Source: a virus. From it: a stretch of DNA of 53,534 nt. Every line of letters starts with the position of its first letter. The stretch's first letter is position 1. Location: IMG/VR virus record IMGVR_UViG_3300046517_001381, positions 1 through 53,534 of that record; one strand, given 5' to 3'. Under the pieces are notes generated by a model, which saw nothing but the letters and a program-made list of their open reading frames with translations, did not search any database and had not been told where the DNA came from. Shown one piece after another: positions 1 to 53,534 of the stretch. The position numbers were made by a program, and so were the translations under genes.

Positions 1-57
1 TTGGTGGACTGCCGTGATAGTTGCCACCGTGTCGATCACATACAGCCCGTTCTGCAT
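1..57 (-). CDS. N-terminal fragment of an unidentified phage protein (runs off the left edge)
   Basis: An ATG at 57 reads leftward and stays open for 19 codons to the window edge. AAGGAG lies 6 nt upstream of the ATG, overlapping the end of the preceding gene, as in the rest of this operon. The fragment is too short to classify. One CAACTATCAC decamer lies inside it and encodes part of an Ala-Thr-Ile-Thr stretch. Confidence 0.6.
   Translation of the reverse strand, partial: MQNGLYVIDTVATITAVHQ
14..23 (-). repeat. CAACTATCAC decamer, copy 1
   Basis: Exact 10-mer on the leftward coding strand, with a G before it and a G after it. It lies inside the partial gene at the left edge. It belongs to a set of seven exact copies (14, 3677, 7095, 8684, 10195, 11638, 12664), all in the same orientation. 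Confidence 0.8.
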
Positions 58-60
58 GGC

Positions 61-684
61 TTACTCCTTGCCGCCAGACATCCTCGCGATAACCGCCGCC
101 GTGGTCAGGTGGTCGGTATCCATCGACTTCAGCGCCTCGGCGGCTTCGCTCGGACCGTGGGCGCTGCGCTCCTTCTTCTCGTTCACCCGCGCGATGTAGT
201 CGCTCGGGATGTACATCTCGATCTGCGGCCACAGCTTGAGCGCCTCGTTGACCGATTTGCACTTCTTCAGAAACTCCAGAAGCTGCTTGTCCACCTTGTC
301 CCAGCGCTCGTTGATGTCGTACAACTGCGTTTCCCGCTCCACGTAGGGCTTGATCTCCTCATCGGTGGATGAGATGGTGACGGAGCCTTGCGGTGAACGA
401 CCGGGGGGGACCACCAGCGTCGGCATAAGGGTCACATTGATGCGGAACGTACCGCGCTCGGGCGTATCGAAACGTATGGCGGTGTCGCTCAACTTGCCGC
501 ACCAACTCGCAGGCATCTGCGCCTTCAAGTGCAGGTGCTCGCCCCATGCCCAGCTAACGACATCGGGCCGCGTGCTGCTGAGCTTGTAGTCCAACTCCGG
601 CACTTGGTCGGATTCCCGGCGGCGCATGCGGCGCAGGTTGTTCCGCACATCTTCGGTAAATCGTCCAGATATTGCTACGTACAT
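61..684 (-). CDS. Hypothetical phage protein, possibly Nmad5-like
   Basis: 207 residues, with GAAGGAGAGC upstream of the ATG. I do not recognise it firmly. The C-terminal third has a WDKVxxQLxEFLKKCKS stretch followed by EALKLWPQIEMYIP, which resembles the C-terminal region of phage Nmad5-type (putative nucleotide modification associated) proteins as I remember them; this is a weak, memory-based link. The middle is rich in beta-prone residues. It overlaps the end of the 675-1472 gene by 10 nt and is followed after 3 nt by the partial gene at the edge, so it belongs to the leftward operon. Confidence 0.75.
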   Translation of the reverse strand: MYVAISGRFTEDVRNNLRRMRRRESDQVPELDYKLSSTRPDVVSWAWGEHLHLKAQMPASWCGKLSDTAIRFDTPERGTFRINVTLMPTLVVPPGRSPQGSVTISSTDEEIKPYVERETQLYDINERWDKVDKQLLEFLKKCKSVNEALKLWPQIEMYIPSDYIARVNEKKERSAHGPSEAAEALKSMDTDHLTTAAVIARMSGGKE

Positions 685-1472
685 TGTTGCTCTCCTTCAG
701 GTTGGTCATTGGAAAGCACGATGGGCAACCACTCGTAGCACTCGTGCTTCAAATACAGCCACTCGCGAAAATCCGCAAGTCCGTTCTCTGCCGCACGTAC
801 CATCGCGGCTTGCTTCGCTTCCGGGGTGCGACTGCGCCAACTGAACGGACTCAGCCCTTCCGCATTGCCCATGCGCAGGATGATCTCGGCGTCGGCAGCA
901 GTCGGGTCTTCGATGTTCACCTCGTCGAAGGTGACATGCTTCGCCTTGTCGCGCTCCAGCAACTGCATCCGCGTGGCCACCCGCAGCACCTTGGCCAGCA
1001 CCACCGTCTTGCGCAACCACGGCAGCGACTTCTCGCGGTTCAGCGTGCGCTTGTAGTCGACCGCAACCTCGGGATTGATGCACTTGCCGTCTCTGAACTG
1101 CATGCCATCGGTGAGAGGCAGGGCATCTGCGTTTCTTTGCCAGTGGCCGTTGTGGATACGAACCGGCTGGCGATAATGCTTATAGTGCGACACGTCCCGG
1201 TTTGTGCTGACGTACGCAACCAAGTGGTAGATGTTGCTGTAGGTTGGGTAGTAGCGCTGGCCCTGCCAGTGCAGCGTGTAGGTGTTGTCTTCTGCCAGTG
1301 TCACCAGCAACTCTTTCTCTTTGCCTGAATACCCGACGTAGGTGAACGTCAGTGTGCCGTCGTCGCGCACAGCCAGCACGGTATCGCGCCGGATTTTCTT
1401 GACTCCGCTACGACCACGGAAACGGATAGCGTTCCATTCCTCGTAGGTGCGCAGCTTGGCTTGCAATGCCAT
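675..1472 (-). CDS. Hypothetical phage protein, 265 aa
   Basis: No family recognised. The N-terminal 130 residues are rich in aromatic and beta-prone segments with many Tyr and His; the C-terminal half is helical and charged (LERDKAKHVTFDEVNIEDP, then SWRSRTPEAKQAAMVRAAENG). The SWRSRTPEAKxAAMxRAAENGxxDFREWL segment looks like a short helical motif. The ATG at 1472 overlaps the stop of the 1472-1678 gene by 1 nt, indicating translational coupling. Its 3' end overlaps the next gene by 10 nt. Confidence 0.75.
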   Translation of the reverse strand: MALQAKLRTYEEWNAIRFRGRSGVKKIRRDTVLAVRDDGTLTFTYVGYSGKEKELLVTLAEDNTYTLHWQGQRYYPTYSNIYHLVAYVSTNRDVSHYKHYRQPVRIHNGHWQRNADALPLTDGMQFRDGKCINPEVAVDYKRTLNREKSLPWLRKTVVLAKVLRVATRMQLLERDKAKHVTFDEVNIEDPTAADAEIILRMGNAEGLSPFSWRSRTPEAKQAAMVRAAENGLADFREWLYLKHECYEWLPIVLSNDQPEGEQQCT

Positions 1473-1678
1473 TACCTCTCCTTCGGAAACGATACGTTGC
1501 CCAGCCGTATCTCCGTTGCTAAAAGCACCAGTGCTTCAGGCATGGTGATGTTCTTGTGTTCGATGGCATGTGACGAATACACGAGGCCATTACAGAAGTA
1601 GTTGAGGATCGTCGTGTTGGTCTTGCGTACGATCTCCACGCCAACCGGACCTTCGCGGGTTATCGCCGATGTTTTCAC
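1472..1678 (-). CDS. Hypothetical small protein, 68 aa
   Basis: Its ATG overlaps the stop of the 1675-1869 gene by 4 nt (ATGA), and its stop abuts the ATG of the next gene. Mixed alpha/beta composition, no motif recognised. Its support is the tight packing of the operon and sensible amino-acid usage. Confidence 0.65.
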   Translation of the reverse strand: MKTSAITREGPVGVEIVRKTNTTILNYFCNGLVYSSHAIEHKNITMPEALVLLATEIRLGNVSFPKER

Positions 1679-1869
1679 GCCCGTTGCCTAGCGAGCACGC
1701 CAGCGAGTTCGTCACTCGCAATGATTTGCGCTTGCACGCGATTGCGGGCGCTGAAGTCACGAGAGCTTTCGCCGTCAGCTTTCTTGACCTTGCTGACGAA
1801 GAAATTTTCCTCGGTCGATGCGATGCCAGCCAGTATGCGTAACCGTAGTGCGATGTCGTTCTTGGTCAT
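1675..1869 (-). CDS. Hypothetical small protein, 64 aa
   Basis: Starts in an ATGA overlap with the end of the VWA/metallopeptidase gene and ends in another ATGA overlap. Mostly helical, charged sequence with no known motif. Being translationally coupled downstream of the VWA gene, it may be made together with it (inference). Confidence 0.65.
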   Translation of the reverse strand: MTKNDIALRLRILAGIASTEENFFVSKVKKADGESSRDFSARNRVQAQIIASDELAGVLARQRA

Positions 1870-3080
1870 GCTTTCTCCATTTCAAAGTGAATCGTCTCTC
1901 CCGCATGATCGGGTGCCTTGATCTCGGAACTGATAACCCATATCGACGGCACGTCCACCTTATCGGGGAAGCCGGTGTAGCCGTCCGTCAACGTGATGAA
2001 CACATCCACGTCGGTCATCCCCTCCCGCTCGGCCCAGCGATAGCCCTCACACATGTCGGTGCCGCCGCCGCTGTAGTAACCGATGTGGACTTCCTCGCCG
2101 CACTCGAAGTGCTCGTGCTTCTGCACATGGGTATCGGTGTAGATGACATCGACTTCCTCGGGTCGGCACATCTCGACGATGCGCGCGATATGTCCACCGT
2201 AATGTTTGATTTCTTCCTGCGACACCGAGCCGCTGATGTCGACTTGGCACAGCACCTTGCCCATCTTCGGCACGTTGTCCAAGCTGGGCAGATAGATGTC
2301 GCTTGCCGCGAACTTGCGGTTGGGGCGTCGCCACGAGTACTCGTTCTTGGTCATGCCGACCATGTACCGTTCGAGAATGTCGTACCACGGCGTCTTCACG
2401 TCGATGATCTGCTCGGCGATCTTGGCCAGCACTCCCGGCAACTTGCCTCGCGCCTTGGCGATCTGCGCCGCCTCGGCCACCTCGATCTTCATCTCGGCTT
2501 CCAGTTGCTTCCGCTCGGCCTCGTCAACCGGCATGTTCTCGTTCAGGATGTCGTCGCCGATGCCGTCGTTGTCCTCGGGCTGGCCGTTGCCGCCGCCATC
2601 ACCGCCGCCTTCGCCTTCACCCTCGCCGTCACCCTCACCTTCGCCTTCACCCTCACCCTTGCCGCCTTCACCGCCACCATTCTTGGGCAGCTTGTCGTAG
2701 ATGTTCTCCACGGTGTCGTCCTTGCTACCCGGCATGTTGACGCAGCCTTCGATCCGCGTTCCGATCTTGGCTTCGTCCAGCACGTCGTTGATCCACGCAT
2801 CACCCGCGTAATTCCACGGCTTCATGGGACGGTGACCTTTGCGCAGCGCATGCTGGCCGATGCGGTGGAACACTTCGTGGGCCAAGCCCCACACCACTTG
2901 TGGAACTGACAGCTTGTCGATGAACTTGGGGTTGTAGTAAATCTGCCCGCGCCCATCGACGGCGAGCGTCGGAATGTCTTTGCGCTCCTTGATGGGATGC
3001 TTGAGCAGGATTGCGCTGACGAACGGATGATCCATCGTCAGTTGTGCCGTTGCTTTCTGAATCTTGAACTTGTAATCCAT
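1866..3080 (-). CDS. VWA-domain putative metallopeptidase (CobT-like partner of a MoxR/CobS-type AAA+ ATPase)
   Basis: 404 residues from the ATG at 3080, chosen because GGGAGC lies upstream; an in-frame ATG 26 codons earlier lies in the preceding gene. Seen: HEVFH at 68-72, an HExxH zinc motif, followed by NYAGDAWIND at 90-99. Then a Gly/Glu/Asp-only stretch at about 135-168 like the acidic linker of CobT. Then a VWA-type domain with a metal-binding MIDAS: DISGSVS from 281, GGGTDM around 341 and LTDG around 366. This matches phage and bacterial proteins annotated as DUF2201 metallopeptidase plus VWA-like. Known of the family: such proteins work with an AAA+ ATPase, here the gene at 5789-6793, with a DUF3150-like protein (3553-4473) between them. 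The substrate is unknown. The linker DNA (about 2590-2690) is itself repetitive. Confidence 0.85.
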   Translation of the reverse strand: MDYKFKIQKATAQLTMDHPFVSAILLKHPIKERKDIPTLAVDGRGQIYYNPKFIDKLSVPQVVWGLAHEVFHRIGQHALRKGHRPMKPWNYAGDAWINDVLDEAKIGTRIEGCVNMPGSKDDTVENIYDKLPKNGGGEGGKGEGEGEGEGDGEGEGEGGGDGGGNGQPEDNDGIGDDILNENMPVDEAERKQLEAEMKIEVAEAAQIAKARGKLPGVLAKIAEQIIDVKTPWYDILERYMVGMTKNEYSWRRPNRKFAASDIYLPSLDNVPKMGKVLCQVDISGSVSQEEIKHYGGHIARIVEMCRPEEVDVIYTDTHVQKHEHFECGEEVHIGYYSGGGTDMCEGYRWAEREGMTDVDVFITLTDGYTGFPDKVDVPSIWVISSEIKAPDHAGETIHFEMEKA

Positions 3081-3088
3081 GATGCTCC

Positions 3089-3313
3089 CTATCCAAAAAT
3101 AAAACGCCAACCAACCTTGGCACTCTCCAACGTGGGGAACGGGCCTGCCATGCGCCACTTAGTTCCTGCTGTTGTGTCGGTAATGCACCACCCATCTGTC
3201 TCAGGGATGATGAAGCAATCGGTGCAGTCTTGGCGCGGCTCGCCCACGTCGTAGACGTAGCAGACCCAGCCCTTGTCGTTCTGCGCCCAACGCGCGGGGT
3301 TGTAATTAACCAT
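3089..3313 (-). CDS. Hypothetical small protein, paralogue of the 3306-3563 product
   Basis: 74 residues. The C-terminal half (DGW-I-D, then AGPF...ESAK.GW and a final aromatic-Gly) repeats the pattern of the next gene upstream, so the two are tandem paralogues. Trp and Cys rich. It stops 8 nt before the ATG of the VWA gene and overlaps its upstream neighbour by 8 nt. Function unknown. Confidence 0.7.
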   Translation of the reverse strand: MVNYNPARWAQNDKGWVCYVYDVGEPRQDCTDCFIIPETDGWCITDTTAGTKWRMAGPFPTLESAKVGWRFIFG

Positions 3314-3563
3314 ACATCAAGCGCCACGCAGCTTTGGCGCTCTCCGCGTCTTTGAATGGACCCGACACGCGAGTCCCTTCGCCGTTTGTCACCTTGCCAA
3401 TCCAAGTATCCTTGTGCGTGCTCATGACCTCCTTGGCGTCGATGATCCACCAGCCGTCGTCGCGTGGAATGATGTAAGCGTCCTTCGTTGCATCGGTGTC
3501 GGCATCGCTCTCGTAGATGGCCCACACCCAATGATCCGAATCTTCGTGCCACCTAGCGACCAT
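3306..3563 (-). CDS. Hypothetical small protein, paralogue of the 3089-3313 product
   Basis: 85 residues from the ATG at 3563. An earlier in-frame ATG at 3599 would lie deeper inside the DUF3150-like gene. A GGGGGC run lies about 7-12 nt upstream and a GGGAG directly abuts the ATG, so the exact start is uncertain. The pattern YIIPRDDGWWIID ... SGPFKDAESAKAAWRLMYG matches the neighbouring gene. It overlaps the DUF3150-like gene by 11 nt. The shared compact fold with a C-terminal helix suggests local gene duplication. Confidence 0.7.
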   Translation of the reverse strand: MVARWHEDSDHWVWAIYESDADTDATKDAYIIPRDDGWWIIDAKEVMSTHKDTWIGKVTNGEGTRVSGPFKDAESAKAAWRLMYG

Positions 3564-4473
3564 CTCCCGCCCCCATGAAGCCCGCCATCTGCTGTGCAAT
3601 TGCGTCCAGCTTCTTGGCAGCTTCCTGACGATTGATCGGCGACTCGCGCAGCCATTCCTTCTTCTCGGCCCAAAACGTGATAGTTGCGTCGAGGTCGTTC
3701 ATCGCCGCCTGCAACTCGGGCGATGGGTCGATAGCCAGCTTGCGCGCCAACTGCATGCCTTCGATCACGTTGTCGATGGCACTGTCGCGGAAGATGCCCA
3801 GCCGCTTGCCCTCGTCATCCTTCGCACCGATGGGCACCTTGAGCGTATCGGCCAGATGCTTCAACGGCTTCAGCATCTGCACCACGGTATTGGTTGCCAC
3901 CATGGTCGCCACCTCGTCCAACTCGGCTTGGAACTGTCTCTCGTCCTCGTCGCTGATGTCGAACAGGAAGTGCTTGCGCTCGGGCAGCGGACGGATGCGA
4001 ATGTCCAGCGTCATGCTCTCGCGGAATTGCTGCGCCGTGGGGTAGTCGCTGACCTGCGCACGCGGCGGCTTGCCCGACAACTCGCTCATACGGTTGCGCC
4101 ACTTGATGTCGGCCAGAACGTGGTCGTCGTACGCTGGCATGTACTTCGCCATCAAGTTGTCCACTGCGTTGGTGCATGCCCGCATGCCCGCTTGGTAGTC
4201 CTCGTACAGCATGTTCGGCAGGATGCGCGGGCCACGGTCGATGTGCGGGTGCGTGTGCTTCTTGTGGTACTGATACACCCGACCGTTCTCGGTGATGATC
4301 TCCGCGATGGGATTCCCCGGCTGCTTGAACAACCGGCTGTTCACCGTCAGCGACGCATCTTCCAGCGCCTGCTGGATGAACTGCTCGGCATCCACGTCAC
4401 GCTTCAGAAGATTCGTCCTGCGCATGGTCAGCTTGACCAGCATCGCGCGTTCGTTCAGGTTCGTGATTTTCAT
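3553..4473 (-). CDS. DUF3150-like protein, middle member of the AAA+/VWA triad
   Basis: 306 residues, start at 4473 with AGGAAGGA upstream. The N-terminus (LVKLTMRRTNLLKRDVDAE), the Tyr/His-rich THPHIDRGPRILP segment and a long helical middle fit my recollection of DUF3150. Phages and bacteria often encode that family between a MoxR-like ATPase and a VWA protein, and both are present here. No catalytic motif is visible, so it may be a substrate adaptor or scaffold for the complex (inference). It starts in an ATGA overlap with the 4470-4817 gene. A CAACTATCAC decamer lies inside the gene at 3677-3686. Confidence 0.65.
   Translation of the reverse strand: MKITNLNERAMLVKLTMRRTNLLKRDVDAEQFIQQALEDASLTVNSRLFKQPGNPIAEIITENGRVYQYHKKHTHPHIDRGPRILPNMLYEDYQAGMRACTNAVDNLMAKYMPAYDDHVLADIKWRNRMSELSGKPPRAQVSDYPTAQQFRESMTLDIRIRPLPERKHFLFDISDEDERQFQAELDEVATMVATNTVVQMLKPLKHLADTLKVPIGAKDDEGKRLGIFRDSAIDNVIEGMQLARKLAIDPSPELQAAMNDLDATITFWAEKKEWLRESPINRQEAAKKLDAIAQQMAGFMGAGDGR
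3677..3686 (-). repeat. CAACTATCAC decamer, copy 2
   Basis: Exact copy flanked by G on both sides, inside the DUF3150-like gene, where it encodes part of an Ala-Thr-Ile-Thr stretch. Confidence 0.8.
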
Positions 4474-4817
4474 ATCGGTCCTTCCTCTCGTAAACGTCGT
4501 ACAGTTGCAGGGTTGAATCGAAGGTACTGCTCCAACTCGTCGCGTGTGAACTCTTCCTCGCAATGCAGCAGGTACGGACCTCGGCACGCACCGTCCAGCT
4601 TGGCGCGCAAGTCCATCGTATGCACTAGGCTTAACAGCTTGGTCTGCGCTCCCACCGCAGCGTTGGGTGTGCCGTCGATCCGGTCGGCTACCCGCGCCGC
4701 CGTCATCCAGTCCTTGAACGGCGCATCGACGATGACCGACGTGACATCGAGCATGGAGTCGACGCACACGCCGTCCCAATCGAACTTCAGCAGGATCACG
4801 TAGCTTGCCTTGCTCAT
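4470..4817 (-). CDS. Hypothetical protein, 115 aa
   Basis: The ATG at 4817 is preferred over an in-frame ATG at 4832 because GGAGG then sits about 8 nt upstream. The start overlaps the previous stop (ATGA), and the end overlaps the DUF3150-like start by 4 nt. The N-terminal beta-prone ASYVILLKFDWDGVCVDSM leads into a helical, charged C-terminus. No family recognised. Its position just ahead of the DUF3150-like gene makes it a candidate accessory to that set. Confidence 0.7.
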   Translation of the reverse strand: MSKASYVILLKFDWDGVCVDSMLDVTSVIVDAPFKDWMTAARVADRIDGTPNAAVGAQTKLLSLVHTMDLRAKLDGACRGPYLLHCEEEFTRDELEQYLRFNPATVRRLREEGPI

Positions 4818-5056
4818 CGCTCCATCCTCCATATCGTTGCTGCGGTTGCCTTGGCGTCGTCGATGGGAATGTCCTTGTCCAACTGGACGACTCTCCTGTC
4901 GCCGGTCATCGTGAGCAGCCAGAACTCAGGGTACTTGCCGAGGATGCCGACGAAGTTACCGTCCACGATCATGTGTAGGTACTGCTCGATCATCGTTTCG
5001 ACTTCGAGCGTTTGCGGCTCCCACTTCACTCCATGCGCAGCATCGTCATCAGACAT
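4814..5056 (-). CDS. Hypothetical small protein, 80 aa
   Basis: Start at 5056 with GAGGAAG upstream, inside the end of the 5026-5262 gene (31 nt overlap). Pattern: basic/aromatic strands and a closing helix with DDAKATAATIWRME. The closing 'AK...M.RME' helix resembles that of the next gene and, more loosely, the 3089 and 3306 products, so these may be diverged members of one small-protein family. Function unknown. Confidence 0.65.
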   Translation of the reverse strand: MSDDDAAHGVKWEPQTLEVETMIEQYLHMIVDGNFVGILGKYPEFWLLTMTGDRRVVQLDKDIPIDDAKATAATIWRMER

Positions 5057-5262
5057 AGCTTGGCTTCCTCGATGTTGGCTGGGTGATCCATCGTTCCGCG
5101 CACCCAATCCTTGTTGTCCCGGTGCCACATGCGGTACTTGAACGGCGGGCCGTAAGGTGAAAGGAAGTAGGTGCCGATCTTGCGCCAGCCAGTGCTGTTG
5201 ATCGCTGGCGTGAAGCCCGTCACCGTCCACTCGCCTACCACCCACTTCCACTCCAGCATCAC
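5026..5262 (-). CDS. Hypothetical small protein, 78 aa
   Basis: Starts 2 nt after the stop of the 5265-5531 gene; two Met codons in tandem. Trp/Tyr-rich strands followed by a helix EEAKLCLMTMLRME, similar in layout to its downstream neighbour. No domain recognised. Confidence 0.65.
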   Translation of the reverse strand: MMLEWKWVVGEWTVTGFTPAINSTGWRKIGTYFLSPYGPPFKYRMWHRDNKDWVRGTMDHPANIEEAKLCLMTMLRME

Positions 5263-5264
5263 GG

Positions 5265-5531
5265 TTACTCCCCGTTCAGGTACTGCAACAAGGCCAGCAC
5301 AACTTCCTGCCTTGTCACGCCCTTGGCTTTCGCCTTCTTGCCGTACTTGCGCGTCGGCTTGTCGGGGATCATGTCCAAAGGCATGCCTTCGGGCATTAGC
5401 TTGGCGTGCGCCAGCAGCGCCTTCTTCGCCTTGTTGTTACGGCGCATGGTCGCCGCCGCCTTGCGTCTGGCGGCAGGCATGGCGGCTTTCTTCTGCGCCT
5501 TCTTCCAGTTCTCAGTCTTTGCTCTTGCCAT
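5265..5531 (-). CDS. Hypothetical basic protein, 88 aa
   Basis: ATG at 5531 with GGAGAG five nt upstream. The first 45 residues are very rich in Lys, Arg and Ala (KKAQKKAAMPAARRKAAATM), consistent with nucleic-acid binding, followed by KYGKKAKAKGVTRQEVVLALL and a short helix. It overlaps the 5512-5775 gene by 20 nt. A DNA- or RNA-binding role is inferred from charge only. Confidence 0.65.
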   Translation of the reverse strand: MARAKTENWKKAQKKAAMPAARRKAAATMRRNNKAKKALLAHAKLMPEGMPLDMIPDKPTRKYGKKAKAKGVTRQEVVLALLQYLNGE

Positions 5532-5775
5532 TGCCGCTCTCCTTGTGGAACGTGACCGAGTTGACGGTGCGCTTGTACTGGCCGAGCAGCTTGCCAATAC
5601 GGATGTCGATCACCTCGATTACGGTGCCGACAGCAGCCCACTTCAATTCGATGAACGTCGCGTTGACGGCCCGCCGCCATTCGGTGTAGTAACGCCACCG
5701 ATACGCGGTCTTCGTCTTGGGGTTATACAAACGAAACGGACGCTTGGTAGCGTCCGTCGTCGGGTAGTTGCTCAT
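5512..5775 (-). CDS. Hypothetical small protein, 87 aa
   Basis: Begins 13 nt after the AAA+ ATPase gene ends, with a GGAGAA-type site. Pattern FRLYNPKTKTAYRWRYYTEWRRAV then beta strands; possibly a small barrel fold, but no family recognised. It continues the leftward operon. Confidence 0.65.
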   Translation of the reverse strand: MSNYPTTDATKRPFRLYNPKTKTAYRWRYYTEWRRAVNATFIELKWAAVGTVIEVIDIRIGKLLGQYKRTVNSVTFHKESGNGKSKD

Positions 5776-5788
5776 GTTTTCTCCGTGG

Positions 5789-6793
5789 TTAGACCAGAAC
5801 GTTGCTGTTCTTGGTTGCGAACTGGACGAACGCCTTGGTGTTACGCACTTCCGGCTTGAGCTTGCTCACGTCGCACACCGTCATGACTTGGAAGTCGATG
5901 GGCATGCGCGACACGAACTCCCACACGCGGTCGAAGTTATCCTTGCTCGACTTGTGCGCAAGTGCACCGCTTAACGCGAACAGCACCGCCGGATCGGTGG
6001 GCACCTCGGCCTTGGCCGGATTCAGCAGCAGGGCGTCGATGTTCGGCAGACCTTCGTAGATGCGGCGGAAGCCGGTGTACTCCGCAGCCGCGCCCTCGCC
6101 CACGTCGCCAGCGACGGAGCCGAAGTACAGCCCGCTCGGCAGCGTCGTCGGTATCATGGCCACATCTTCCCACTTACGCGGAGTCGGATTCACCGCGCGG
6201 TTCGGGTCGAAGTCCATCAGCAGGTTCGGACGGAAGCGCAGGAACTGGATCAGCACCACGTCGATGCCCGCATCCAGCGCCCAGCTACACCACGGGTCGA
6301 TGGCAACGTCCAAGTCATACACCCGCACACGGTTGTGGAACTTGGTGCTGACCCGGTTCGCTCCCGACTTGTCCTCGGTACGATTGCCGGTGCCGATGAT
6401 GTACAACTCCTTGGACAGCGCAAGCTGCCCCGCATGCCGGTCGAGTATCACGCGACACAGCCCGTTCTGCATGGGCATGGTGCCGTCGCTGTATTCTTCC
6501 AGAATCAGAGCGCAGCGCCCCGTACCGGCGCGCAGCTTGTACATTTCCTCGGGTGGGAGCCACATCGCATGCGAAGCATCCGCCGACTTGAACGGGATGC
6601 CGAGAATGTCGCTTGGCTCACGCAGGCTGGCGTTGAACTCCACCGTCCGCTCCTCGGTGATGCCGAGTGCCTTGATGATGTTGCGCGACAGCGTTGACTT
6701 GCCGCCGCCCGGAGCGCCCCGGATGACCGGGACGATTCGGTTGGTCGTGTTGAACTGCGCGACACACGAGTCGAAAATATCTTGGTAGTTCAT
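5789..6793 (-). CDS. MoxR/CobS-like AAA+ ATPase
   Basis: 334 residues using the second of two adjacent ATGs (6793), which gives better spacing from GGAG; the first (6796) would also work. Walker A GAPGGGKST at 26-34, Walker B CALILEE at 94-100, a GTGN sensor-like motif at 134-137 and basic residues around RVSTKFHNRV at 148-157. The size and motifs fit MoxR/CobS-type ATPases. Known of the family: they remodel a target together with a VWA-domain partner; that partner here is the 1866-3080 gene, with the DUF3150-like gene between. It overlaps the small gene at 6793-6972. Likely cytoplasmic. Whether it acts on host protein complexes, virion assembly or a cofactor chelatase is not visible from sequence. 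Confidence 0.85.
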   Translation of the reverse strand: MNYQDIFDSCVAQFNTTNRIVPVIRGAPGGGKSTLSRNIIKALGITEERTVEFNASLREPSDILGIPFKSADASHAMWLPPEEMYKLRAGTGRCALILEEYSDGTMPMQNGLCRVILDRHAGQLALSKELYIIGTGNRTEDKSGANRVSTKFHNRVRVYDLDVAIDPWCSWALDAGIDVVLIQFLRFRPNLLMDFDPNRAVNPTPRKWEDVAMIPTTLPSGLYFGSVAGDVGEGAAAEYTGFRRIYEGLPNIDALLLNPAKAEVPTDPAVLFALSGALAHKSSKDNFDRVWEFVSRMPIDFQVMTVCDVSKLKPEVRNTKAFVQFATKNSNVLV

Positions 6794-6972
6794 CATTTCT
6801 CCGTGGGTTGAACAACAGTGTAGGTCGTGACGGGAATCAGCTTGCGCCTCATCTCCATCCGCCTTCTGAACTCATTGCTATTGCTTTCGTGGTCGTGGGC
6901 TTTCTTGTACGTCCACTCTCTGTCACGGTAGTCGCCAACGATTGACTGCCGCAATTGCTCTTTTCTATCCAT
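6793..6972 (-). CDS. Hypothetical charged small protein, 59 aa
   Basis: ATG at 6972 with AAGGA upstream; the stop overlaps the ATPase start (TGATG). Highly charged with an Arg/Lys/Glu-rich helical centre (KKAHDHESNSNEFRRRMEM). Coupling to the ATPase gene suggests co-translation. No family recognised. Confidence 0.6.
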   Translation of the reverse strand: MDRKEQLRQSIVGDYRDREWTYKKAHDHESNSNEFRRRMEMRRKLIPVTTYTVVQPTEK

Positions 6973-6975
6973 GGG

Positions 6976-7248
6976 CTAATCCTTGTCGTGGTAGAAGTCG
7001 TGCAAAGCCTTTCTGAGCGCGTGCCGTTGCGCCTTGTTTTCTTCCGTCTCTTGCTGTTCGGGATAACCCAGCTTCGACACGATGGGCGCGGGTTGTGATA
7101 GTTGATGCTTCGGCTGCAACGCGGGGTAGCCGAATGCCTTGAGCAAGTCCTGCACAGCTTCCTTGCTTGCCGTGACCTTGCCAACGTTCGAGCCGTCGGC
7201 GGATACCCACTCGCCCAAATCGTTACGCCTTGGCTTGGGCTTGGTCAT
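6976..7248 (-). CDS. Hypothetical protein, 90 aa
   Basis: ATG at 7248 with GGGAGC upstream; the stop is 3 nt before the next gene. The N-terminus is basic (TKPKPRRNDLGEWVSADGSNVGKV), and the C-terminus has a helical KAQRHALRKALHDFYHDKD. Contains decamer copy 3. Function unknown. Confidence 0.65.
   Translation of the reverse strand: MTKPKPRRNDLGEWVSADGSNVGKVTASKEAVQDLLKAFGYPALQPKHQLSQPAPIVSKLGYPEQQETEENKAQRHALRKALHDFYHDKD
7095..7104 (-). repeat. CAACTATCAC decamer, copy 3
   Basis: Exact copy inside the 6976-7248 gene, here read in a different codon phase (Gln-Leu-Ser-Gln) from copies 1, 2 and 5, so conservation is at the DNA level. Flanks are T before and A after. Confidence 0.8.
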
Positions 7249-7402
7249 GCTGCTCCCTGATATGCTGCGCATACGAGTATTCGATAGCGCGGTTGACGGA
7301 ATTGCTGTTGTTGACGCGCACCCATTTCTTGCGGCTGTCGCGGCGCAGGAACTTCCAGCCCGCAGCTTCCAGCACTGCGCGTTTCTCCTTGACGGTCAGC
7401 AT
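7223..7402 (-). CDS. Hypothetical small protein, 59 aa
   Basis: ATG at 7402, overlapping the end of the 7396-7587 gene by 7 nt; no strong ribosome site, so translation is probably coupled. Basic, with a pattern KRAVLEAAGWKFLRRDSRKKW followed by an Asn/Arg-rich helix, suggestive of a small nucleic-acid-binding protein (inference). Confidence 0.6.
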   Translation of the reverse strand: MLTVKEKRAVLEAAGWKFLRRDSRKKWVRVNNSNSVNRAIEYSYAQHIREQHDQAQAKA

Positions 7403-7587
7403 GGTTGGGCCAGTAGGGTTGGTCGGTCGATGAGGATGTCCACACGCTTGGTCTTTTCCCATTGCCGCCACGCTTGGCATACGCAGCAACGCCGATCATA
7501 GTCGGAACACTTCTCGCCAAAGTGCGCGATCAGTTCGCGCTTGGTGACGTGGACATCACGTACCGTGATCCATTTCTTCGTAGCCAT
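7396..7587 (-). CDS. Hypothetical small Cys-containing protein, 63 aa
   Basis: GAGGAAACC precedes the ATG at 7587. Contains Cys at SDYDRRCCVCQAWRQW, with CCxxC and another Cys shortly before, a possible small zinc site. No family recognised. Confidence 0.65.
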   Translation of the reverse strand: MATKKWITVRDVHVTKRELIAHFGEKCSDYDRRCCVCQAWRQWEKTKRVDILIDRPTLLAQPC

Positions 7588-7594
7588 GGTTTCC

Positions 7595-7798
7595 TCAGTT
7601 GGGCATGGTGCCGAGCACTTCGGTGATCTTGCGCTGCAATTCGCGTAGCGCGGCTTCGTCCTGCAATTCCTGTACCGACAGCAGCCAGCCCAGCATCCAC
7701 TCCACTTCTGTGCGGGTTGGCGTGCGACCGTTGAATATCTCCACCACCCATGGCTGAGTGTTGAAGCGAGCCTTGATGGTTGGTACGAGGATACTCAT
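7595..7798 (-). CDS. Hypothetical small protein, 67 aa
   Basis: ATG at 7798 with GGGAGC upstream, in an ATGA overlap with the 7795-8073 gene. Beta-prone N-terminus and a helical, acidic C-terminus (QELQDEAALRELQRKITEVL). Function unknown. Confidence 0.65.
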   Translation of the reverse strand: MSILVPTIKARFNTQPWVVEIFNGRTPTRTEVEWMLGWLLSVQELQDEAALRELQRKITEVLGTMPN

Positions 7799-8073
7799 TG
7801 CGCTCCCTGTGTCTTGACGATCAACATGCCGACCGCCTTGGCAGCGGCGAGTGTACTGTGGGTCAGCACGTAGTCGGGTATGGTGTTCGTTACGCCCTTG
7901 CGGTCGAGGTGGCCCAAAGCCCACCGATGCGCCCCGATGGGGAACACCAGTGTGTACTCGTTGGGCCTGCGCCCACGCTGGATGTAAGCATGCACCGTAA
8001 GATGCGTGTCGTTGCTATCCATCAGCACGCGGATATTCTTCCAGTGCTTGTTACGCTTCCAGCGCAGGCTCAT
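7795..8073 (-). CDS. Hypothetical protein, 92 aa
   Basis: The ATG at 8073 is chosen because GAGAG lies upstream. The same frame stays open upstream to an ATG at 8247, which would give 150 residues with a PMCWLCP motif in the extension but no ribosome site. The closing HSTLAAAKAVGMLIV helix resembles those of other small proteins in this operon. The true N-terminus is uncertain. Confidence 0.6.
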   Translation of the reverse strand: MSLRWKRNKHWKNIRVLMDSNDTHLTVHAYIQRGRRPNEYTLVFPIGAHRWALGHLDRKGVTNTIPDYVLTHSTLAAAKAVGMLIVKTQGAQ

Positions 8074-8340
8074 GGCGCGTGATCTCTCGGTTGTCCAACA
8101 TTGTCGTTGGGGGCAGAGCCAGCACATAGGTCGGGTTTGCTGCCGACTCCGTAGGCCCAGCACTTCTTGATAACGCCAGTTCCGACCCTTGCACGGGCGG
8201 CTGTATCTGCGCTCCCACTCCGCACGCTTCTCGCCACCCCAGCGCATGTGTGGCGTTTCAGTCGTAGAGGCTAGGCATAGAGACTGTGTGGCACCTACCG
8301 GCCTAGTGTGCCTTCACGCTTACTTCATGACACGTTCTCC
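8051..8340 (-). other. Unresolved stretch between two operon genes; possible degraded or recoded small gene
   Basis: Two readings compete. One is the 8073 gene extended to 8247. The other is a frame open for 68 codons and ending at a TAA at 8051, whose only ATG (8278) is followed after six codons by an in-frame TGA. A GTG about 14 codons after the TGA could be the real start. Ending 23 nt inside the next gene fits the operon style. No strong ribosome site precedes either start, and 8279-8340 holds no gene. A broken gene is the simplest explanation. Confidence 0.3.
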
Positions 8341-8511
8341 CTACGGTGCGACGATCACCTCGATCCTGTCGGCACCGACCAACTCCAACGCTTGTTTCTT
8401 GCTTATCGTGGACCCCGGCAGGTAGCGGAGCGAGTTGACGATGCGCTCCACCTTGAACACCTGCCCCGATGCGTCGGCCTTCAGCACGATCTTAACTTTC
8501 TTGCGGTTCAT
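8341..8511 (-). CDS. Hypothetical small protein, 56 aa
   Basis: ATG at 8511 with AAAGGAA upstream. A compact alternation of basic beta strands and a helix (VKIVLKADASGQVFKVERIV ... SKKQALELVGADRIEVIVAP), plausible for a small folded protein. It starts 22 nt after the 8534-9667 gene ends. No family recognised. Confidence 0.65.
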   Translation of the reverse strand: MNRKKVKIVLKADASGQVFKVERIVNSLRYLPGSTISKKQALELVGADRIEVIVAP

Positions 8512-8533
8512 TTTGGTATTCCTTTCCGTGGTT

Positions 8534-9667
8534 TCACTTCGTGACTTCGTACGCCGTCTTTACTTGGCCTAGGTCTTTGCGTCCACGATGATGCGCCTTG
8601 CGCCACCACTTGCACCCCCCGCAGAGCAGGCACTTCCAGTGGTGAATGTCGATCTCCCGCATATCGTGGTCATGTTTGTGCGCGTGATAGTTGCGGTCGT
8701 GGCAGAAGTGCCCACGCACGTCGTGCTCCCGACGCCAGCCACCCGTTGCGCGGCTGTGAAAGACACGCTTCAACAGGGGACGGGGGTCGAGCTTGATGCG
8801 GATCACGTTATGCCGCACCAATGTTCTAGGCTTGGCCCGGACAAAGCCCGGAGCCGGAGCCACGTCATCCATGATCTGAACTTCTCGGGTTCGATTCATG
8901 AACAGGATAAAGCCAATGATGTTGCGCAGGTCGCCGGTGCTCGCACGCAATGTCTCGGGTGCGTGCTTGGCACGCATCTCGTTGGCGTACCAGAACTCGC
9001 AACTGTTGTGGTCACGGAGGGCGCGCAGGCTGGCCGTGTCCTTGCGTTCGTACAGCGTACGTGTGCAGCTTCCCCAAAAGAACGAGTCGATGCCCAGCCG
9101 TGATGCCTGCAATTCTTGGCTGAGGAGCAACTCCTCGGCGTAGGTGAAGGTGCGGTTAAGCCGGAAACGTATGGGCAGCACCATCGGATGCTTGCTGTTG
9201 GGCAGCGAGGCGCGGCTCATGACGTAGACGAGCGGGCCGTCGTACAGGTAGCCCACGGTCTGATCTTCCTCACTCTCGGGCAGGTTGTGGTAGCCACGGT
9301 ATTCCGGCGGCGAGGTGATGTTGAAGAAGTCGGGATACGGAAACTCTATGTACATCCTCTCGTAAGGCGGGATGCAGAACTCGATGTCCTTGGCGATGGC
9401 TTCGGGGTGATCCACCATCATCTGTGCGGCATAGCATGCCGCTTGGTTGTCGAAGCTGAACACCTTGGCGGCGCGCAGCCGTTGCTGGATGAAGTGCACA
9501 TCCTTGCGCCAATCCTTCGGCATGTGCTTATCAGGCAGCGCGAGCATCTCGTCGATCAAGAGCGGCCTGCGTTTCTTGGGCTTGGGCTGCATGCCTTGCA
9601 ACACAGCCTGTGCCACCGCCAGAGCAGGCGAGATGCGCATCATCTCGTCCAACTGTTTGGGATTCAT
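8534..9667 (-). CDS. Hypothetical phage protein with Cys/His-rich C-terminus, 377 aa
   Basis: One of the larger leftward genes. The N-terminal 60 residues are helical, the middle is alpha/beta with many aromatics, and the C-terminal 60 residues hold a His/Cys cluster: RREHDVRGHFCHDRNYHAHKHDHD, then CLLCGGC and WWRKAHHRG. The CxxCxxC plus His-rich context suggests a metal-binding domain. Proteins with this kind of VRGH-type tail occur in other phage genomes, but I know no function. It starts 3 nt after the 9671 gene ends. Contains decamer copy 4 within the His-rich part. Confidence 0.75.
   Translation of the reverse strand: MNPKQLDEMMRISPALAVAQAVLQGMQPKPKKRRPLLIDEMLALPDKHMPKDWRKDVHFIQQRLRAAKVFSFDNQAACYAAQMMVDHPEAIAKDIEFCIPPYERMYIEFPYPDFFNITSPPEYRGYHNLPESEEDQTVGYLYDGPLVYVMSRASLPNSKHPMVLPIRFRLNRTFTYAEELLLSQELQASRLGIDSFFWGSCTRTLYERKDTASLRALRDHNSCEFWYANEMRAKHAPETLRASTGDLRNIIGFILFMNRTREVQIMDDVAPAPGFVRAKPRTLVRHNVIRIKLDPRPLLKRVFHSRATGGWRREHDVRGHFCHDRNYHAHKHDHDMREIDIHHWKCLLCGGCKWWRKAHHRGRKDLGQVKTAYEVTK
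8684..8693 (-). repeat. CAACTATCAC decamer, copy 4
   Basis: Exact copy flanked by G on both sides, coding for part of an Arg-Asn-Tyr-His stretch, a third codon phase compared with copies 1 and 3. Confidence 0.8.
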
Positions 9668-9670
9668 GGC

Positions 9671-9967
9671 CTACCTTACGTTGACGGCGTACTTGGCCGC
9701 TTCGTCCCACCAAATTCTTCGGGCCACTCTCTGCGTTGCAGCTTGCACTGTGTCCAATTGTTCGGCCAGCAACATCTGGTGCATGGCTTCGTGGTTGCGG
9801 GCGAAGCGCAGCACCTTCGGCTCGGGGTGACGAGCGAGGAAGTGCAGCGCGACTTCCATCGGACAGCCCGCGTCGTGCAGCATCTGCGCGGCGTGCAGCA
9901 CGCCGTATTCACGCGCGACCTTCCGCATTCTGATCTTCACACCATAGTCGTACCACTTGGTCTGCAT
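9671..9967 (-). CDS. Hypothetical protein, 98 aa
   Basis: ATG at 9967 with GAGGAC upstream, one nt after the previous stop. Helical throughout, with several Met and His residues (HAAQMLHDAG, EVALHFLARH). No motif recognised. Operon member. Confidence 0.65.
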   Translation of the reverse strand: MQTKWYDYGVKIRMRKVAREYGVLHAAQMLHDAGCPMEVALHFLARHPEPKVLRFARNHEAMHQMLLAEQLDTVQAATQRVARRIWWDEAAKYAVNVR

Positions 9968-9968
9968 G

Positions 9969-10412
9969 TCAGTCCTCGTTCTCCAATGCGTCGGCCAGCG
10001 CGTCGAGCAGCCACGCGACGTGGGCGTTGTCGGGCCGCGTAGTGTCGCGCCCAGTGGGGTTCCGAAAGTACTTCGCCATTTCCCGTGCAGTTGTAGCCAG
10101 CATGGTGTGCTCGGCACTCTCTATTGCAGGCTCGATGGTTTCGTCGCGTTTCCACGAAGTGACGAGTGGCTCGGCAGCGGGCGCGGGCAGCGTCGTGATA
10201 GTTGGCTCGTTCCCCGGCAGCACGCCATCGTTGTCGTAGGCGGCGCGCACGATGAGGTTCTCGTTAAGCAACTGCGACCATCGTGGGTTCATGATGGTCA
10301 CGGTGCGGTTGTTCCGTATGGTCACGGTGTCGGACGTGACGAGCAGGTCGGGCTGCAACCCGGCTGCGGCCATCGCGTCCATGCGGCGCATTGTCTCGGA
10401 CTTAACGGTCAT
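9969..10412 (-). CDS. Hypothetical protein, 147 aa
   Basis: ATG at 10412 with GAGGAAA upstream, overlapping the end of the next gene by 11 nt. Begins with a helix rich in Met (SETMRRMDAMAAAG), then a beta-prone segment, a Pro/Ala linker, and a helical C-terminus ending in an acidic stretch. Function unknown. Contains decamer copy 5. Confidence 0.65.
   Translation of the reverse strand: MTVKSETMRRMDAMAAAGLQPDLLVTSDTVTIRNNRTVTIMNPRWSQLLNENLIVRAAYDNDGVLPGNEPTITTLPAPAAEPLVTSWKRDETIEPAIESAEHTMLATTAREMAKYFRNPTGRDTTRPDNAHVAWLLDALADALENED
10195..10204 (-). repeat. CAACTATCAC decamer, copy 5
   Basis: Exact copy preceded by C and followed by G, within the 9969-10412 gene (Pro-Thr-Ile-Thr). Confidence 0.8.
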
Positions 10413-10587
10413 TGCGTTTTCCTCGGGCGATGTAGTCGGCGCACTGTATGAGGTCGAACAACTGGTGCGCCATGTGCTGCCGATCATCCCGCGTGAAGAC
10501 TTGCTCGTTGTTGGTCAGCTTGATGATGGCGCGGTACAACACGCACTGACATTCGGGCGGCAGCACCAACTCTGCGTCACTTGTCAT
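10402..10587 (-). CDS. Hypothetical small protein, 61 aa
   Basis: ATG at 10587 with GGAGGG upstream, overlapping the 10577-10849 gene by 11 nt. Two helices with an intervening TRDDRQHMAHQLFDLI segment. No family recognised. Confidence 0.65.
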   Translation of the reverse strand: MTSDAELVLPPECQCVLYRAIIKLTNNEQVFTRDDRQHMAHQLFDLIQCADYIARGKRNDR

Positions 10588-10849
10588 GCTTGCCCTCCGC
10601 GATTTCCTTGATAAGCGTGAGGTCCACGGCGGCATCGGCGATGAGTCCAATGCTCACGTTATCGCACATGCTTATGATGCGCTTGAGCCGGTGCTCGTAT
10701 GCCTTCAGGCGACGCAGAATCACTTGCATCGGCGGCTCGCGCTTCTGCCACGCGGCAGGCTGCGGCAGCGTTTGCTTGGGTGGCGTGAGTGCGATGCCAT
10801 TCATGGCCTTGGCCTTGCGCCGTGTCTTGTGCTCGGTGGTGTTGTCCAT
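10577..10849 (-). CDS. Hypothetical protein, 90 aa
   Basis: AGGTGA precedes the ATG at 10849. Basic N-terminus, a Pro/Gln linker, then a helical C-terminal half (LKAYEHRLKRIISMCDN). Begins 3 nt after the stop of the 26-residue membrane peptide gene. Confidence 0.65.
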   Translation of the reverse strand: MDNTTEHKTRRKAKAMNGIALTPPKQTLPQPAAWQKREPPMQVILRRLKAYEHRLKRIISMCDNVSIGLIADAAVDLTLIKEIAEGKHDK

Positions 10850-10852
10850 GTT

Positions 10853-10933
10853 TCACCTAAGTCGGATGAGTGCGTACACGATGAGTGCTTGCACGACGAG
10901 GATTGCAGTTGCAATGATGCGCTGCCACCTCAT
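10853..10933 (-). CDS. 26-residue single-pass membrane peptide
   Basis: ATG at 10933 in an ATGA overlap with the 10930-11082 gene. It encodes a basic start (MRWQR), about 17 hydrophobic residues and a basic end. Too short for most gene finders, but the exact overlap and membrane character argue that it is real. With its upstream partner it may act at the inner membrane, for example in lysis, exclusion or membrane signalling (inference). Confidence 0.55.
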   Translation of the reverse strand: MRWQRIIATAILVVQALIVYALIRLR

Positions 10934-11082
10934 GCGTAGTGGATAAGGGCGACCAGAGCGATCATGCCGCCCACGATGACAAGCACCTTGGTGTCCATTT
11001 CCGAGTTCTTCGGGTTGGTCAGCAGCTTGATGTAGCCGACGATGACTGCGATTACGATCAGCACTACTACGACTTTGTTCAT
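10930..11082 (-). CDS. Small membrane protein with two predicted transmembrane segments, 50 aa
   Basis: ATG at 11082 with GGAGAAG upstream. Hydrophobic segment 1 is KVVVVLIVIAVIVGYIKLL; then a short polar loop (TNPKNSEMDTK); segment 2 is VLVIVGGMIALVALIHYA. Translationally coupled to the next, 26-residue membrane peptide. It lies directly downstream of the tRNA gene. Holin-like size, but no lysis partner is seen nearby. Confidence 0.65.
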   Translation of the reverse strand: MNKVVVVLIVIAVIVGYIKLLTNPKNSEMDTKVLVIVGGMIALVALIHYA

Positions 11083-11098
11083 GACTTCTCCGTGATGT

Positions 11099-11183
11099 TG
11101 GTGGGCGGTGAAGGAATCGAACCTCCTATGTCTAGCATGCTCGTGGTTTACAGCCACGCGCCTTACCGGTCGGCCAACCGCCC
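11099..11183 (-). tRNA. tRNA-Tyr (anticodon GTA)
   Basis: 85 nt with encoded CCA. Acceptor stem GGGCGGT pairs with ACCGCCC, followed by discriminator A and CCA. The anticodon loop CTGTAAA gives GTA (complement of 11149-11151), closed by a CGTGG/CCACG stem. A long variable arm, as expected for tRNA-Tyr, precedes a T arm with loop TTCGATT. The 5' end overlaps the last codons of the 11163-11360 gene. Confidence 0.92.
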
Positions 11184-11360
11184 ATGTTGATTATGATTTC
11201 TCCGTTTGTGCGCCACCTCGTAGCAGGGGTCACATCGGCTCCACGTAGTGTCTTGCTCGTTGGGCCGGTGCGGCAGAGTGCTATCGAAGTTGGCTGAGTG
11301 CAGGCGCTCGCCTTGCTCGTTGGTCAGCACCAACCCGCAATTCAGGCATCGGGTTATCAT
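11163..11360 (-). CDS. Hypothetical Cys-rich small protein, 65 aa, overlapping the tRNA gene
   Basis: The ATG at 11360 sits in an ATGA overlap with the 11357-11608 gene. It begins ITRCLNCG (CxxC) and later has WSRCDPCY (CxxC), so a four-Cys zinc-binding fold is likely. Its final seven codons lie inside the tRNA-Tyr gene, so mRNA and tRNA share sequence. The amino-acid pattern upstream of the tRNA is convincing. Function unknown. Confidence 0.6.
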   Translation of the reverse strand: MITRCLNCGLVLTNEQGERLHSANFDSTLPHRPNEQDTTWSRCDPCYEVAHKRRNHNQHGRLADR

Positions 11361-11608
11361 GCCTCGACTTCTTCAGTCATAGGCACTTCCTCGCGCTCCA
11401 TGCCGTACTGCGTGAACACGTTGCCCTCCACGCCGAACTCAAACTCGTAGTTGGCAAGGGCGCGAAAAGCGTCCCGCTTGGTGGCGAAGCGCGGCATCTT
11501 CTTCAGCAGGAACTTCATGCCGTCCGGCGCGTAGCTGAACATGATGAAGTAGGGCGGCAGCGGCGCGGGCGTGCGCGGCTTCTCGAACACGACGTTCAGT
11601 GTGACCAT
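11357..11608 (-). CDS. Hypothetical protein, 83 aa
   Basis: Beta-prone N-terminus (MVTLNVVFEKPRTP), an aromatic central part and a KRDAFRALANYEFEFG segment; acidic end. A weak GGATAA-type site precedes the ATG. No family recognised. Confidence 0.6.
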   Translation of the reverse strand: MVTLNVVFEKPRTPAPLPPYFIMFSYAPDGMKFLLKKMPRFATKRDAFRALANYEFEFGVEGNVFTQYGMEREEVPMTEEVEA

Positions 11609-11797
11609 GATTTATCCGTGATGTGTGTGCTGCGGTTGTGATAGTTGATTGCAGGAGAGCGCGGCGCATGTCCACGCTTTTACGCCCCCGATCAAGGGCA
11701 GCAACCTTGCGGTGATACTCCCGTACTAAGCCCACGGGTAGACGGTGCACCCTGTTGTTGAGGCGTATGCACCATGCCGTCCTGCTTTGATCTTGTC
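11609..11797 (-). other. Intergenic stretch with no confident gene
   Basis: About 190 nt between two leftward genes. A GTG-initiated frame here (basic, RVREAAHA-type sequence) runs on into the next gene in the wrong frame and is not convincing. The only distinct feature is decamer copy 6. Confidence 0.5.
11638..11647 (-). repeat. CAACTATCAC decamer, copy 6 (non-coding)
   Basis: Exact copy in an intergenic stretch, about 30 nt upstream of the ATG at 11608, with T before and A after, identical to the flanks of copy 3. Confidence 0.8.
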
Positions 11798-12313
11798 TTA
11801 GCGCCAGTCGCGGTCCTCGGCGTTGTCCACGCTGAAGTCGAACATCAGGCGACCATCGCTGCCGTTGGTTTGGGGAGGTGGGGCAAACGGTAGCGATTGG
11901 GCACGATTCGGGTTAAATGGTACAACAGTTGCACGCTTGCTTTGCACCTGTGCGCTGGTGCTCGAATTCACAGGCGCAGTGCGTAGCTGCTGCGCCTCGG
12001 CCTCTGCCCTTGCGGCAGCGAAGAACTTGGGCCAATCCTGCTGCTCTCTCGGCAATGCGCTGTGCCAGCGTTGCAGTCGATAATACCAACGTCTATACTC
12101 GGGCGTTAGAGCACCACCGAACAGCTTGGCGCGTCCAAATGTATCCACCTTTGGCGGCTTGAGGACAGCCTTTGCCTTGGCTTCAGCGTAGTATGCACGC
12201 CATGAAAGAACAGAACCAGAGCGGAGATGCTGTGCGCGCAGGCGTGCATACCACCGCATATAGTCGAGGCTTCCACCTTTGAACGGCGGTTTGTGGGTGC
12301 CGACGATAGCCAT
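11798..12313 (-). CDS. Hypothetical protein with an internal duplication, 171 aa
   Basis: The ATG at 12313 is preferred (AAAGG nine nt upstream). An in-frame ATG at 12343 lies on the promoter -10 and lacks a ribosome site. Two related segments, DYMRWYARLRAQHL...WRAYYAEAKAKA and EYRRWYYRLQRWHS...WPKFFAAARAEA, show internal duplication of a helical WY-rich unit. A low-complexity linker and an acidic tail follow. It is the first gene after the promoter at 12342-12370, so possibly the earliest product of this operon. Confidence 0.7.
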   Translation of the reverse strand: MAIVGTHKPPFKGGSLDYMRWYARLRAQHLRSGSVLSWRAYYAEAKAKAVLKPPKVDTFGRAKLFGGALTPEYRRWYYRLQRWHSALPREQQDWPKFFAAARAEAEAQQLRTAPVNSSTSAQVQSKRATVVPFNPNRAQSLPFAPPPQTNGSDGRLMFDFSVDNAEDRDWR

Positions 12314-12341
12314 TTTGTACGCCTTTGCGGGGGAAACATCC

Positions 12342-12370
12342 ACAATAGGACGTATCTAGGAAAAAGTCAA
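12342..12370 (-). promoter_or_regulatory. Sigma70-like promoter for the leftward operon
   Basis: On the minus strand: -35 TTGACT (12370-12365), a 17-nt spacer, -10 TATTGT (12347-12342). It sits about 30 nt upstream of the ATG at 12313 and is the best promoter match in the window. It would drive the genes from 12313 leftward using host RNA polymerase. Confidence 0.65.
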
Positions 12371-12410
12371 GAACGGCACTTACATGATACCCCTGAGTGG
12401 AATCATGGAC

Positions 12411-12440
12411 TTGACCACATTATGCTAATTGACAGGTCAA
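12411..12440. promoter_or_regulatory. Operator-like palindromes upstream of the leftward promoter
   Basis: TTGACAGGTCAA at 12429-12440 has perfect TTGAC/GTCAA arms around a 2-nt centre. A second TTGACC at 12411-12416 forms an inverted pair with GGTCAA at 12435-12440. Located 40-70 nt upstream of the -35 box, a plausible site for a repressor or activator. No cognate protein can be assigned; the ribbon-helix-helix protein at 14842 is one candidate. Confidence 0.45.
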
Positions 12441-12532
12441 AAAAAAGTGCGCCCCCCTTTTTGGCGAATCGTCCGATTTCCAATCTGGAATGGAAAAGGG
12501 GTCGCGCGCACGTATGGCACTGTTTTTTACGT

Positions 12533-12561
12533 ATTAATTATTATAATTGATATATTGTAAA
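12533..12561 (-). promoter_or_regulatory. Second candidate leftward promoter in an AT-rich island
   Basis: On the minus strand: TTTACA (12561-12556), 17 nt, ATTAAT (12538-12533). The surrounding 12520-12575 is strikingly AT-rich (TATTAATTATTATAATTGATATATTG on one strand, broken here only by short GC steps) in a GC-rich genome. The island could equally be a replication-origin unwinding element. From about 12562 to 12851 I see no gene, only decamer copy 7. Confidence 0.35.
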
Positions 12562-12663
12562 GAAGAAGAAGAAGAACTACCTGATTTCATGGACGCTTTT
12601 GCCAGCCTGCAATATGTCGGCAATAGTACATGCACGAATTCGCGAAGACGACTTGACTTGGGC

Positions 12664-12673
12664 GTGATAGTTG
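12664..12673 (-). repeat. CAACTATCAC decamer, copy 7 (non-coding)
   Basis: Exact copy flanked by G on both sides in the gene-free control region between the terminator at 12853-12885 and the leftward promoters. Confidence 0.8.
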
Positions 12674-12852
12674 CCGCAAAGATGACCCCGCCGGGGCCAC
12701 CCTCACGACATGCTGCATACACGTGGACTTGTTGGACGTGCGTACCCCGCCCGACGTACGGCGCAGTGGTCCAGTTTGGTCGGTACTACTACGTATACAC
12801 GGTGAGGTTGCTCGTCTACCGTTTCTTTTGGACTCGACTTCGCGCCAAGCCC

Positions 12853-12885
12853 AAAAGAAACGTGGGGCATAACATCTGCCCCACG
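12853..12885 (-). terminator. Rho-independent terminator after the 12910-13566 gene
   Basis: On the minus strand, CGTGGGGCA pairs with TGCCCCACG (9 bp, 7-nt loop) and is followed by TTTCTTTT. It ends the short unit of the 13655 and 12910 genes and insulates it from the operon starting at 12342-12370. Confidence 0.8.
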
Positions 12886-12909
12886 CCCTGCACTACCTTG
12901 CTACCCTGC

Positions 12910-13566
12910 TTACGCCGCGACCGCGATCAGGCCCGGCTCGATCTTCGGCAGGTCGGCTTCGACCTCGGCCTTGACTTCGCTCGGTGCGACCGCCGCGATT
13001 GCTTCGCGCTGCTGCGCCTCGTCCATCGCCTTCATACCGGCGACGACCGTGGGGTCGTACGTCGAGGCGACATACTTGACGTAGAGGGCTTCGACAGCAT
13101 CCAACAGCGGGGCGTGCTTCAACTCCACGCCCTTCTTCGCCGACTTGCGCAGCGAGTCGATCAGCGCGCTGACCTTCTCCTCCACGTCGTACATCGACAC
13201 TTGCTTCGGCTCGGCCTTCGCCTTATGCCAGACGAATTCGCTCACCTTGAGCGAGTACTCGTCCGACCAAGCCAACTCGGGCTTGTTCTCGATGGCTGCA
13301 ACGTCGTAGAACACGACGCGCTTCTCCGACTTCGACCACGCGAGGTTGCCGAACATTTCCAAGTACTTCACCAGCGCATCGCGCCGCGTCGACGGGCCGA
13401 CCGCCTCGAACAACTGAGCGGCAGGCGTGCTGTTGCGGAACACGATGGACTGCGCGATAGCTTGGACGGCGGCGGTCTGGATCATGCTGTCGATCCGAAC
13501 CTTCTGACGCCCGATCACGCTGATGATCTTGGACAACTGACCAACTTCCATGACTTGAACGACCAT
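12910..13566 (-). CDS. Hypothetical phage protein, 218 aa
   Basis: ATG at 13566 with GAAGGATGA upstream. Predominantly helical and charged. The first 110 residues contain RRDALVKYLEMFGNLAWSKSEKRVVF and then FVWHKAKAEPKQVSMYDVEEKV; the C-terminal 40 residues are Ala/Glu/Lys-rich. No catalytic motif. Own terminator downstream and a hairpin upstream, so separately controlled from the rest of the leftward operon, typical for an abundant early product (inference). Confidence 0.75.
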   Translation of the reverse strand: MVVQVMEVGQLSKIISVIGRQKVRIDSMIQTAAVQAIAQSIVFRNSTPAAQLFEAVGPSTRRDALVKYLEMFGNLAWSKSEKRVVFYDVAAIENKPELAWSDEYSLKVSEFVWHKAKAEPKQVSMYDVEEKVSALIDSLRKSAKKGVELKHAPLLDAVEALYVKYVASTYDPTVVAGMKAMDEAQQREAIAAVAPSEVKAEVEADLPKIEPGLIAVAA

Positions 13567-13621
13567 GATGATTCATCCTTCGTTTGGTTGGACTGCTAGG
13601 GGTCTTGATTACTAGAGACTC

Positions 13622-13643
13622 CGCGCAGCATCCTAGCTGCGCG
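13622..13643. promoter_or_regulatory. Perfect hairpin in the leader of the 12910-13566 gene
   Basis: CGCGCAGC and GCTGCGCG form a perfect 8-bp stem with a 6-nt loop, between the stop of the 13655 gene and the ATG at 13566. There is no U-run on either side, so it is more likely an RNA processing or stability element, or a protein-binding site, than a terminator. Confidence 0.5.
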
Positions 13644-13654
13644 ATTGTGGTAGG

Positions 13655-13819
13655 TTAGGCTGCTGCGTTGTCGTCTCGCGTGCGGACAAAGCACACGGAT
13701 TTGTAGGCGTTCTTGCTGTTGCGCGACCAGTCGCGTCGCTTGACTCCGCCCGACTTGCTCTTGGGCTTGGCACCTTGCTTGACTTGAAACTTGGACCAGA
13801 CTCCGAACGAATTCCGCAT
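13655..13819 (-). CDS. Small basic protein, 54 aa
   Basis: ATG at 13819 with GGGAGC seven nt upstream. Lys/Arg/Ser-rich centre (QVKQGAKPKSKSGGVKRRDW), one Cys, acidic tip near the C-terminus. Likely nucleic-acid binding by charge. First gene of the leftward unit that also carries the 12910-13566 gene. Confidence 0.6.
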   Translation of the reverse strand: MRNSFGVWSKFQVKQGAKPKSKSGGVKRRDWSRNSKNAYKSVCFVRTRDDNAAA

Positions 13820-13865
13820 GATTGCTCCCGATAAGTTGAAAGACGCTGCGCGGAATCCCTAGTAG

Positions 13866-13919
13866 AAAAACCCCAAGCGCGCTATGGGCGCAAGGTTCGA
13901 CCTTGACGCTTTGCGCGCT
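13866..13919 (-). terminator. Attenuator-like nested hairpin in the divergent control region
   Basis: On the minus strand an outer AGCGCGC/GCGCGCT stem encloses a perfect CAAGGT/ACCTTG hairpin with a 3-nt loop, and the structure is followed by TGGGG then TTTTT. It lies 45 nt upstream of the first leftward gene, so it would attenuate leftward transcription started beyond 13.92 kb, or stop incoming transcription. Confidence 0.5.
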
Positions 13920-14196
13920 CAGGGTCAAAACCCTTTACGCTTGTTGGCCTTGAGGTTGTTGTGGCCTTGGGCGCGTGGTGTTCGCCCCAAACCCGACACT
14001 GGCGTTGCATCGGGAGACACACGTTCAACCCGACAGCAGGGACACGGCTAGGTACACCTAGTCCCTTGCGGGTCTACTCGTTGGGCTGTTCGCGTTATCG
14101 CACGCTGGATGCCCTGCTTCCACAAGTGGCGCGCTGTACGGGTGGCAGGTGGACCAAGGGGCGGGGTGGCGCGTGCCTTTTTCCCCTACCTCGCAC
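13920..14196. other. Divergent intergenic region with an operator-like palindrome
   Basis: About 280 nt with no convincing gene on either strand. It contains CTAGGT-AC-ACCTAG at 14048-14061 (perfect 6-bp arms), itself inside a larger GGGA/TCCC pairing, and a GGGT/ACCC mini-hairpin at about 13922-13933. Likely holds regulatory sites for both directions. Confidence 0.5.
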
Positions 14197-14225
14197 TTTA
14201 CGCAGGTCGGAAAATAGGGTATACA
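14197..14225 (+). promoter_or_regulatory. Candidate rightward promoter
   Basis: TTTACG (14197-14202), 17 nt, TATACA (14220-14225), about 33 nt upstream of the ATG at 14258. It is the first element before a long run of co-directional genes. Both boxes match consensus at 4-5 of 6 positions. Confidence 0.45.
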
Positions 14226-14257
14226 CACGTCGTCCCCACCCAACATACAAGGTACAC

Positions 14258-14470
14258 ATGAAACTCTACGAGTTCGCCGTGATCTACACACCGTTGCAAA
14301 CCAAGGAGCAGCACGACCGTGGCGAGAAGCCGAAGTCCGAACTGATCGTGGACGTGACCCGCGTGCTGGCGGGCAGCGACAAGGAAGCGATGATGCTGGC
14401 CGCGCGCGCCATCCCCGACAAGTTCACCGAGCAACTCGAACAGGTGGAGATCGCGCTGCGTCCTTTTTGA
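14258..14470 (+). CDS. Small conserved-type phage protein, 70 aa
   Basis: AAGG lies 7 nt upstream of the ATG. Compact alpha/beta pattern: KLYEFAVIYTP, then ELIVDVTRVLAGSDKEAMMLAARAIP, ending EQVEIALRPF. I recall proteins of this shape in other phage genomes, with no known function. First gene of the rightward block. Confidence 0.7.
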   Translation: MKLYEFAVIYTPLQTKEQHDRGEKPKSELIVDVTRVLAGSDKEAMMLAARAIPDKFTEQLEQVEIALRPF

Positions 14471-14610
14471 ACGCCCCCGCGCCAGCCACCACAGCAGCAG
14501 TGGCTCGGGGGCTAAACCCGGCAGCAGCCGTGGCAGCAGCGTCGTTCCTCGCCAACACGGGGAGCAAGGCCGCTGCGTCATACAGCAACGCCGCCAAAGT
14601 CGGAGGTTGA
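14467..14610 (+). CDS. Small Ala-rich protein, 47 aa (TTG start)
   Basis: An open frame fills the gap between its neighbours. It starts at TTG overlapping the previous stop (TTGA), with an in-frame GTG at 14500 as an alternative, and ends 4 nt before the Acb2-like gene. The product is Ala/Asn/Ser-rich (GLNPAAAVAAASFLANTG) and may form a single helix. Supported by the tight packing; the start codon is weak evidence. Confidence 0.45.
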   Translation: MNAPAPATTAAVARGLNPAAAVAAASFLANTGSKAAASYSNAAKVGG

Positions 14611-14614
14611 AAGC

Positions 14615-14842
14615 ATGGAAACTCTCGTACAACCCAAGATCATCGGCTATCGCCAACTCACCGAAGCGGAAGCCGCGCTGATGAACCAGATCAAGAAGCA
14701 CGGCATGGAATTGGCCGAGTTGGTGAACAAGCTGCGCCAGAACGGCACGCTCGACCAGCGCTGGGTCGCCATCGGTACCACCGACCTGCAAACCGGACTC
14801 ATGGCGCTGGTGCGCGCCGTGGCGCAGCCCACGACATTCTGA
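14615..14842 (+). CDS. acb2: Acb2-type anti-CBASS cyclic-oligonucleotide sponge
   Basis: 75 residues with GGAGG upstream. It begins IIGYRQLTEAEAALMNQIKKHG and ends DQRWVAIGTTDLQTGLMALVRAVAQP, the N- and C-terminal signatures I associate with the Acb2 family. Known of the family: Acb2 forms a small helical hexamer that binds cyclic di- and trinucleotides and so starves CBASS effectors of their signal. It is usually a short phage gene. The stop codon overlaps the next gene's ATG. It lies at the beginning of the rightward block. Family call rests on motif memory, not alignment. Confidence 0.75.
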   Translation: METLVQPKIIGYRQLTEAEAALMNQIKKHGMELAELVNKLRQNGTLDQRWVAIGTTDLQTGLMALVRAVAQPTTF

Positions 14843-15033
14843 TGCGCAAGCGCTACAACTTCTTCGTCGGCGAGAAAACGCTGCACGCCTTGCAGGTCGT
14901 GGCCAAACGGGACGACACTACCGTCTCCGAACTCATCCGCCTCGCCATCAAGGAGCACCTGACCCGGCTCAAGCATGGACACTCCAACCCTAGACCTGCC
15001 GTTCCCGCTGACGACGCACAACAATCTGGCTGA
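14842..15033 (+). CDS. Ribbon-helix-helix (CopG-like) DNA-binding protein, 63 aa
   Basis: Pattern RKRYNFFVGEKTLHALQVVA, then DDTTVSELIRLAIKEHLTRL: a basic N-terminal strand, a first helix, a turn and a second helix as in MetJ/Arc/CopG proteins. It overlaps the Acb2 stop by 1 nt and the next gene by 59 nt. Likely a transcriptional regulator; palindromes at 12411-12440 and 14048-14061 are candidate operators (inference). Confidence 0.65.
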   Translation: MRKRYNFFVGEKTLHALQVVAKRDDTTVSELIRLAIKEHLTRLKHGHSNPRPAVPADDAQQSG

Positions 15034-15538
15034 GCGCGCGCTGCGCGTGCCCGCCGAGATGGTGATGCAGATCGCCAGCGGGCTGGATACGCCCGAGGAC
15101 ATCGCCACGCGCTACGGCTACACGGCGGAAGAATTCGCCGCGCTCAAGGCGTGGCAACCGTTCGTGCAGGAAGTGGCGAAGGTGCGCGCCGAGTTAGAGA
15201 AAAGCGGCTTCGATTTCGTCCTCGACTCGCGCCTGAAGGCCAAGGAGTTGAGCAACGTCATCTTCCTGCGCGCGATGAAGGACGACGCTACCTTCGGGCA
15301 GGTGCACGACGCCTTCCGAACGTTCACCGAGTTCGCCGACCTGAAGCCGAAGCCTGCGCCTGCCCCCGGCGCTCCCGGCAATGGCACCAACCCCGGCTTC
15401 TCCATCAGCATCGTGTTCAGCGGCGAGCAGCCCCCCGCGCCGCACCGCTCTGCCGTCATCGACGTTACGCCCACCGAGCCGCTGCCCGAAACCATGGGCA
15501 CGCGCAATCCTTTCATCGCCGTCGAAATTCAGGAGTAG
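14975..15538 (+). CDS. Candidate small terminase or HTH phage protein, 187 aa
   Basis: The N-terminal part contains IASGLDTPEDIATRYGYTAEEFAALKAW, laid out like a helix-turn-helix, followed by a helical KVRAELEKSGFDF segment. The C-terminal 70 residues are Pro/Ala/Gly-rich with VFSGEQPPAP. Upstream placement of the large terminase on the same strand makes a small terminase possible, but about 4 kb separates them. Could also be a regulator. Overlaps the ribbon-helix-helix gene. Confidence 0.45.
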   Translation: MDTPTLDLPFPLTTHNNLAERALRVPAEMVMQIASGLDTPEDIATRYGYTAEEFAALKAWQPFVQEVAKVRAELEKSGFDFVLDSRLKAKELSNVIFLRAMKDDATFGQVHDAFRTFTEFADLKPKPAPAPGAPGNGTNPGFSISIVFSGEQPPAPHRSAVIDVTPTEPLPETMGTRNPFIAVEIQE

Positions 15539-15559
15539 AGTGCGTGCCATGGGAGGCCC

Positions 15560-15712
15560 ATGGTCGACACACCGAAGCCGGAGGAGTTGCCGCTGCCGAC
15601 GCGGGTTGCGATGCTTGAAGCCAAGGTGCGTCTGCTCTCCACCGTCATGAAGTGGCTGGTCGGGCTTCTCATCACGTCACTGCTTGCGTACGCACTGGGA
15701 CTGAAGCCATGA
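15560..15712 (+). CDS. Small single-pass membrane protein, 50 aa
   Basis: GGGAGG precedes the ATG at 15560. A polar, Pro/Glu-rich N-terminal half is followed by a hydrophobic segment VMKWLVGLLITSLLAYALGL near the C-terminus. The stop overlaps the next ATG (ATGA). Too short to classify; may be a membrane accessory or an antiholin-type protein. Confidence 0.55.
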   Translation: MVDTPKPEELPLPTRVAMLEAKVRLLSTVMKWLVGLLITSLLAYALGLKP

Positions 15713-15900
15713 TGGAATATCAGCAGCGGGTCGTAGTGGAGCGCGACGAGTTGCAGATCAAGTTGGAGAAACTGAACGCTTACCTCGGAAGTCCGGTGCT
15801 GCTGCTGCCCGCCGAGCGTGGCCGCTTGCAGCAACAGGCAGGACACATGCAGGCATACCTCAACGTGCTCAACGCACGCATCGACGAATTCAAGCCGTAG
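15709..15900 (+). CDS. Small coiled-coil phage protein (crAss001_48-related type), 63 aa
   Basis: Starts in the ATGA overlap. YQQRVVVERDELQIKLEKLNAYL, then RLQQQAGHMQAYLNVLNARI: two helices with the YQQRVxxExxEL signature of a small protein family widespread in phages. Function unknown in that family. Confidence 0.65.
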   Translation: MMEYQQRVVVERDELQIKLEKLNAYLGSPVLLLPAERGRLQQQAGHMQAYLNVLNARIDEFKP

Positions 15901-15935
15901 TACAACCACACAACCACACCAAGAAAGGAAGCACC

Positions 15936-16529
15936 ATGGGCATTGATCTCGACACCGTGATGGTGGACTTCGAGTCCGGCAATCCGCCGACGCGCTCCCT
16001 TACACCCGAAGGAAAGAAGGTGACCGATTGGTCGAAGACGCTGCCGGTGACGGGCGGCGAGCAGAACATTCCCGGCCATCGCCAGCAAGCCGCTGTCGCC
16101 GCCGGATTCATCTACAAGTTCGGCGACATGGAAGTGCTCGACTTCATGAGCAACGCCGACTACAACGCGGTCATGGCCAGCAACGGCCCGCCGCGCTACG
16201 ACATCTTCACCGGCACCTACTACGACTACGGCGCACACGAGAACGGCCACCCGTCGGGCGTCGTCATCTGCACCGACCCCAGCCTGCTGGTCGTGAAAGG
16301 CTCCAAGGACGGCGTGGTACCGCCGCCGGAAGAAGAAACGCCGCCCGGTTTCGTGCCCGGAACGCCCGGCCACGAGCGGCCTGATCGCCCGGACCGTGAG
16401 CGCCCCGACCGTGGCGCTGGTCGCGATGAGCGCAAGGCCGAGCGCGACGCCAAGCAGGACGAGCGGCAGGCGGGGCGCGACGAGAACCAAGCCGAGCGCG
16501 ACGCGCGACGGGACGAGCGCAAGAACTAG
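15936..16529 (+). CDS. Hypothetical phage protein with a charged repeat tail, 197 aa
   Basis: AAAGGAAG lies upstream. The first 130 residues form a mixed fold (GNPPTRSLTPEGKKVTDW, ending around VVICTDPSLLVVKG). A Pro-rich hinge leads to about 55 residues of Arg/Asp/Glu repeats (RPDRERPDRG, DERKAERDAKQDERQ), probably disordered or a long charged helix. No family recognised. Last gene before the terminator preceding the PEP-CTERM cassette. Confidence 0.65.
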   Translation: MGIDLDTVMVDFESGNPPTRSLTPEGKKVTDWSKTLPVTGGEQNIPGHRQQAAVAAGFIYKFGDMEVLDFMSNADYNAVMASNGPPRYDIFTGTYYDYGAHENGHPSGVVICTDPSLLVVKGSKDGVVPPPEEETPPGFVPGTPGHERPDRPDRERPDRGAGRDERKAERDAKQDERQAGRDENQAERDARRDERKN

Positions 16530-16560
16530 CGTCGACTTCCTTTACAGTAAAGCGGGACAG

Positions 16561-16600
16561 CGGGCGTAAGTCCTTGATTGGACCTCTGCGCCCGTTTCTT
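16561..16600 (+). terminator. Terminator-like hairpin ahead of the PEP-CTERM genes
   Basis: CGGGCG/CGCCCG outer stem and GTCC/GGAC inner stem with a 6-nt loop, separated by an internal loop, followed by TTTCTTGCTT. It would end transcription from the Acb2 block. A GC palindrome follows (GGGCGCGCGCCC, 16611-16622). A TTGTCA ... GATAAA pair with 19-nt spacing (16604-16634) is only a weak promoter candidate for the cassette. Confidence 0.55.
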
Positions 16601-16651
16601 GCTTGTCATCGGGCGCGCGCCCGCGCGCGATAAAACCCCGAGAGGAATCCG

Positions 16652-17290
16652 ATGAAAAAGCTTCTGCTGGCCCTCCTCACCGCTACCACGTTCGCCCTGC
16701 CCATCGCTGCCTACGCCGACGTGATCCTGACTTTCGGTCAAGCCATCAACGGCGACACCATCACCGCCACCGATGACGGCACCACTACCGACATCGAAGG
16801 TCTGAACATCCCGGTCACCGTCACGCAGATTCTCGGCCCGGTGGTCACGCCGTTTCTCGCGCTGCTCGACCTCTCCGCAGTCAGCACCGGCCCAGTGCAG
16901 TCGGGACCGCTCGGCGTCATCGAGCCGTTCAGCGGCAACTTCACCATCACCAGCCCGCTGTGCGGCATCGGCTTCAACTGCCTGTCGGGAACCTTTACAG
17001 GTGCCACGTTCGGTTTTCTCGACGGCGCATCGCTGACCATGGCCAGCGCGCAGCCACCGGGTAGCCTGATCTTCACCAGCGATGTCATCACCGAACTGAA
17101 CCTGCCGCGCGGCATGGCGTTCTCGTTCGCCAACGTCACCCCGCCCGTTCACGTCGATGGCACCACCATCGGCGCGTTCACTTCGTCCGTCTCCGGCACG
17201 TTCTCGGCGGCAGTGGTGCCGGAACCGGCGTCGGTGCTGCTGTTCGGCGTCGCGTTGCTGGCGCTGGCGTTCGTGCGTCGTCGGACCTGA
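16652..17290 (+). CDS. Secreted PEP-CTERM protein 1
   Basis: 212 residues, AGAGGAA upstream. It has a signal peptide (MKK, a hydrophobic core of about 15 residues, cleavage after AYA). The mature part is Thr/Gly/beta-rich with two Cys (CGIGFNC). The C-terminus carries the full PEP-CTERM tripartite signal: VVPEPAS, a hydrophobic helix of about 16 residues, then RRR. Known of the family: exosortases cut at PEP and display such proteins at the outer surface or in exopolysaccharide matrix of Gram-negative bacteria. Exosortase must come from the host, as none is seen here. It is followed after 21 nt by a second PEP-CTERM gene; both lie between terminators. Confidence 0.88.
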   Translation: MKKLLLALLTATTFALPIAAYADVILTFGQAINGDTITATDDGTTTDIEGLNIPVTVTQILGPVVTPFLALLDLSAVSTGPVQSGPLGVIEPFSGNFTITSPLCGIGFNCLSGTFTGATFGFLDGASLTMASAQPPGSLIFTSDVITELNLPRGMAFSFANVTPPVHVDGTTIGAFTSSVSGTFSAAVVPEPASVLLFGVALLALAFVRRRT

Positions 17291-17311
17291 AAACCTAAAA
17301 GGGGAGAATTC

Positions 17312-18139
17312 ATGAAGAAGGTACTGGCACTGATTTTCGGATTGCTGGTCGCCAACTCGGCGTCGGCTACGTTCTGTAGCCTGATCGGGAGCAAGGACCA
17401 GACCTGTACCTTTGCCTCCGATACCAGCGGGGGCACGACGCTGTTCACCAACCCGTCGAACCTGTCGAACATCGGCAGCGGCTCGATCAATCCGTTCCTC
17501 GGCGATCAAGTCGGCGGCAACGGCGGGATCGAGTCAGGCGTCAATACCGATGACGCGAACGTCAACACGCTGCCGCTCAACGACAAGCGGGATAACAACA
17601 ACACCTTCACCAACACGATGTCGCTGAACCAGCTTGGCGTCGTCACCATCGGGGGAGTCGACTACTACTCGTTCTTCCTCGACATCAACGAGCCGAACGG
17701 CAACGGGCAAAACCTGCTGTCCATCGACCGCTTGGCGATCTTCGGCCAGACCGGGGCGACGCCGGGAGCAGCGGTCGACCTCAACAGCAGCAACATCACC
17801 TCGCTGGATGACGTGGACGTGTTCCCGAACCTGACGGTGGTGTACCGTCTCGGCGTCGGCAACGACCTGCAACTCGACTACAACCTGTTCGCTGGCAGCG
17901 GCATCGGCTACGACATGCAGTTGCTGGTCCCCACGGTGCTGTTCGCACCGCTGGTGCCCGACTCGCGCATCGTCTTCGCCGTGCAGTACGGCGCGCTGTC
18001 GGGGAATCTGGCCGAGGATGGTTTCGAGGAATGGGCGTTCCGGCCAGCAGTCGCCCGCGTGGTGCCGGAACCGGCGACGTTCGCTTTAATCGGCGCAGCG
18101 TTGCTCGGCTTGGCGTTTGTGCGGCGTCGGCGTAAGTAA
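17312..18139 (+). CDS. Secreted PEP-CTERM protein 2
   Basis: 275 residues, GGGGAGA upstream. Signal peptide (MKKVLALIFGLLVANSASA). The mature domain is rich in Asn, Asp, Gly and Thr with two Cys close to the N-terminus (TFCS, QTC). C-terminal PEP-CTERM: VVPEPAT, hydrophobic helix, RRRRK. The two products share only the targeting signals, so they are not recent copies. Both are likely displayed on the host surface during infection, with possible roles in blocking superinfection, altering biofilm matrix or sticking cells together (inference). Confidence 0.88.
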   Translation: MKKVLALIFGLLVANSASATFCSLIGSKDQTCTFASDTSGGTTLFTNPSNLSNIGSGSINPFLGDQVGGNGGIESGVNTDDANVNTLPLNDKRDNNNTFTNTMSLNQLGVVTIGGVDYYSFFLDINEPNGNGQNLLSIDRLAIFGQTGATPGAAVDLNSSNITSLDDVDVFPNLTVVYRLGVGNDLQLDYNLFAGSGIGYDMQLLVPTVLFAPLVPDSRIVFAVQYGALSGNLAEDGFEEWAFRPAVARVVPEPATFALIGAALLGLAFVRRRRK

Positions 18140-18163
18140 AGCGTCACGAAACTTCTGCCTGTA

Positions 18164-18200
18164 GGGCGGGGCTGTTACACTGGCCCCGCCCTTATTTTTT
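18164..18200 (+). terminator. Strong rho-independent terminator after the PEP-CTERM pair
   Basis: GGGCGGGGC pairs with GCCCCGCCC (9 bp, 10-nt loop) and is followed by TTATTTTTT. Best terminator in the window; with the hairpin at 16561-16600 it brackets the two PEP-CTERM genes. Confidence 0.9.
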
Positions 18201-18247
18201 GGGCCGCACCATCCAGCGTTACTTCTGGACCTTGAAAGGGGAACACC

Positions 18248-18415
18248 ATGAACGTAACCGCTCTCGTCGTCCTCGTTTTCGCACTGGTCTTTGCCTTGCT
18301 CGAAGCGTGGAAAGGTTCCGCGTCAATCCGTCCCTCGAATTTCGGCTGGCTAGCACTGGCCCTGCTGATCCTCGTACACATCTTCTTCCGTGGCAGCGAG
18401 ATTCTTTTCAAATGA
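18248..18415 (+). CDS. Small membrane protein with two transmembrane segments, 55 aa
   Basis: AAAGGGG precedes the ATG. Segment 1 VTALVVLVFALVFALLEAW, a short Lys/Ser-rich loop, segment 2 NFGWLALALLILVHIFF. The stop overlaps the next ATG by 4 nt. Resembles a small holin or inner-membrane accessory in size only. Confidence 0.65.
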   Translation: MNVTALVVLVFALVFALLEAWKGSASIRPSNFGWLALALLILVHIFFRGSEILFK

Positions 18416-18573
18416 ACATTGTCGCGGTCCTTATTGTCATCATCCTGTTGCTCGCGCTCGTCGGCGCACTGCCGGTGTGGCCGCATGCCGCCAACTGGGG
18501 ATACTATCCGTCGGGTGGCATTGGTCTGATCGTTCTCGTTCTCATCGTGCTGCTCTTGATGGGGAGACTGTGA
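18412..18573 (+). CDS. DUF3309-family small membrane protein, 53 aa
   Basis: MNIVAVLIVIILLLALVGAL, then PVWPHAANWGYYPSGG, then a second hydrophobic segment. The WPH...WGYYPSGG loop is the signature of DUF3309, found in many proteobacterial genomes. Role unknown; unusual in a phage. Coupled by overlaps (ATGA before, GTGA after) to both neighbours. Confidence 0.75.
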   Translation: MNIVAVLIVIILLLALVGALPVWPHAANWGYYPSGGIGLIVLVLIVLLLMGRL

Positions 18574-18731
18574 CGCCACCGAGCATCGACGATACTGAGG
18601 TCGATAGTCCTGTCCACGTCTACCCGGTATTCGATGGTCGTGAGCACGTATGCGTGGGATACACCTGCTGGTGCGACCCGCAACCCGACGTTGAAAACTC
18701 CAACGTCATCATCCACAACCCGATGCACTAA
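18570..18731 (+). CDS. Small conserved-type phage protein, 53 aa (GTG start)
   Basis: GTG in a GTGA overlap with the DUF3309 stop. Pattern HVYPVFDGREHVCVGYTCWCDPQPDVEN...IHNPMH resembles a short protein common in phage genomes (Pro-Val, His, CWC-P-D core). Two Cys in CWC suggest metal binding. Function unknown. Confidence 0.6.
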   Translation: MTPPSIDDTEVDSPVHVYPVFDGREHVCVGYTCWCDPQPDVENSNVIIHNPMH

Positions 18732-18746
18732 CGAAAAAGGAAAAGC

Positions 18747-19313
18747 ATGAGCAGAAGTCTCGTACGAGCCACCCCCGTAGGTGGTGACGTGTATCTGATC
18801 GAGGAGTTGTCGCGTCCGACCGATCCCGGCTTTGGTCGCCCCGGCGGCGGCTGGGAACCTGTCGATCCCGGTTTCGGCTCGGGTCGTCCTGACCGCCCCG
18901 GCCATGACCTGCCGTGGTCACCCGGCCATCCCGGCAATCGCCCGCCCGGTAGCTCGCCGGGACACCCCGGCAACGCGCTGCCGGTCCCGCCGCTGCGCCC
19001 TTCCACACCCATCGTGCTGCCACCCGGCATGTGGCCCCCGGCGCTGCCACCCGGAATCGACAATACGCTGCCGGGAGTTCCGCCCGAGCAGCCCGTCGTG
19101 ATTCCGCCCGATCCCTCCATCGGCATCGACCAGCCGATCTACCTGCCGCAACTGCCCGCAGGTTCTGCGCTGCTGATCGCGCTGACCGGCGCGCACATGC
19201 CGCAGCCGAAGGGCGATGCACCGGCCCCGCCGCCGAACAGCAAGCCTGCCATCCTGTGGCAAGGCGCGGGCACCAAACCGGTGCTCGTGTACGTCAGCAC
19301 GTCGCCGAAGTAA
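18747..19313 (+). CDS. Hypothetical Pro/Gly-rich phage protein, 188 aa
   Basis: AAGGAAA upstream. The first 20 residues (RSLVRATPVGGDVYLIEEL) and the last 45 are folded-looking; the middle 110 are Pro/Gly repeats (PGHPGNRPPGSSPGHPGNAL), probably an extended linker. It ends 9 nt before the terminase gene. Likely virion-associated (inference). Confidence 0.65.
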   Translation: MSRSLVRATPVGGDVYLIEELSRPTDPGFGRPGGGWEPVDPGFGSGRPDRPGHDLPWSPGHPGNRPPGSSPGHPGNALPVPPLRPSTPIVLPPGMWPPALPPGIDNTLPGVPPEQPVVIPPDPSIGIDQPIYLPQLPAGSALLIALTGAHMPQPKGDAPAPPPNSKPAILWQGAGTKPVLVYVSTSPK

Positions 19314-19322
19314 AGTAGGGGA

Positions 19323-20822
19323 ATGCCCGCCTCGCTCGCAGAAGCCTCTGCCGATACCGTACTGAAGTACCGGCCACCGAAGTCGGTACAGGGGTTTCTG
19401 CAAAGCGAGGCGTTTATCTCGCTCATCGTCGGTCCCGTAGGGAGCACCAAGACTACGGGGGGTCTTTTCAAGATCATCTACCATGCGAAGCGCATGGCAC
19501 CGTGTCGCGACGGCGTACGCAGGTCGCGCGCAGTGTGGGTGCGCAACACCAACGAGCAGTTGCGCGACACCAGCATCCCCGACTTCCTGAAATGGTTTCC
19601 CGACGGCGTTGCGGGAAGCTACCTGAAAACCGGCACCCGCTTCTTCCTGCGCTTCGACGATGTGGAGTGCGAGGTGCTGTTCCGTGGTTTGGACGACGCC
19701 AACGACGTGCGCCGCCTGCTCTCGCTGCAAGCGAGCTTCGCCGTGTTCGACGAGTTCCGCGAAATCCACAAGGACATCTTCGACGCGATGCAGGGCCGTC
19801 TCGGTCGCTTCCCCGACAAGATGATGGTGCCGCACAAGCCGAAGTGGGGGCGCGACAAGAATGGCCACCCGGTCGCCGGGTGCGTCACCGACGACGGCGT
19901 GCAGAACAAGCACCTGTGGGGCATGAGCAACCCGCCCGACATGGACACGTTTTGGGAAAGCTTCCTCACCGATCCGCCCGAGAATGCGGAAGTTTTCTTC
20001 CAGCCGTCGGGCCTCGACCCCAAAGCCGACTGGCTGGAGTTCCTGCCGTCCGAGTACTACACCAACTTGGCGGTGGGCAAGACCGAAGACTGGATCGACG
20101 TTTACATCAAAGCGATGTTCGGCAAGTCGCTCGCGGGACAGCCGGTGCACCGCTCGTTCAACTTCGAGTTCCACGTCGCCAAGGGGCCGCTGCGTCCGCT
20201 GCGCTCCGGCGAGAACATCCTTCTCGCCAGCGACGCGCAGTATCCGCTGCTGATTGGCGTCGACTTCGGCCTCACTCCGGCAGCAGTAATCGGTCAAATG
20301 GACCCGCGTGGCAGGCTGCTGGTGTTCCGTGCGCTGACCGCCGAGGGGATGGGTAGCTTGCGTTTCATCCGCGAGCGCCTGAAGCCGATTTTGGCCAACG
20401 AGTTCGGCGGCATTCCCGTGCTGGTCATCGGCGACCCGGCAGGTATCCAGCGGGCGCAGACCGACGAGCGCAGCGTGTTCGACATCTACAAGGCCGAGGG
20501 CTTTCGCATCATCCCCGGCAAGACCAACGCCATACCGGGGCGCTTGTCGGCGGTGGACAACTGGCTCGGGCGGCAGATCGACGGCGGCGCGGCGTTCCTG
20601 ATCGACCCCAGTGCCAAGGCGCTGATCCACGCGCTGCGCGGCGGCTACCGCTACAAGGTCAGCACCAAGGGCGAGGTTGACGAGAAGCCGGAAAAGAATT
20701 ACGCCAGCCACATCAGCGATGCGTGTCAGTATCTGGCCATGCACGCCGACCCCGGCGGCATCGGCGGCGGGATGTTCGTGGCGGCGAGGCGGGAAGTGAA
20801 GAAGGTGGCGTACGTGTACTGA
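19323..20822 (+). CDS. terL: Terminase large subunit
   Basis: 499 residues, AGGGGA upstream. ATPase domain: Walker A GPVGSTKTT at 37-45, an adjacent VWVRNTNEQLRDTS segment and Walker B FAVFDEF with D143/E144. Nuclease domain with the three acidic motifs of RNase H-like terminases: IGVDFG near 314, VIGDPAG near 370 and SHISDACQYL near 467. It packages DNA into the procapsid through the portal, encoded 32 nt downstream. Normal length for the family. Confidence 0.95.
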   Translation: MPASLAEASADTVLKYRPPKSVQGFLQSEAFISLIVGPVGSTKTTGGLFKIIYHAKRMAPCRDGVRRSRAVWVRNTNEQLRDTSIPDFLKWFPDGVAGSYLKTGTRFFLRFDDVECEVLFRGLDDANDVRRLLSLQASFAVFDEFREIHKDIFDAMQGRLGRFPDKMMVPHKPKWGRDKNGHPVAGCVTDDGVQNKHLWGMSNPPDMDTFWESFLTDPPENAEVFFQPSGLDPKADWLEFLPSEYYTNLAVGKTEDWIDVYIKAMFGKSLAGQPVHRSFNFEFHVAKGPLRPLRSGENILLASDAQYPLLIGVDFGLTPAAVIGQMDPRGRLLVFRALTAEGMGSLRFIRERLKPILANEFGGIPVLVIGDPAGIQRAQTDERSVFDIYKAEGFRIIPGKTNAIPGRLSAVDNWLGRQIDGGAAFLIDPSAKALIHALRGGYRYKVSTKGEVDEKPEKNYASHISDACQYLAMHADPGGIGGGMFVAARREVKKVAYVY

Positions 20823-20854
20823 ACGGGCTAGTATCGCGCCCAACGGGAGATGCA

Positions 20855-23098
20855 ATGCCTGCACTTGGGTTGACACCACCGCCTAACCCCGGCGGCTTCG
20901 GCGTTCCGGCTGTTCCCATGCCTGTGGGACAGATGACGGCCCCTCCCGCCCCCATGCTGCTGCAAGCGCCACCCGGCGTCACCAACCTCGGCGGCATCCT
21001 GCCGATGCAGTCGCTGAAGTCGATGCTGGACGCGCAGAAGAAGGCCAGCGAAATCCAGCAGCACCAGCCCCTCATCACCGGCCTCGCGGGCCTCGTGCGT
21101 AAGCAGTGGAGCGTCGCCCGCCTCGCCCGCGAACAGACCGTCGAGCAGCGCATGTTCAAGAGCCTGCGCCAGCGGCGCGGCGAGTACGACCCCGACAAGC
21201 TGACCATGATCCGCGCGCAGGGCGGCTCCGAGATTTACATGATGCTCACGTCGAACAAGTGCCGGGGCGCGTCGGCATGGCTGCGCGACGTGCTGCTCGG
21301 CTCCGGGTCCGACAAGCCGTGGACGCTCAAGCCCTCGCCCGTGCCCTCGCTGCCGCCCGAAGTCCTCGAAGAATTGCGGCAGCGCGCGATCAACGAGGTC
21401 CAGCAGTACATCATGACCACGGGGGAGAACGTACCGCCGACCGAGTTGAGGAAATTCCTGACTGGGCTTCGCGAGGAGTTCTACGACTCTTTGTACGAAC
21501 AGGCGAAGGCCAGCGTCGAGGAGATGGAACGCAAGATGGAGGACCAGCTTGTCGAGGGCGGTTTCATACGCGGCTTCGACGATTTCTTGGACGACATCAC
21601 CACGTTCCCGGCGGCGGTGCTCAAAGGTCCGGTCGTCCGCAACAAGAACAAACTTGCATGGAAACAGACGGGACCGGGGCAGTACGTGCCGGATGTTTCC
21701 GAGGAGTTGGTGCTTGAGTGGGAACGTGTGGACCCGATGATGTGCTATCCGAGTCCTGCGAGCACTGGGATCGACGACGGGTTTTTCATTGAACGCCACA
21801 AACTTCGCCAGCAAGACCTCGAAGAACTCATCGGCGTGGAAGGATACGACGACGGTGCCATCCGCAAGGTGCTGGAGGACTACGGCAGGGGCGGATTGCA
21901 GGAGTGGATATTCGTCGACAGCGAAAAAGCGTTCGCTGAAGGCAAGTCCACCACTGGTGTGATGCAAAACCCCGACAAGCACATCGACGCGCTTCAATTT
22001 TGGGGTTCGGTTTCGGGTCAAATGCTCCTCGATTGGGGCATGGGCGACGATGAAGTGCCCGATCCGGCCAAGAATTACCCCGTCGAGGTGTGGGTGATCG
22101 GCCCGTACGTCATCAAAGCACTGCTCAACTACCACCCGCTGGGGCAAAAACCGTACTACAAGGCGAGTTACGAGGACATTCCGGGCTGTTTTTGGGGTAA
22201 TTCGGTCTGCGACCTCGTAAGAGACTGCCAAGATGTGTGCAATTCGGTCGGCAGAGCACTCGTCAACAACGCTGGCATCGCTTCCGGCCCCCAAGTAGGC
22301 ATCAATTCGGACCGTTTGCCCCCCGGCGAGGACATCGAGCAGATGTACCCGTGGAAAATCTGGCAATTCACGTCCGATCCGATGGGTAGCACTGCTGAAG
22401 CGATCACTTTCTTCCAGCCGAACCTCAATGTGGCCGAATTGATGGCCGTTTTCGAGAAATTCGCTGTTTTGGCCGACGAATACTCGTCCATTCCTCGCTA
22501 CATGACCGGCGACTCGCCCACGGGGGGCGCAGGGCGCACCGCGTCGGGCATGTCGATGCTCATGTCGAATGCGAACAAGTCGATGAAGCAGGTAATCAGC
22601 AACATCGACAACAGCGTGATGACTCCGCTGCTAAACCGGCTATATTTTTACAACATGAAGTACGGTGACGACGCCGCGCTCAAGGGCGACGTGCAGATCG
22701 TGGCCAAGGGTGCCGTCGGCGTGGTCGCCAAGGAGTCGGCACAGGTGCGGCGCAACGAATTCCTCAACGTCGTCGGCGCGAATCCGACCTTCACGCAGGT
22801 GGTCGGTGTCGATGGCATCGCGTCGCTGTTGCGCGAGGCGGCGAAGAACCTCGACATGGACCCCGACGACATCGTGCCGCCGCAGTTCAAGGTCAAGCTG
22901 GCGCAGCAGCTTTTGCAGTCGCAGCAGGGTGCGCCGCCGCAGCCGTCAGGACCGGGAGGGACGCCGCAGGTGCCGCCTGCGGCGGCAGCGCAAATGCCGG
23001 GGCAGGGTGGCTCGCCGCCCGCGCCTGTGCAGAACGGGCAGACGCTTATGAACGGTGCGCCGATTGCCGATAACTTTGCGCCACAAAAGGCTGCATGA
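20855..23098 (+). CDS. Portal protein
   Basis: 747 residues from the ATG at 20855 (GGGAGA upstream; the frame also opens earlier inside the terminase gene). Pro-rich first 40 residues, then a helical body with ASAWLRDVLLGSG, EWERVDPMMCYPSPASTGI, SVCDLVRDCQDVCNSVGRAL, PRYMTGDSPTGGAGRTASGM and a Gln/Pro-rich C-terminus. The IPRYMTGDSP-type segment and position after the large terminase fit podovirus portals, which are this large. Forms the dodecameric vertex ring. Confidence 0.85.
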   Translation: MPALGLTPPPNPGGFGVPAVPMPVGQMTAPPAPMLLQAPPGVTNLGGILPMQSLKSMLDAQKKASEIQQHQPLITGLAGLVRKQWSVARLAREQTVEQRMFKSLRQRRGEYDPDKLTMIRAQGGSEIYMMLTSNKCRGASAWLRDVLLGSGSDKPWTLKPSPVPSLPPEVLEELRQRAINEVQQYIMTTGENVPPTELRKFLTGLREEFYDSLYEQAKASVEEMERKMEDQLVEGGFIRGFDDFLDDITTFPAAVLKGPVVRNKNKLAWKQTGPGQYVPDVSEELVLEWERVDPMMCYPSPASTGIDDGFFIERHKLRQQDLEELIGVEGYDDGAIRKVLEDYGRGGLQEWIFVDSEKAFAEGKSTTGVMQNPDKHIDALQFWGSVSGQMLLDWGMGDDEVPDPAKNYPVEVWVIGPYVIKALLNYHPLGQKPYYKASYEDIPGCFWGNSVCDLVRDCQDVCNSVGRALVNNAGIASGPQVGINSDRLPPGEDIEQMYPWKIWQFTSDPMGSTAEAITFFQPNLNVAELMAVFEKFAVLADEYSSIPRYMTGDSPTGGAGRTASGMSMLMSNANKSMKQVISNIDNSVMTPLLNRLYFYNMKYGDDAALKGDVQIVAKGAVGVVAKESAQVRRNEFLNVVGANPTFTQVVGVDGIASLLREAAKNLDMDPDDIVPPQFKVKLAQQLLQSQQGAPPQPSGPGGTPQVPPAAAAQMPGQGGSPPAPVQNGQTLMNGAPIADNFAPQKAA

Positions 23099-23110
23099 TT
23101 TTTCAGCTTG

Positions 23111-23140
23111 TTGACAAGATGTAGTGTTCGGCAGTACAAC
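23111..23140 (+). promoter_or_regulatory. Candidate promoter ahead of the mini-protein array
   Basis: TTGACA, 18 nt, TACAAC, directly after the portal stop and 34 nt before the next ATG. A perfect -35 box but a moderate -10. Confidence 0.35.
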
Positions 23141-23173
23141 CCCCGTAAGTCTCACTCCTACATGGAGAATTTG

Positions 23174-23416
23174 ATGAGCCGAGAACATCCGATGGAAACG
23201 TCCCCCGCTGGTAAGCCATCCGTCAAGGTGAGGATGAGTGCGACTCCCTGCGGTACGTTGCCCATCCACACGGGACACGGCAAGGAGATCGGGCCGACGG
23301 TTGCGCCGACGAGTTTCCCCGGCAAGGGGAAAAAGAGCGGTGCGACGAGCAAAGGTGGGCTGACTATCCACACGGGACATGGCACCGAAATCGGGCCGAC
23401 GACCAGCCGTGGCTAA
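23174..23416 (+). CDS. Small protein with an IHTGHGxEIGPT repeat, 80 aa
   Basis: The ATG at 23174 is preferred (GGAGA five nt upstream); an ATG at 23162 is also possible. Two copies of a 12-residue motif IHTGHG(K/T)EIGPT separated by a Gly/Lys linker. No family recognised. First gene of an array of short proteins between portal and scaffold. Confidence 0.6.
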   Translation: MSREHPMETSPAGKPSVKVRMSATPCGTLPIHTGHGKEIGPTVAPTSFPGKGKKSGATSKGGLTIHTGHGTEIGPTTSRG

Positions 23417-23564
23417 ACTCCCGCCTGCGTTTCTAAAAAAGGTCAAAGGCAAGGGCAAGAAACCGAAGGAAGGATCGGCGGCGGAAGAACGCGGCGAGTC
23501 CAAAGCCTTCGAGCGCACGGAAGATGAAAGCAAGGAAGGCGTGAAGAAGCGGAAAAAGAAGTAG
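23409..23564 (+). CDS. Lys-rich mini-protein, 51 aa (GTG start)
   Basis: GTG at 23409 overlaps the previous stop. Starts VAKLPPAFLKKVKGKGKK and ends GVKKRKKK, with a Glu/Ser/Lys middle. Probably disordered and DNA-binding; part of the basic mini-protein array. Confidence 0.6.
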   Translation: MAKLPPAFLKKVKGKGKKPKEGSAAEERGESKAFERTEDESKEGVKKRKKK

Positions 23565-23566
23565 TC

Positions 23567-23728
23567 GTGGCGAAGGCGTTTTCGTTTCAAAAGAAAGTGC
23601 CGAAGCGAGTAGCGGCGGGCAGACCGCCGCGACGCCCGCCGATGGCGCTGCCGTCGATAGGCACGATACCAGCAGACCGCCCGCCCGGAATTCCGCCGGG
23701 TTACAAGCGCGGTGGAAAGGTGAAGTAG
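23567..23728 (+). CDS. Arg/Pro-rich mini-protein, 53 aa (GTG start)
   Basis: GTG 2 nt after the previous stop. Starts VAKAFSFQKKVPK, has a Pro/Arg middle (AAGRPPRRPPMALP) and ends PPGYKRGGKVK. The PPGYxRGG(K/R)xK ending is shared with the next gene, so the two look duplicated. Confidence 0.6.
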   Translation: MAKAFSFQKKVPKRVAAGRPPRRPPMALPSIGTIPADRPPGIPPGYKRGGKVK

Positions 23729-23730
23729 CC

Positions 23731-23931
23731 ATGGCCAAGGCACCTCCGTTTGCGAAGAAGCCGAAGGCGAGAAGTGCTGGGAAGTTGCGCCGCGCTGCGC
23801 CGCCGTTCGTGCCGGTCGCACCGCGTGTGCCGGTTGCGCCGGTCGCGCCGATTGCGCGTGCGGTACCGCGTGGGCCGGTCGGCCCGCCGGTCAGACCTCC
23901 CGGCTACGCGCGCGGCGGCAGGACGAAGTAG
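23731..23931 (+). CDS. Pro/Arg-rich mini-protein, 66 aa
   Basis: ATG 2 nt after the previous stop. Starts MAKAPPFAKKPKARSAGK, contains VPVAPRVPVAPVAPIAR repeats, ends RPPGYARGGRTK. Very basic and probably extended. Paralogue of the preceding gene by its ends. Confidence 0.6.
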   Translation: MAKAPPFAKKPKARSAGKLRRAAPPFVPVAPRVPVAPVAPIARAVPRGPVGPPVRPPGYARGGRTK

Positions 23932-23933
23932 CT

Positions 23934-24221
23934 GTGCCGAAGAAAGTAGTCAAGGCGCGAAAGAGGTACGCCGAAGGTGGCGCGGTGCAGTCGCCGTCGC
24001 TGCTGAACAGGCTGAAGGGGCTGTATAGCGCCAGCAAGGATGCTTCGGATGCTCCAGCCAGCGGTGGCAGCGCGGGCGGCAAGAGCACTCCGGCCATCAC
24101 TGGCGGTTTCGCCGACGCCATCAAGCGGCGGCAGGATCGGATGGATGCGGTGGAGCGCGGCGAGTCGGACGAAAGCCCCAAGCTCGCACGCGGCGGCAGA
24201 GTCAAGAAGCGCAAAAAATAG
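23934..24221 (+). CDS. Basic small protein with a YAEGG motif, 95 aa (GTG start)
   Basis: GTG 2 nt after the previous stop. Starts PKKVVKARKRYAEGGAV, a Ser/Ala/Gly linker and a helical FADAIKRRQDRMDAVERG, ends LARGGRVKKRKK. The YAEGGxV motif recurs in the internal protein at 37647-39278, suggesting a shared virion context. Confidence 0.6.
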   Translation: MPKKVVKARKRYAEGGAVQSPSLLNRLKGLYSASKDASDAPASGGSAGGKSTPAITGGFADAIKRRQDRMDAVERGESDESPKLARGGRVKKRKK

Positions 24222-24427
24222 TGCGCGTTGACGCGAAGCAACTGGAGTCGCTGAAACGCATTGCGCGGTATTCGGAAGGCAAGGTTCTGCAAAGCGTACT
24301 CGCAGCAGAACAGCAAGCAGTGATGAAGTCGTTGATGGCAGCGTCGACAGATAACGTGCATCGGCTTCAAGGTCGCGCCGTACTGCTCGACGAGTTGTTG
24401 AAAATGCTGAACCCTGAAGTAGAGTAG
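24221..24427 (+). CDS. Small helical protein, 68 aa (GTG start)
   Basis: GTG overlaps the previous stop by one base. Mostly helical: RVDAKQLESLKRIARYSEG, then QSVLAAEQQAVMKSLMAAS. Similar in layout to short conserved proteins found next to podovirus portals; function unknown. Confidence 0.6.
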   Translation: MRVDAKQLESLKRIARYSEGKVLQSVLAAEQQAVMKSLMAASTDNVHRLQGRAVLLDELLKMLNPEVE

Positions 24428-24493
24428 GCCGAAGCAAAGCGGGCCTGCTCCCACATAGCCCAAGCCCCTTGATCGGGAAGGCGAGAAACGACG

Positions 24494-25477
24494 ATGGCAT
24501 TGCCCAAGGCAGTTCAGAAGCAAGCGAAAGAAGTTGCGGCGTACGACAAAGCAGTGGAGGAAGCAGCAAATGCTGCACAACCTCAACCGCCGGAAGGTAC
24601 GGAACCACCCCCGCAGCAACCACCACTTGCAGTAGTCGAACCGTCGGTCAGCATTGCCCCGGCACCAGTCCCGCCTACGGTTGAGCCGACGCGTGATGAT
24701 GGGCAGTGGGAGCAGAAGTACCGCACCCTCCAAGGCATGTTTTCTCGCGAGACGCAGCAGCTTCGTGAGGCACTACGCCAGTCCAACGAGCGCATCGACG
24801 CGTTGCAGCAGGTACAGAAGCAGCCACCTGCGACGCCACCTGAACCCAAAGCGAAGCTGGTCACCGAGAAGGATTCGGAAGCCTTCGGCGCGGATTTGAT
24901 TGATATGGCGCGGCGCGTGGCCCGAGAAGAATTCGGCGAGCGCGAAGCTGGGTACATTCAACGGATCGACACGCTGACGACTCAACTGACGAAGCAGGTA
25001 GGAGAAGTTCGCGAGACGCAGTACGCGACCAGCAGGGATCAGTTTTTCGGCACTCTCGCAGCGGCGTTCCCTAATTGGGAAGCGGTGCAAGCGAGCGAAG
25101 CCTGCCAGAAATGGCTCGGTTCCAAGGTGCCCGGAGCGAATTTCCTCTGGAACGATATGCTCGTGGATGCAGCGGAGAAGCTCGACTCGGCGCGTGCCAT
25201 CGAAGTGTTTCAGGCATTCGCGCAGACGCAACCCCGAGCACCGCAGCCCGCACCCGCCCCGTCAGGCCGCAAGTCTGAGCTTTCTCGTCAGGTAACACCC
25301 GCCAAGTCTGGTGGAGCGGCAAGCGTGCCGAGCGAGAAGCGGACGTACACGGCCAAGGAATACGAGGCCGAGTCGATGCAGATCGTTCGTCTCACGAAAG
25401 CCGGTCGGCACGACGAAGCGATGGTGATCGAAAACGAACTGAATGCCGCACTGTTGGAGGGCCGTCTAAAGCCCTGA
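24494..25477 (+). CDS. Scaffold protein
   Basis: 327 residues with GGAAGG upstream. Pro/Gln-rich N-terminus, a long coiled coil (about 78-105 and 140-180: REALRQSNERIDALQQVQ; RIDTLTTQLTKQV), then FFGTLAAAFPNWEAVQASEAC and a charged helical C-terminus (TYTAKEYEAESMQIVRLTKA). Position between portal and capsid gene and the coiled-coil/charged layout fit a podovirus scaffold that guides procapsid assembly. Confidence 0.75.
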   Translation: MALPKAVQKQAKEVAAYDKAVEEAANAAQPQPPEGTEPPPQQPPLAVVEPSVSIAPAPVPPTVEPTRDDGQWEQKYRTLQGMFSRETQQLREALRQSNERIDALQQVQKQPPATPPEPKAKLVTEKDSEAFGADLIDMARRVAREEFGEREAGYIQRIDTLTTQLTKQVGEVRETQYATSRDQFFGTLAAAFPNWEAVQASEACQKWLGSKVPGANFLWNDMLVDAAEKLDSARAIEVFQAFAQTQPRAPQPAPAPSGRKSELSRQVTPAKSGGAASVPSEKRTYTAKEYEAESMQIVRLTKAGRHDEAMVIENELNAALLEGRLKP

Positions 25478-25509
25478 ACAGGGGCGGCTCCTCAAAAGGA
25501 GCGACGGTT

Positions 25510-26097
25510 ATGGGTGGAACAAGCTTTCCTCAAGGACGTGGCACTTCCGATAAGCCAGTAATGGCCGTTGGCACCGAGCGCGAAGGCAGTCCCGTGTTGG
25601 ACTCCGACGTGTGTGTCGTAATCACCTCGGAAGGCAACGACTCGGTGCAACTCCCGCCCGCGCATGTGGGTGGTCCCTCAATCAAGGTGATCTCGGTACC
25701 TAACCCCGACGGCACGCCGCCTGCGGCGCACCTGCACGTTTGGCCAGCGGAAGATGGCAGGGTTCAGGGCGAAGGGATCGACGAGTCCTGCGATGTTGGC
25801 ATGATGGTGGTGACCGAGTTCATCCCCGTCACGGACAAGGACTGGGCGATCAACACCAGCGCTTCGGGAGCAGTCGACCCTGCGAGCCTGTCGCGCACCC
25901 CCGAGATCGAAGCGGATGCCGCCGCCAAGCGCGCTGCTGCCAAGGTGAAGTCGGCCAAGGCCAAGGCTGACGCCGAGGCGAAGGCGAAAGCTGAAGCCGC
26001 CGCCGAAGCAAAGGCGAGGGCCGACACCGAAAAGGACGAGGAGGACGCCGAAGCTCGCCACCGGGCGAAGAATAAGCGTCACACCGCCGAAGCCTAG
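25510..26097 (+). CDS. Probable head-associated protein with a charged tail, 195 aa
   Basis: AAAGGAG upstream. The first 130 residues are beta-rich (VCVVITSEGNDSVQLPPAHV; KVISVPNPDGTPPAAHLHVW). The last 60 are a highly charged Ala/Lys/Glu helix (KSAKAKADAEAKAKAEAAAE). Its place between scaffold and capsid gene suggests a decoration or minor head protein (inference). No family recognised. Confidence 0.6.
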   Translation: MGGTSFPQGRGTSDKPVMAVGTEREGSPVLDSDVCVVITSEGNDSVQLPPAHVGGPSIKVISVPNPDGTPPAAHLHVWPAEDGRVQGEGIDESCDVGMMVVTEFIPVTDKDWAINTSASGAVDPASLSRTPEIEADAAAKRAAAKVKSAKAKADAEAKAKAEAAAEAKARADTEKDEEDAEARHRAKNKRHTAEA

Positions 26098-26143
26098 TCC
26101 CGCGCATAACGCTCGCGCTTAGCCCAGCACAGGAGATAGCCAC

Positions 26144-27133
26144 ATGGCTACCATCACCCCAGCAGCAGTAATACCCGTCGTTTCGCCGTTCAATACAGTG
26201 CCGTCGTATTCGGGCACCTTCATTCCGTCGGTGTGGTCGAGCAAGCTCAACGTCAAGTTCTACGCAGCTACGACGTTTGGCGATGTCTCGAACACCAACT
26301 GGGAGGGAGACATCAAGTCGATGGGCGACAAGGTGGTCATCAACAACATCCCGTCGATCACCATCAACACGTACTCGGTCGGTACGGCGCTGACTTATGA
26401 AGTCCCGGCTCCGAACACCATCGAGCTTCAGGTCGACAAGGGCTACTACTTCGGCGTGAATGTCAGTGACGTGCTGGAGTACCAAGCCCAGCCGAACCTG
26501 ATGGACATGTTCACCACTGATGCGGCGAACCAGATGAAGATTCAGGTCGACCGCGAGTGCCTGCAAGCCGTCGTCACCGGCTGCGATGCAGCCAACGTGG
26601 GTGCCACCGCCGGGAAAATTTCCGGCAGCTACAGCTTCGGCACCGACCTCGCGCCGATCACGCTGACCGCCAGTGCCGGTGCAGGGAATATCCTGCAAAC
26701 CATCACCGCGATGGCGTCGGCGCTGGACGAGCAGAATGTGCCCGAGTCGGATCGCTTCCTGATCCTCACCCCGGTCGAGCGCAACATGCTCATGTCGTCC
26801 AACCTCGCCCAAGCGCAGTTCATGGGCGACGCAACGTCCATCGTCCGCAACGGGAAGATCGGGCGTATCGACCGCTTCGACGTGTACGTGTCGAACCTGC
26901 TGCCCAAGGCCGCTGCCGGTCAGGACTACTTCGGTGTGGCGCTGGGAAGCGCGCTGAAGCGGCATGCCATGTACGCGGGGCACAAGTCGGCGTGGACCTT
27001 CGCGTCGCAGATTAACAAGGTCGAGAGCATCCCGAATCCATCCGATTTCGGGCAGCTTGTCCGTGGCCTCGTGATCTACGGACGCAAGGTGGTGAAGCCC
27101 GAAGGTGTTGTCCTAGTGCAAGCCGCAGGCTAG
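26144..27133 (+). CDS. Major capsid protein
   Basis: 329 residues with AGGAGA upstream. HK97-fold-like organisation: N-arm, WSSKLNVKFYAATTFGDVSNTNWEG, a conserved P-domain helix and AMASALDEQNVPESDRFLIL, with the YVSNLLPKAA and VESIPNPSDFGQLVRGLVIYG strands of the A domain. The genomic position after the scaffold and the size fit. A strong hairpin follows the gene. Confidence 0.85.
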   Translation: MATITPAAVIPVVSPFNTVPSYSGTFIPSVWSSKLNVKFYAATTFGDVSNTNWEGDIKSMGDKVVINNIPSITINTYSVGTALTYEVPAPNTIELQVDKGYYFGVNVSDVLEYQAQPNLMDMFTTDAANQMKIQVDRECLQAVVTGCDAANVGATAGKISGSYSFGTDLAPITLTASAGAGNILQTITAMASALDEQNVPESDRFLILTPVERNMLMSSNLAQAQFMGDATSIVRNGKIGRIDRFDVYVSNLLPKAAAGQDYFGVALGSALKRHAMYAGHKSAWTFASQINKVESIPNPSDFGQLVRGLVIYGRKVVKPEGVVLVQAAG

Positions 27134-27146
27134 GATTCCGGTACAC

Positions 27147-27171
27147 CCTCTCCCCCGGCTCGGGGGAGAGG
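27147..27171 (+). promoter_or_regulatory. Strong hairpin after the capsid gene
   Basis: CCTCTCCCCCG/CGGGGGAGAGG, a perfect 11-bp stem with a 3-nt loop, 14 nt after the stop. There is no U-run, so it likely stabilises or processes the abundant capsid mRNA, or slows polymerase, rather than acting as a full terminator. Confidence 0.6.
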
Positions 27172-27193
27172 AACCGCACTTTCGGAGAGCACA

Positions 27194-27865
27194 ATGTCGA
27201 CGATCACCGCCGGGGCTTTGATCGACCGTACCGCGATCATCCTTCAGGATGCAACCAATATCCGGTGGCCGCGTCTTGAACTGCTGGGCTGGTTGAACGA
27301 TGGCGAGCGCGAGATCGTTCTCAACAAGCCCAACGCGTACATCAAGAATGTTCCGACGCCGCTGGCCGCTGGCACCAAGCAGAATCTGCCGGTCGATGGC
27401 GTCTCGCTGATCGACATTCCGCGCAATGTGGGCGGGCCAGCAGTCCGGGTGGTGTCGCGCGAGATACTCGACGCGCAGACACCGGCATGGCACCAAGCAG
27501 TTCCCGCGAACACGATCAAGCACTTCGTTTACAGCCCGCTGGACCCGAAGACGTTTTACGTCTATCCGCCGTCGAGCGGTGTCAGTCAAGTGGACCTCGT
27601 TTACGCCGCCTCTCCCACCGATGTCACGGAAGGCTCGACGATTCTGGTCGATGACGTGTACGCCACGGCGCTCATCAACTACATGCTGTACCGCGCCTAC
27701 AGCAAGGATGCGGAGTACGCGGCAAACGCCGCACAAGCGACGGCGTTCTACAGCCAGTTCATGACGCTGCTCGGAGCCAAGGTCACAGCGGAAACGGTAA
27801 CGTCCCCTGCGCAAGCGCTGGGACAAGGTGGGTTCAACCCGAACATACCCGCTACGCAGAAGTAA
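27194..27865 (+). CDS. Head-tail adaptor protein (DUF6682-like)
   Basis: 223 residues, GGAGAG upstream. ALIDRTAIILQDATNIRWPRLELLGWLNDGEREI fits the N-terminal helical part of phage adaptor proteins (LLxWxNDGExEI), followed by PRNVGGPAVRVVSRE and VYATALINYMLYRAYSKDAEYAAN. Forms the ring under the portal. Stop overlaps the next ATG (TAATG). Confidence 0.8.
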   Translation: MSTITAGALIDRTAIILQDATNIRWPRLELLGWLNDGEREIVLNKPNAYIKNVPTPLAAGTKQNLPVDGVSLIDIPRNVGGPAVRVVSREILDAQTPAWHQAVPANTIKHFVYSPLDPKTFYVYPPSSGVSQVDLVYAASPTDVTEGSTILVDDVYATALINYMLYRAYSKDAEYAANAAQATAFYSQFMTLLGAKVTAETVTSPAQALGQGGFNPNIPATQK

Positions 27866-28509
27866 TGGCGAACGTTGACTACTCGGTCTTCTTCCCCTAC
27901 CTGATTCCGCTCGTTCCCCACGTAGCGGAGCCGGTGGCGCAGCAGGCTATTCGCGATACCTGCATCGAGTTCTGCAAGGAGTCGCTGGTTTGGCAAGCCT
28001 CGATGGACTCCATCATGGTGCTTGCGGGCGAGGCAGCGTACGAGCTTGACGTGCCGAGCAACGCGAATCTCGCCAACATTGTCGAGTTGTATTTCGACAA
28101 GCGACGCTTGGGAAAGAAGTCGACTTCCGAGATTTCGGCGCGTTATGGGCGTGACTGGATGCAGTCTTCGGGCACGCCCGCCGTGTTCACGATGCTCAAT
28201 CCCAACGAAGTCACGCTGGTGCCGACGCCTGACAAGACGGTGATCGAGGGGTTGACCGGAATTCTTGCCTTCACGCCGTTGCGAAAGTCGACGAGCATCA
28301 TCGACTACATATACGAGGAGTATGCGGAGGAGATCGCGCGGGGTGCTGCGGCGCGACTGATGATGATTCCGAACCAGCAGTGGACTGAGCCGAAGATGGG
28401 GCTGGGGTATCGCAAGCAGTTCATGTCCGATTGTGCAAACGCACGCTCGCATGTGAATGCGGGTCAGGTGCGCGCACCGATTTCGGTTCACATGCGAAAG
28501 TTCTGGTGA
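27865..28509 (+). CDS. Second adaptor / tail-tubular-A-like protein
   Basis: 214 residues. Starts IPLVPHVAEPVAQQAIRDTC and contains FCKESLVWQASMDSI, ELDVPSNANLANIVELYFDK, a conserved RDWMQSSGTPAVFTML and TLVPTPD...GLTGILAFTPLRKS. This layout matches the tail-adaptor proteins that follow the first adaptor in podoviruses. Together with the preceding gene it links portal to nozzle. Confidence 0.7.
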   Translation: MANVDYSVFFPYLIPLVPHVAEPVAQQAIRDTCIEFCKESLVWQASMDSIMVLAGEAAYELDVPSNANLANIVELYFDKRRLGKKSTSEISARYGRDWMQSSGTPAVFTMLNPNEVTLVPTPDKTVIEGLTGILAFTPLRKSTSIIDYIYEEYAEEIARGAAARLMMIPNQQWTEPKMGLGYRKQFMSDCANARSHVNAGQVRAPISVHMRKFW

Positions 28510-28510
28510 C

Positions 28511-28834
28511 ATGGACAAGATCAAGCTCGTTGCCAGCGACAACCGCCCGTTCGTCGTGCTGACCTTGCTCGACCCGGAAGATACGCCCATCAACCTCACC
28601 GACGCCAACGTGGTTGTGTATTTTCGTGCAGCAGGCGCGACGGATTTGCTCGCCACGATACCGTGCACGGTTCACGATCCCGACAATGGCTTGTGCTTTT
28701 TCAACTTCCCCAACGACACACTGAAGGACTTGCTGGGCGCGTACGAGGGGGAGATCGAGATCACGTTCAGTAATGGGGACAAGCAGTCGGTGTACGATCT
28801 GCTCAAGTTCCAAGTCCGTAGTCAAGTCGGTTAA
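28511..28834 (+). CDS. BppU N-terminal-like small Ig/beta protein, 107 aa
   Basis: The ATG at 28511 follows the previous stop by one base. DNRPFVVLTLLDPEDTPINL, DANVVVYFRAAGATDLLAT, GAYEGEIEITFSNGDKQSV: a beta sandwich pattern like the N-terminal domain of baseplate upper proteins, in which such domains attach appendages. Probably a tail or fibre attachment piece. Confidence 0.6.
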   Translation: MDKIKLVASDNRPFVVLTLLDPEDTPINLTDANVVVYFRAAGATDLLATIPCTVHDPDNGLCFFNFPNDTLKDLLGAYEGEIEITFSNGDKQSVYDLLKFQVRSQVG

Positions 28835-28848
28835 TCAAGGAGCACCAC

Positions 28849-29244
28849 ATGACAATCCAGCTTAGCCAATTGGTACGCAATAACCGGCTCGACCAAATCG
28901 AGACGCAAACCGGAGTTTCTCCCAACCTGCTGTTGTTTTCGGGCGCGGTGCCTGCGAACTGCGCAGCAGCGGACCCAGCGGGTGTGCTGGCAACGCTGAC
29001 ACTGCCGTCCGACTGGATGAACGCCGCGTCGGCGGGTACGAAAACGCTTGCGGGAACATGGACGGGGAGCGCCGCTGCGGCGGGCACCGCCATATCGTTC
29101 CGCATCAAGAGTTCGGGTGGCGCTTGTCACATTCAGGGCACCGCAGGCACGGCGGGTACCGACCTGATCCTCGACAACAACGTGCTGGCGGTCGGTCAGA
29201 CGATCAACGTCACGGTCTTCACGTTCACGGACGGCAACGCGTAG
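28849..29244 (+). CDS. Conserved-type phage structural protein, 131 aa
   Basis: AAGGAG upstream. Begins with LVRNNRLDQIETQTGVSPNL, then a beta-rich body (LATLTLPSDWMNAASAGTK, AGTWTGSAAAAGTAISFRI, CHIQGTAGTAGTDLILDN). A very common phage protein of unknown role, usually beside tail genes. Confidence 0.65.
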   Translation: MTIQLSQLVRNNRLDQIETQTGVSPNLLLFSGAVPANCAAADPAGVLATLTLPSDWMNAASAGTKTLAGTWTGSAAAAGTAISFRIKSSGGACHIQGTAGTAGTDLILDNNVLAVGQTINVTVFTFTDGNA

Positions 29245-29246
29245 CC

Positions 29247-29432
29247 ATGAACATCCCGCAGAAGAAAGTGCTGGTGAAAGTGAACCTCGCTTCAATCGTT
29301 CATCACGACGACGCGCCCGAGTCCGAAGTGACATCGGCAATCGAGGAACTGAAAAAGTTCATGGACACGGAGTGGGCGGTAGCGAAAGATCGGCGCAAAG
29401 CGAAAGCAGCGGCGAAAGCGTTGCCACGATGA
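29247..29432 (+). CDS. Small hypothetical protein, 61 aa
   Basis: ATG 2 nt after the previous stop. Beta strand (KVLVKVNLASIVHH) and an acidic-to-basic helix (IEELKKFMDTEWAVAKDRRKAKAAAKAL). No family recognised. Confidence 0.55.
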   Translation: MNIPQKKVLVKVNLASIVHHDDAPESEVTSAIEELKKFMDTEWAVAKDRRKAKAAAKALPR

Positions 29433-29468
29433 CGGGTACTACCACCGAAAGCTAAATCTTCCTCCTAT

Positions 29469-29543
29469 GCCGAGGGTGCGCGAAACCTGTCTCGCACGCG
29501 GCCCGACCTCTGACGTGGCCACTCTAATCCTCGGCTCTTTTTT
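29469..29543 (+). terminator. Three-way-junction RNA followed by a U-run, upstream of the tail repeat protein
   Basis: GCCGAGG (29469-29475) pairs with CCTCGGC (29529-29535). Inside are hairpin GTGCG/CGCAC (29476-29480/29493-29497) and hairpin GGCC/GGCC (29500-29503/29517-29520). TCTTTTTT follows. It can work as an intrinsic terminator on a branched RNA or be a regulatory RNA. The rest of 29433-29571 holds no gene. Confidence 0.5.
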
Positions 29544-29571
29544 CCTGCTCCCGAAAGGCTGGGCATAAGTC

Positions 29572-32500
29572 ATGCCGAATCCAGCCTATCGGTCGAGTTC
29601 GATGAATGCGGGTACTGGCGCAAACCTAGTAGGCCAGCTACCTGTAGGCACCGTTAACGGTGACCTGCTCATCGCATGTGTCTTCATCAACCACGCCTCT
29701 GCTACACCGGGGATAAGCGGCGCACCTGTTGGGTGGCAACTGGTCGACTCGCAACTTTACGGGCCGAACGCTCTACCGACCGGAATCATGGCCGTGTATT
29801 GGAAGATCGCCGCAAGCGAGCCTTCTACATGGACATGGACTGGCGCAAATGCTGGTGGCGGCTACAACTTTATTGTGGAAGTGGCTGCTGTATCCGACGC
29901 GAGTGACTGGGTGACGCCGTTCGATGACCAGAAACTAGCGACATCCAGCGGTACGGGTACCAACATCATCGGGGCGGGTGTCACGACGACGCGGCCCTCC
30001 GATCTACTGCTTGGTTTCTTCGGCGTTCATAGCAACACTGTCATCGCGCCTGATCCGAGCATGACGGAGGTGCAGGACAAAGGCAATCCTTCGGGCACGC
30101 TGGAAACCGCATGGTCGGTATACCCTGCCATCGGTTTGACTCCCAACATGGTCGCCGTGTCCAGTTCGACGGACTGGACGACTGCTTGGCTCGGCGCGAT
30201 CAAAGCAACGCCGCAACCACCGGCTGGTGCGCCAGCCGTGCGTTCGATTTCTAGCACACCCGTTGTAGCTACTACGTCGCTGATCGGTACGCTGCCAGCA
30301 GGCACCGTTAATGGCGATGCGTTGTACGCCTGCATTTTTACTGCCTCGACTTCGAGCAATCCGGGCATCACCGGCGTACCTGCGGGATGGACGTTGCTCG
30401 ACACGACGACCGTTACCAATGGTCGCATGTCGGTTTACTGGAAGGTCGCGGCGAGCGAACCTTCGACGTGGACTTGGACAGCGGGCGGCAACTCCAATGG
30501 CGTGATACAGGTAGTCGCGGTAATGAATCCCGGCAATCCTACGACGCCGACGGATGTGTCTGCGCTTCAGGTTAACACTGCGGGACTTGCCATTGTCGCC
30601 CCGTCGATCACTCCGACATCGGTAAACAGCTTGGTGCTTGGTTTCTTCGGCGCTCGTGCAACCGCAGTTACGTCGCTTACACCTGATGCCAATATGTTTG
30701 AGTTGTGGGATCAGGGACAGGGATTGGCTACGCTGGAAGCTTGCTGGGAAACACGGCCCAGTTTCGGTGTAGCCACCGGCACACGTACGTCGGTTCCTGC
30801 TGCTACTTCTACAGGTATTGGTTGGCTCGGCGCTGTATACGGATCATCGCCATCGCCACGCACCGGCACACTTACTGCGACTCTCGGCAACGTTACGGTA
30901 GCGAGCGCTGCTGGTGCTGTTGCAGGCGGCACGCTCAGCAGAACGCTTGCCAATGTCACTGTAGCAGGTAGTGCCACCGCTGTTGCAAGTGCCTCGCTCA
31001 GCAGAACGCTCGACGCGGTAACGCTGGCCAGCGCCATGCAAGTGGGGCGTGTTGGCCTGCTTACGCAGACGCTGGAAAACCTCACTGTAGCGAGCGCCGT
31101 CAACGCTATTGCAGGTGCCTCGCTCAGCAGAACGCTTGCCGACGTAACGACTGTCAGTGCCGTTCAGGTTATTGCGAACGGTCAGCTTACGCGGACGCTG
31201 GATGCCACTACGCTTTCCGGCCACGCAGGCTTGGTTGCTAAGGCTACGCTGGCTGCAACGCTGGGTAATGTGTCGGTATCCAGCGCTGCTGGTGTTTCGG
31301 CTAATGCAACAGCCGATAACGTGCTCGCGCCAGCAGTGCTGGATTCAGCGGCCACGCTTGTTGCCAATTGCACGCTGACACAAGCGCTCGAAAACATAAC
31401 CTTCGACGCGTTCGCAAGCTTCCCGCCTGTTATCGGGTTGAGCCTTGTACTGGAAGACTTGACGTTGACAGGCGCTGGATCAATCAAAGCCAATGCCTTT
31501 GTCAATCAGTTCCTCGACAACGTTACTCTCGCTGGCGTAGCAGCAACTCCTGTCGTTGCTTCGCTTTCGCGCGCGCTTGACCCCACTTCGCTGACGGGAT
31601 TCGCTGCACAGGTCAATCACGTCGGGTTGACTCAGACATTGCTGGACGCAACGCTGGTTGGCATCGGCAGCGCGTACACCCCGAGCAGTGCTCGCACCGG
31701 CTTGATGTATTCGTTGCTCGACCCAGTGGTGTCCACCACGGCGAGCACGGCGGGCATAACAGGCCGGATGAATCAGACGCTCGACGACATCACCATTACC
31801 GATGTCATCAGCGTGCTCACGAACGTCGTGGGCATCCTCAGCCTGAATCCAGCACAGCTTTTGGGCATAGTTTCAGCCCCCAGCATCGGCAGGCTCGACG
31901 TAACGCTTAACGATAGTCTGCTGTTCAGCGACGCCACTACCCCCATCACGAACGGGCTGGCGGTGACGCTGGCGAACGTGACGGTTGTAGGCACGGGTGT
32001 CGCACCGGCTACTGGCAGGTGTACAGCGACTCTCGGCAATCTCGGCGCAACGTTCCAAGCGCGCGTACCTGTTATCGCTCGCTGTGTGGCGATTCTCGAC
32101 GATGTTGGATTTGTCAGCAGCAGCAACGCTTATACGCTGGCTTACGCGGACATCATGCTCGGGGATGTCCGCTTGGATTCTCAAGTCATAGCCGCTGGTG
32201 TAGCTAGAGGTGATTGGCTGCTTGAGGATGTTGCACTGGAAGGTAACATCGTAATTCCTGCGATTGCTGCGTTGACGGCGGCGCTGGAAGCTCTTGTAGG
32301 TTCCGGCGTGGCTACTGCCGTCGCGACGGGCAGAACAACGACCACGTTGCAGAATGTAGGGGGCGATCTTCAGGCGCAAGCGCCAGCTACGATTGTTGCC
32401 GTTCCGGTTCTGGAAGGACTCACGCTGGCAGCGGAAGCTGGCGCAATCATCGCTGGCACGCACACCACGCTGCTCGACGATGTTGTGCTTGATGCAAGCG

Positions 32501-32715
32501 CATTCGCAACAGTCAGCGTTACGCTCGACCAGATTTTCGACGACATGCAGTTCGTTGGGTATATGCTGCATGTGGTCCGTACGCCTGTGCTTAGCGTGTC
32601 GGTTCAGCCGGGTTACATCTACGCGCAGGTTTCGACGACTGAGATACACGTCGAGGTCGAAACCACTTTCATCGAAGCGATGCTGACGAAAGAGTACCAA
32701 GACAAGGCGGCGTAA
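29572..32715 (+). CDS. Tail fibre/appendage protein with duplicated N-domain and 21-residue repeats, 1047 aa
   Basis: GAAAGG lies upstream. The N-terminal 430 residues are two copies of a roughly 210-residue beta domain (VGQLPVGTVNGDLLIACVF / IGTLPAGTVNGDALYACIF; VYWKIAASEPSTWTWTGA / VYWKVAASEPSTWTWTAG). Residues about 430-1000 consist of about 27 repeats of 21 residues with a consensus L-x-x-T-L-x-x-V-T-h-x-S-A. The C-terminus is an aromatic-poor beta tail. The regular repeat suggests a long beta-solenoid or fibre shaft. Position before the nozzle gene fits an adhesion or tail appendage. Receptor unknown. Confidence 0.75.
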   Translation: MPNPAYRSSSMNAGTGANLVGQLPVGTVNGDLLIACVFINHASATPGISGAPVGWQLVDSQLYGPNALPTGIMAVYWKIAASEPSTWTWTGANAGGGYNFIVEVAAVSDASDWVTPFDDQKLATSSGTGTNIIGAGVTTTRPSDLLLGFFGVHSNTVIAPDPSMTEVQDKGNPSGTLETAWSVYPAIGLTPNMVAVSSSTDWTTAWLGAIKATPQPPAGAPAVRSISSTPVVATTSLIGTLPAGTVNGDALYACIFTASTSSNPGITGVPAGWTLLDTTTVTNGRMSVYWKVAASEPSTWTWTAGGNSNGVIQVVAVMNPGNPTTPTDVSALQVNTAGLAIVAPSITPTSVNSLVLGFFGARATAVTSLTPDANMFELWDQGQGLATLEACWETRPSFGVATGTRTSVPAATSTGIGWLGAVYGSSPSPRTGTLTATLGNVTVASAAGAVAGGTLSRTLANVTVAGSATAVASASLSRTLDAVTLASAMQVGRVGLLTQTLENLTVASAVNAIAGASLSRTLADVTTVSAVQVIANGQLTRTLDATTLSGHAGLVAKATLAATLGNVSVSSAAGVSANATADNVLAPAVLDSAATLVANCTLTQALENITFDAFASFPPVIGLSLVLEDLTLTGAGSIKANAFVNQFLDNVTLAGVAATPVVASLSRALDPTSLTGFAAQVNHVGLTQTLLDATLVGIGSAYTPSSARTGLMYSLLDPVVSTTASTAGITGRMNQTLDDITITDVISVLTNVVGILSLNPAQLLGIVSAPSIGRLDVTLNDSLLFSDATTPITNGLAVTLANVTVVGTGVAPATGRCTATLGNLGATFQARVPVIARCVAILDDVGFVSSSNAYTLAYADIMLGDVRLDSQVIAAGVARGDWLLEDVALEGNIVIPAIAALTAALEALVGSGVATAVATGRTTTTLQNVGGDLQAQAPATIVAVPVLEGLTLAAEAGAIIAGTHTTLLDDVVLDASAFATVSVTLDQIFDDMQFVGYMLHVVRTPVLSVSVQPGYIYAQVSTTEIHVEVETTFIEAMLTKEYQDKAA
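30859..32575 (+). repeat. About 27 in-frame 63-bp units in the tail repeat protein
   Basis: 21-codon units. Early ones share DNA such as CTCAGCAGAACGCT (three times between about 30940 and 31135), indicating recent expansion; later units are diverged. Example openings: TLSRTLANVTVAG, SLSRTLDAVTLAS, SLSRTLADVTTVS. Confidence 0.8.
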
Positions 32716-34682
32716 TGACAGCCATATCCATCAAGGAGTTTTCGGGGATGGTCCCGCGCCAGCCGGATCATTTGCTGCCCGACAACGCTGCGGCGTATGC
32801 GTCGAATTGTGACTTCAGCCGCAGCGTGCTCGCTCCGCTGAACGACGGCTATCTGGTGAATTCTCCCGGTGGCACGATCCGCAGCATCTATACGGTGGAC
32901 GGCATCTACTGGTACACATGGGATACCGAGTTGGCTGCATTCAAGTCGCCGGTCATCGACGAGATTTACAACCGCATCTATTTCATCGAAGGCAACCAGT
33001 TCAAGGTAGCGTTCTCGCCGGAGTCGCAGTTCGTCAATGGTGGCAAGCCGAACGTGGGGGTGACGTGGCTGGCTGGCATTCCCAACTCCGATATTGCCCC
33101 GGTGCTGGAGTTGATCGACCGCACTACGCTTGCGGATTACCCCACAGCAACTTTCGAGTTCAAGGTGTGGTGGGAGGATGCTTCGGCGCAATACGGTGTA
33201 ACGACGATAGCCCCGGTGGCTACGTCCCTGTTCAGGCGCTACACCTTTACTGCTCCGGCGAAACCCCCGAGCACTACTGACGAAAACGGAAACACTACGG
33301 GTGGCGTTCCCGACGGTGCGATCTTCGTCGTGGAAGCAACGCTGTCGGACGGCAACAAGCAGCTTTTCCAGTTGAATACGGGTGCGTCTTCGCTGACGGT
33401 CGCGCGCACGCAAGCGCTCCCCGGCGGCGTCACCATGACGCTGGAAAACATCAGCGGCGACGACTACGCCATCAACTTCGACTGGGGCGTTGTCGAGACT
33501 CGCGCCTACCTGTACACGGTGCAGAACACATGGGATGAGGAGTCGGGACCGTCTCCAGTGTCGATTATCTCGCCCACATATTTGCAGGACGTGAAGGTGA
33601 CGATGCTGTCTCCCATCATCACCGGCACGCAATACCGTCCGTTCAAGCAGGCCAACGTCTACCGCACCTATGGCGGGCCGCAGTACATCCGGGCGGGTAG
33701 CACAACCACCAACGTCTTCACTGATTCTGCACGTACGGTGACGACGCTCGGCGTGGCGTTGGCGTCATTGACGTGGGTGCTGCCACCGACCGGCATATTC
33801 GGCCTCGTGCTTGCTCCTAACGGCTGGTTCGCCGCGTTCAAGGGCAACACGCTGTACATGAGCGAGCCGTATCGCCCGCATGTGTGGCCGTACAGCATGA
33901 CGTTCCCCAAGGCGATCATGGGTATCTGTGTGGGGCCGCAGGGGATCGTGGTGACGACCATGGAAGCGACCTACATCGTAAATGCTCCACACCCGCATTC
34001 TGCGAACTCTCTGGAATTGCCGATCCCGGTGGGCGGCATTTCACAGCGCAGCATGTGCAAGGTCGATGGCGGCGTCGCGTTCCTGTCGCACGACGGCATC
34101 GTTGTCGTTCAAGGCAGCGATGCTACGCTGGATATGAGTGAGCGCTATTTTACTCGTGCCACATGGCGCTCCAACTTCGGCTCCGCGCTAACGACGATGG
34201 CGCTGGCCTACCACGATGGCTTCCTTGTCGCGGTAAGCTACGCAACGCCAATCGGTTTCCTGCTGGAGATGGACGAGGCTGGCGGTGCCATGACTCGCTT
34301 CGACTTCCAGTACGACGCATTGATGCGTTTGCCGATGCTCGACACGCTGTACTACAGCTACAACGGCTCGATCTACCGCTTCCGCGAGGGCAACGCTATG
34401 GGCGCGTCGTGGTACAGCAAGCAGTTCATTTCGCCCAAGTATCTCAAGCTGGGCATCGGTTTTGCGCGCATGCGCGGGTCGGGCTTTATTCAGATCATGC
34501 TGTTCGCGGATGAGGTGCTTGTCTTCTCGCAGTCGCTCGACCCTTCCACACGCACCAAGTATTTCCGCCTGCCGTCGAATGCCGGTGCCTTGAAGTGGCA
34601 ATTCCGTGTTGTGGTCAACGGGCCATGCTCGCTGGAAGATATGGCGTTCGCGCAATCACCGGATGAGTTGAAAAATGTCTAA
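32715..34682 (+). CDS. Tail nozzle protein (tail tubular B-like), 655 aa
   Basis: Starts with EFSGMVPRQPDHLLPDNAAAY and NCDFSRSVLAPLNDG, the opening pattern of podovirus nozzle proteins, then alternates beta strands for the whole length (YWYTWDTELAAF; ITGTQYRPFKQANVYRTYG; PNGWFAAFKGNTLYMSEPYR). It forms the lower ring of the tail below the adaptors. The ATG overlaps the previous stop (TAATG); the end overlaps the next gene by 8 nt. Confidence 0.8.
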   Translation: MTAISIKEFSGMVPRQPDHLLPDNAAAYASNCDFSRSVLAPLNDGYLVNSPGGTIRSIYTVDGIYWYTWDTELAAFKSPVIDEIYNRIYFIEGNQFKVAFSPESQFVNGGKPNVGVTWLAGIPNSDIAPVLELIDRTTLADYPTATFEFKVWWEDASAQYGVTTIAPVATSLFRRYTFTAPAKPPSTTDENGNTTGGVPDGAIFVVEATLSDGNKQLFQLNTGASSLTVARTQALPGGVTMTLENISGDDYAINFDWGVVETRAYLYTVQNTWDEESGPSPVSIISPTYLQDVKVTMLSPIITGTQYRPFKQANVYRTYGGPQYIRAGSTTTNVFTDSARTVTTLGVALASLTWVLPPTGIFGLVLAPNGWFAAFKGNTLYMSEPYRPHVWPYSMTFPKAIMGICVGPQGIVVTTMEATYIVNAPHPHSANSLELPIPVGGISQRSMCKVDGGVAFLSHDGIVVVQGSDATLDMSERYFTRATWRSNFGSALTTMALAYHDGFLVAVSYATPIGFLLEMDEAGGAMTRFDFQYDALMRLPMLDTLYYSYNGSIYRFREGNAMGASWYSKQFISPKYLKLGIGFARMRGSGFIQIMLFADEVLVFSQSLDPSTRTKYFRLPSNAGALKWQFRVVVNGPCSLEDMAFAQSPDELKNV

Positions 34683-36891
34683 GGTCGCCAGCCTCGCTCC
34701 GACATCCGGTATCAAAGACCCGCAGGTCAGGGCTTTTGCCGACTCGTTGTCCAACGCGTGGCAGCTTCGCAACGGCAACACGGGTGCCAACGATAGCCAG
34801 CGTTTCATCACGAAAGAGGAGTGGGATGTCCTCGCCAAGAATCCGGCGATTGCTGCTGTTGCGAGCATCGGACAACCCGGCTCGTCGGTTCCCGGTGCGG
34901 GCGGGAGCACGAGCACGCCGCCTCCGCCAGCGCTACCACCGGGGGTGCAGAACGCAATCGACTTCCTGACTTCCGGCATAACGCTGATCGACTTCACTAC
35001 GATCACCAAAAGCAGCAACGAGTTGTTCGCGTCGATCTACGCTCTTACTACACTGGTTACCAACTCTGTTGGAGACATAACCAAGATCAAGAACGACATC
35101 ACTCAGATCAACACGATTGATTCGAGTTCCACGTCGGCAAGCGCGCAGACTTTGTATGCGTTGAAGGAGCAGGTAAACGATCCGGTGACCGGCCTGCCCG
35201 CCGCAGCAGCCGCCATCATCGAGATCAACAACGTATCGGTTAACTCGACTTCGGCCAACGCGCAGAAAACCGCCCAGTTGATTGCGCAGGTGTTCGACCC
35301 ACTCACCGGCAACCTCGCGGCGATGGCTGCGATTTCCGAGATCAACAACGTTTCGGCCACCTCGACTTCTGCCAATGCGCAGAAGACGGCAGGACTTATC
35401 GCTTCAGTCTACGATCCGAACACTGGCCTAGTCCAAGCCAACGCCGCTATCGTAGCGCTCAACGATGTCAGTTCTACTTCGTCGTCGGCTAATGCGCGCT
35501 CAACCGCAGGGCTTCTCGCGGTAGTCAACGATCCGAACAGTGGCATGGGTGCTGCGTTCGCGGCAATCAACGCAATCAACAACGTCAGCGCTTCGTCTAC
35601 GTCGGCCAACGCCCGTACGTTGGCTGGGACGGTAGTTGGCGTCGGCCTCAAGTCGAAGGTGTTTGCACAGAGCAGCGCTCCGGTCAGCGACGTGAACTAC
35701 ACGCTGAAGGTCAACGACATCTGGATCAACACCGCGAACAACAACACGATGATGCGGTGGACTGGTACTGCGTGGGTGGATGCTTCCGACATGCGTATTG
35801 CGAATTCCATGGCGGGCATCACCAACGAGACGAACGTGCGGGTTAGCAGCGACAACGCTCTGGCGCAGCAACTCAACACGGTGTGGGGTGTCATCGGCAA
35901 CAACAATGGACTGGTTCAGGGAGGATCGTCGGTCACGATCAATCCCGGCGCGGGTTCGGCCAACAACTTCATACAGGTGCAGAACGCACTGAAAGACCCG
36001 AACGGCAACATCGTTCAGGCGGCGACCAAGCAATCGTTCGATTCCTACGTAACCATGAACGAGGCGCGCGCCCATGCTGCATACACCTTGCAGGTGCAGG
36101 CGCAGTCGGGTGGGATAAATGCTGTCGCGGGCATGAGGCTCTACGCCGATGCCGGTCCCGGTGGCGGCAGTTCGGGTGTCGTGTTCCTCGCCGATGCCTT
36201 CGCCATCTACAACGGCAACACGGCAATGCCGCCGTTCTACATCTACCAGAACAAGATCAGGATGGCGGCAACGTACCTGTCGGATTACATGCAGTCGGAC
36301 TCGTGGGTTTCGAGGAAGGCTGGCTGGATCATCCGGCAGGACGGCAGCGCGGAGTTCAATGGCGCGGTATTTATCGGTCAGATGCTTTCGGGTTCGACGT
36401 TCGTTGACGCCGACTCGGGGCAGGTCATGGGCACCACAGCGGTCTGTTCATGGAATTCCGCGTTGGAAGACGGGGGTACATATACAGACGGTGGTGGCCT
36501 TATTGCCAGCCCGGTGATGACCAATTCTTCTCTCACGCTGTATGGCCCCAACAAGCACACGCTGACCAACAGTCCGTACCAGCGCATTCGGCGAACCGAC
36601 GTTAACCACATTCAGCTTGTTGCCGTCATCACTTTCATCGGTGTTGCCGACGACCGCATAACGATCTGGACGAGGAAGAACGGCAGCGCGTGGGTACCCC
36701 TTACCTTCACCACCACGCCATCGAACAATTACGGTGCGGTGACGTGCGGGTGGTCGGGTACGTTCGACGTTGGCCCGGACGACATCTGGCAGTTCGGCGC
36801 GTCTCCTACCGACAAAAGCTTGCATCCGCTTAATCCCCTCAAGACTGCGCTTCAGGATTTCACCATGAGCGTCACCGTGGTAAACATCTAG
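34675..36891 (+). CDS. Tail tip / central fibre protein (DUF1983-like), 738 aa
   Basis: N-terminal VASLAPTSGIKDPQVRAFADSL, then a repeat zone of about 39-residue helical units (residues about 147-320: INNVSxxSTSANAQKTAxLIAxVxDP), then KSKVFAQSSAPVSDVNYTLKVNDIWI and a DUF1983-type segment (YTLQVQAQSGGINAVAGMRL, KAGWIIRQDGSAEFNGAVFI) as in phage J-like tip proteins. Last part beta-rich. Probably contacts the host surface. Confidence 0.75.
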   Translation: MSKVASLAPTSGIKDPQVRAFADSLSNAWQLRNGNTGANDSQRFITKEEWDVLAKNPAIAAVASIGQPGSSVPGAGGSTSTPPPPALPPGVQNAIDFLTSGITLIDFTTITKSSNELFASIYALTTLVTNSVGDITKIKNDITQINTIDSSSTSASAQTLYALKEQVNDPVTGLPAAAAAIIEINNVSVNSTSANAQKTAQLIAQVFDPLTGNLAAMAAISEINNVSATSTSANAQKTAGLIASVYDPNTGLVQANAAIVALNDVSSTSSSANARSTAGLLAVVNDPNSGMGAAFAAINAINNVSASSTSANARTLAGTVVGVGLKSKVFAQSSAPVSDVNYTLKVNDIWINTANNNTMMRWTGTAWVDASDMRIANSMAGITNETNVRVSSDNALAQQLNTVWGVIGNNNGLVQGGSSVTINPGAGSANNFIQVQNALKDPNGNIVQAATKQSFDSYVTMNEARAHAAYTLQVQAQSGGINAVAGMRLYADAGPGGGSSGVVFLADAFAIYNGNTAMPPFYIYQNKIRMAATYLSDYMQSDSWVSRKAGWIIRQDGSAEFNGAVFIGQMLSGSTFVDADSGQVMGTTAVCSWNSALEDGGTYTDGGGLIASPVMTNSSLTLYGPNKHTLTNSPYQRIRRTDVNHIQLVAVITFIGVADDRITIWTRKNGSAWVPLTFTTTPSNNYGAVTCGWSGTFDVGPDDIWQFGASPTDKSLHPLNPLKTALQDFTMSVTVVNI
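35113..35630 (+). repeat. In-frame 117-bp repeats in the tip protein
   Basis: About 4.5 helical units of 39 residues beginning EINNVSVNSTSANAQKTAQL, EINNVSATSTSANAQKTAGL, ALNDVSSTSSSANARSTAGL, AINNVSASSTSANARTLAG. Probably a coiled-coil shaft. Confidence 0.7.
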
Positions 36892-36893
36892 CC

Positions 36894-37214
36894 ATGGCCT
36901 ACCACCTTTACGTCAAGCCGAGCGGATTCGCTGACGTTAGCGAGTACCCGCTGAGTTTGGATGTCTTTCCCGACTACGCCTACCTCGGCGAATTTCCTAC
37001 GATGCCTGATGTTGGTGGGAAGCGGTATGTCGATGGGGCGTGGGTGCGGGGTAGCAAGGTGCCGGAGCATGTCGAGAGAAGGCAGCGGGCGTACCCCAAG
37101 CTGGATGAGTTGATCCAAGCGTTGTGGCATGCGATGGATCAGGGAATCCTGCCCAAAGTGCCGGGGTTCTACGACAAGATCGACGAAGCGAACAAGCGGT
37201 TTCCCGAGCAATGA
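36894..37214 (+). CDS. Small tail-associated protein, 106 aa
   Basis: AYHLYVKPSGFADVSEYPLS, a beta N-domain, then helical RAYPKLDELIQALWHAMDQGIL. The YPxxDELIxALWHAMD segment resembles small tail fibre assembly or XkdW-like proteins. The ATG is 2 nt after the tip stop. Confidence 0.55.
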   Translation: MAYHLYVKPSGFADVSEYPLSLDVFPDYAYLGEFPTMPDVGGKRYVDGAWVRGSKVPEHVERRQRAYPKLDELIQALWHAMDQGILPKVPGFYDKIDEANKRFPEQ

Positions 37215-37663
37215 GCCAACCTGCTAACATGCCGACACTACGCCTCGTACAGCCGCCGGAGATACTTGAGCGCTGGCCCGAGTTCCGCGTCATGCTGGAC
37301 AGAGCATTGCAGCATGCGCGCGGGGAACTCGAAGTCGACGACATTTTCGCGGGTGTGGGTGTCGGCAGGATAGGCATTCTCGCGCAGGAAGAAGGGGACA
37401 CGTTGCAGCTACTGTTCGCCTTTGAAATCATCCCTTACCCCCGGCGCTCGGTGATGAACCTCATCGCGGTAGCGGGTAAGAATCTCGCCGGTCTGGTGCC
37501 GTGCTACGAGTTGATCGACATTCTTGCCGGAACCATGGGTGCGAGCGCGGTGCGGTGCTTCTGCCGTCCGTCGGTCGCTCGTCATATCAAACGGCTGTTC
37601 CCCGATACGCAGGAAGCGTACATCGTGATGGAGCGGGAGGTGCGCAATGCGAGTCTACAGTAG
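37211..37663 (+). CDS. GNAT-like small phage protein, 150 aa
   Basis: ATG at 37211 overlapping the previous stop. Helical LERWPEFRVMLDRALQHARG then DIFAGVGVGRIGILAQEEGD, LQLLFAFEIIPYP, LIAVAGKNLAGLVPCYELIDIL, VRCFCRPSVARHIKRLFPD: the alternating pattern of an acetyltransferase fold found in small podovirus proteins preceding internal proteins (such as T7 gp13 class). No catalytic assignment. Confidence 0.5.
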   Translation: MSQPANMPTLRLVQPPEILERWPEFRVMLDRALQHARGELEVDDIFAGVGVGRIGILAQEEGDTLQLLFAFEIIPYPRRSVMNLIAVAGKNLAGLVPCYELIDILAGTMGASAVRCFCRPSVARHIKRLFPDTQEAYIVMEREVRNASLQ

Positions 37664-39278
37664 GGTCGTCTACGAATGGCGTGGTGACGAACTGGTTCAG
37701 GTCGAAGCCGAGAGCTACGACTACGAGGGGCCAGTCGCTCTCGCCAAAGGTGGCAGCAGCGCACCGCAGAACTACGAGAATCTCGAACGCCTGTACGGCA
37801 TTCAAGCCGATCAGGCCGAGTTTCTCGGCCAGACGTTCAAGGGCACGGTCGCCCCCGCGTACAAGAGTTGGCTGGGCGAAGCGGCGGATTACGGCTCGAC
37901 CGCCAATCAGGAGCAGGCGGCGCAGCGTGCAGGCGCGGCGTCGAGTGCTGCGACTGGTCAGCAAACGCAGGCGATGCAGGCCGACCTCGCGTCGTATGGC
38001 ATCAACCCCGCCGACCCGCGCTATGCGCAGGGCATGCGCGAGATAGGCATCCAAGGCGCAGGGCAGCAAGCCGCTGCCGAAACGACAGCGCGAGACACTA
38101 TCCGCGACAAGGGCTTTGCCCGGATGCAGGACGCCATCGGCATGGGTATGGGCACACCGACGCAAGCCTCGCAGGCGGCGAATTCCGCTGCCAACGCCGC
38201 CACCAGCAGCTTGTCGGCGCAGAACACAGCGCAGCAGAACCAATCGAATTCCATCGGCAACATCGTGCGTGCGGGCACCAACATTTGGGGCGCGTACAAC
38301 GACATGAACCGAGGCAGCAGCGGCGTCACTACCTACGCGGAGGGTGGGCCGGTAAAGCGCGGCATTCTTCGCCTCAACGGTGGCGGATATGTACAGCGTC
38401 TTGCAGCGGGCGGCTTCGCAGGCGGTTCTACGCCGGGTGGCGGTCATGGTGGCGGGTTCATGCCCACGCCTAACGCCACGCCGATGCCACCGCCGTCGCG
38501 GCCACCGCCGCCCCCAAGTGGCGTGGAGCAGGCGGGCGCTGCAACGGCGAATACGCTCGGCGTGGGGGGAATGAAGGCAGGCATCGGCAAGGCTGCGGAG
38601 TATGGCGGGAGGGCGCTCGATTCGCCGGGAGTGGAAGCGTTCGGTAAAGGCATGCAGATGTCGCCCGGTCAGGCGCGAGCGGCGCAGTCGGCGTATCAAG
38701 ACGCCACCAAGCAGATGGCGCAGTCGGCGGTGGACAAGGAACTGGGTACTGGAATGCCCGCACCTGCCGCCGAAGCTGATGCTGTTTCGCAAGCGGGGGC
38801 TGCGCAAAGTGCTGCTGATCTGGAAGCCACGCAAGTCGGAGCGACGACCGCTGCCGACGCCGAAACTGCGCTCGCGTCGTCGCAAGCTGCCGAAGCTGCG
38901 GCTGCTGCCGAAGCGGCAACGACTGCGGGCACCGCAGCGGCGACGGAGGGTGGGCTGGCCGCAACGGGTGCTGGGCTGGGCGCGGCAGCAGCGGTCGGTA
39001 CCGCTGTCCCGGTTATCGGTGCAGGGCTTGCGCTGTACGGCATCGGCAACGCGGCGGGCTGGTGGGCGGATGGCGGGGAGGTCACTCCCGGCTCGAACGG
39101 TGCGGGCGGCGGCGAGGTCGATGGTCCCGGTGGACCGAAGGACGACGAGGTTATGGCGGCGCTCTCCGATGGCGAGTTCGTCATGCCGGTGGGCGCGGTC
39201 AAGTTTTACGGTATCGACCGCTTGGAGAAGATGCGCCAGAAAGGTTTGGCGCACGAGAAACAACTGGGGATTCGATGA
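37647..39278 (+). CDS. Internal virion protein-like, Ala/Gly-rich, 543 aa
   Basis: Overlaps the previous gene by 17 nt. Helical N-part (QADQAEFLGQTFKGTVAPAYK...QAMQADLASYGINPADPRY), a Gly-rich YAEGGPVKRGILRLNGGGY, a Pro/Gly linker, a long Ala-rich helical segment, and a GPGGPKDDEVMAALSDGEFV motif before a short helix at the C-terminus. That DDxVxAxLSDGEFV element is common in phage internal or ejected proteins. Probably part of the head core. Confidence 0.65.
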   Translation: MRVYSRVVYEWRGDELVQVEAESYDYEGPVALAKGGSSAPQNYENLERLYGIQADQAEFLGQTFKGTVAPAYKSWLGEAADYGSTANQEQAAQRAGAASSAATGQQTQAMQADLASYGINPADPRYAQGMREIGIQGAGQQAAAETTARDTIRDKGFARMQDAIGMGMGTPTQASQAANSAANAATSSLSAQNTAQQNQSNSIGNIVRAGTNIWGAYNDMNRGSSGVTTYAEGGPVKRGILRLNGGGYVQRLAAGGFAGGSTPGGGHGGGFMPTPNATPMPPPSRPPPPPSGVEQAGAATANTLGVGGMKAGIGKAAEYGGRALDSPGVEAFGKGMQMSPGQARAAQSAYQDATKQMAQSAVDKELGTGMPAPAAEADAVSQAGAAQSAADLEATQVGATTAADAETALASSQAAEAAAAAEAATTAGTAAATEGGLAATGAGLGAAAAVGTAVPVIGAGLALYGIGNAAGWWADGGEVTPGSNGAGGGEVDGPGGPKDDEVMAALSDGEFVMPVGAVKFYGIDRLEKMRQKGLAHEKQLGIR

Positions 39279-39505
39279 ACCTTGCAGGCTTCGCGGAAAG
39301 CATCGGCGGCGAGTTCGTCGCCGGTTGCCTGATTGGCACGGTCGATGGTAAACGCCAATACCTGCACCGGGATGGTGAGTTCACGCCGGTAGGGCGTGCC
39401 GCGTACCTCGCGTGGGAGAACCCGCCCGAACCTGAAGTCGACGTGGCAATTGCCACCGAGGAGACTAAAGGTCGCCGCAAGCTGCACAAATCTGCTGAGG
39501 AATAG
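39275..39505 (+). CDS. Small hypothetical protein, 76 aa
   Basis: ATG in an ATGA overlap with the previous stop. A compact alpha/beta start (GFAESIGGEFVAGCLIGTVD) with a GKRQYLHRDGEFTPVGRAAY segment and a charged end. No family recognised. Confidence 0.6.
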   Translation: MNLAGFAESIGGEFVAGCLIGTVDGKRQYLHRDGEFTPVGRAAYLAWENPPEPEVDVAIATEETKGRRKLHKSAEE

Positions 39506-39507
39506 CT

Positions 39508-40950
39508 ATGGCTGACTGGCTCAACATCGCGGGTGGCGCTGGCAAGGGGTACGTGGAGGGGCAGCAAGACCTGCAACGCACGGCTGAATTCAACGCTTTG
39601 CAGGCTCAGCGTCAGCGTCTGGTGAAGCAGCAGCAGATGGACGACGAGCTTCAAAAAACACTGCAAAAAATACGTACGCCGGGGTCGTACACCGATACCG
39701 ACTCGTCGCCCGAAGCAGGTGCCGAGGGACCGCCTTCGCCCACCGTACAAGCCAGCAGGCCCACGACTACAAGCACCGTCACCGACGCCGACTACGCTCG
39801 CCAGCAGGCGAATGCTTTTGCGAGGTCTGGTCGTCCTGACGACATCGCACGCTCAGCAACGCTGCGTGCGGCGGCGATTCAATACGAACAGGCGGCTCGG
39901 GCAACGCGACAAGCGAACGCGCAGGAAACGCTTAGTACGGCAGGGCAACAAATCGCCATGGGCGATCACGTCGGTGCCATACGTACCATGCAGCAGGGAC
40001 TAGCGAGTTCACAGCATCCTGATGGGCACCAGATCGTGCTTGAGAATCGCGATGGGGTTCCGCATGTGGGCGTTGCAGGGCCGGATGGCAGATATACCCA
40101 GCAGCCGCAACCGGCTACGCCGGAAGCTGCGAAGGCGATGCTCAACCAAGGTTACGCGATGCTCAACTCTGATACGCATTTCAAGGCGCAAGAGTTGGGC
40201 ATTCACCAGCAGACAGCAGACGCGACCACGATGCAGGCGGAAGCGGCTCGACAGCATGCCACCACGGAAGCGAGCAAGGTCTATTGGGACACGATTGGCG
40301 CGGGTGGAAGTGCGGAGCTTGCGAAGAAAAAATCGGAAGAAGCGTACAACTACGCGCACGCTAACTACATGAACAACAGGGCTTCCCTTGATCGGCAGTC
40401 TGCCAAGTTCGGTCAATCGCAGACATTTTTCAACAAGAACACCAACCAGACGGAACTCTATACGCCTGTTCGGGCGAAAGACGGCACGACATCTTGGCAG
40501 AAAGAAATTCTGCCGGAAGGAGTGGAGCCGTACAAGCAGCGGCAGGAAATGACCGACCTGCAAAAAGACAGGATGAAGCGGCTCGATGTGCTGGACGAGG
40601 AAGGCCATTTCAACGACAAAAGTTCAGGGAAGGTCAACCAAGCCTTGCGCAATCAGTGGATACAGCAGAATCACCTTGCAGGCTTGGTTGGGGATAGTGG
40701 TGACGACCCAATTGCGGCGGCAGCGAACAAGGCAGGCCCGCCGAAGCCGGGTGGTAATGCTGCACCTGCACCTGTGTCGTCACCCGAAGAACTGAAGCGC
40801 ATTTCCGATGCGGCAGCAGCCCGCAGGAGTCGTAATGCGGCGGTGCCTGCTCCTGCTTCCATGGTGGCCGAACGCATACGACGGCAGCAAGAAGCAGACG
40901 AGCAGGCGCGAAAGGATCGCGCAGCACGCAACGCAGCAGTCCCCGGCTAG
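39508..40950 (+). CDS. Probable internal virion protein, 480 aa
   Basis: GAGGAA upstream. Starts GGAGKGYVEGQQDLQRTAEFNAL, a coiled-coil region QRQRLVKQQQMDDELQKTLQK, then a Gln/Ala/Arg-rich helical body and a charged C-terminus (RSRNAAVPAPASMVAERIRR). Location directly upstream of the giant ejected protein and the composition fit an internal core protein. No enzymatic motif. Confidence 0.6.
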   Translation: MADWLNIAGGAGKGYVEGQQDLQRTAEFNALQAQRQRLVKQQQMDDELQKTLQKIRTPGSYTDTDSSPEAGAEGPPSPTVQASRPTTTSTVTDADYARQQANAFARSGRPDDIARSATLRAAAIQYEQAARATRQANAQETLSTAGQQIAMGDHVGAIRTMQQGLASSQHPDGHQIVLENRDGVPHVGVAGPDGRYTQQPQPATPEAAKAMLNQGYAMLNSDTHFKAQELGIHQQTADATTMQAEAARQHATTEASKVYWDTIGAGGSAELAKKKSEEAYNYAHANYMNNRASLDRQSAKFGQSQTFFNKNTNQTELYTPVRAKDGTTSWQKEILPEGVEPYKQRQEMTDLQKDRMKRLDVLDEEGHFNDKSSGKVNQALRNQWIQQNHLAGLVGDSGDDPIAAAANKAGPPKPGGNAAPAPVSSPEELKRISDAAAARRSRNAAVPAPASMVAERIRRQQEADEQARKDRAARNAAVPG

Positions 40951-40959
40951 GAAATAGCA

Positions 40960-43900
40960 ATGGCTTCGCCGCTCGACTCTCTCCGCGAAAAAGTACCATG
41001 GATGAAGGACATGTCCGACGAGGAGGTGCTCGACAACGCGTCGAAAGTCACCGGCAAGCCTATGCAGGAGATTGCCGACTACTACGGCATGAAAACCGGC
41101 GCGGATCGCGGCGCGGGGATGGCGGGGCTGCGCTCCGGCACGGAAGACATCAAGGGTCTTGGCTACAGCGCCTTGGGTTGGGCAGGAGAGACGGGCCGCG
41201 AGATGGGCATTCCCGGCGCGGAGGGGTTTCGCGATTGGGCCAACAGGAAATCGGCGCAAAAGCAAATATCGTCGCAGATCGAGTCGCGCCCCGATTTGGA
41301 GGACATTGAAAAAATCTGGAAGGAAGACCCCAGTAAGATACCCGCGTGGGCGCTTTACCAGACCACCAAGCAGGTGCCCAATCTCGCTGCCGGTATCGGC
41401 GCGGGGATGTTGGTTCCCGAGGTAGCGGTTCCGGCTGCGCTGTCGCGCGGCGCTGCGCTCCTGCCGCGCGTTCTCGGTGGCGGCGGCGCTCGCGCAGGCA
41501 TGTCTGCCGCAGAGAGGTTAGCCGCCGAAGAAGCAGGCAAGACTTTCGGCAAGCAGATTGTCGGCGGCGGCGCATTCAACGAGGCGCAGTCGATAGGCTC
41601 GCTGTATCAGGAAGCAGTGCAAGCCGACCGCCCCGAGGCGGCGGGCGAGACGTTCCTAAAGTCGATCCCGTACGCCATTTCGGAGACGGGGCCGGAAGCG
41701 ATGCTCGGCGGTCGTCTCCTGCACGGCAGCGGCATCAAGGGAAACATCGCCAAGCGCATGGGTATTTCCGGCGCGGTGCAGGGCGTTTCCGGTGCCACCA
41801 GCGAGTCGCTGCAAACTGCGCTGGAGCACTCGATGCACCCGGAGGGGCAGATTTCGCCCGAGCAGAGCCGGTCGGATTACCTGAATGCCGCACTTGCGGG
41901 TGGCGTGGTCGAAGGCGCGCTCGGCATGGTTGGCGGCATTCGCCACGCTCGTGCCCCTATCGACACCAAGGTGCCCGCCGATTTGACCAAACGCCTGCCT
42001 GACAACGAACCTTACGAGCAACAGGTTGAGCGTATGCACGGCATGGAGCCGGGGACGCTGGGTCTGCGCACGCCGGAGCAGCAAGCAGAATTTGTACGCG
42101 CGCAAGGGGTGCCAGCCGAACGCGACCTTCTGGCGGGGTTGTACCCCACTGCGCCCGTCACACCGACGTATGGAGCCGATACCGTGGGCGAGATGGAGCG
42201 CGCAGCCGGGGTGCCACCGGGCACTTTTGCGCCGGTCCCTGCCGCCGCTGTTGCGCCCGCCGCTCGTACCACCCGCTCCGCTGTCGCGCCTACGGATGCT
42301 ACCACGGGCACGGGGACCACGGCGGTCGATCCCGTGCTCGCGCAGGTCACCGCCACCAAGGATCAGCTTGTCGAGGCGCACAACAGGCTGTTCCCCCAAG
42401 ACAAGGCCGAAAAGCCTGCGTGGCGGGTTCGCGGCGAGATCACCAAGTGGGTAGGCAACCCGCAGACGGTCGACGAGGCGGTGGCTACGCTCAAGACCAA
42501 AATTGCTGCCGCGCTTACGCCGCAGCAGGGCATCAAGAAGGCCACCCGCATCAACAACGCAGAGCGGATGATCCAGCTTCACGACGAGCTTCTCGGCGTA
42601 CCGGAAGCCGAACGCCAGCCGGTCAACGTGTGGGAGGAAAGGCTGCAAGCGGAGAGTGCGGCGGCGGCACAGGCGGCGGCGCTCGCCGCAGCCCCAGTCG
42701 GGCAGGCAGGGCGGGTACCCGGCGCGGTCACGAACATCGACCCGGCGACGCTCAACGCAACCGCGCCCGCCGTTACACCGCCCGTCGTCACACCGCCGTC
42801 CACGCAGGTTGGCCCGGCGGGGACCGAGGTTCTGGCTAAGCCTACCAGTCCTGCGGAGTTTCCGGCCTACCACGCGGCAATCGTTCCGCGCCTCAAAGAA
42901 GGCATAGCCGAAGAAGACTTGCAGGCGCTGATGCTCACGCGGGGCAAGGAAGCTGTCGGCGACGAAAACACGAACGTGTCCCTACCCAACCCGGAACTCA
43001 CCGCAAAACTGCAACAAACACCCGAGGGCAGGAAGAAGCTCGCCGATCTGGCGCAGAAAGCAGCGGAGCAGGCCGAACTGCCTACTGGCGTGGAAGCTGC
43101 CGCAGGTACGTTGCGCGGTGTTGCCGAAACGCTGGGCGTCAGCCATTCGACCTTGCAGGGCAGGGTGAATCGCGCCTTGGCTAAGGTCAAGGAGAATGCC
43201 GCTAAGAATGACTTGCCAGAAGAAGCGGCGCACGAACTGTTGGGGTTGCAGACCAGCCTTGATGTTCTCGACATCGCCCCGCCATCTACGGCCTACGAGG
43301 GCACGCAGCGAGTTGGTGTAGCACCCAGCGACGAGCGCACGGAAGCAGTGGAAGGCGTGACCGATACGCGCGGAGAGGAAGCACCCGAGGTTACAAGCGA
43401 AGCAGCGGCAGAGGAAACACCGGAAGGCGAAGACGCTCGCGCCGACACAACCAAGCAGCGCGGGGCTGAGTTCGAGAACAAGTGGGTGGATAGCGAAGGG
43501 CGTGACATCAAGCACGACGATGTGTTGGCGGCGCAGGAAGAATGGGATGAAGGCCGCAGGGACGAGGAGCCGACATGGGATAGGCTGACACCAGAGCTTC
43601 AACGGCAATGGGTCAAAGGCTTCATCAGCGCGTACATCCCCCTTGGTGCTGCTACTTCGGTGAAGCCGAAAGAGGCAATGCAGCGAGTGGGTCTTGTGCG
43701 GGAGAAGGTACGGGAAGGGATCAAGGAGCAAACCAATGAAGCAGACACCCGTGCAGAAGGCGCTGACGCAGGGGCTGACCGTCAGGCAGAGGAAGGCGCA
43801 GATGTCGCCGGGGGAACTGGCGGCGTCGAACGCCAAGTGGGACGCGTTCAAACAGGCGTTCAAGCAGAAGGTGCGGGACGAGTATCACCTGCCGCGCCTG

Positions 43901-46900
43901 AAGGTGAAAAAGCTGCCGCGACTGCCAAGCCTGAAGAAGCTGGCGCAGGAGCCGCCCCCGCCACTGCCGCAGCCCCCGCAACTGCCAAAAGCACCGGAGC
44001 CGCAGGGACTGCCGCAACTGCCGGAGCCGCCAAGCCTGCCGAACCCGTAGTCCAGCGCAAGAAACGCGCCGTACCTGCCAAACAAACGGAGGAAGTGGCC
44101 AAAAAGCCCGGAGAAAAGACGCTCGAAACGCACAAGGTGGAGACGACTCGCGAGCGGGCGCAGCGCAAGTGGAGCGAAGCGTCGGCGCTTGTGCCCGAAC
44201 TTGGTGCATGGGGTGACCTGTCTCAAGAGTCGCAGGATGACTTCCGCAAGGCCGAGGAGAAAGACCAGAACGTCGCCGACGCGATGAAGCTCAAGGAAGC
44301 CGACGGGAAAATCCAGCGCTCCGAGCAGTCGTCGATCAAGGCCGAGGGCGGCGCAAGCAAGACGGCAACTACTGCCGAGCATACGGTCAGCACGCTGAAG
44401 AAACTGTTCTTCAGCGACAGCCGCTTCGACCAGAAAGTCACGGTGGTGCAGAGCGTATCCGACCTCGACCCCAAGTTCGTCAAGAAGTACAAGATCGGTG
44501 CGAATGACCAAGGCTTCACCGACGACAAGGGCCACGTCACGCTGATCGCCGACAACATCGACAAGGGCAGCGAACTCGGCATCTTCCTGCACGAGATGGG
44601 CGTCCACGCGGGCATGGAGAAGCTGATCGGCGCGGACAACTTGGTCGATCTGTCGAAGCAGGTTGCGAAGTGGTCGGACCGCACCGATGGCTCGCTTGAG
44701 TCCACCATCGCCAAGCGGGTGATTGCGCGCCTGACCAACGCGGCGAAAAATGCCGAGGAGCGCGGCGAGAAGTTCACCGACGCCAACTACACGGAAGAAG
44801 CGATTGCCTACTTCGTCGAGGAAGCAGTCGCCCATGGCATCAACCCGACCGCCATGGATGCCAGAACCGAAATCGGTCGCTGGTTCCGCAAGCTGTGGGC
44901 GGCAGCGAAGTCGGCGCTGCGCAAGATGGGCCTCGACCGCTTCGACAAGCTCACGGCGCAGGATGTGGTCAACCTCGCGTATGGCGCGGCGCGGCTCGAA
45001 CTCGAAGGCAACTGGCACGGCACCGCTGCGGAATATCGCAACATGCGGACCAAGTTCATGGGCAGCGGCGAAGGCATGCAGGCGTTCGGCTGGGGACACT
45101 ACCTCGCGCAGCGTCAGGACATCGGCAAGGACTATTGGAAAAACGACGTGGAGCGCAAGACCACGCCGAAGGAGACACGCCCCGTCTACGAAGGTCAGGC
45201 AATAAGCTGGCAAGAAGCGGAGAGCAGCCCGCTGCTGCATGCTCGCTATCTGGCGGGAATGTGGAAGGCTGGGCTTATGTCGGATAGTCCCCCGGAGTGG
45301 TACCGGAAATCGCTCAAAGCGATAGACAACCAGCTAAAGTTCGGCCTCGCCAGCGAGGATGTTGCGCAGGCAAAACGCGACCGCGAATTCTACGAGAAAG
45401 CGCAATCCGAATACAACGATGTCGATCTCAATAAAGTAACCCTGTCTCAAACTCCGGGCGTGAAGCCCAAGGGTTCGCTGATGCGAGCGGACACCGCCAT
45501 TGCCGACCACGAGTGGCTCGACCTCGACAAGCCGTTCTCGGAGCAGTCGCAGCATGTGCAGGACAGGCTGAACAAGCTGCTGCCCGAAACAACGCCGAAG
45601 GCGCGGGAGGTAATCAAAGCGTACAGCGATATGGCGCTTTACATACCTGATCGCGCGCAGGCTGCGCGCATCATGAGTATCGTCAAGCAGTGGGGAGCGG
45701 GCGGGGCGATGGGGAAGATTCAGGACTTGGCGCGCAACAGGCTTTCCGCCGAAGACTTCAAGACGTATTCGCGGATGCGCAAGCAAGTAATCAAGCAACT
45801 GTTCACGACTATTCGCCCTGAAATGACTGGCGAGCGGATTTACTCCGCGCTGACGGACAAACTCGGTGGCCAGAAAGAGGCGTCGCAGGCGCTCGACAAG
45901 GCGGGCATCAAGGGCAACAAATTCTACGACTACGCAAGTCGGCAAAAAGCCCTAGAGGCAGAAGGCCCAGCCCGCTTGGTAGCCCCCAAGCTGGTCGGCA
46001 CCGAGGTCGAACCGGGTGCCCGCATCACGGCCAACTCTACGTTTAGCTGGAATCCTGCTACCGGCATCGTTTCGGTAAAGACGGACAGCGGCTGGAAGCA
46101 TTTCTCCTACGAGGTCATGCCGCATGCCGACCATGCGTCCATCGTAAAAAAGCTGACCACGGATTTCAGCACGCCCGAGTCCAAACTCACACGCAACTTC
46201 GTCATATTCAACGATAAGAATGTGCAGCGCGTGGCCACCTACGCTGGCGCAGAAGCAGGCAACATTCGTTTCTCGCAACGCGCCCCCGTGGCCGAAGTGG
46301 CGAAGACGCAGGCCACCAAGCACCTGACCAACGTGGAGACGTTCGCGCAGAAGCACGGCCTTGGCGTGATGATTACCGAGGACATCGCGGACCTCGCCGA
46401 GCGCCATGGCCTGCCCGAAGTACGCAAGTACGTTGACGCCGCCAAGGAGCGGGAAGCCGCACGCGTGGAGTTCGAGCAGCCGGTAGGCAAGGTCGCCGAG
46501 ATGTACGACGCGCTGCCGGAGCGGGAGCGCGGCACGGGCGAGGGCAGCGTCAACAAGTTCATCCACGACGCGACGATTCGGGGTGACACCAAGGGCATCG
46601 AGCGGCTGTCGGCGTCGGGGCAAGCGATGGTCAAGGCGGTGTTCAAGCACGGCAGCGACACGCTGGCGCTGAAAAAGAAGCTGATCGACGAGGACGTGGG
46701 CCGGGAGTACGACCGGCGCATCGCCGAGGAAACCACGCCCGAGGCCAAGGCCGAACTGCGCGCCGAGCGCGCCACGCTGCTGAGCAAGTTCAGCAAGCTG
46801 ATGACGGTCGAGAATTCGGATACCTACGCCCCGCTCAAGCGGTTCGGCGACTTCGTGGTGTCGGCCAAGTCCAAGGAATACGTGGACGCCGAGGAGCGTG

Positions 46901-48951
46901 GCGACAAGGAGTGGATCAACAAGAACCAGAGCAACCCGGCGCACGTCAACGTTCAGTTCGCCGACACGCAGGGCGAGGCCGACGCGCTGGAGCAGCAGGT
47001 CAAGCAGGACGCGAACTTCAAGGGCGGCAAGACCTACGCCGCCGCGCGCGAAGCCGACATCCACAACCACCGCGACCTGTTCCGCGCCTTCCCGGTGTTG
47101 CAGTCCAAGCTCGCCGCCGCGTTCCCGACCGAGGGCGTGTCGCCGATGCAGCGCATCATCCGCGACCTGTACCTGCAAGCGCTGGCCGAGAACAGCGCCC
47201 GCAAGAGCGAGATGCAGCGGCGCAAGATCGCCGGGGCGTCCACCGACATGACGCGGGCGTTCGTGACGCAGGGGCGGGCGGATGCCTCGTTCCTGTCCAA
47301 CCTCAAGCACAACGACAACATACAGAATGCGGTGCAGGCCATGCGCAAGGGGGCCGAGCGCGACCGCCGCACGCTGACCCCGTACCTCAACGAGATGCTG
47401 AAGCGGCACGTCGCCAGCTACGAGCAGCACAACCACCGGCTGACCGACGCGCTGAAGCGGGCGGGGTCGATGTGGCTGCTGGCGACCAACCCGTCCTTCT
47501 ATCTCCAGCAGATCGTCCAGCCAGCGTCGATGTCGCTGCCGGTGATCGCCGGGGAGCATGGCTACATGCGCAGCGCCCGTGCCTTGAAACAAGGCTACTC
47601 GGACGTGCTGCCGCTGGTGCGAGGGACAGGGCTGACCGAGCACATGGACTGGTCGAAAGCCCCCGCCGACGTGCGCGATATGCTGCACACCGTCAGCCGG
47701 AATGGGGCCATCGACATCACCAACGCCATGGATCAGGGCGAGTGGGAGATCGCCGACAAGGGCCGGATGGGTGCGGCATGGAACCGGGTCGACGCCAAGC
47801 TGCGGGGGCTGAACACCCGCGTAGAGGCCATCAACCGGTCGGTGACGGCCATCGCCGCCTACCGGCTGGCACTGGCTCGGAACGGCGGCGATAAGGTCGC
47901 AGCGACCGATTACGCCGAGCGCATGGTCCGTCAAACGCACGGCAGCTACGACGCTTCCAACACGCCGCGCTACATGCAACACCCGATTGCGCAGGTGCTC
48001 ACGCAGTTCCGGCGCTTCCAGATCATCCAGCTTTCGCTGATCGCCCGTCTCGGCTACAACGCCTTCAAGGGATCGACCGCCATGGAGAGGGGGATCGCGC
48101 GCCGCGCCCTGACCTACACCCTGCTGCACTCGGCGGCGATTGGCGGCGCGCTGGGCATGCCGGGGGCGATAGTCCTGACCAACCTCATCGCCCGCCTGTT
48201 TGGGCCGAGCGACGAGCCGCCCGACTTCGAGAAGGAAGCCCGCGAGATGATCGGCGACCAGCTAATCTCCGACCTCTTACTCAAGGGCGTCCCGGCCATG
48301 ATGGGTGTGGACCTGTCGAGCAAGCTGGGTATGGGGCAGATTCTGTCCATCGCGCCGTTCGCCGACTTCCCGACCGACCGCAAGAGCGCGCAAGACTACA
48401 TCACGCAGGCGCTCGGTCCGGTCGTCGGGCTGAGCCTCAAGGCCGCTGACGGCCTCGACCAGATTTACCGGGGCAACGTGGCCAAGGGCAGCGAGCAGCT
48501 TATGCCTTCGGGAATCGCCAACGCCATGAAGGCGTACCGCATCGCCACCGAAGGGGTGACCATGCGCAGCGGCGACACCGTGCTGTCCAAGGACGACATC
48601 AACTTCGCCGACTCGCTGATGCAGGGGTTGGGCATGCCGACGACCACCATCACGCATCAGCAGCGGCTGGGGCAGGTGAAATACGAGTTCGACACCTACT
48701 ACAAGGACCAGACGACGCAACTCGTCCGCGAGTACCAACAAGCGCGCAAGGATGGAAAATCGGTCAACGACATCATGTCGGACTGGCGCGACTTGCAGGA
48801 CGCCCGCGTGCGCAACGGCTACGCGCGCCAGCCGGTATCTATGCTCATTAAAGCAGCACAGCAACAACAGAAGTACGAGCGAGCGACGGCGGGCGGGGTC
48901 GAGTTCACCAAGGCCAACAAGCGTTTTGTGCAGGAACAAGCGAACCTTTAA
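40960..48951 (+). CDS. Giant polyvalent internal/ejected virion protein, 2663 aa
   Basis: Longest gene here, AGGAAA upstream. Seen in order: helical N-region with hydrophobic stretches at about 130-330; Pro/Thr/Ala linkers; residues about 715-745 (TLRGVAETLGVSHSTLQGRV, then NRALAKVKE), which read like a sigma70 region 4-type helix-turn-helix; a disordered Ala/Glu/Gly linker at about 925-1030; an HEMGVH motif at 1211-1216 within an ELGIFLHEMGVHAGMEKL segment (metallopeptidase-like); an ADP-ribosyltransferase-like segment starting at about 1352 (WHGTAAEYRN, GSGEGMQAFGWGHYLA); charged helical body; and a C-terminal module near 2172-2188 (LLATNPSFYLQQIVQP). This multi-module layout fits the class of phage polyvalent proteins delivered with DNA. 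Some module calls are motif-based only. Confidence 0.8.
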   Translation: MASPLDSLREKVPWMKDMSDEEVLDNASKVTGKPMQEIADYYGMKTGADRGAGMAGLRSGTEDIKGLGYSALGWAGETGREMGIPGAEGFRDWANRKSAQKQISSQIESRPDLEDIEKIWKEDPSKIPAWALYQTTKQVPNLAAGIGAGMLVPEVAVPAALSRGAALLPRVLGGGGARAGMSAAERLAAEEAGKTFGKQIVGGGAFNEAQSIGSLYQEAVQADRPEAAGETFLKSIPYAISETGPEAMLGGRLLHGSGIKGNIAKRMGISGAVQGVSGATSESLQTALEHSMHPEGQISPEQSRSDYLNAALAGGVVEGALGMVGGIRHARAPIDTKVPADLTKRLPDNEPYEQQVERMHGMEPGTLGLRTPEQQAEFVRAQGVPAERDLLAGLYPTAPVTPTYGADTVGEMERAAGVPPGTFAPVPAAAVAPAARTTRSAVAPTDATTGTGTTAVDPVLAQVTATKDQLVEAHNRLFPQDKAEKPAWRVRGEITKWVGNPQTVDEAVATLKTKIAAALTPQQGIKKATRINNAERMIQLHDELLGVPEAERQPVNVWEERLQAESAAAAQAAALAAAPVGQAGRVPGAVTNIDPATLNATAPAVTPPVVTPPSTQVGPAGTEVLAKPTSPAEFPAYHAAIVPRLKEGIAEEDLQALMLTRGKEAVGDENTNVSLPNPELTAKLQQTPEGRKKLADLAQKAAEQAELPTGVEAAAGTLRGVAETLGVSHSTLQGRVNRALAKVKENAAKNDLPEEAAHELLGLQTSLDVLDIAPPSTAYEGTQRVGVAPSDERTEAVEGVTDTRGEEAPEVTSEAAAEETPEGEDARADTTKQRGAEFENKWVDSEGRDIKHDDVLAAQEEWDEGRRDEEPTWDRLTPELQRQWVKGFISAYIPLGAATSVKPKEAMQRVGLVREKVREGIKEQTNEADTRAEGADAGADRQAEEGADVAGGTGGVERQVGRVQTGVQAEGAGRVSPAAPEGEKAAATAKPEEAGAGAAPATAAAPATAKSTGAAGTAATAGAAKPAEPVVQRKKRAVPAKQTEEVAKKPGEKTLETHKVETTRERAQRKWSEASALVPELGAWGDLSQESQDDFRKAEEKDQNVADAMKLKEADGKIQRSEQSSIKAEGGASKTATTAEHTVSTLKKLFFSDSRFDQKVTVVQSVSDLDPKFVKKYKIGANDQGFTDDKGHVTLIADNIDKGSELGIFLHEMGVHAGMEKLIGADNLVDLSKQVAKWSDRTDGSLESTIAKRVIARLTNAAKNAEERGEKFTDANYTEEAIAYFVEEAVAHGINPTAMDARTEIGRWFRKLWAAAKSALRKMGLDRFDKLTAQDVVNLAYGAARLELEGNWHGTAAEYRNMRTKFMGSGEGMQAFGWGHYLAQRQDIGKDYWKNDVERKTTPKETRPVYEGQAISWQEAESSPLLHARYLAGMWKAGLMSDSPPEWYRKSLKAIDNQLKFGLASEDVAQAKRDREFYEKAQSEYNDVDLNKVTLSQTPGVKPKGSLMRADTAIADHEWLDLDKPFSEQSQHVQDRLNKLLPETTPKAREVIKAYSDMALYIPDRAQAARIMSIVKQWGAGGAMGKIQDLARNRLSAEDFKTYSRMRKQVIKQLFTTIRPEMTGERIYSALTDKLGGQKEASQALDKAGIKGNKFYDYASRQKALEAEGPARLVAPKLVGTEVEPGARITANSTFSWNPATGIVSVKTDSGWKHFSYEVMPHADHASIVKKLTTDFSTPESKLTRNFVIFNDKNVQRVATYAGAEAGNIRFSQRAPVAEVAKTQATKHLTNVETFAQKHGLGVMITEDIADLAERHGLPEVRKYVDAAKEREAARVEFEQPVGKVAEMYDALPERERGTGEGSVNKFIHDATIRGDTKGIERLSASGQAMVKAVFKHGSDTLALKKKLIDEDVGREYDRRIAEETTPEAKAELRAERATLLSKFSKLMTVENSDTYAPLKRFGDFVVSAKSKEYVDAEERGDKEWINKNQSNPAHVNVQFADTQGEADALEQQVKQDANFKGGKTYAAAREADIHNHRDLFRAFPVLQSKLAAAFPTEGVSPMQRIIRDLYLQALAENSARKSEMQRRKIAGASTDMTRAFVTQGRADASFLSNLKHNDNIQNAVQAMRKGAERDRRTLTPYLNEMLKRHVASYEQHNHRLTDALKRAGSMWLLATNPSFYLQQIVQPASMSLPVIAGEHGYMRSARALKQGYSDVLPLVRGTGLTEHMDWSKAPADVRDMLHTVSRNGAIDITNAMDQGEWEIADKGRMGAAWNRVDAKLRGLNTRVEAINRSVTAIAAYRLALARNGGDKVAATDYAERMVRQTHGSYDASNTPRYMQHPIAQVLTQFRRFQIIQLSLIARLGYNAFKGSTAMERGIARRALTYTLLHSAAIGGALGMPGAIVLTNLIARLFGPSDEPPDFEKEAREMIGDQLISDLLLKGVPAMMGVDLSSKLGMGQILSIAPFADFPTDRKSAQDYITQALGPVVGLSLKAADGLDQIYRGNVAKGSEQLMPSGIANAMKAYRIATEGVTMRSGDTVLSKDDINFADSLMQGLGMPTTTITHQQRLGQVKYEFDTYYKDQTTQLVREYQQARKDGKSVNDIMSDWRDLQDARVRNGYARQPVSMLIKAAQQQQKYERATAGGVEFTKANKRFVQEQANL
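43736..44050 (+). CDS. Candidate overprinted gene inside the giant gene (+1 frame), 104 aa
   Basis: AAGGAG lies 7 nt upstream of an ATG at 43736 in the frame one base ahead of the giant gene. The product starts MKQTPVQKALTQGLTVRQRK, has a helical basic body (NAKWDAFKQAFKQKVRDEYH) and a Pro-rich tail (EPPPPLPQPPQL). The giant protein is a low-complexity linker across exactly this stretch, which would tolerate a second coding frame. No signal peptide or transmembrane segment, so an Rz1 identity is unlikely. Confidence 0.4.
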   Translation: MKQTPVQKALTQGLTVRQRKAQMSPGELAASNAKWDAFKQAFKQKVRDEYHLPRLKVKKLPRLPSLKKLAQEPPPPLPQPPQLPKAPEPQGLPQLPEPPSLPNP

Positions 48952-49014
48952 CGTGGCGTACTCGACCGCTGAGTTCTGTATGGAAGGCTGAGGTTCGAGT
49001 TAAACGGTAAACAA

Positions 49015-49281
49015 ATGCCGAAGATACTAGAGCGTCTGAAGAATCAGTTGGTTGCGAAGGGCATGCCGAAGTCGAACGCTTACGCCATCGCGACCAGCCA
49101 ATTGCAGAAGCACGGCGTGCTCAAGAAAGGCACGCAAGACCTGACGCCCAAGGGTCAGACGCGCAACGCGATGACGCCCGCCGAGCGGGCCAAGAGTCGC
49201 GCCGCAACTGCGTCAAGGCATGCTCCTGCACAGTTCGGCTACAGCGCCAAGACCAACCGGGCCACGCTCAAGAAGCGTTAG
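49015..49281 (+). CDS. Small conserved-type phage protein, 88 aa
   Basis: ATG at 49015 with only weak ribosome-site similarity. Starts PKILERLKNQLVAKGMPKSN and contains AYAIATSQLQKHGVLKKGTQ, DLTPKGQTRNAMTPAERAKS and a basic end. The KGxxRxxMTPxxRA shape is common in small phage proteins near morphogenesis genes. Last rightward gene; its stop overlaps the stop of the leftward gene at 49278. Confidence 0.6.
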   Translation: MPKILERLKNQLVAKGMPKSNAYAIATSQLQKHGVLKKGTQDLTPKGQTRNAMTPAERAKSRAATASRHAPAQFGYSAKTNRATLKKR

Positions 49282-49445
49282 CGGCGCGGGCGGTCGGTGA
49301 GGCGAATACGAAGTTTGTGCATGCCGCAGCCGACGCCGCGCAGGTCGCTGCCTCGATAAAATTTCCCCGCCTCGTTGTCCTGCCCGGTCGGGACGTACCG
49401 GCGCTCCCGCCAGTTACGACGGCCAAAGCGCCGTACAGGATTCAC
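49278..49445 (-). CDS. Basic small protein, 55 aa (GTG start)
   Basis: GTG at 49445 overlaps the stop of the 49442 gene. Arg/Gly-rich (VRRFGRRNWRERRYVPTGQD ... LRIRLTDRPRR). Tail-to-tail with the rightward gene ending at 49281 (stops overlap). Very basic, so possibly nucleic-acid binding. Confidence 0.5.
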   Translation of the reverse strand: MNPVRRFGRRNWRERRYVPTGQDNEAGKFYRGSDLRGVGCGMHKLRIRLTDRPRR

Positions 49446-49615
49446 TGCCCCTCCATCGCCTCGTTCGCGGCTTTGATGACATCGGCCACCAGTTGCACGG
49501 CGGTGCCATGCCGCACACCACGGGGCAGCTTGATCCGCACCCCATCTTCGACGTGTCCATCGGCGAGATAGACGATGAGCGTCATGATGTCGATGGCCTC
49601 ATAGGCGAGCTTCAT
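49442..49615 (-). CDS. Small hypothetical protein, 57 aa
   Basis: ATG at 49615, 4 nt beyond the terminator of the primase-helicase transcript. MKLAYEAIDIMTLIVYLADG, then VRIKLPRGVRHGTAVQLVAD and a helix. Mixed alpha/beta, no domain. Must be reached by terminator read-through or its own start site. Confidence 0.5.
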   Translation of the reverse strand: MKLAYEAIDIMTLIVYLADGHVEDGVRIKLPRGVRHGTAVQLVADVIKAANEAMEGQ

Positions 49616-49619
49616 GGCG

Positions 49620-49650
49620 AAAAAATCCCCGGCCCTTGGTCAAGCCGGGG
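49620..49650 (-). terminator. Rho-independent terminator at the end of the primase-helicase gene
   Basis: On the minus strand CCCCGGC/GCCGGGG (7 bp, 10-nt loop) then ATTTTTT. The primase-helicase stop codon lies within the loop. Confidence 0.8.
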
Positions 49651-52603
49651 AAGCACCACGGATAGTTTGAGGGGGCGGGTCGACTGCACGCGGAGTCGTC
49701 GCCACGATCTTCAGCCCGTTCGACACTGAGGAGTCCATTTTGTTCGTGTCGAATTGGGCGCAGGGCATGATGATCGCCGCCAGCGTCGTGCCACGCGTCA
49801 GGTTGAAGCGCCTGTTATCCCCTACGTAAATGCCGCCCTGCTGGGCATGCTCGATCACCTTGCTCAGTTCAATCCGATGTTCGACGCACCAGTTCTTCAT
49901 CTTCTGCCGGGACAGGAACAGCATCCCACTGTACGGGTCTTTGCCCTTGGTGTCACCGAGAACGAAGCGTCCAGCGACGGGGCCGTAGACGCGTTGCGTT
50001 AGCTCCGGGCCGTTGACGTAGCGGTTGTCGCGATATTCGTACGTGTTGAGGATGTTCGGCTGAAGGTCGTTGACCATCATGTTGAGCGCGTTTTCTGCGG
50101 TTAGCATGTTCGTCTCCGTTACGCTATCGCAAAGCTCCTGCATCAGTCCCATAGAGAACAGGAACAGCCGTTCGAGGTCGAAGTCGATGATGCCCAACTC
50201 CTTCATGATCGACGCGGCGGTGAGCGTGGCAGCAGCGTGGGCACGGTAGAAGCGGTACTTCGGCCCAGCGATATACGGCACGACCTTGTTATTCCACGCG
50301 GCCAGCCGCATTAACATGTCAGGCTGGTGCGCCGCCACCCATTGGATGAATGCGGCACCGGCCACCCCGCTGTTGCGCTCCATCTGCCGCACCCATATCG
50401 CGACCGTGCCTTCGGCGTATTCGGGCAGGTCGTACTTGTCGACGGCGATCTGAACGAGGCGCGCTGCCTCAGCCTGCGAGTTCTGGTTATGCTGCGCGAG
50501 AATGGAGTGGAAGTCCTTGTTGCCGGTGAGGTAGGGCGACATACGCCACTCGGTCTGCGCTGCCTTGCGCACGCCGCCGCCGTTCGAGGCCATGCGCTGC
50601 TTCTCTTGGCCGGATGACACCCGGTAGGCCAGATCGCTGAAGTCGGTTGGGTCCATGTTGCCGAACTCGTCGTACAGCATCGGGATGCTGCCGTAGGTGC
50701 CCATCTGCGCGTACTGAGCGCTGATCGTGCTGCCCTTGTCGCCTTGGATCATCATCTTCGCGGCATCGCCGAAAGCGAGCAGTGCGGCGTAGCACACCGT
50801 GGTCTTACCCTTGGCCGTCTCGCCACCGTAGAGCGCGAGCAGCAACCCCTTGTACAAGCTCTCGTCACTGAATGGGGTGAGGATGGACCCGAACCCGGAG
50901 CAGAAAGCATACTGCATCGGTTCCATTTTCGCGGCGTTGTACACGTTGTTCACGGCTAAGGCGTAGTTCGCCACCGTGCCACGCGGCGGCGGGAAGTGAC
51001 CGAGGAAGTCCGCTGCGTATCCACCTACCAGCACTTTGGTGATCGAGCCGTCGGCCTTGTACAGCCGGTCGCCGATCAGGAACGCCTGCGTGCCATCGTC
51101 TTGCTCTTTCCAGCCGTAGCTCGTAAGCGAATTGATTTCGTTCGCTTGGCTTTTCAGCAGTTCGAGGTTCTCTCGAACGTAGGCGGTCATGTTCACAGCG
51201 GCGTCCTTGTGGTTCGACACCAAAATTTCACCAGACCCAGCCAGCGTTTCCAGCAGCTTTTGCGGGGCTGCAATATGGTTGGTGTTGAGGCTGAAGTCTA
51301 ACGTGGTTTGGTTAGGGCGGTGCGTTCGTACGCCCACCGCGAACAGATTGTCCTCTTTGCGCTCGCGGTGGATCAGGTAAAACATGCTGTACGAAAACGT
51401 GTGGGGGATAGGCACGCCCTCCTTGTCCTTCACATAGCGCACCATCGCGCCGTTATTCCACTCGTAGCCCTTGGGAAACTCGGGCACCTGCACCGTCATG
51501 GGCACGCCGTCGACTACCGCCTCGACCATCCTAGCTTCGGGTTCCGGTACGATGCGCCCCAGCACGATAGGCGACCTGATCTTGTCCTTGTGTGGACAGC
51601 CATCGCAGCCACCGGGGTTGTGCTTGGCGAAAAACTCGCAGGTGGTCGGGCCTGCTTCCCACGTTTCGTACCGGGTCAGCACGTCATTTTGCGAGTGGCC
51701 GGTTGCCTCGCGCTCCTCGCTCCACTCCCGCGCCAGCTTGATGCCCTCGGTGCAGTGCTTGATAACACCTATCACGCCGCGCCAGTGCTCGTAGTTCACG
51801 TCGCCTTTGGTGTCGCGCATCTTGGCGATCTGGAAGCAGTGGTTCGCCACTTCCTGCGCCGACGAGTCCATGTGGATCGGCGTCGAGATGAGGTCGTCGT
51901 TGATGTCGGACAGCGGCTTGGTGGTACCGGATGCCTTGCTCTGCACGCCGTAGGTGGTGACGACGTTCAGCAGGTAGTCGCGCAACGCTTCGGGCGTGAT
52001 CGGGTCTACGGCACGCGCTACCTTAACCGGCCTTGGAGCGCCTTTGCGGTTGGTGCTGCCTACCGGACGCAGGATGGATGCGAAGTCGGTGGTGCGTGAC
52101 GGATCGACGAGTACACCGAAGTGCTCGAAACAATCGCGCAGCTTGTTGGCGAGTGCCTGCCATGCCGCCGGTTTGATCGACTTCGTTAGCGGCCAGTAAC
52201 AGTGGATGCCGTTTCCGCTATCTACAATCATAGGACGCGGGAACGACGTTTTGTTACAGAAACCGTAGATTGCCTTCGCCGCCGTCAACTTGTCGATGTA
52301 GCCCTTGCCCTCTGCCACCTTGGCTTCGCCGCAGTCCACGTCGATCCATAGCGCCTTGGCGCGATTCCAGTTCGGCTGCTTGCGGTAGCGCTTCTTGCCG
52401 CCTTCTTCGTAGGACGGTTCCTTATACGACGCGCATGCGTGGTACACCGCGTACTCGGCCTTCGCGTCGATCTCGACGATCTTCGCGGCCATCCTTTCCA
52501 GCGAACTGAACGCGATATGCGCGGTGCGCCCGTTTTTAATCAGCGCGAGGTAATGCGTGCCGTGCTCGGGCAGGATCGCTTGTAGAAACTCCAGCGCGTT
52601 CAT
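49640..52603 (-). CDS. Primase-helicase: AEP-type primase fused to a DUF927-like helicase, 987 aa
   Basis: N-terminal archaeo-eukaryotic primase signature: WIDVDCGE with D88/D90, GNGIHCYWPL with H134, DPSRTTDFASILRPVG with D167. Next a Cys/His cluster CEFFAKHNPGGCDGCPH at about 322-338 (possible zinc). C-terminal helicase: Walker A GGETAKGKTT near 593-603 and Walker B SIPMLYDEFGNMD near 640, with an LTGNKDFHSIL sensor-like segment; the layout fits DUF927-type replicative helicases. Likely makes primers and unwinds DNA at the phage fork. It ends inside its terminator and overlaps the 52600 gene by 4 nt. No DNA polymerase lies within the window. Confidence 0.85.
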   Translation of the reverse strand: MNALEFLQAILPEHGTHYLALIKNGRTAHIAFSSLERMAAKIVEIDAKAEYAVYHACASYKEPSYEEGGKKRYRKQPNWNRAKALWIDVDCGEAKVAEGKGYIDKLTAAKAIYGFCNKTSFPRPMIVDSGNGIHCYWPLTKSIKPAAWQALANKLRDCFEHFGVLVDPSRTTDFASILRPVGSTNRKGAPRPVKVARAVDPITPEALRDYLLNVVTTYGVQSKASGTTKPLSDINDDLISTPIHMDSSAQEVANHCFQIAKMRDTKGDVNYEHWRGVIGVIKHCTEGIKLAREWSEEREATGHSQNDVLTRYETWEAGPTTCEFFAKHNPGGCDGCPHKDKIRSPIVLGRIVPEPEARMVEAVVDGVPMTVQVPEFPKGYEWNNGAMVRYVKDKEGVPIPHTFSYSMFYLIHRERKEDNLFAVGVRTHRPNQTTLDFSLNTNHIAAPQKLLETLAGSGEILVSNHKDAAVNMTAYVRENLELLKSQANEINSLTSYGWKEQDDGTQAFLIGDRLYKADGSITKVLVGGYAADFLGHFPPPRGTVANYALAVNNVYNAAKMEPMQYAFCSGFGSILTPFSDESLYKGLLLALYGGETAKGKTTVCYAALLAFGDAAKMMIQGDKGSTISAQYAQMGTYGSIPMLYDEFGNMDPTDFSDLAYRVSSGQEKQRMASNGGGVRKAAQTEWRMSPYLTGNKDFHSILAQHNQNSQAEAARLVQIAVDKYDLPEYAEGTVAIWVRQMERNSGVAGAAFIQWVAAHQPDMLMRLAAWNNKVVPYIAGPKYRFYRAHAAATLTAASIMKELGIIDFDLERLFLFSMGLMQELCDSVTETNMLTAENALNMMVNDLQPNILNTYEYRDNRYVNGPELTQRVYGPVAGRFVLGDTKGKDPYSGMLFLSRQKMKNWCVEHRIELSKVIEHAQQGGIYVGDNRRFNLTRGTTLAAIIMPCAQFDTNKMDSSVSNGLKIVATTPRAVDPPPQTIRGASPA

Positions 52604-52905
52604 GATGGAATCGCCGACTGACCCTTTGCTTGCATGCCGATGCGTATCGTATTGTCGAGGTGGCGCTTCGCATGCACGACGAGTTCGTCTGCGCTGGTTT
52701 TGGTCATGGCCATGTCTACGATAATCCGGCCTACCAACTCTTGCAGGCCGAGCATGACTTCGACGGTATTGAAGGGGAAGTTGCTCTGCTTCAGCATCTT
52801 GTCAACTTCGACGATGACGGCCATGACGTGTCGTGGTGTGATCGTGTGTCGCATGATGGTGGTGTCCTCTCCATCTTGTTCCATGGGATTGCCGTTTTCG
52901 GCCAT
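52600..52905 (-). CDS. Small hypothetical protein, 101 aa
   Basis: AAAGGAC upstream of the ATG at 52905; stop overlaps the primase start by 4 nt. Acidic N-terminus then a long helical body (VDKMLKQSNFPFNTVEVMLG, ADELVVHAKRHLDNTIRIGM). No family recognised. Co-translated with the primase-helicase, possibly its accessory. Confidence 0.65.
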   Translation of the reverse strand: MAENGNPMEQDGEDTTIMRHTITPRHVMAVIVEVDKMLKQSNFPFNTVEVMLGLQELVGRIIVDMAMTKTSADELVVHAKRHLDNTIRIGMQAKGQSAIPS

Positions 52906-52928
52906 GGTGGTGTCCTTTTAAGATGCAA

Positions 52929-52956
52929 TGCGCGCCACGTTTTCACATGGCGCGCA
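52929..52956. promoter_or_regulatory. Perfect hairpin between replication genes
   Basis: TGCGCGCCA/TGGCGCGCA, 9 bp with a 10-nt loop, in the 79-nt gap between the 52600 and 52985 genes. A second weaker hairpin (ACCGG/CCGGT) follows. No clear U-run, so it may be a processing site or partial terminator. Confidence 0.5.
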
Positions 52957-52984
52957 CCGGGTTTGCTGCCGGTTGCCGACCTGT

Positions 52985-53534
52985 TTAGTCGTCGAAGCTC
53001 AGGTTGTCGAGGTTGACTTCAACCTCGGGTTCTTCGATCTGCTCAGCGACAGCGGCGGGTTTCGCTGCTGCGGGTGCAGGCGTGGTGGCTTGCGCAGTTT
53101 TGATCGCCTGCTCTGCGGCAGCTTTGGCTTTCACTGGCGCGAGTGTTGGCGTTGCCGTTGCTGTTGCCGGTGCAGACGGCTGCTCGAAGCTGGCATCCAC
53201 GGGTGCGCCGACGATCATATCGACGACATCCAGCTTGAGCGCTTCCTGCACCTGCGCGTAGCCAGCCTCGTCGAGCAGGCCAATCGCCTTGAACATCAGC
53301 TTCGGCGTGGCCACGTCGGCGTCGAAGGTAATCTTCGTCACCACCATGTTGTACTTCACGCCGCGCTTGGCGAGGAACTGCGCGTATTCGGTGAGGTTGG
53401 ACAACGACGCAGGCGGAACGCGGATCAGGTACGGCTCGTTCAGTTGATCCGGCGTGGTCACGGCGAGTCGCTTGCCGTCCTGACACTCCTTGGCTTTCTT
53501 GCCTTGATCGGTGATACGCGCGCCCCATACGTTG
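52985..53534 (-). CDS. Probable ssDNA-binding replication protein (N-terminus cut by the right edge)
   Basis: The frame stays open to the edge, encoding VWGARITDQGKKAKECQDGK and onward. A GTG at 53461 is only internal. Central beta-rich part (YNMVVTKITFDADVATPKLM; AIGLLDEAGYAQVQEALKLD), then a Pro/Ala/Thr-rich flexible linker and an acidic C-terminal tail (EEPEVEVNLDNLSFDD). The flexible linker plus acidic tip is typical of single-strand DNA-binding proteins, and it sits upstream of the primase-helicase. Family membership not proven. Confidence 0.55.
   Translation of the reverse strand, partial: NVWGARITDQGKKAKECQDGKRLAVTTPDQLNEPYLIRVPPASLSNLTEYAQFLAKRGVKYNMVVTKITFDADVATPKLMFKAIGLLDEAGYAQVQEALKLDVVDMIVGAPVDASFEQPSAPATATATPTLAPVKAKAAAEQAIKTAQATTPAPAAAKPAAVAEQIEEPEVEVNLDNLSFDD

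Follow-up and report, generated by a model that had tools for sequence, protein, structure and literature searches.

A putatively mobile pair of phage PEP-CTERM genes encodes candidate substrates for a host exosortase

Two neighbouring genes of a phage genome from IMG/VR, g36 and g37, encode proteins that we class as PEP-CTERM domain proteins, here met in a new context. In Gram-negative bacteria, PEP-CTERM tails serve for recognition by exosortase and are tied to exopolysaccharide (PMC11980579). Our best guess, tentative and by analogy, is a mobile phage cassette whose products would serve the host exosortase as substrates and mask the infected cell against adsorption. The record of 53,534 bases is the complete window (the whole stretch of DNA analysed; Table 1). 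Phage genes run along its entire length, including those for a large terminase, a portal-like protein, a major head protein and replication. The pair lies ~1.2 kb upstream of the large terminase gene, with three small genes intervening.

Table 1. Features in and around the PEP-CTERM gene pair, in window coordinates.
Feature	Coordinates	Strand	Description
g35	15936..16529	+	197 aa, function not assigned; accompanies PEP-CTERM genes in unrelated phages
Hairpin upstream of pair, possible weak terminator	16555..16599	+	-24.2 kcal/mol, z -4.2
g36, family F1	16652..17290	+	212 aa; signal peptide (by eye) 16652-16717, predicted beta-barrel body, PEP-CTERM tail 17216-17284
g37, family F3	17312..18139	+	275 aa; signal peptide (by eye) 17312-17368, body, PEP-CTERM tail 18062-18136
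Intrinsic terminator 3' of pair	18163..18202	+	12-pair stem, T-rich tail
g38, small membrane protein downstream of pair	18248..18415	+	gene call; 76% identity in L003
g39, small membrane protein	18412..18573	+	gene call; similar stretch in L003, L006 and L008
Proline-rich protein gene ahead of terminase	18747..19313	+	conserved in L003-L009
Large terminase subunit (context, outside cassette)	19323..20822	+	phrog_979, E 1.2e-7

Both tails exceeded the curated cut-offs of the two PEP-CTERM models. TIGR02595 gave 22.7 bits for g36 and 24.8 bits for g37 (cut-off 16), and PF07589 gave 26.4 and 29.5 bits (cut-off 20.7). A six-frame search of the record gave no other PEP-CTERM matches, and the 14 control genomes gave none at all. 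Signal peptides were judged by eye (MKKLLLALLTATTFALPIAAYA/D in g36 and MKKVLALIFGLLVANSASA/T in g37); the g36 structure model also shows an N-terminal helix. A Shine-Dalgarno-like sequence precedes each gene. Outside the tail, we found no similarity between g36 and g37. A sequence-only reading of this DNA had described two adjacent genes for mutually unrelated proteins, each with a signal peptide and a PEP-CTERM tail, and had proposed running PEP-CTERM models on both; the open reading frames lie approximately where it placed them, and the model scores bear out the tails.

Third-position GC was 0.84 for g36 and 0.86 for g37, and 0.78-0.85 for other phage genes. Because dN/dS was 0.12-0.32 for g36 and 0.09-0.44 for g37 (approximate values, with several synonymous distances near saturation), both genes are under purifying selection.

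Neither body matched any named PEP-CTERM family above its cut-off. The floc_PepA model (NF033554) scored 40 bits for g36 and 31.5 bits for g37, both under its 80-bit cut-off. In g36 the alignment covers residues 104-211 (E 3.7e-10), partly owing to the common tail, and 34 of 37 members of the g36 family, F1, match the model at E 0.001 or better. PepA, from Zoogloea and Aquincola, has a similar size and tail, and the weak g36 match extends into the body; in contrast to PepA, g36 is phage-borne, falls short of the cut-off and is likened to it by sequence alone. This likeness bears on an alternative in which proteins sorted by the host exosortase alter exopolysaccharide binding and thereby change aggregation or how progeny are released or spread within flocs and biofilms. 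When PepA is overexpressed, soluble exopolysaccharide falls while the bound fraction rises, and flocs are restored (PMC9850573), an action on exopolysaccharide binding that favours this alternative over masking. However, pepA alone rescued flocs among several PEP-CTERM genes tried (PMC9850573), and the match to the model is far under its cut-off and draws partly on the shared tail. Taken by itself, a change in exopolysaccharide is somewhat unlikely, although nearly as likely as masking.

No exosortase (PF09721) was found in any of 44 virus records, the window phage included, so any sorting would rely on a host enzyme; the sequence-only reading had likewise seen none in the phage. Because an exosortase is absent from the same genome, we file g36 and g37 as tagged proteins only. 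They are neither a complete exosortase system nor PepA. With bacterial PEP-CTERM proteins (TIGR02595, PF07589) they share the VPEP motif, hydrophobic helix and arginine tail, next to a signal peptide recognised by eye, but they are encoded by phages that lack exosortase. Host assignment through the terminase was abandoned, as cultured relatives were too distant (best 41%, Pseudomonas phage Rollin); terminases of other F1 phages were also too distant from cultured phages (31-43%).

We compared the locus among 80 retained IMG/VR relatives of the window terminase. In two records from other metagenomes (L003 and L004), the terminase is 97% identical, g36 is 91-93% identical (93% measured over residues 17-211), and gene order around g36 is kept. 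At the g37 site, both hold a different PEP-CTERM protein of 230 aa. A third, unrelated kind of PEP-CTERM protein lies between the proline-rich gene and the terminase in L006 (terminase 87%), whereas L008 (terminase 87%) retains the flanking genes and is missing g35-g37. PEP-CTERM genes occurred in 3 of 44 terminase-relative records tested, many of which are fragments. The genes are thus present or absent among close relatives at a fixed site, as in an accessory cassette (moron). A constant tag on varying bodies fits something that meets a varied cell surface. The same flanks in L003 and L004 rule out an assembly chimera with bacterial DNA, which had been named beforehand as one of the findings that would overturn the cassette.

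Three further phage records (G045, G046 and G047) have no structural gene in common with the window, yet carry a g35-like gene with g36 and/or g37. Identities to the window are 44-60% for the g35-like protein, 71-74% for g36 and 80-91% for g37. G045 encodes a tape-measure protein and a phrog_9 terminase, and G047 a phrog_979 terminase. Because these three phages share only the cassette with the window, sequence comparison indicates that it moves between phages. This agrees with the earlier proposal of a cassette inserted in the packaging block. We found no integrase in the window record; 4 of 32 records contain one.

The pair had also been read as self-contained and bracketed by terminators, which holds firmly for its 3' side only. 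The downstream terminator has its stem at 18163-18192 (-24.7 kcal/mol), followed by TATTTTTT, and recurs in L003. The upstream hairpin, although stable, has an interrupted T tail and was called by neither of two terminator scans, which leaves an upstream terminator doubtful. A scan for sigma-70 patterns alone found no promoter belonging to the pair. A mobile cassette in the late region is supported. Across the F1 family, downstream terminators follow 9 of 37 genes or pairs and 7 of 444 random stretches, a contrast inflated by the mostly coding nature of the random stretches.

When viral contigs were scanned with the pattern VPEPAx15RRR, the first 80 loci contained at least 83 matches to the motif. 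Among the 83 listed, 41 were genuine PEP-CTERM C-termini and the remainder arose by chance. Clustering of the bodies separated three named families, F1 with g36, F2 with a member in L006 and F3 with g37, from a number of smaller groups. Several viral contigs carry PEP-CTERM genes as tandem pairs or triplets; one of these, L195, has three successive genes with different bodies at 2880-4984. For g37 we found four viral homologues, with 65-88% identity over the protein.

The F1 profile matched 134 viral stretches (tblastn). The best 80 loci yielded 78 open reading frames above 100 bits, which fell into 35 groups at 80% identity. Near-identical phages repeat among viral contigs, so contig counts do not equal counts of independent phages; F1 is nevertheless spread over dozens of distinct viral contigs and several terminase groups. 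Neighbouring genes matched terminases (phrog_9, 38, 979 and 2), portal and head proteins and phage DNA polymerases, and a tail sheath gene near one F1 gene points to a contractile-tailed phage among the carriers. These matches place g36 in a family common to many unrelated phages, a stronger result than the sequence-only reading had claimed. That reading had suggested looking for tagged genes beside large terminase genes, and six loci (L244, L256, L281, L291, L307 and L251) have a terminase no more than ~1.5 kb away from F1.

We observed recurrent genes beside F1. Within 1.5 kb of F1, 33 of the 57 loci that could be tested encode a protein rich in proline, with repeats like PDNxLPG and HPIxP, as against 0 of 73 control loci; the pattern was derived from some of the same loci, which makes the contrast partly circular and the tight clustering its firmer part. 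The proline-rich gene in Table 1 is the window's own version of this neighbour. In 16 loci, a one-helix protein of ~70 aa without a clear PHROG match lies one or two genes from F1 (for example L240:4402-4611, L255:907-1107 and L271:8842-9042). The small membrane proteins g38 and g39 also gave no match in a PHROG comparison.

Such surroundings raise the alternative that the proteins enter progeny virions or aid envelope breakage, with the tail as an ordinary membrane anchor. The genes lie near terminase and tail genes, and the small one-helix protein recurs beside F1. Against this, F1 members keep the PEP motif with little or no variation, more strictly than an anchor would require, and the genes are gained and lost among close relatives, unlike structural or lysis genes. 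We regard a virion or lysis role as improbable.

A search of 50,697 INPHARED phages recovered no F1, and searches there with g37 and with an F2 member were equally negative. F1 was also not found in PHROGs or among PLSDB plasmids. Because PHROGs lack the family and no cultured phage was found to carry it, its members are likely annotated as hypothetical or bacterial.

We surveyed ~1,400 bacterial genomes, a sample that may miss rare bacterial copies. The F1 body profile found nothing in sets of 10, 369 and 294 genomes and one weak match in 385 further genomes (L313, alphaproteobacterial), which we rejected as an F1 member because it is a different PEP-CTERM protein. Among 347 genomes from the phylum of an Acidobacteriaceae MAG, three encode distant F1 relatives that lack the PEP-CTERM tail. 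Two of the loci (L314:1087-2055 and L315:1222-2208) specify untagged secreted proteins of Acidobacteriota, distantly related to the F1 barrel and with another C-terminal domain; they are a possible cellular source of the F1 fold. Two scans of genome contigs, the second by motif only, gave no relatives of the g36 or g37 bodies among the matches listed. As a positive control, the F1 profile recovered 11/11 viral carriers at E 1e-55 or better.

These data bear on whether the pair is recent host cargo, be it a bacterial gene pair caught by chance that does nothing for the phage or contamination with DNA from bacteria. In favour of this, PEP-CTERM proteins belong to bacteria, and host flanks can be present in IMG/VR contigs. 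Yet the same flanks recur in two other records, and the bacterial sample gave F1 only as distant untagged forms plus one weak unrelated match, with a model that recovers all 11 viral positives. Codon composition is phage-like and both genes are under purifying selection. Host cargo, already disfavoured, is highly improbable.

AlphaFold predicted g36 as a secreted beta-barrel plus a C-terminal helix (pLDDT 89.6), with an N-terminal helix, a closed barrel at residues ~22-188 and the C-terminal helix at 193-211. Foldseek searches of PDB and viral libraries gave no significant match, so no function follows from the fold. VIA-align gave Z scores up to 9.3 with small barrels such as PloI4 (9.3) and AbyU, which we read as a common barrel arrangement that implies no function. 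PDB sequence searches found no relatives of the proteins (E 0.025 and 0.55). The g37 model was discarded (pLDDT 38.8).

The fold matters for a further alternative, in which abundant phage substrates act as exosortase decoys that saturate or block the enzyme and stop renewal of host surface proteins. The tail is the common part of the otherwise unrelated F1, F2 and F3 bodies, as a decoy would predict. However, each family conserves its body as well, at low dN/dS, and g36 is confidently predicted to fold into a globular domain, whereas a decoy could make do with the tail. We give a decoy role little probability.

We return to the preferred reading, a cassette of exosortase substrates that masks the infected cell. 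Both proteins would be exported through the Sec pathway and then stay anchored in the inner membrane by the C-terminal PEP motif, the membrane helix and the arginines. Cleavage by the host exosortase would release them for transfer to the cell surface or the layer of exopolysaccharide. Competing phages would then adsorb less to the coated cell, and progeny would adsorb less to the doomed cell or its remains. Processing by the host exosortase is probable, and a surface location for the two proteins is only slightly less so. Blocking of adsorption is a tentative proposal: bodies that change while the tag stays the same suggest that the proteins act at the surface against a varied partner. A known precedent for a secreted phage protein that excludes superinfection is Llp of T5 (PMC9586334). 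Like g36 and g37, Llp is a small secreted phage protein, and surface action is proposed for the pair by this analogy; unlike them, it is an early-made lipoprotein, whereas g36 and g37 carry an exosortase tag and adjoin late genes, a presumed difference in timing that counts against masking.

In the literature searched we found no description of a phage PEP-CTERM system, in line with what the sequence-only reading had supposed. The nearest report is a one-sentence mention, among gene transfers in Yellowstone viruses, of 13 virus genes assigned to TIGR03118, a family with a putative exosortase-interaction domain (PMC11003980). These genes are also virus-borne with a putative exosortase-interaction C-terminus, but their description sets them apart from g36 and g37 as a different family. 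At close to even chances, unrelated tailed phages of exosortase-bearing hosts may draw on one set of genes that remodel the cell surface. This set would comprise F1, F2, F3 and further PEP-CTERM proteins, frequently accompanied by a proline-rich partner, and would exploit the host exosortase to rebuild the coat of infected cells, an undescribed route of phage-directed surface display. If the proteins are sorted, phages would use the exosortase pathway, a little-understood bacterial route of surface sorting, to alter infected cells. Such proteins would also serve as naturally occurring exosortase substrates and as a host-prediction marker for uncultured phages, and would form a new class of phage surface proteins in floc-forming soil and sludge bacteria.

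Elsewhere in the window, we observed a phage-borne tRNA-Tyr gene (11099-11183, minus strand) and a giant protein of 2663 aa without a Pfam match (40960-48951). In the early region, positions 1866-3080 match a putative metallopeptidase with a VWA-like domain (DUF2201), and an ATPase gene (5789-6796) lies a few genes away.
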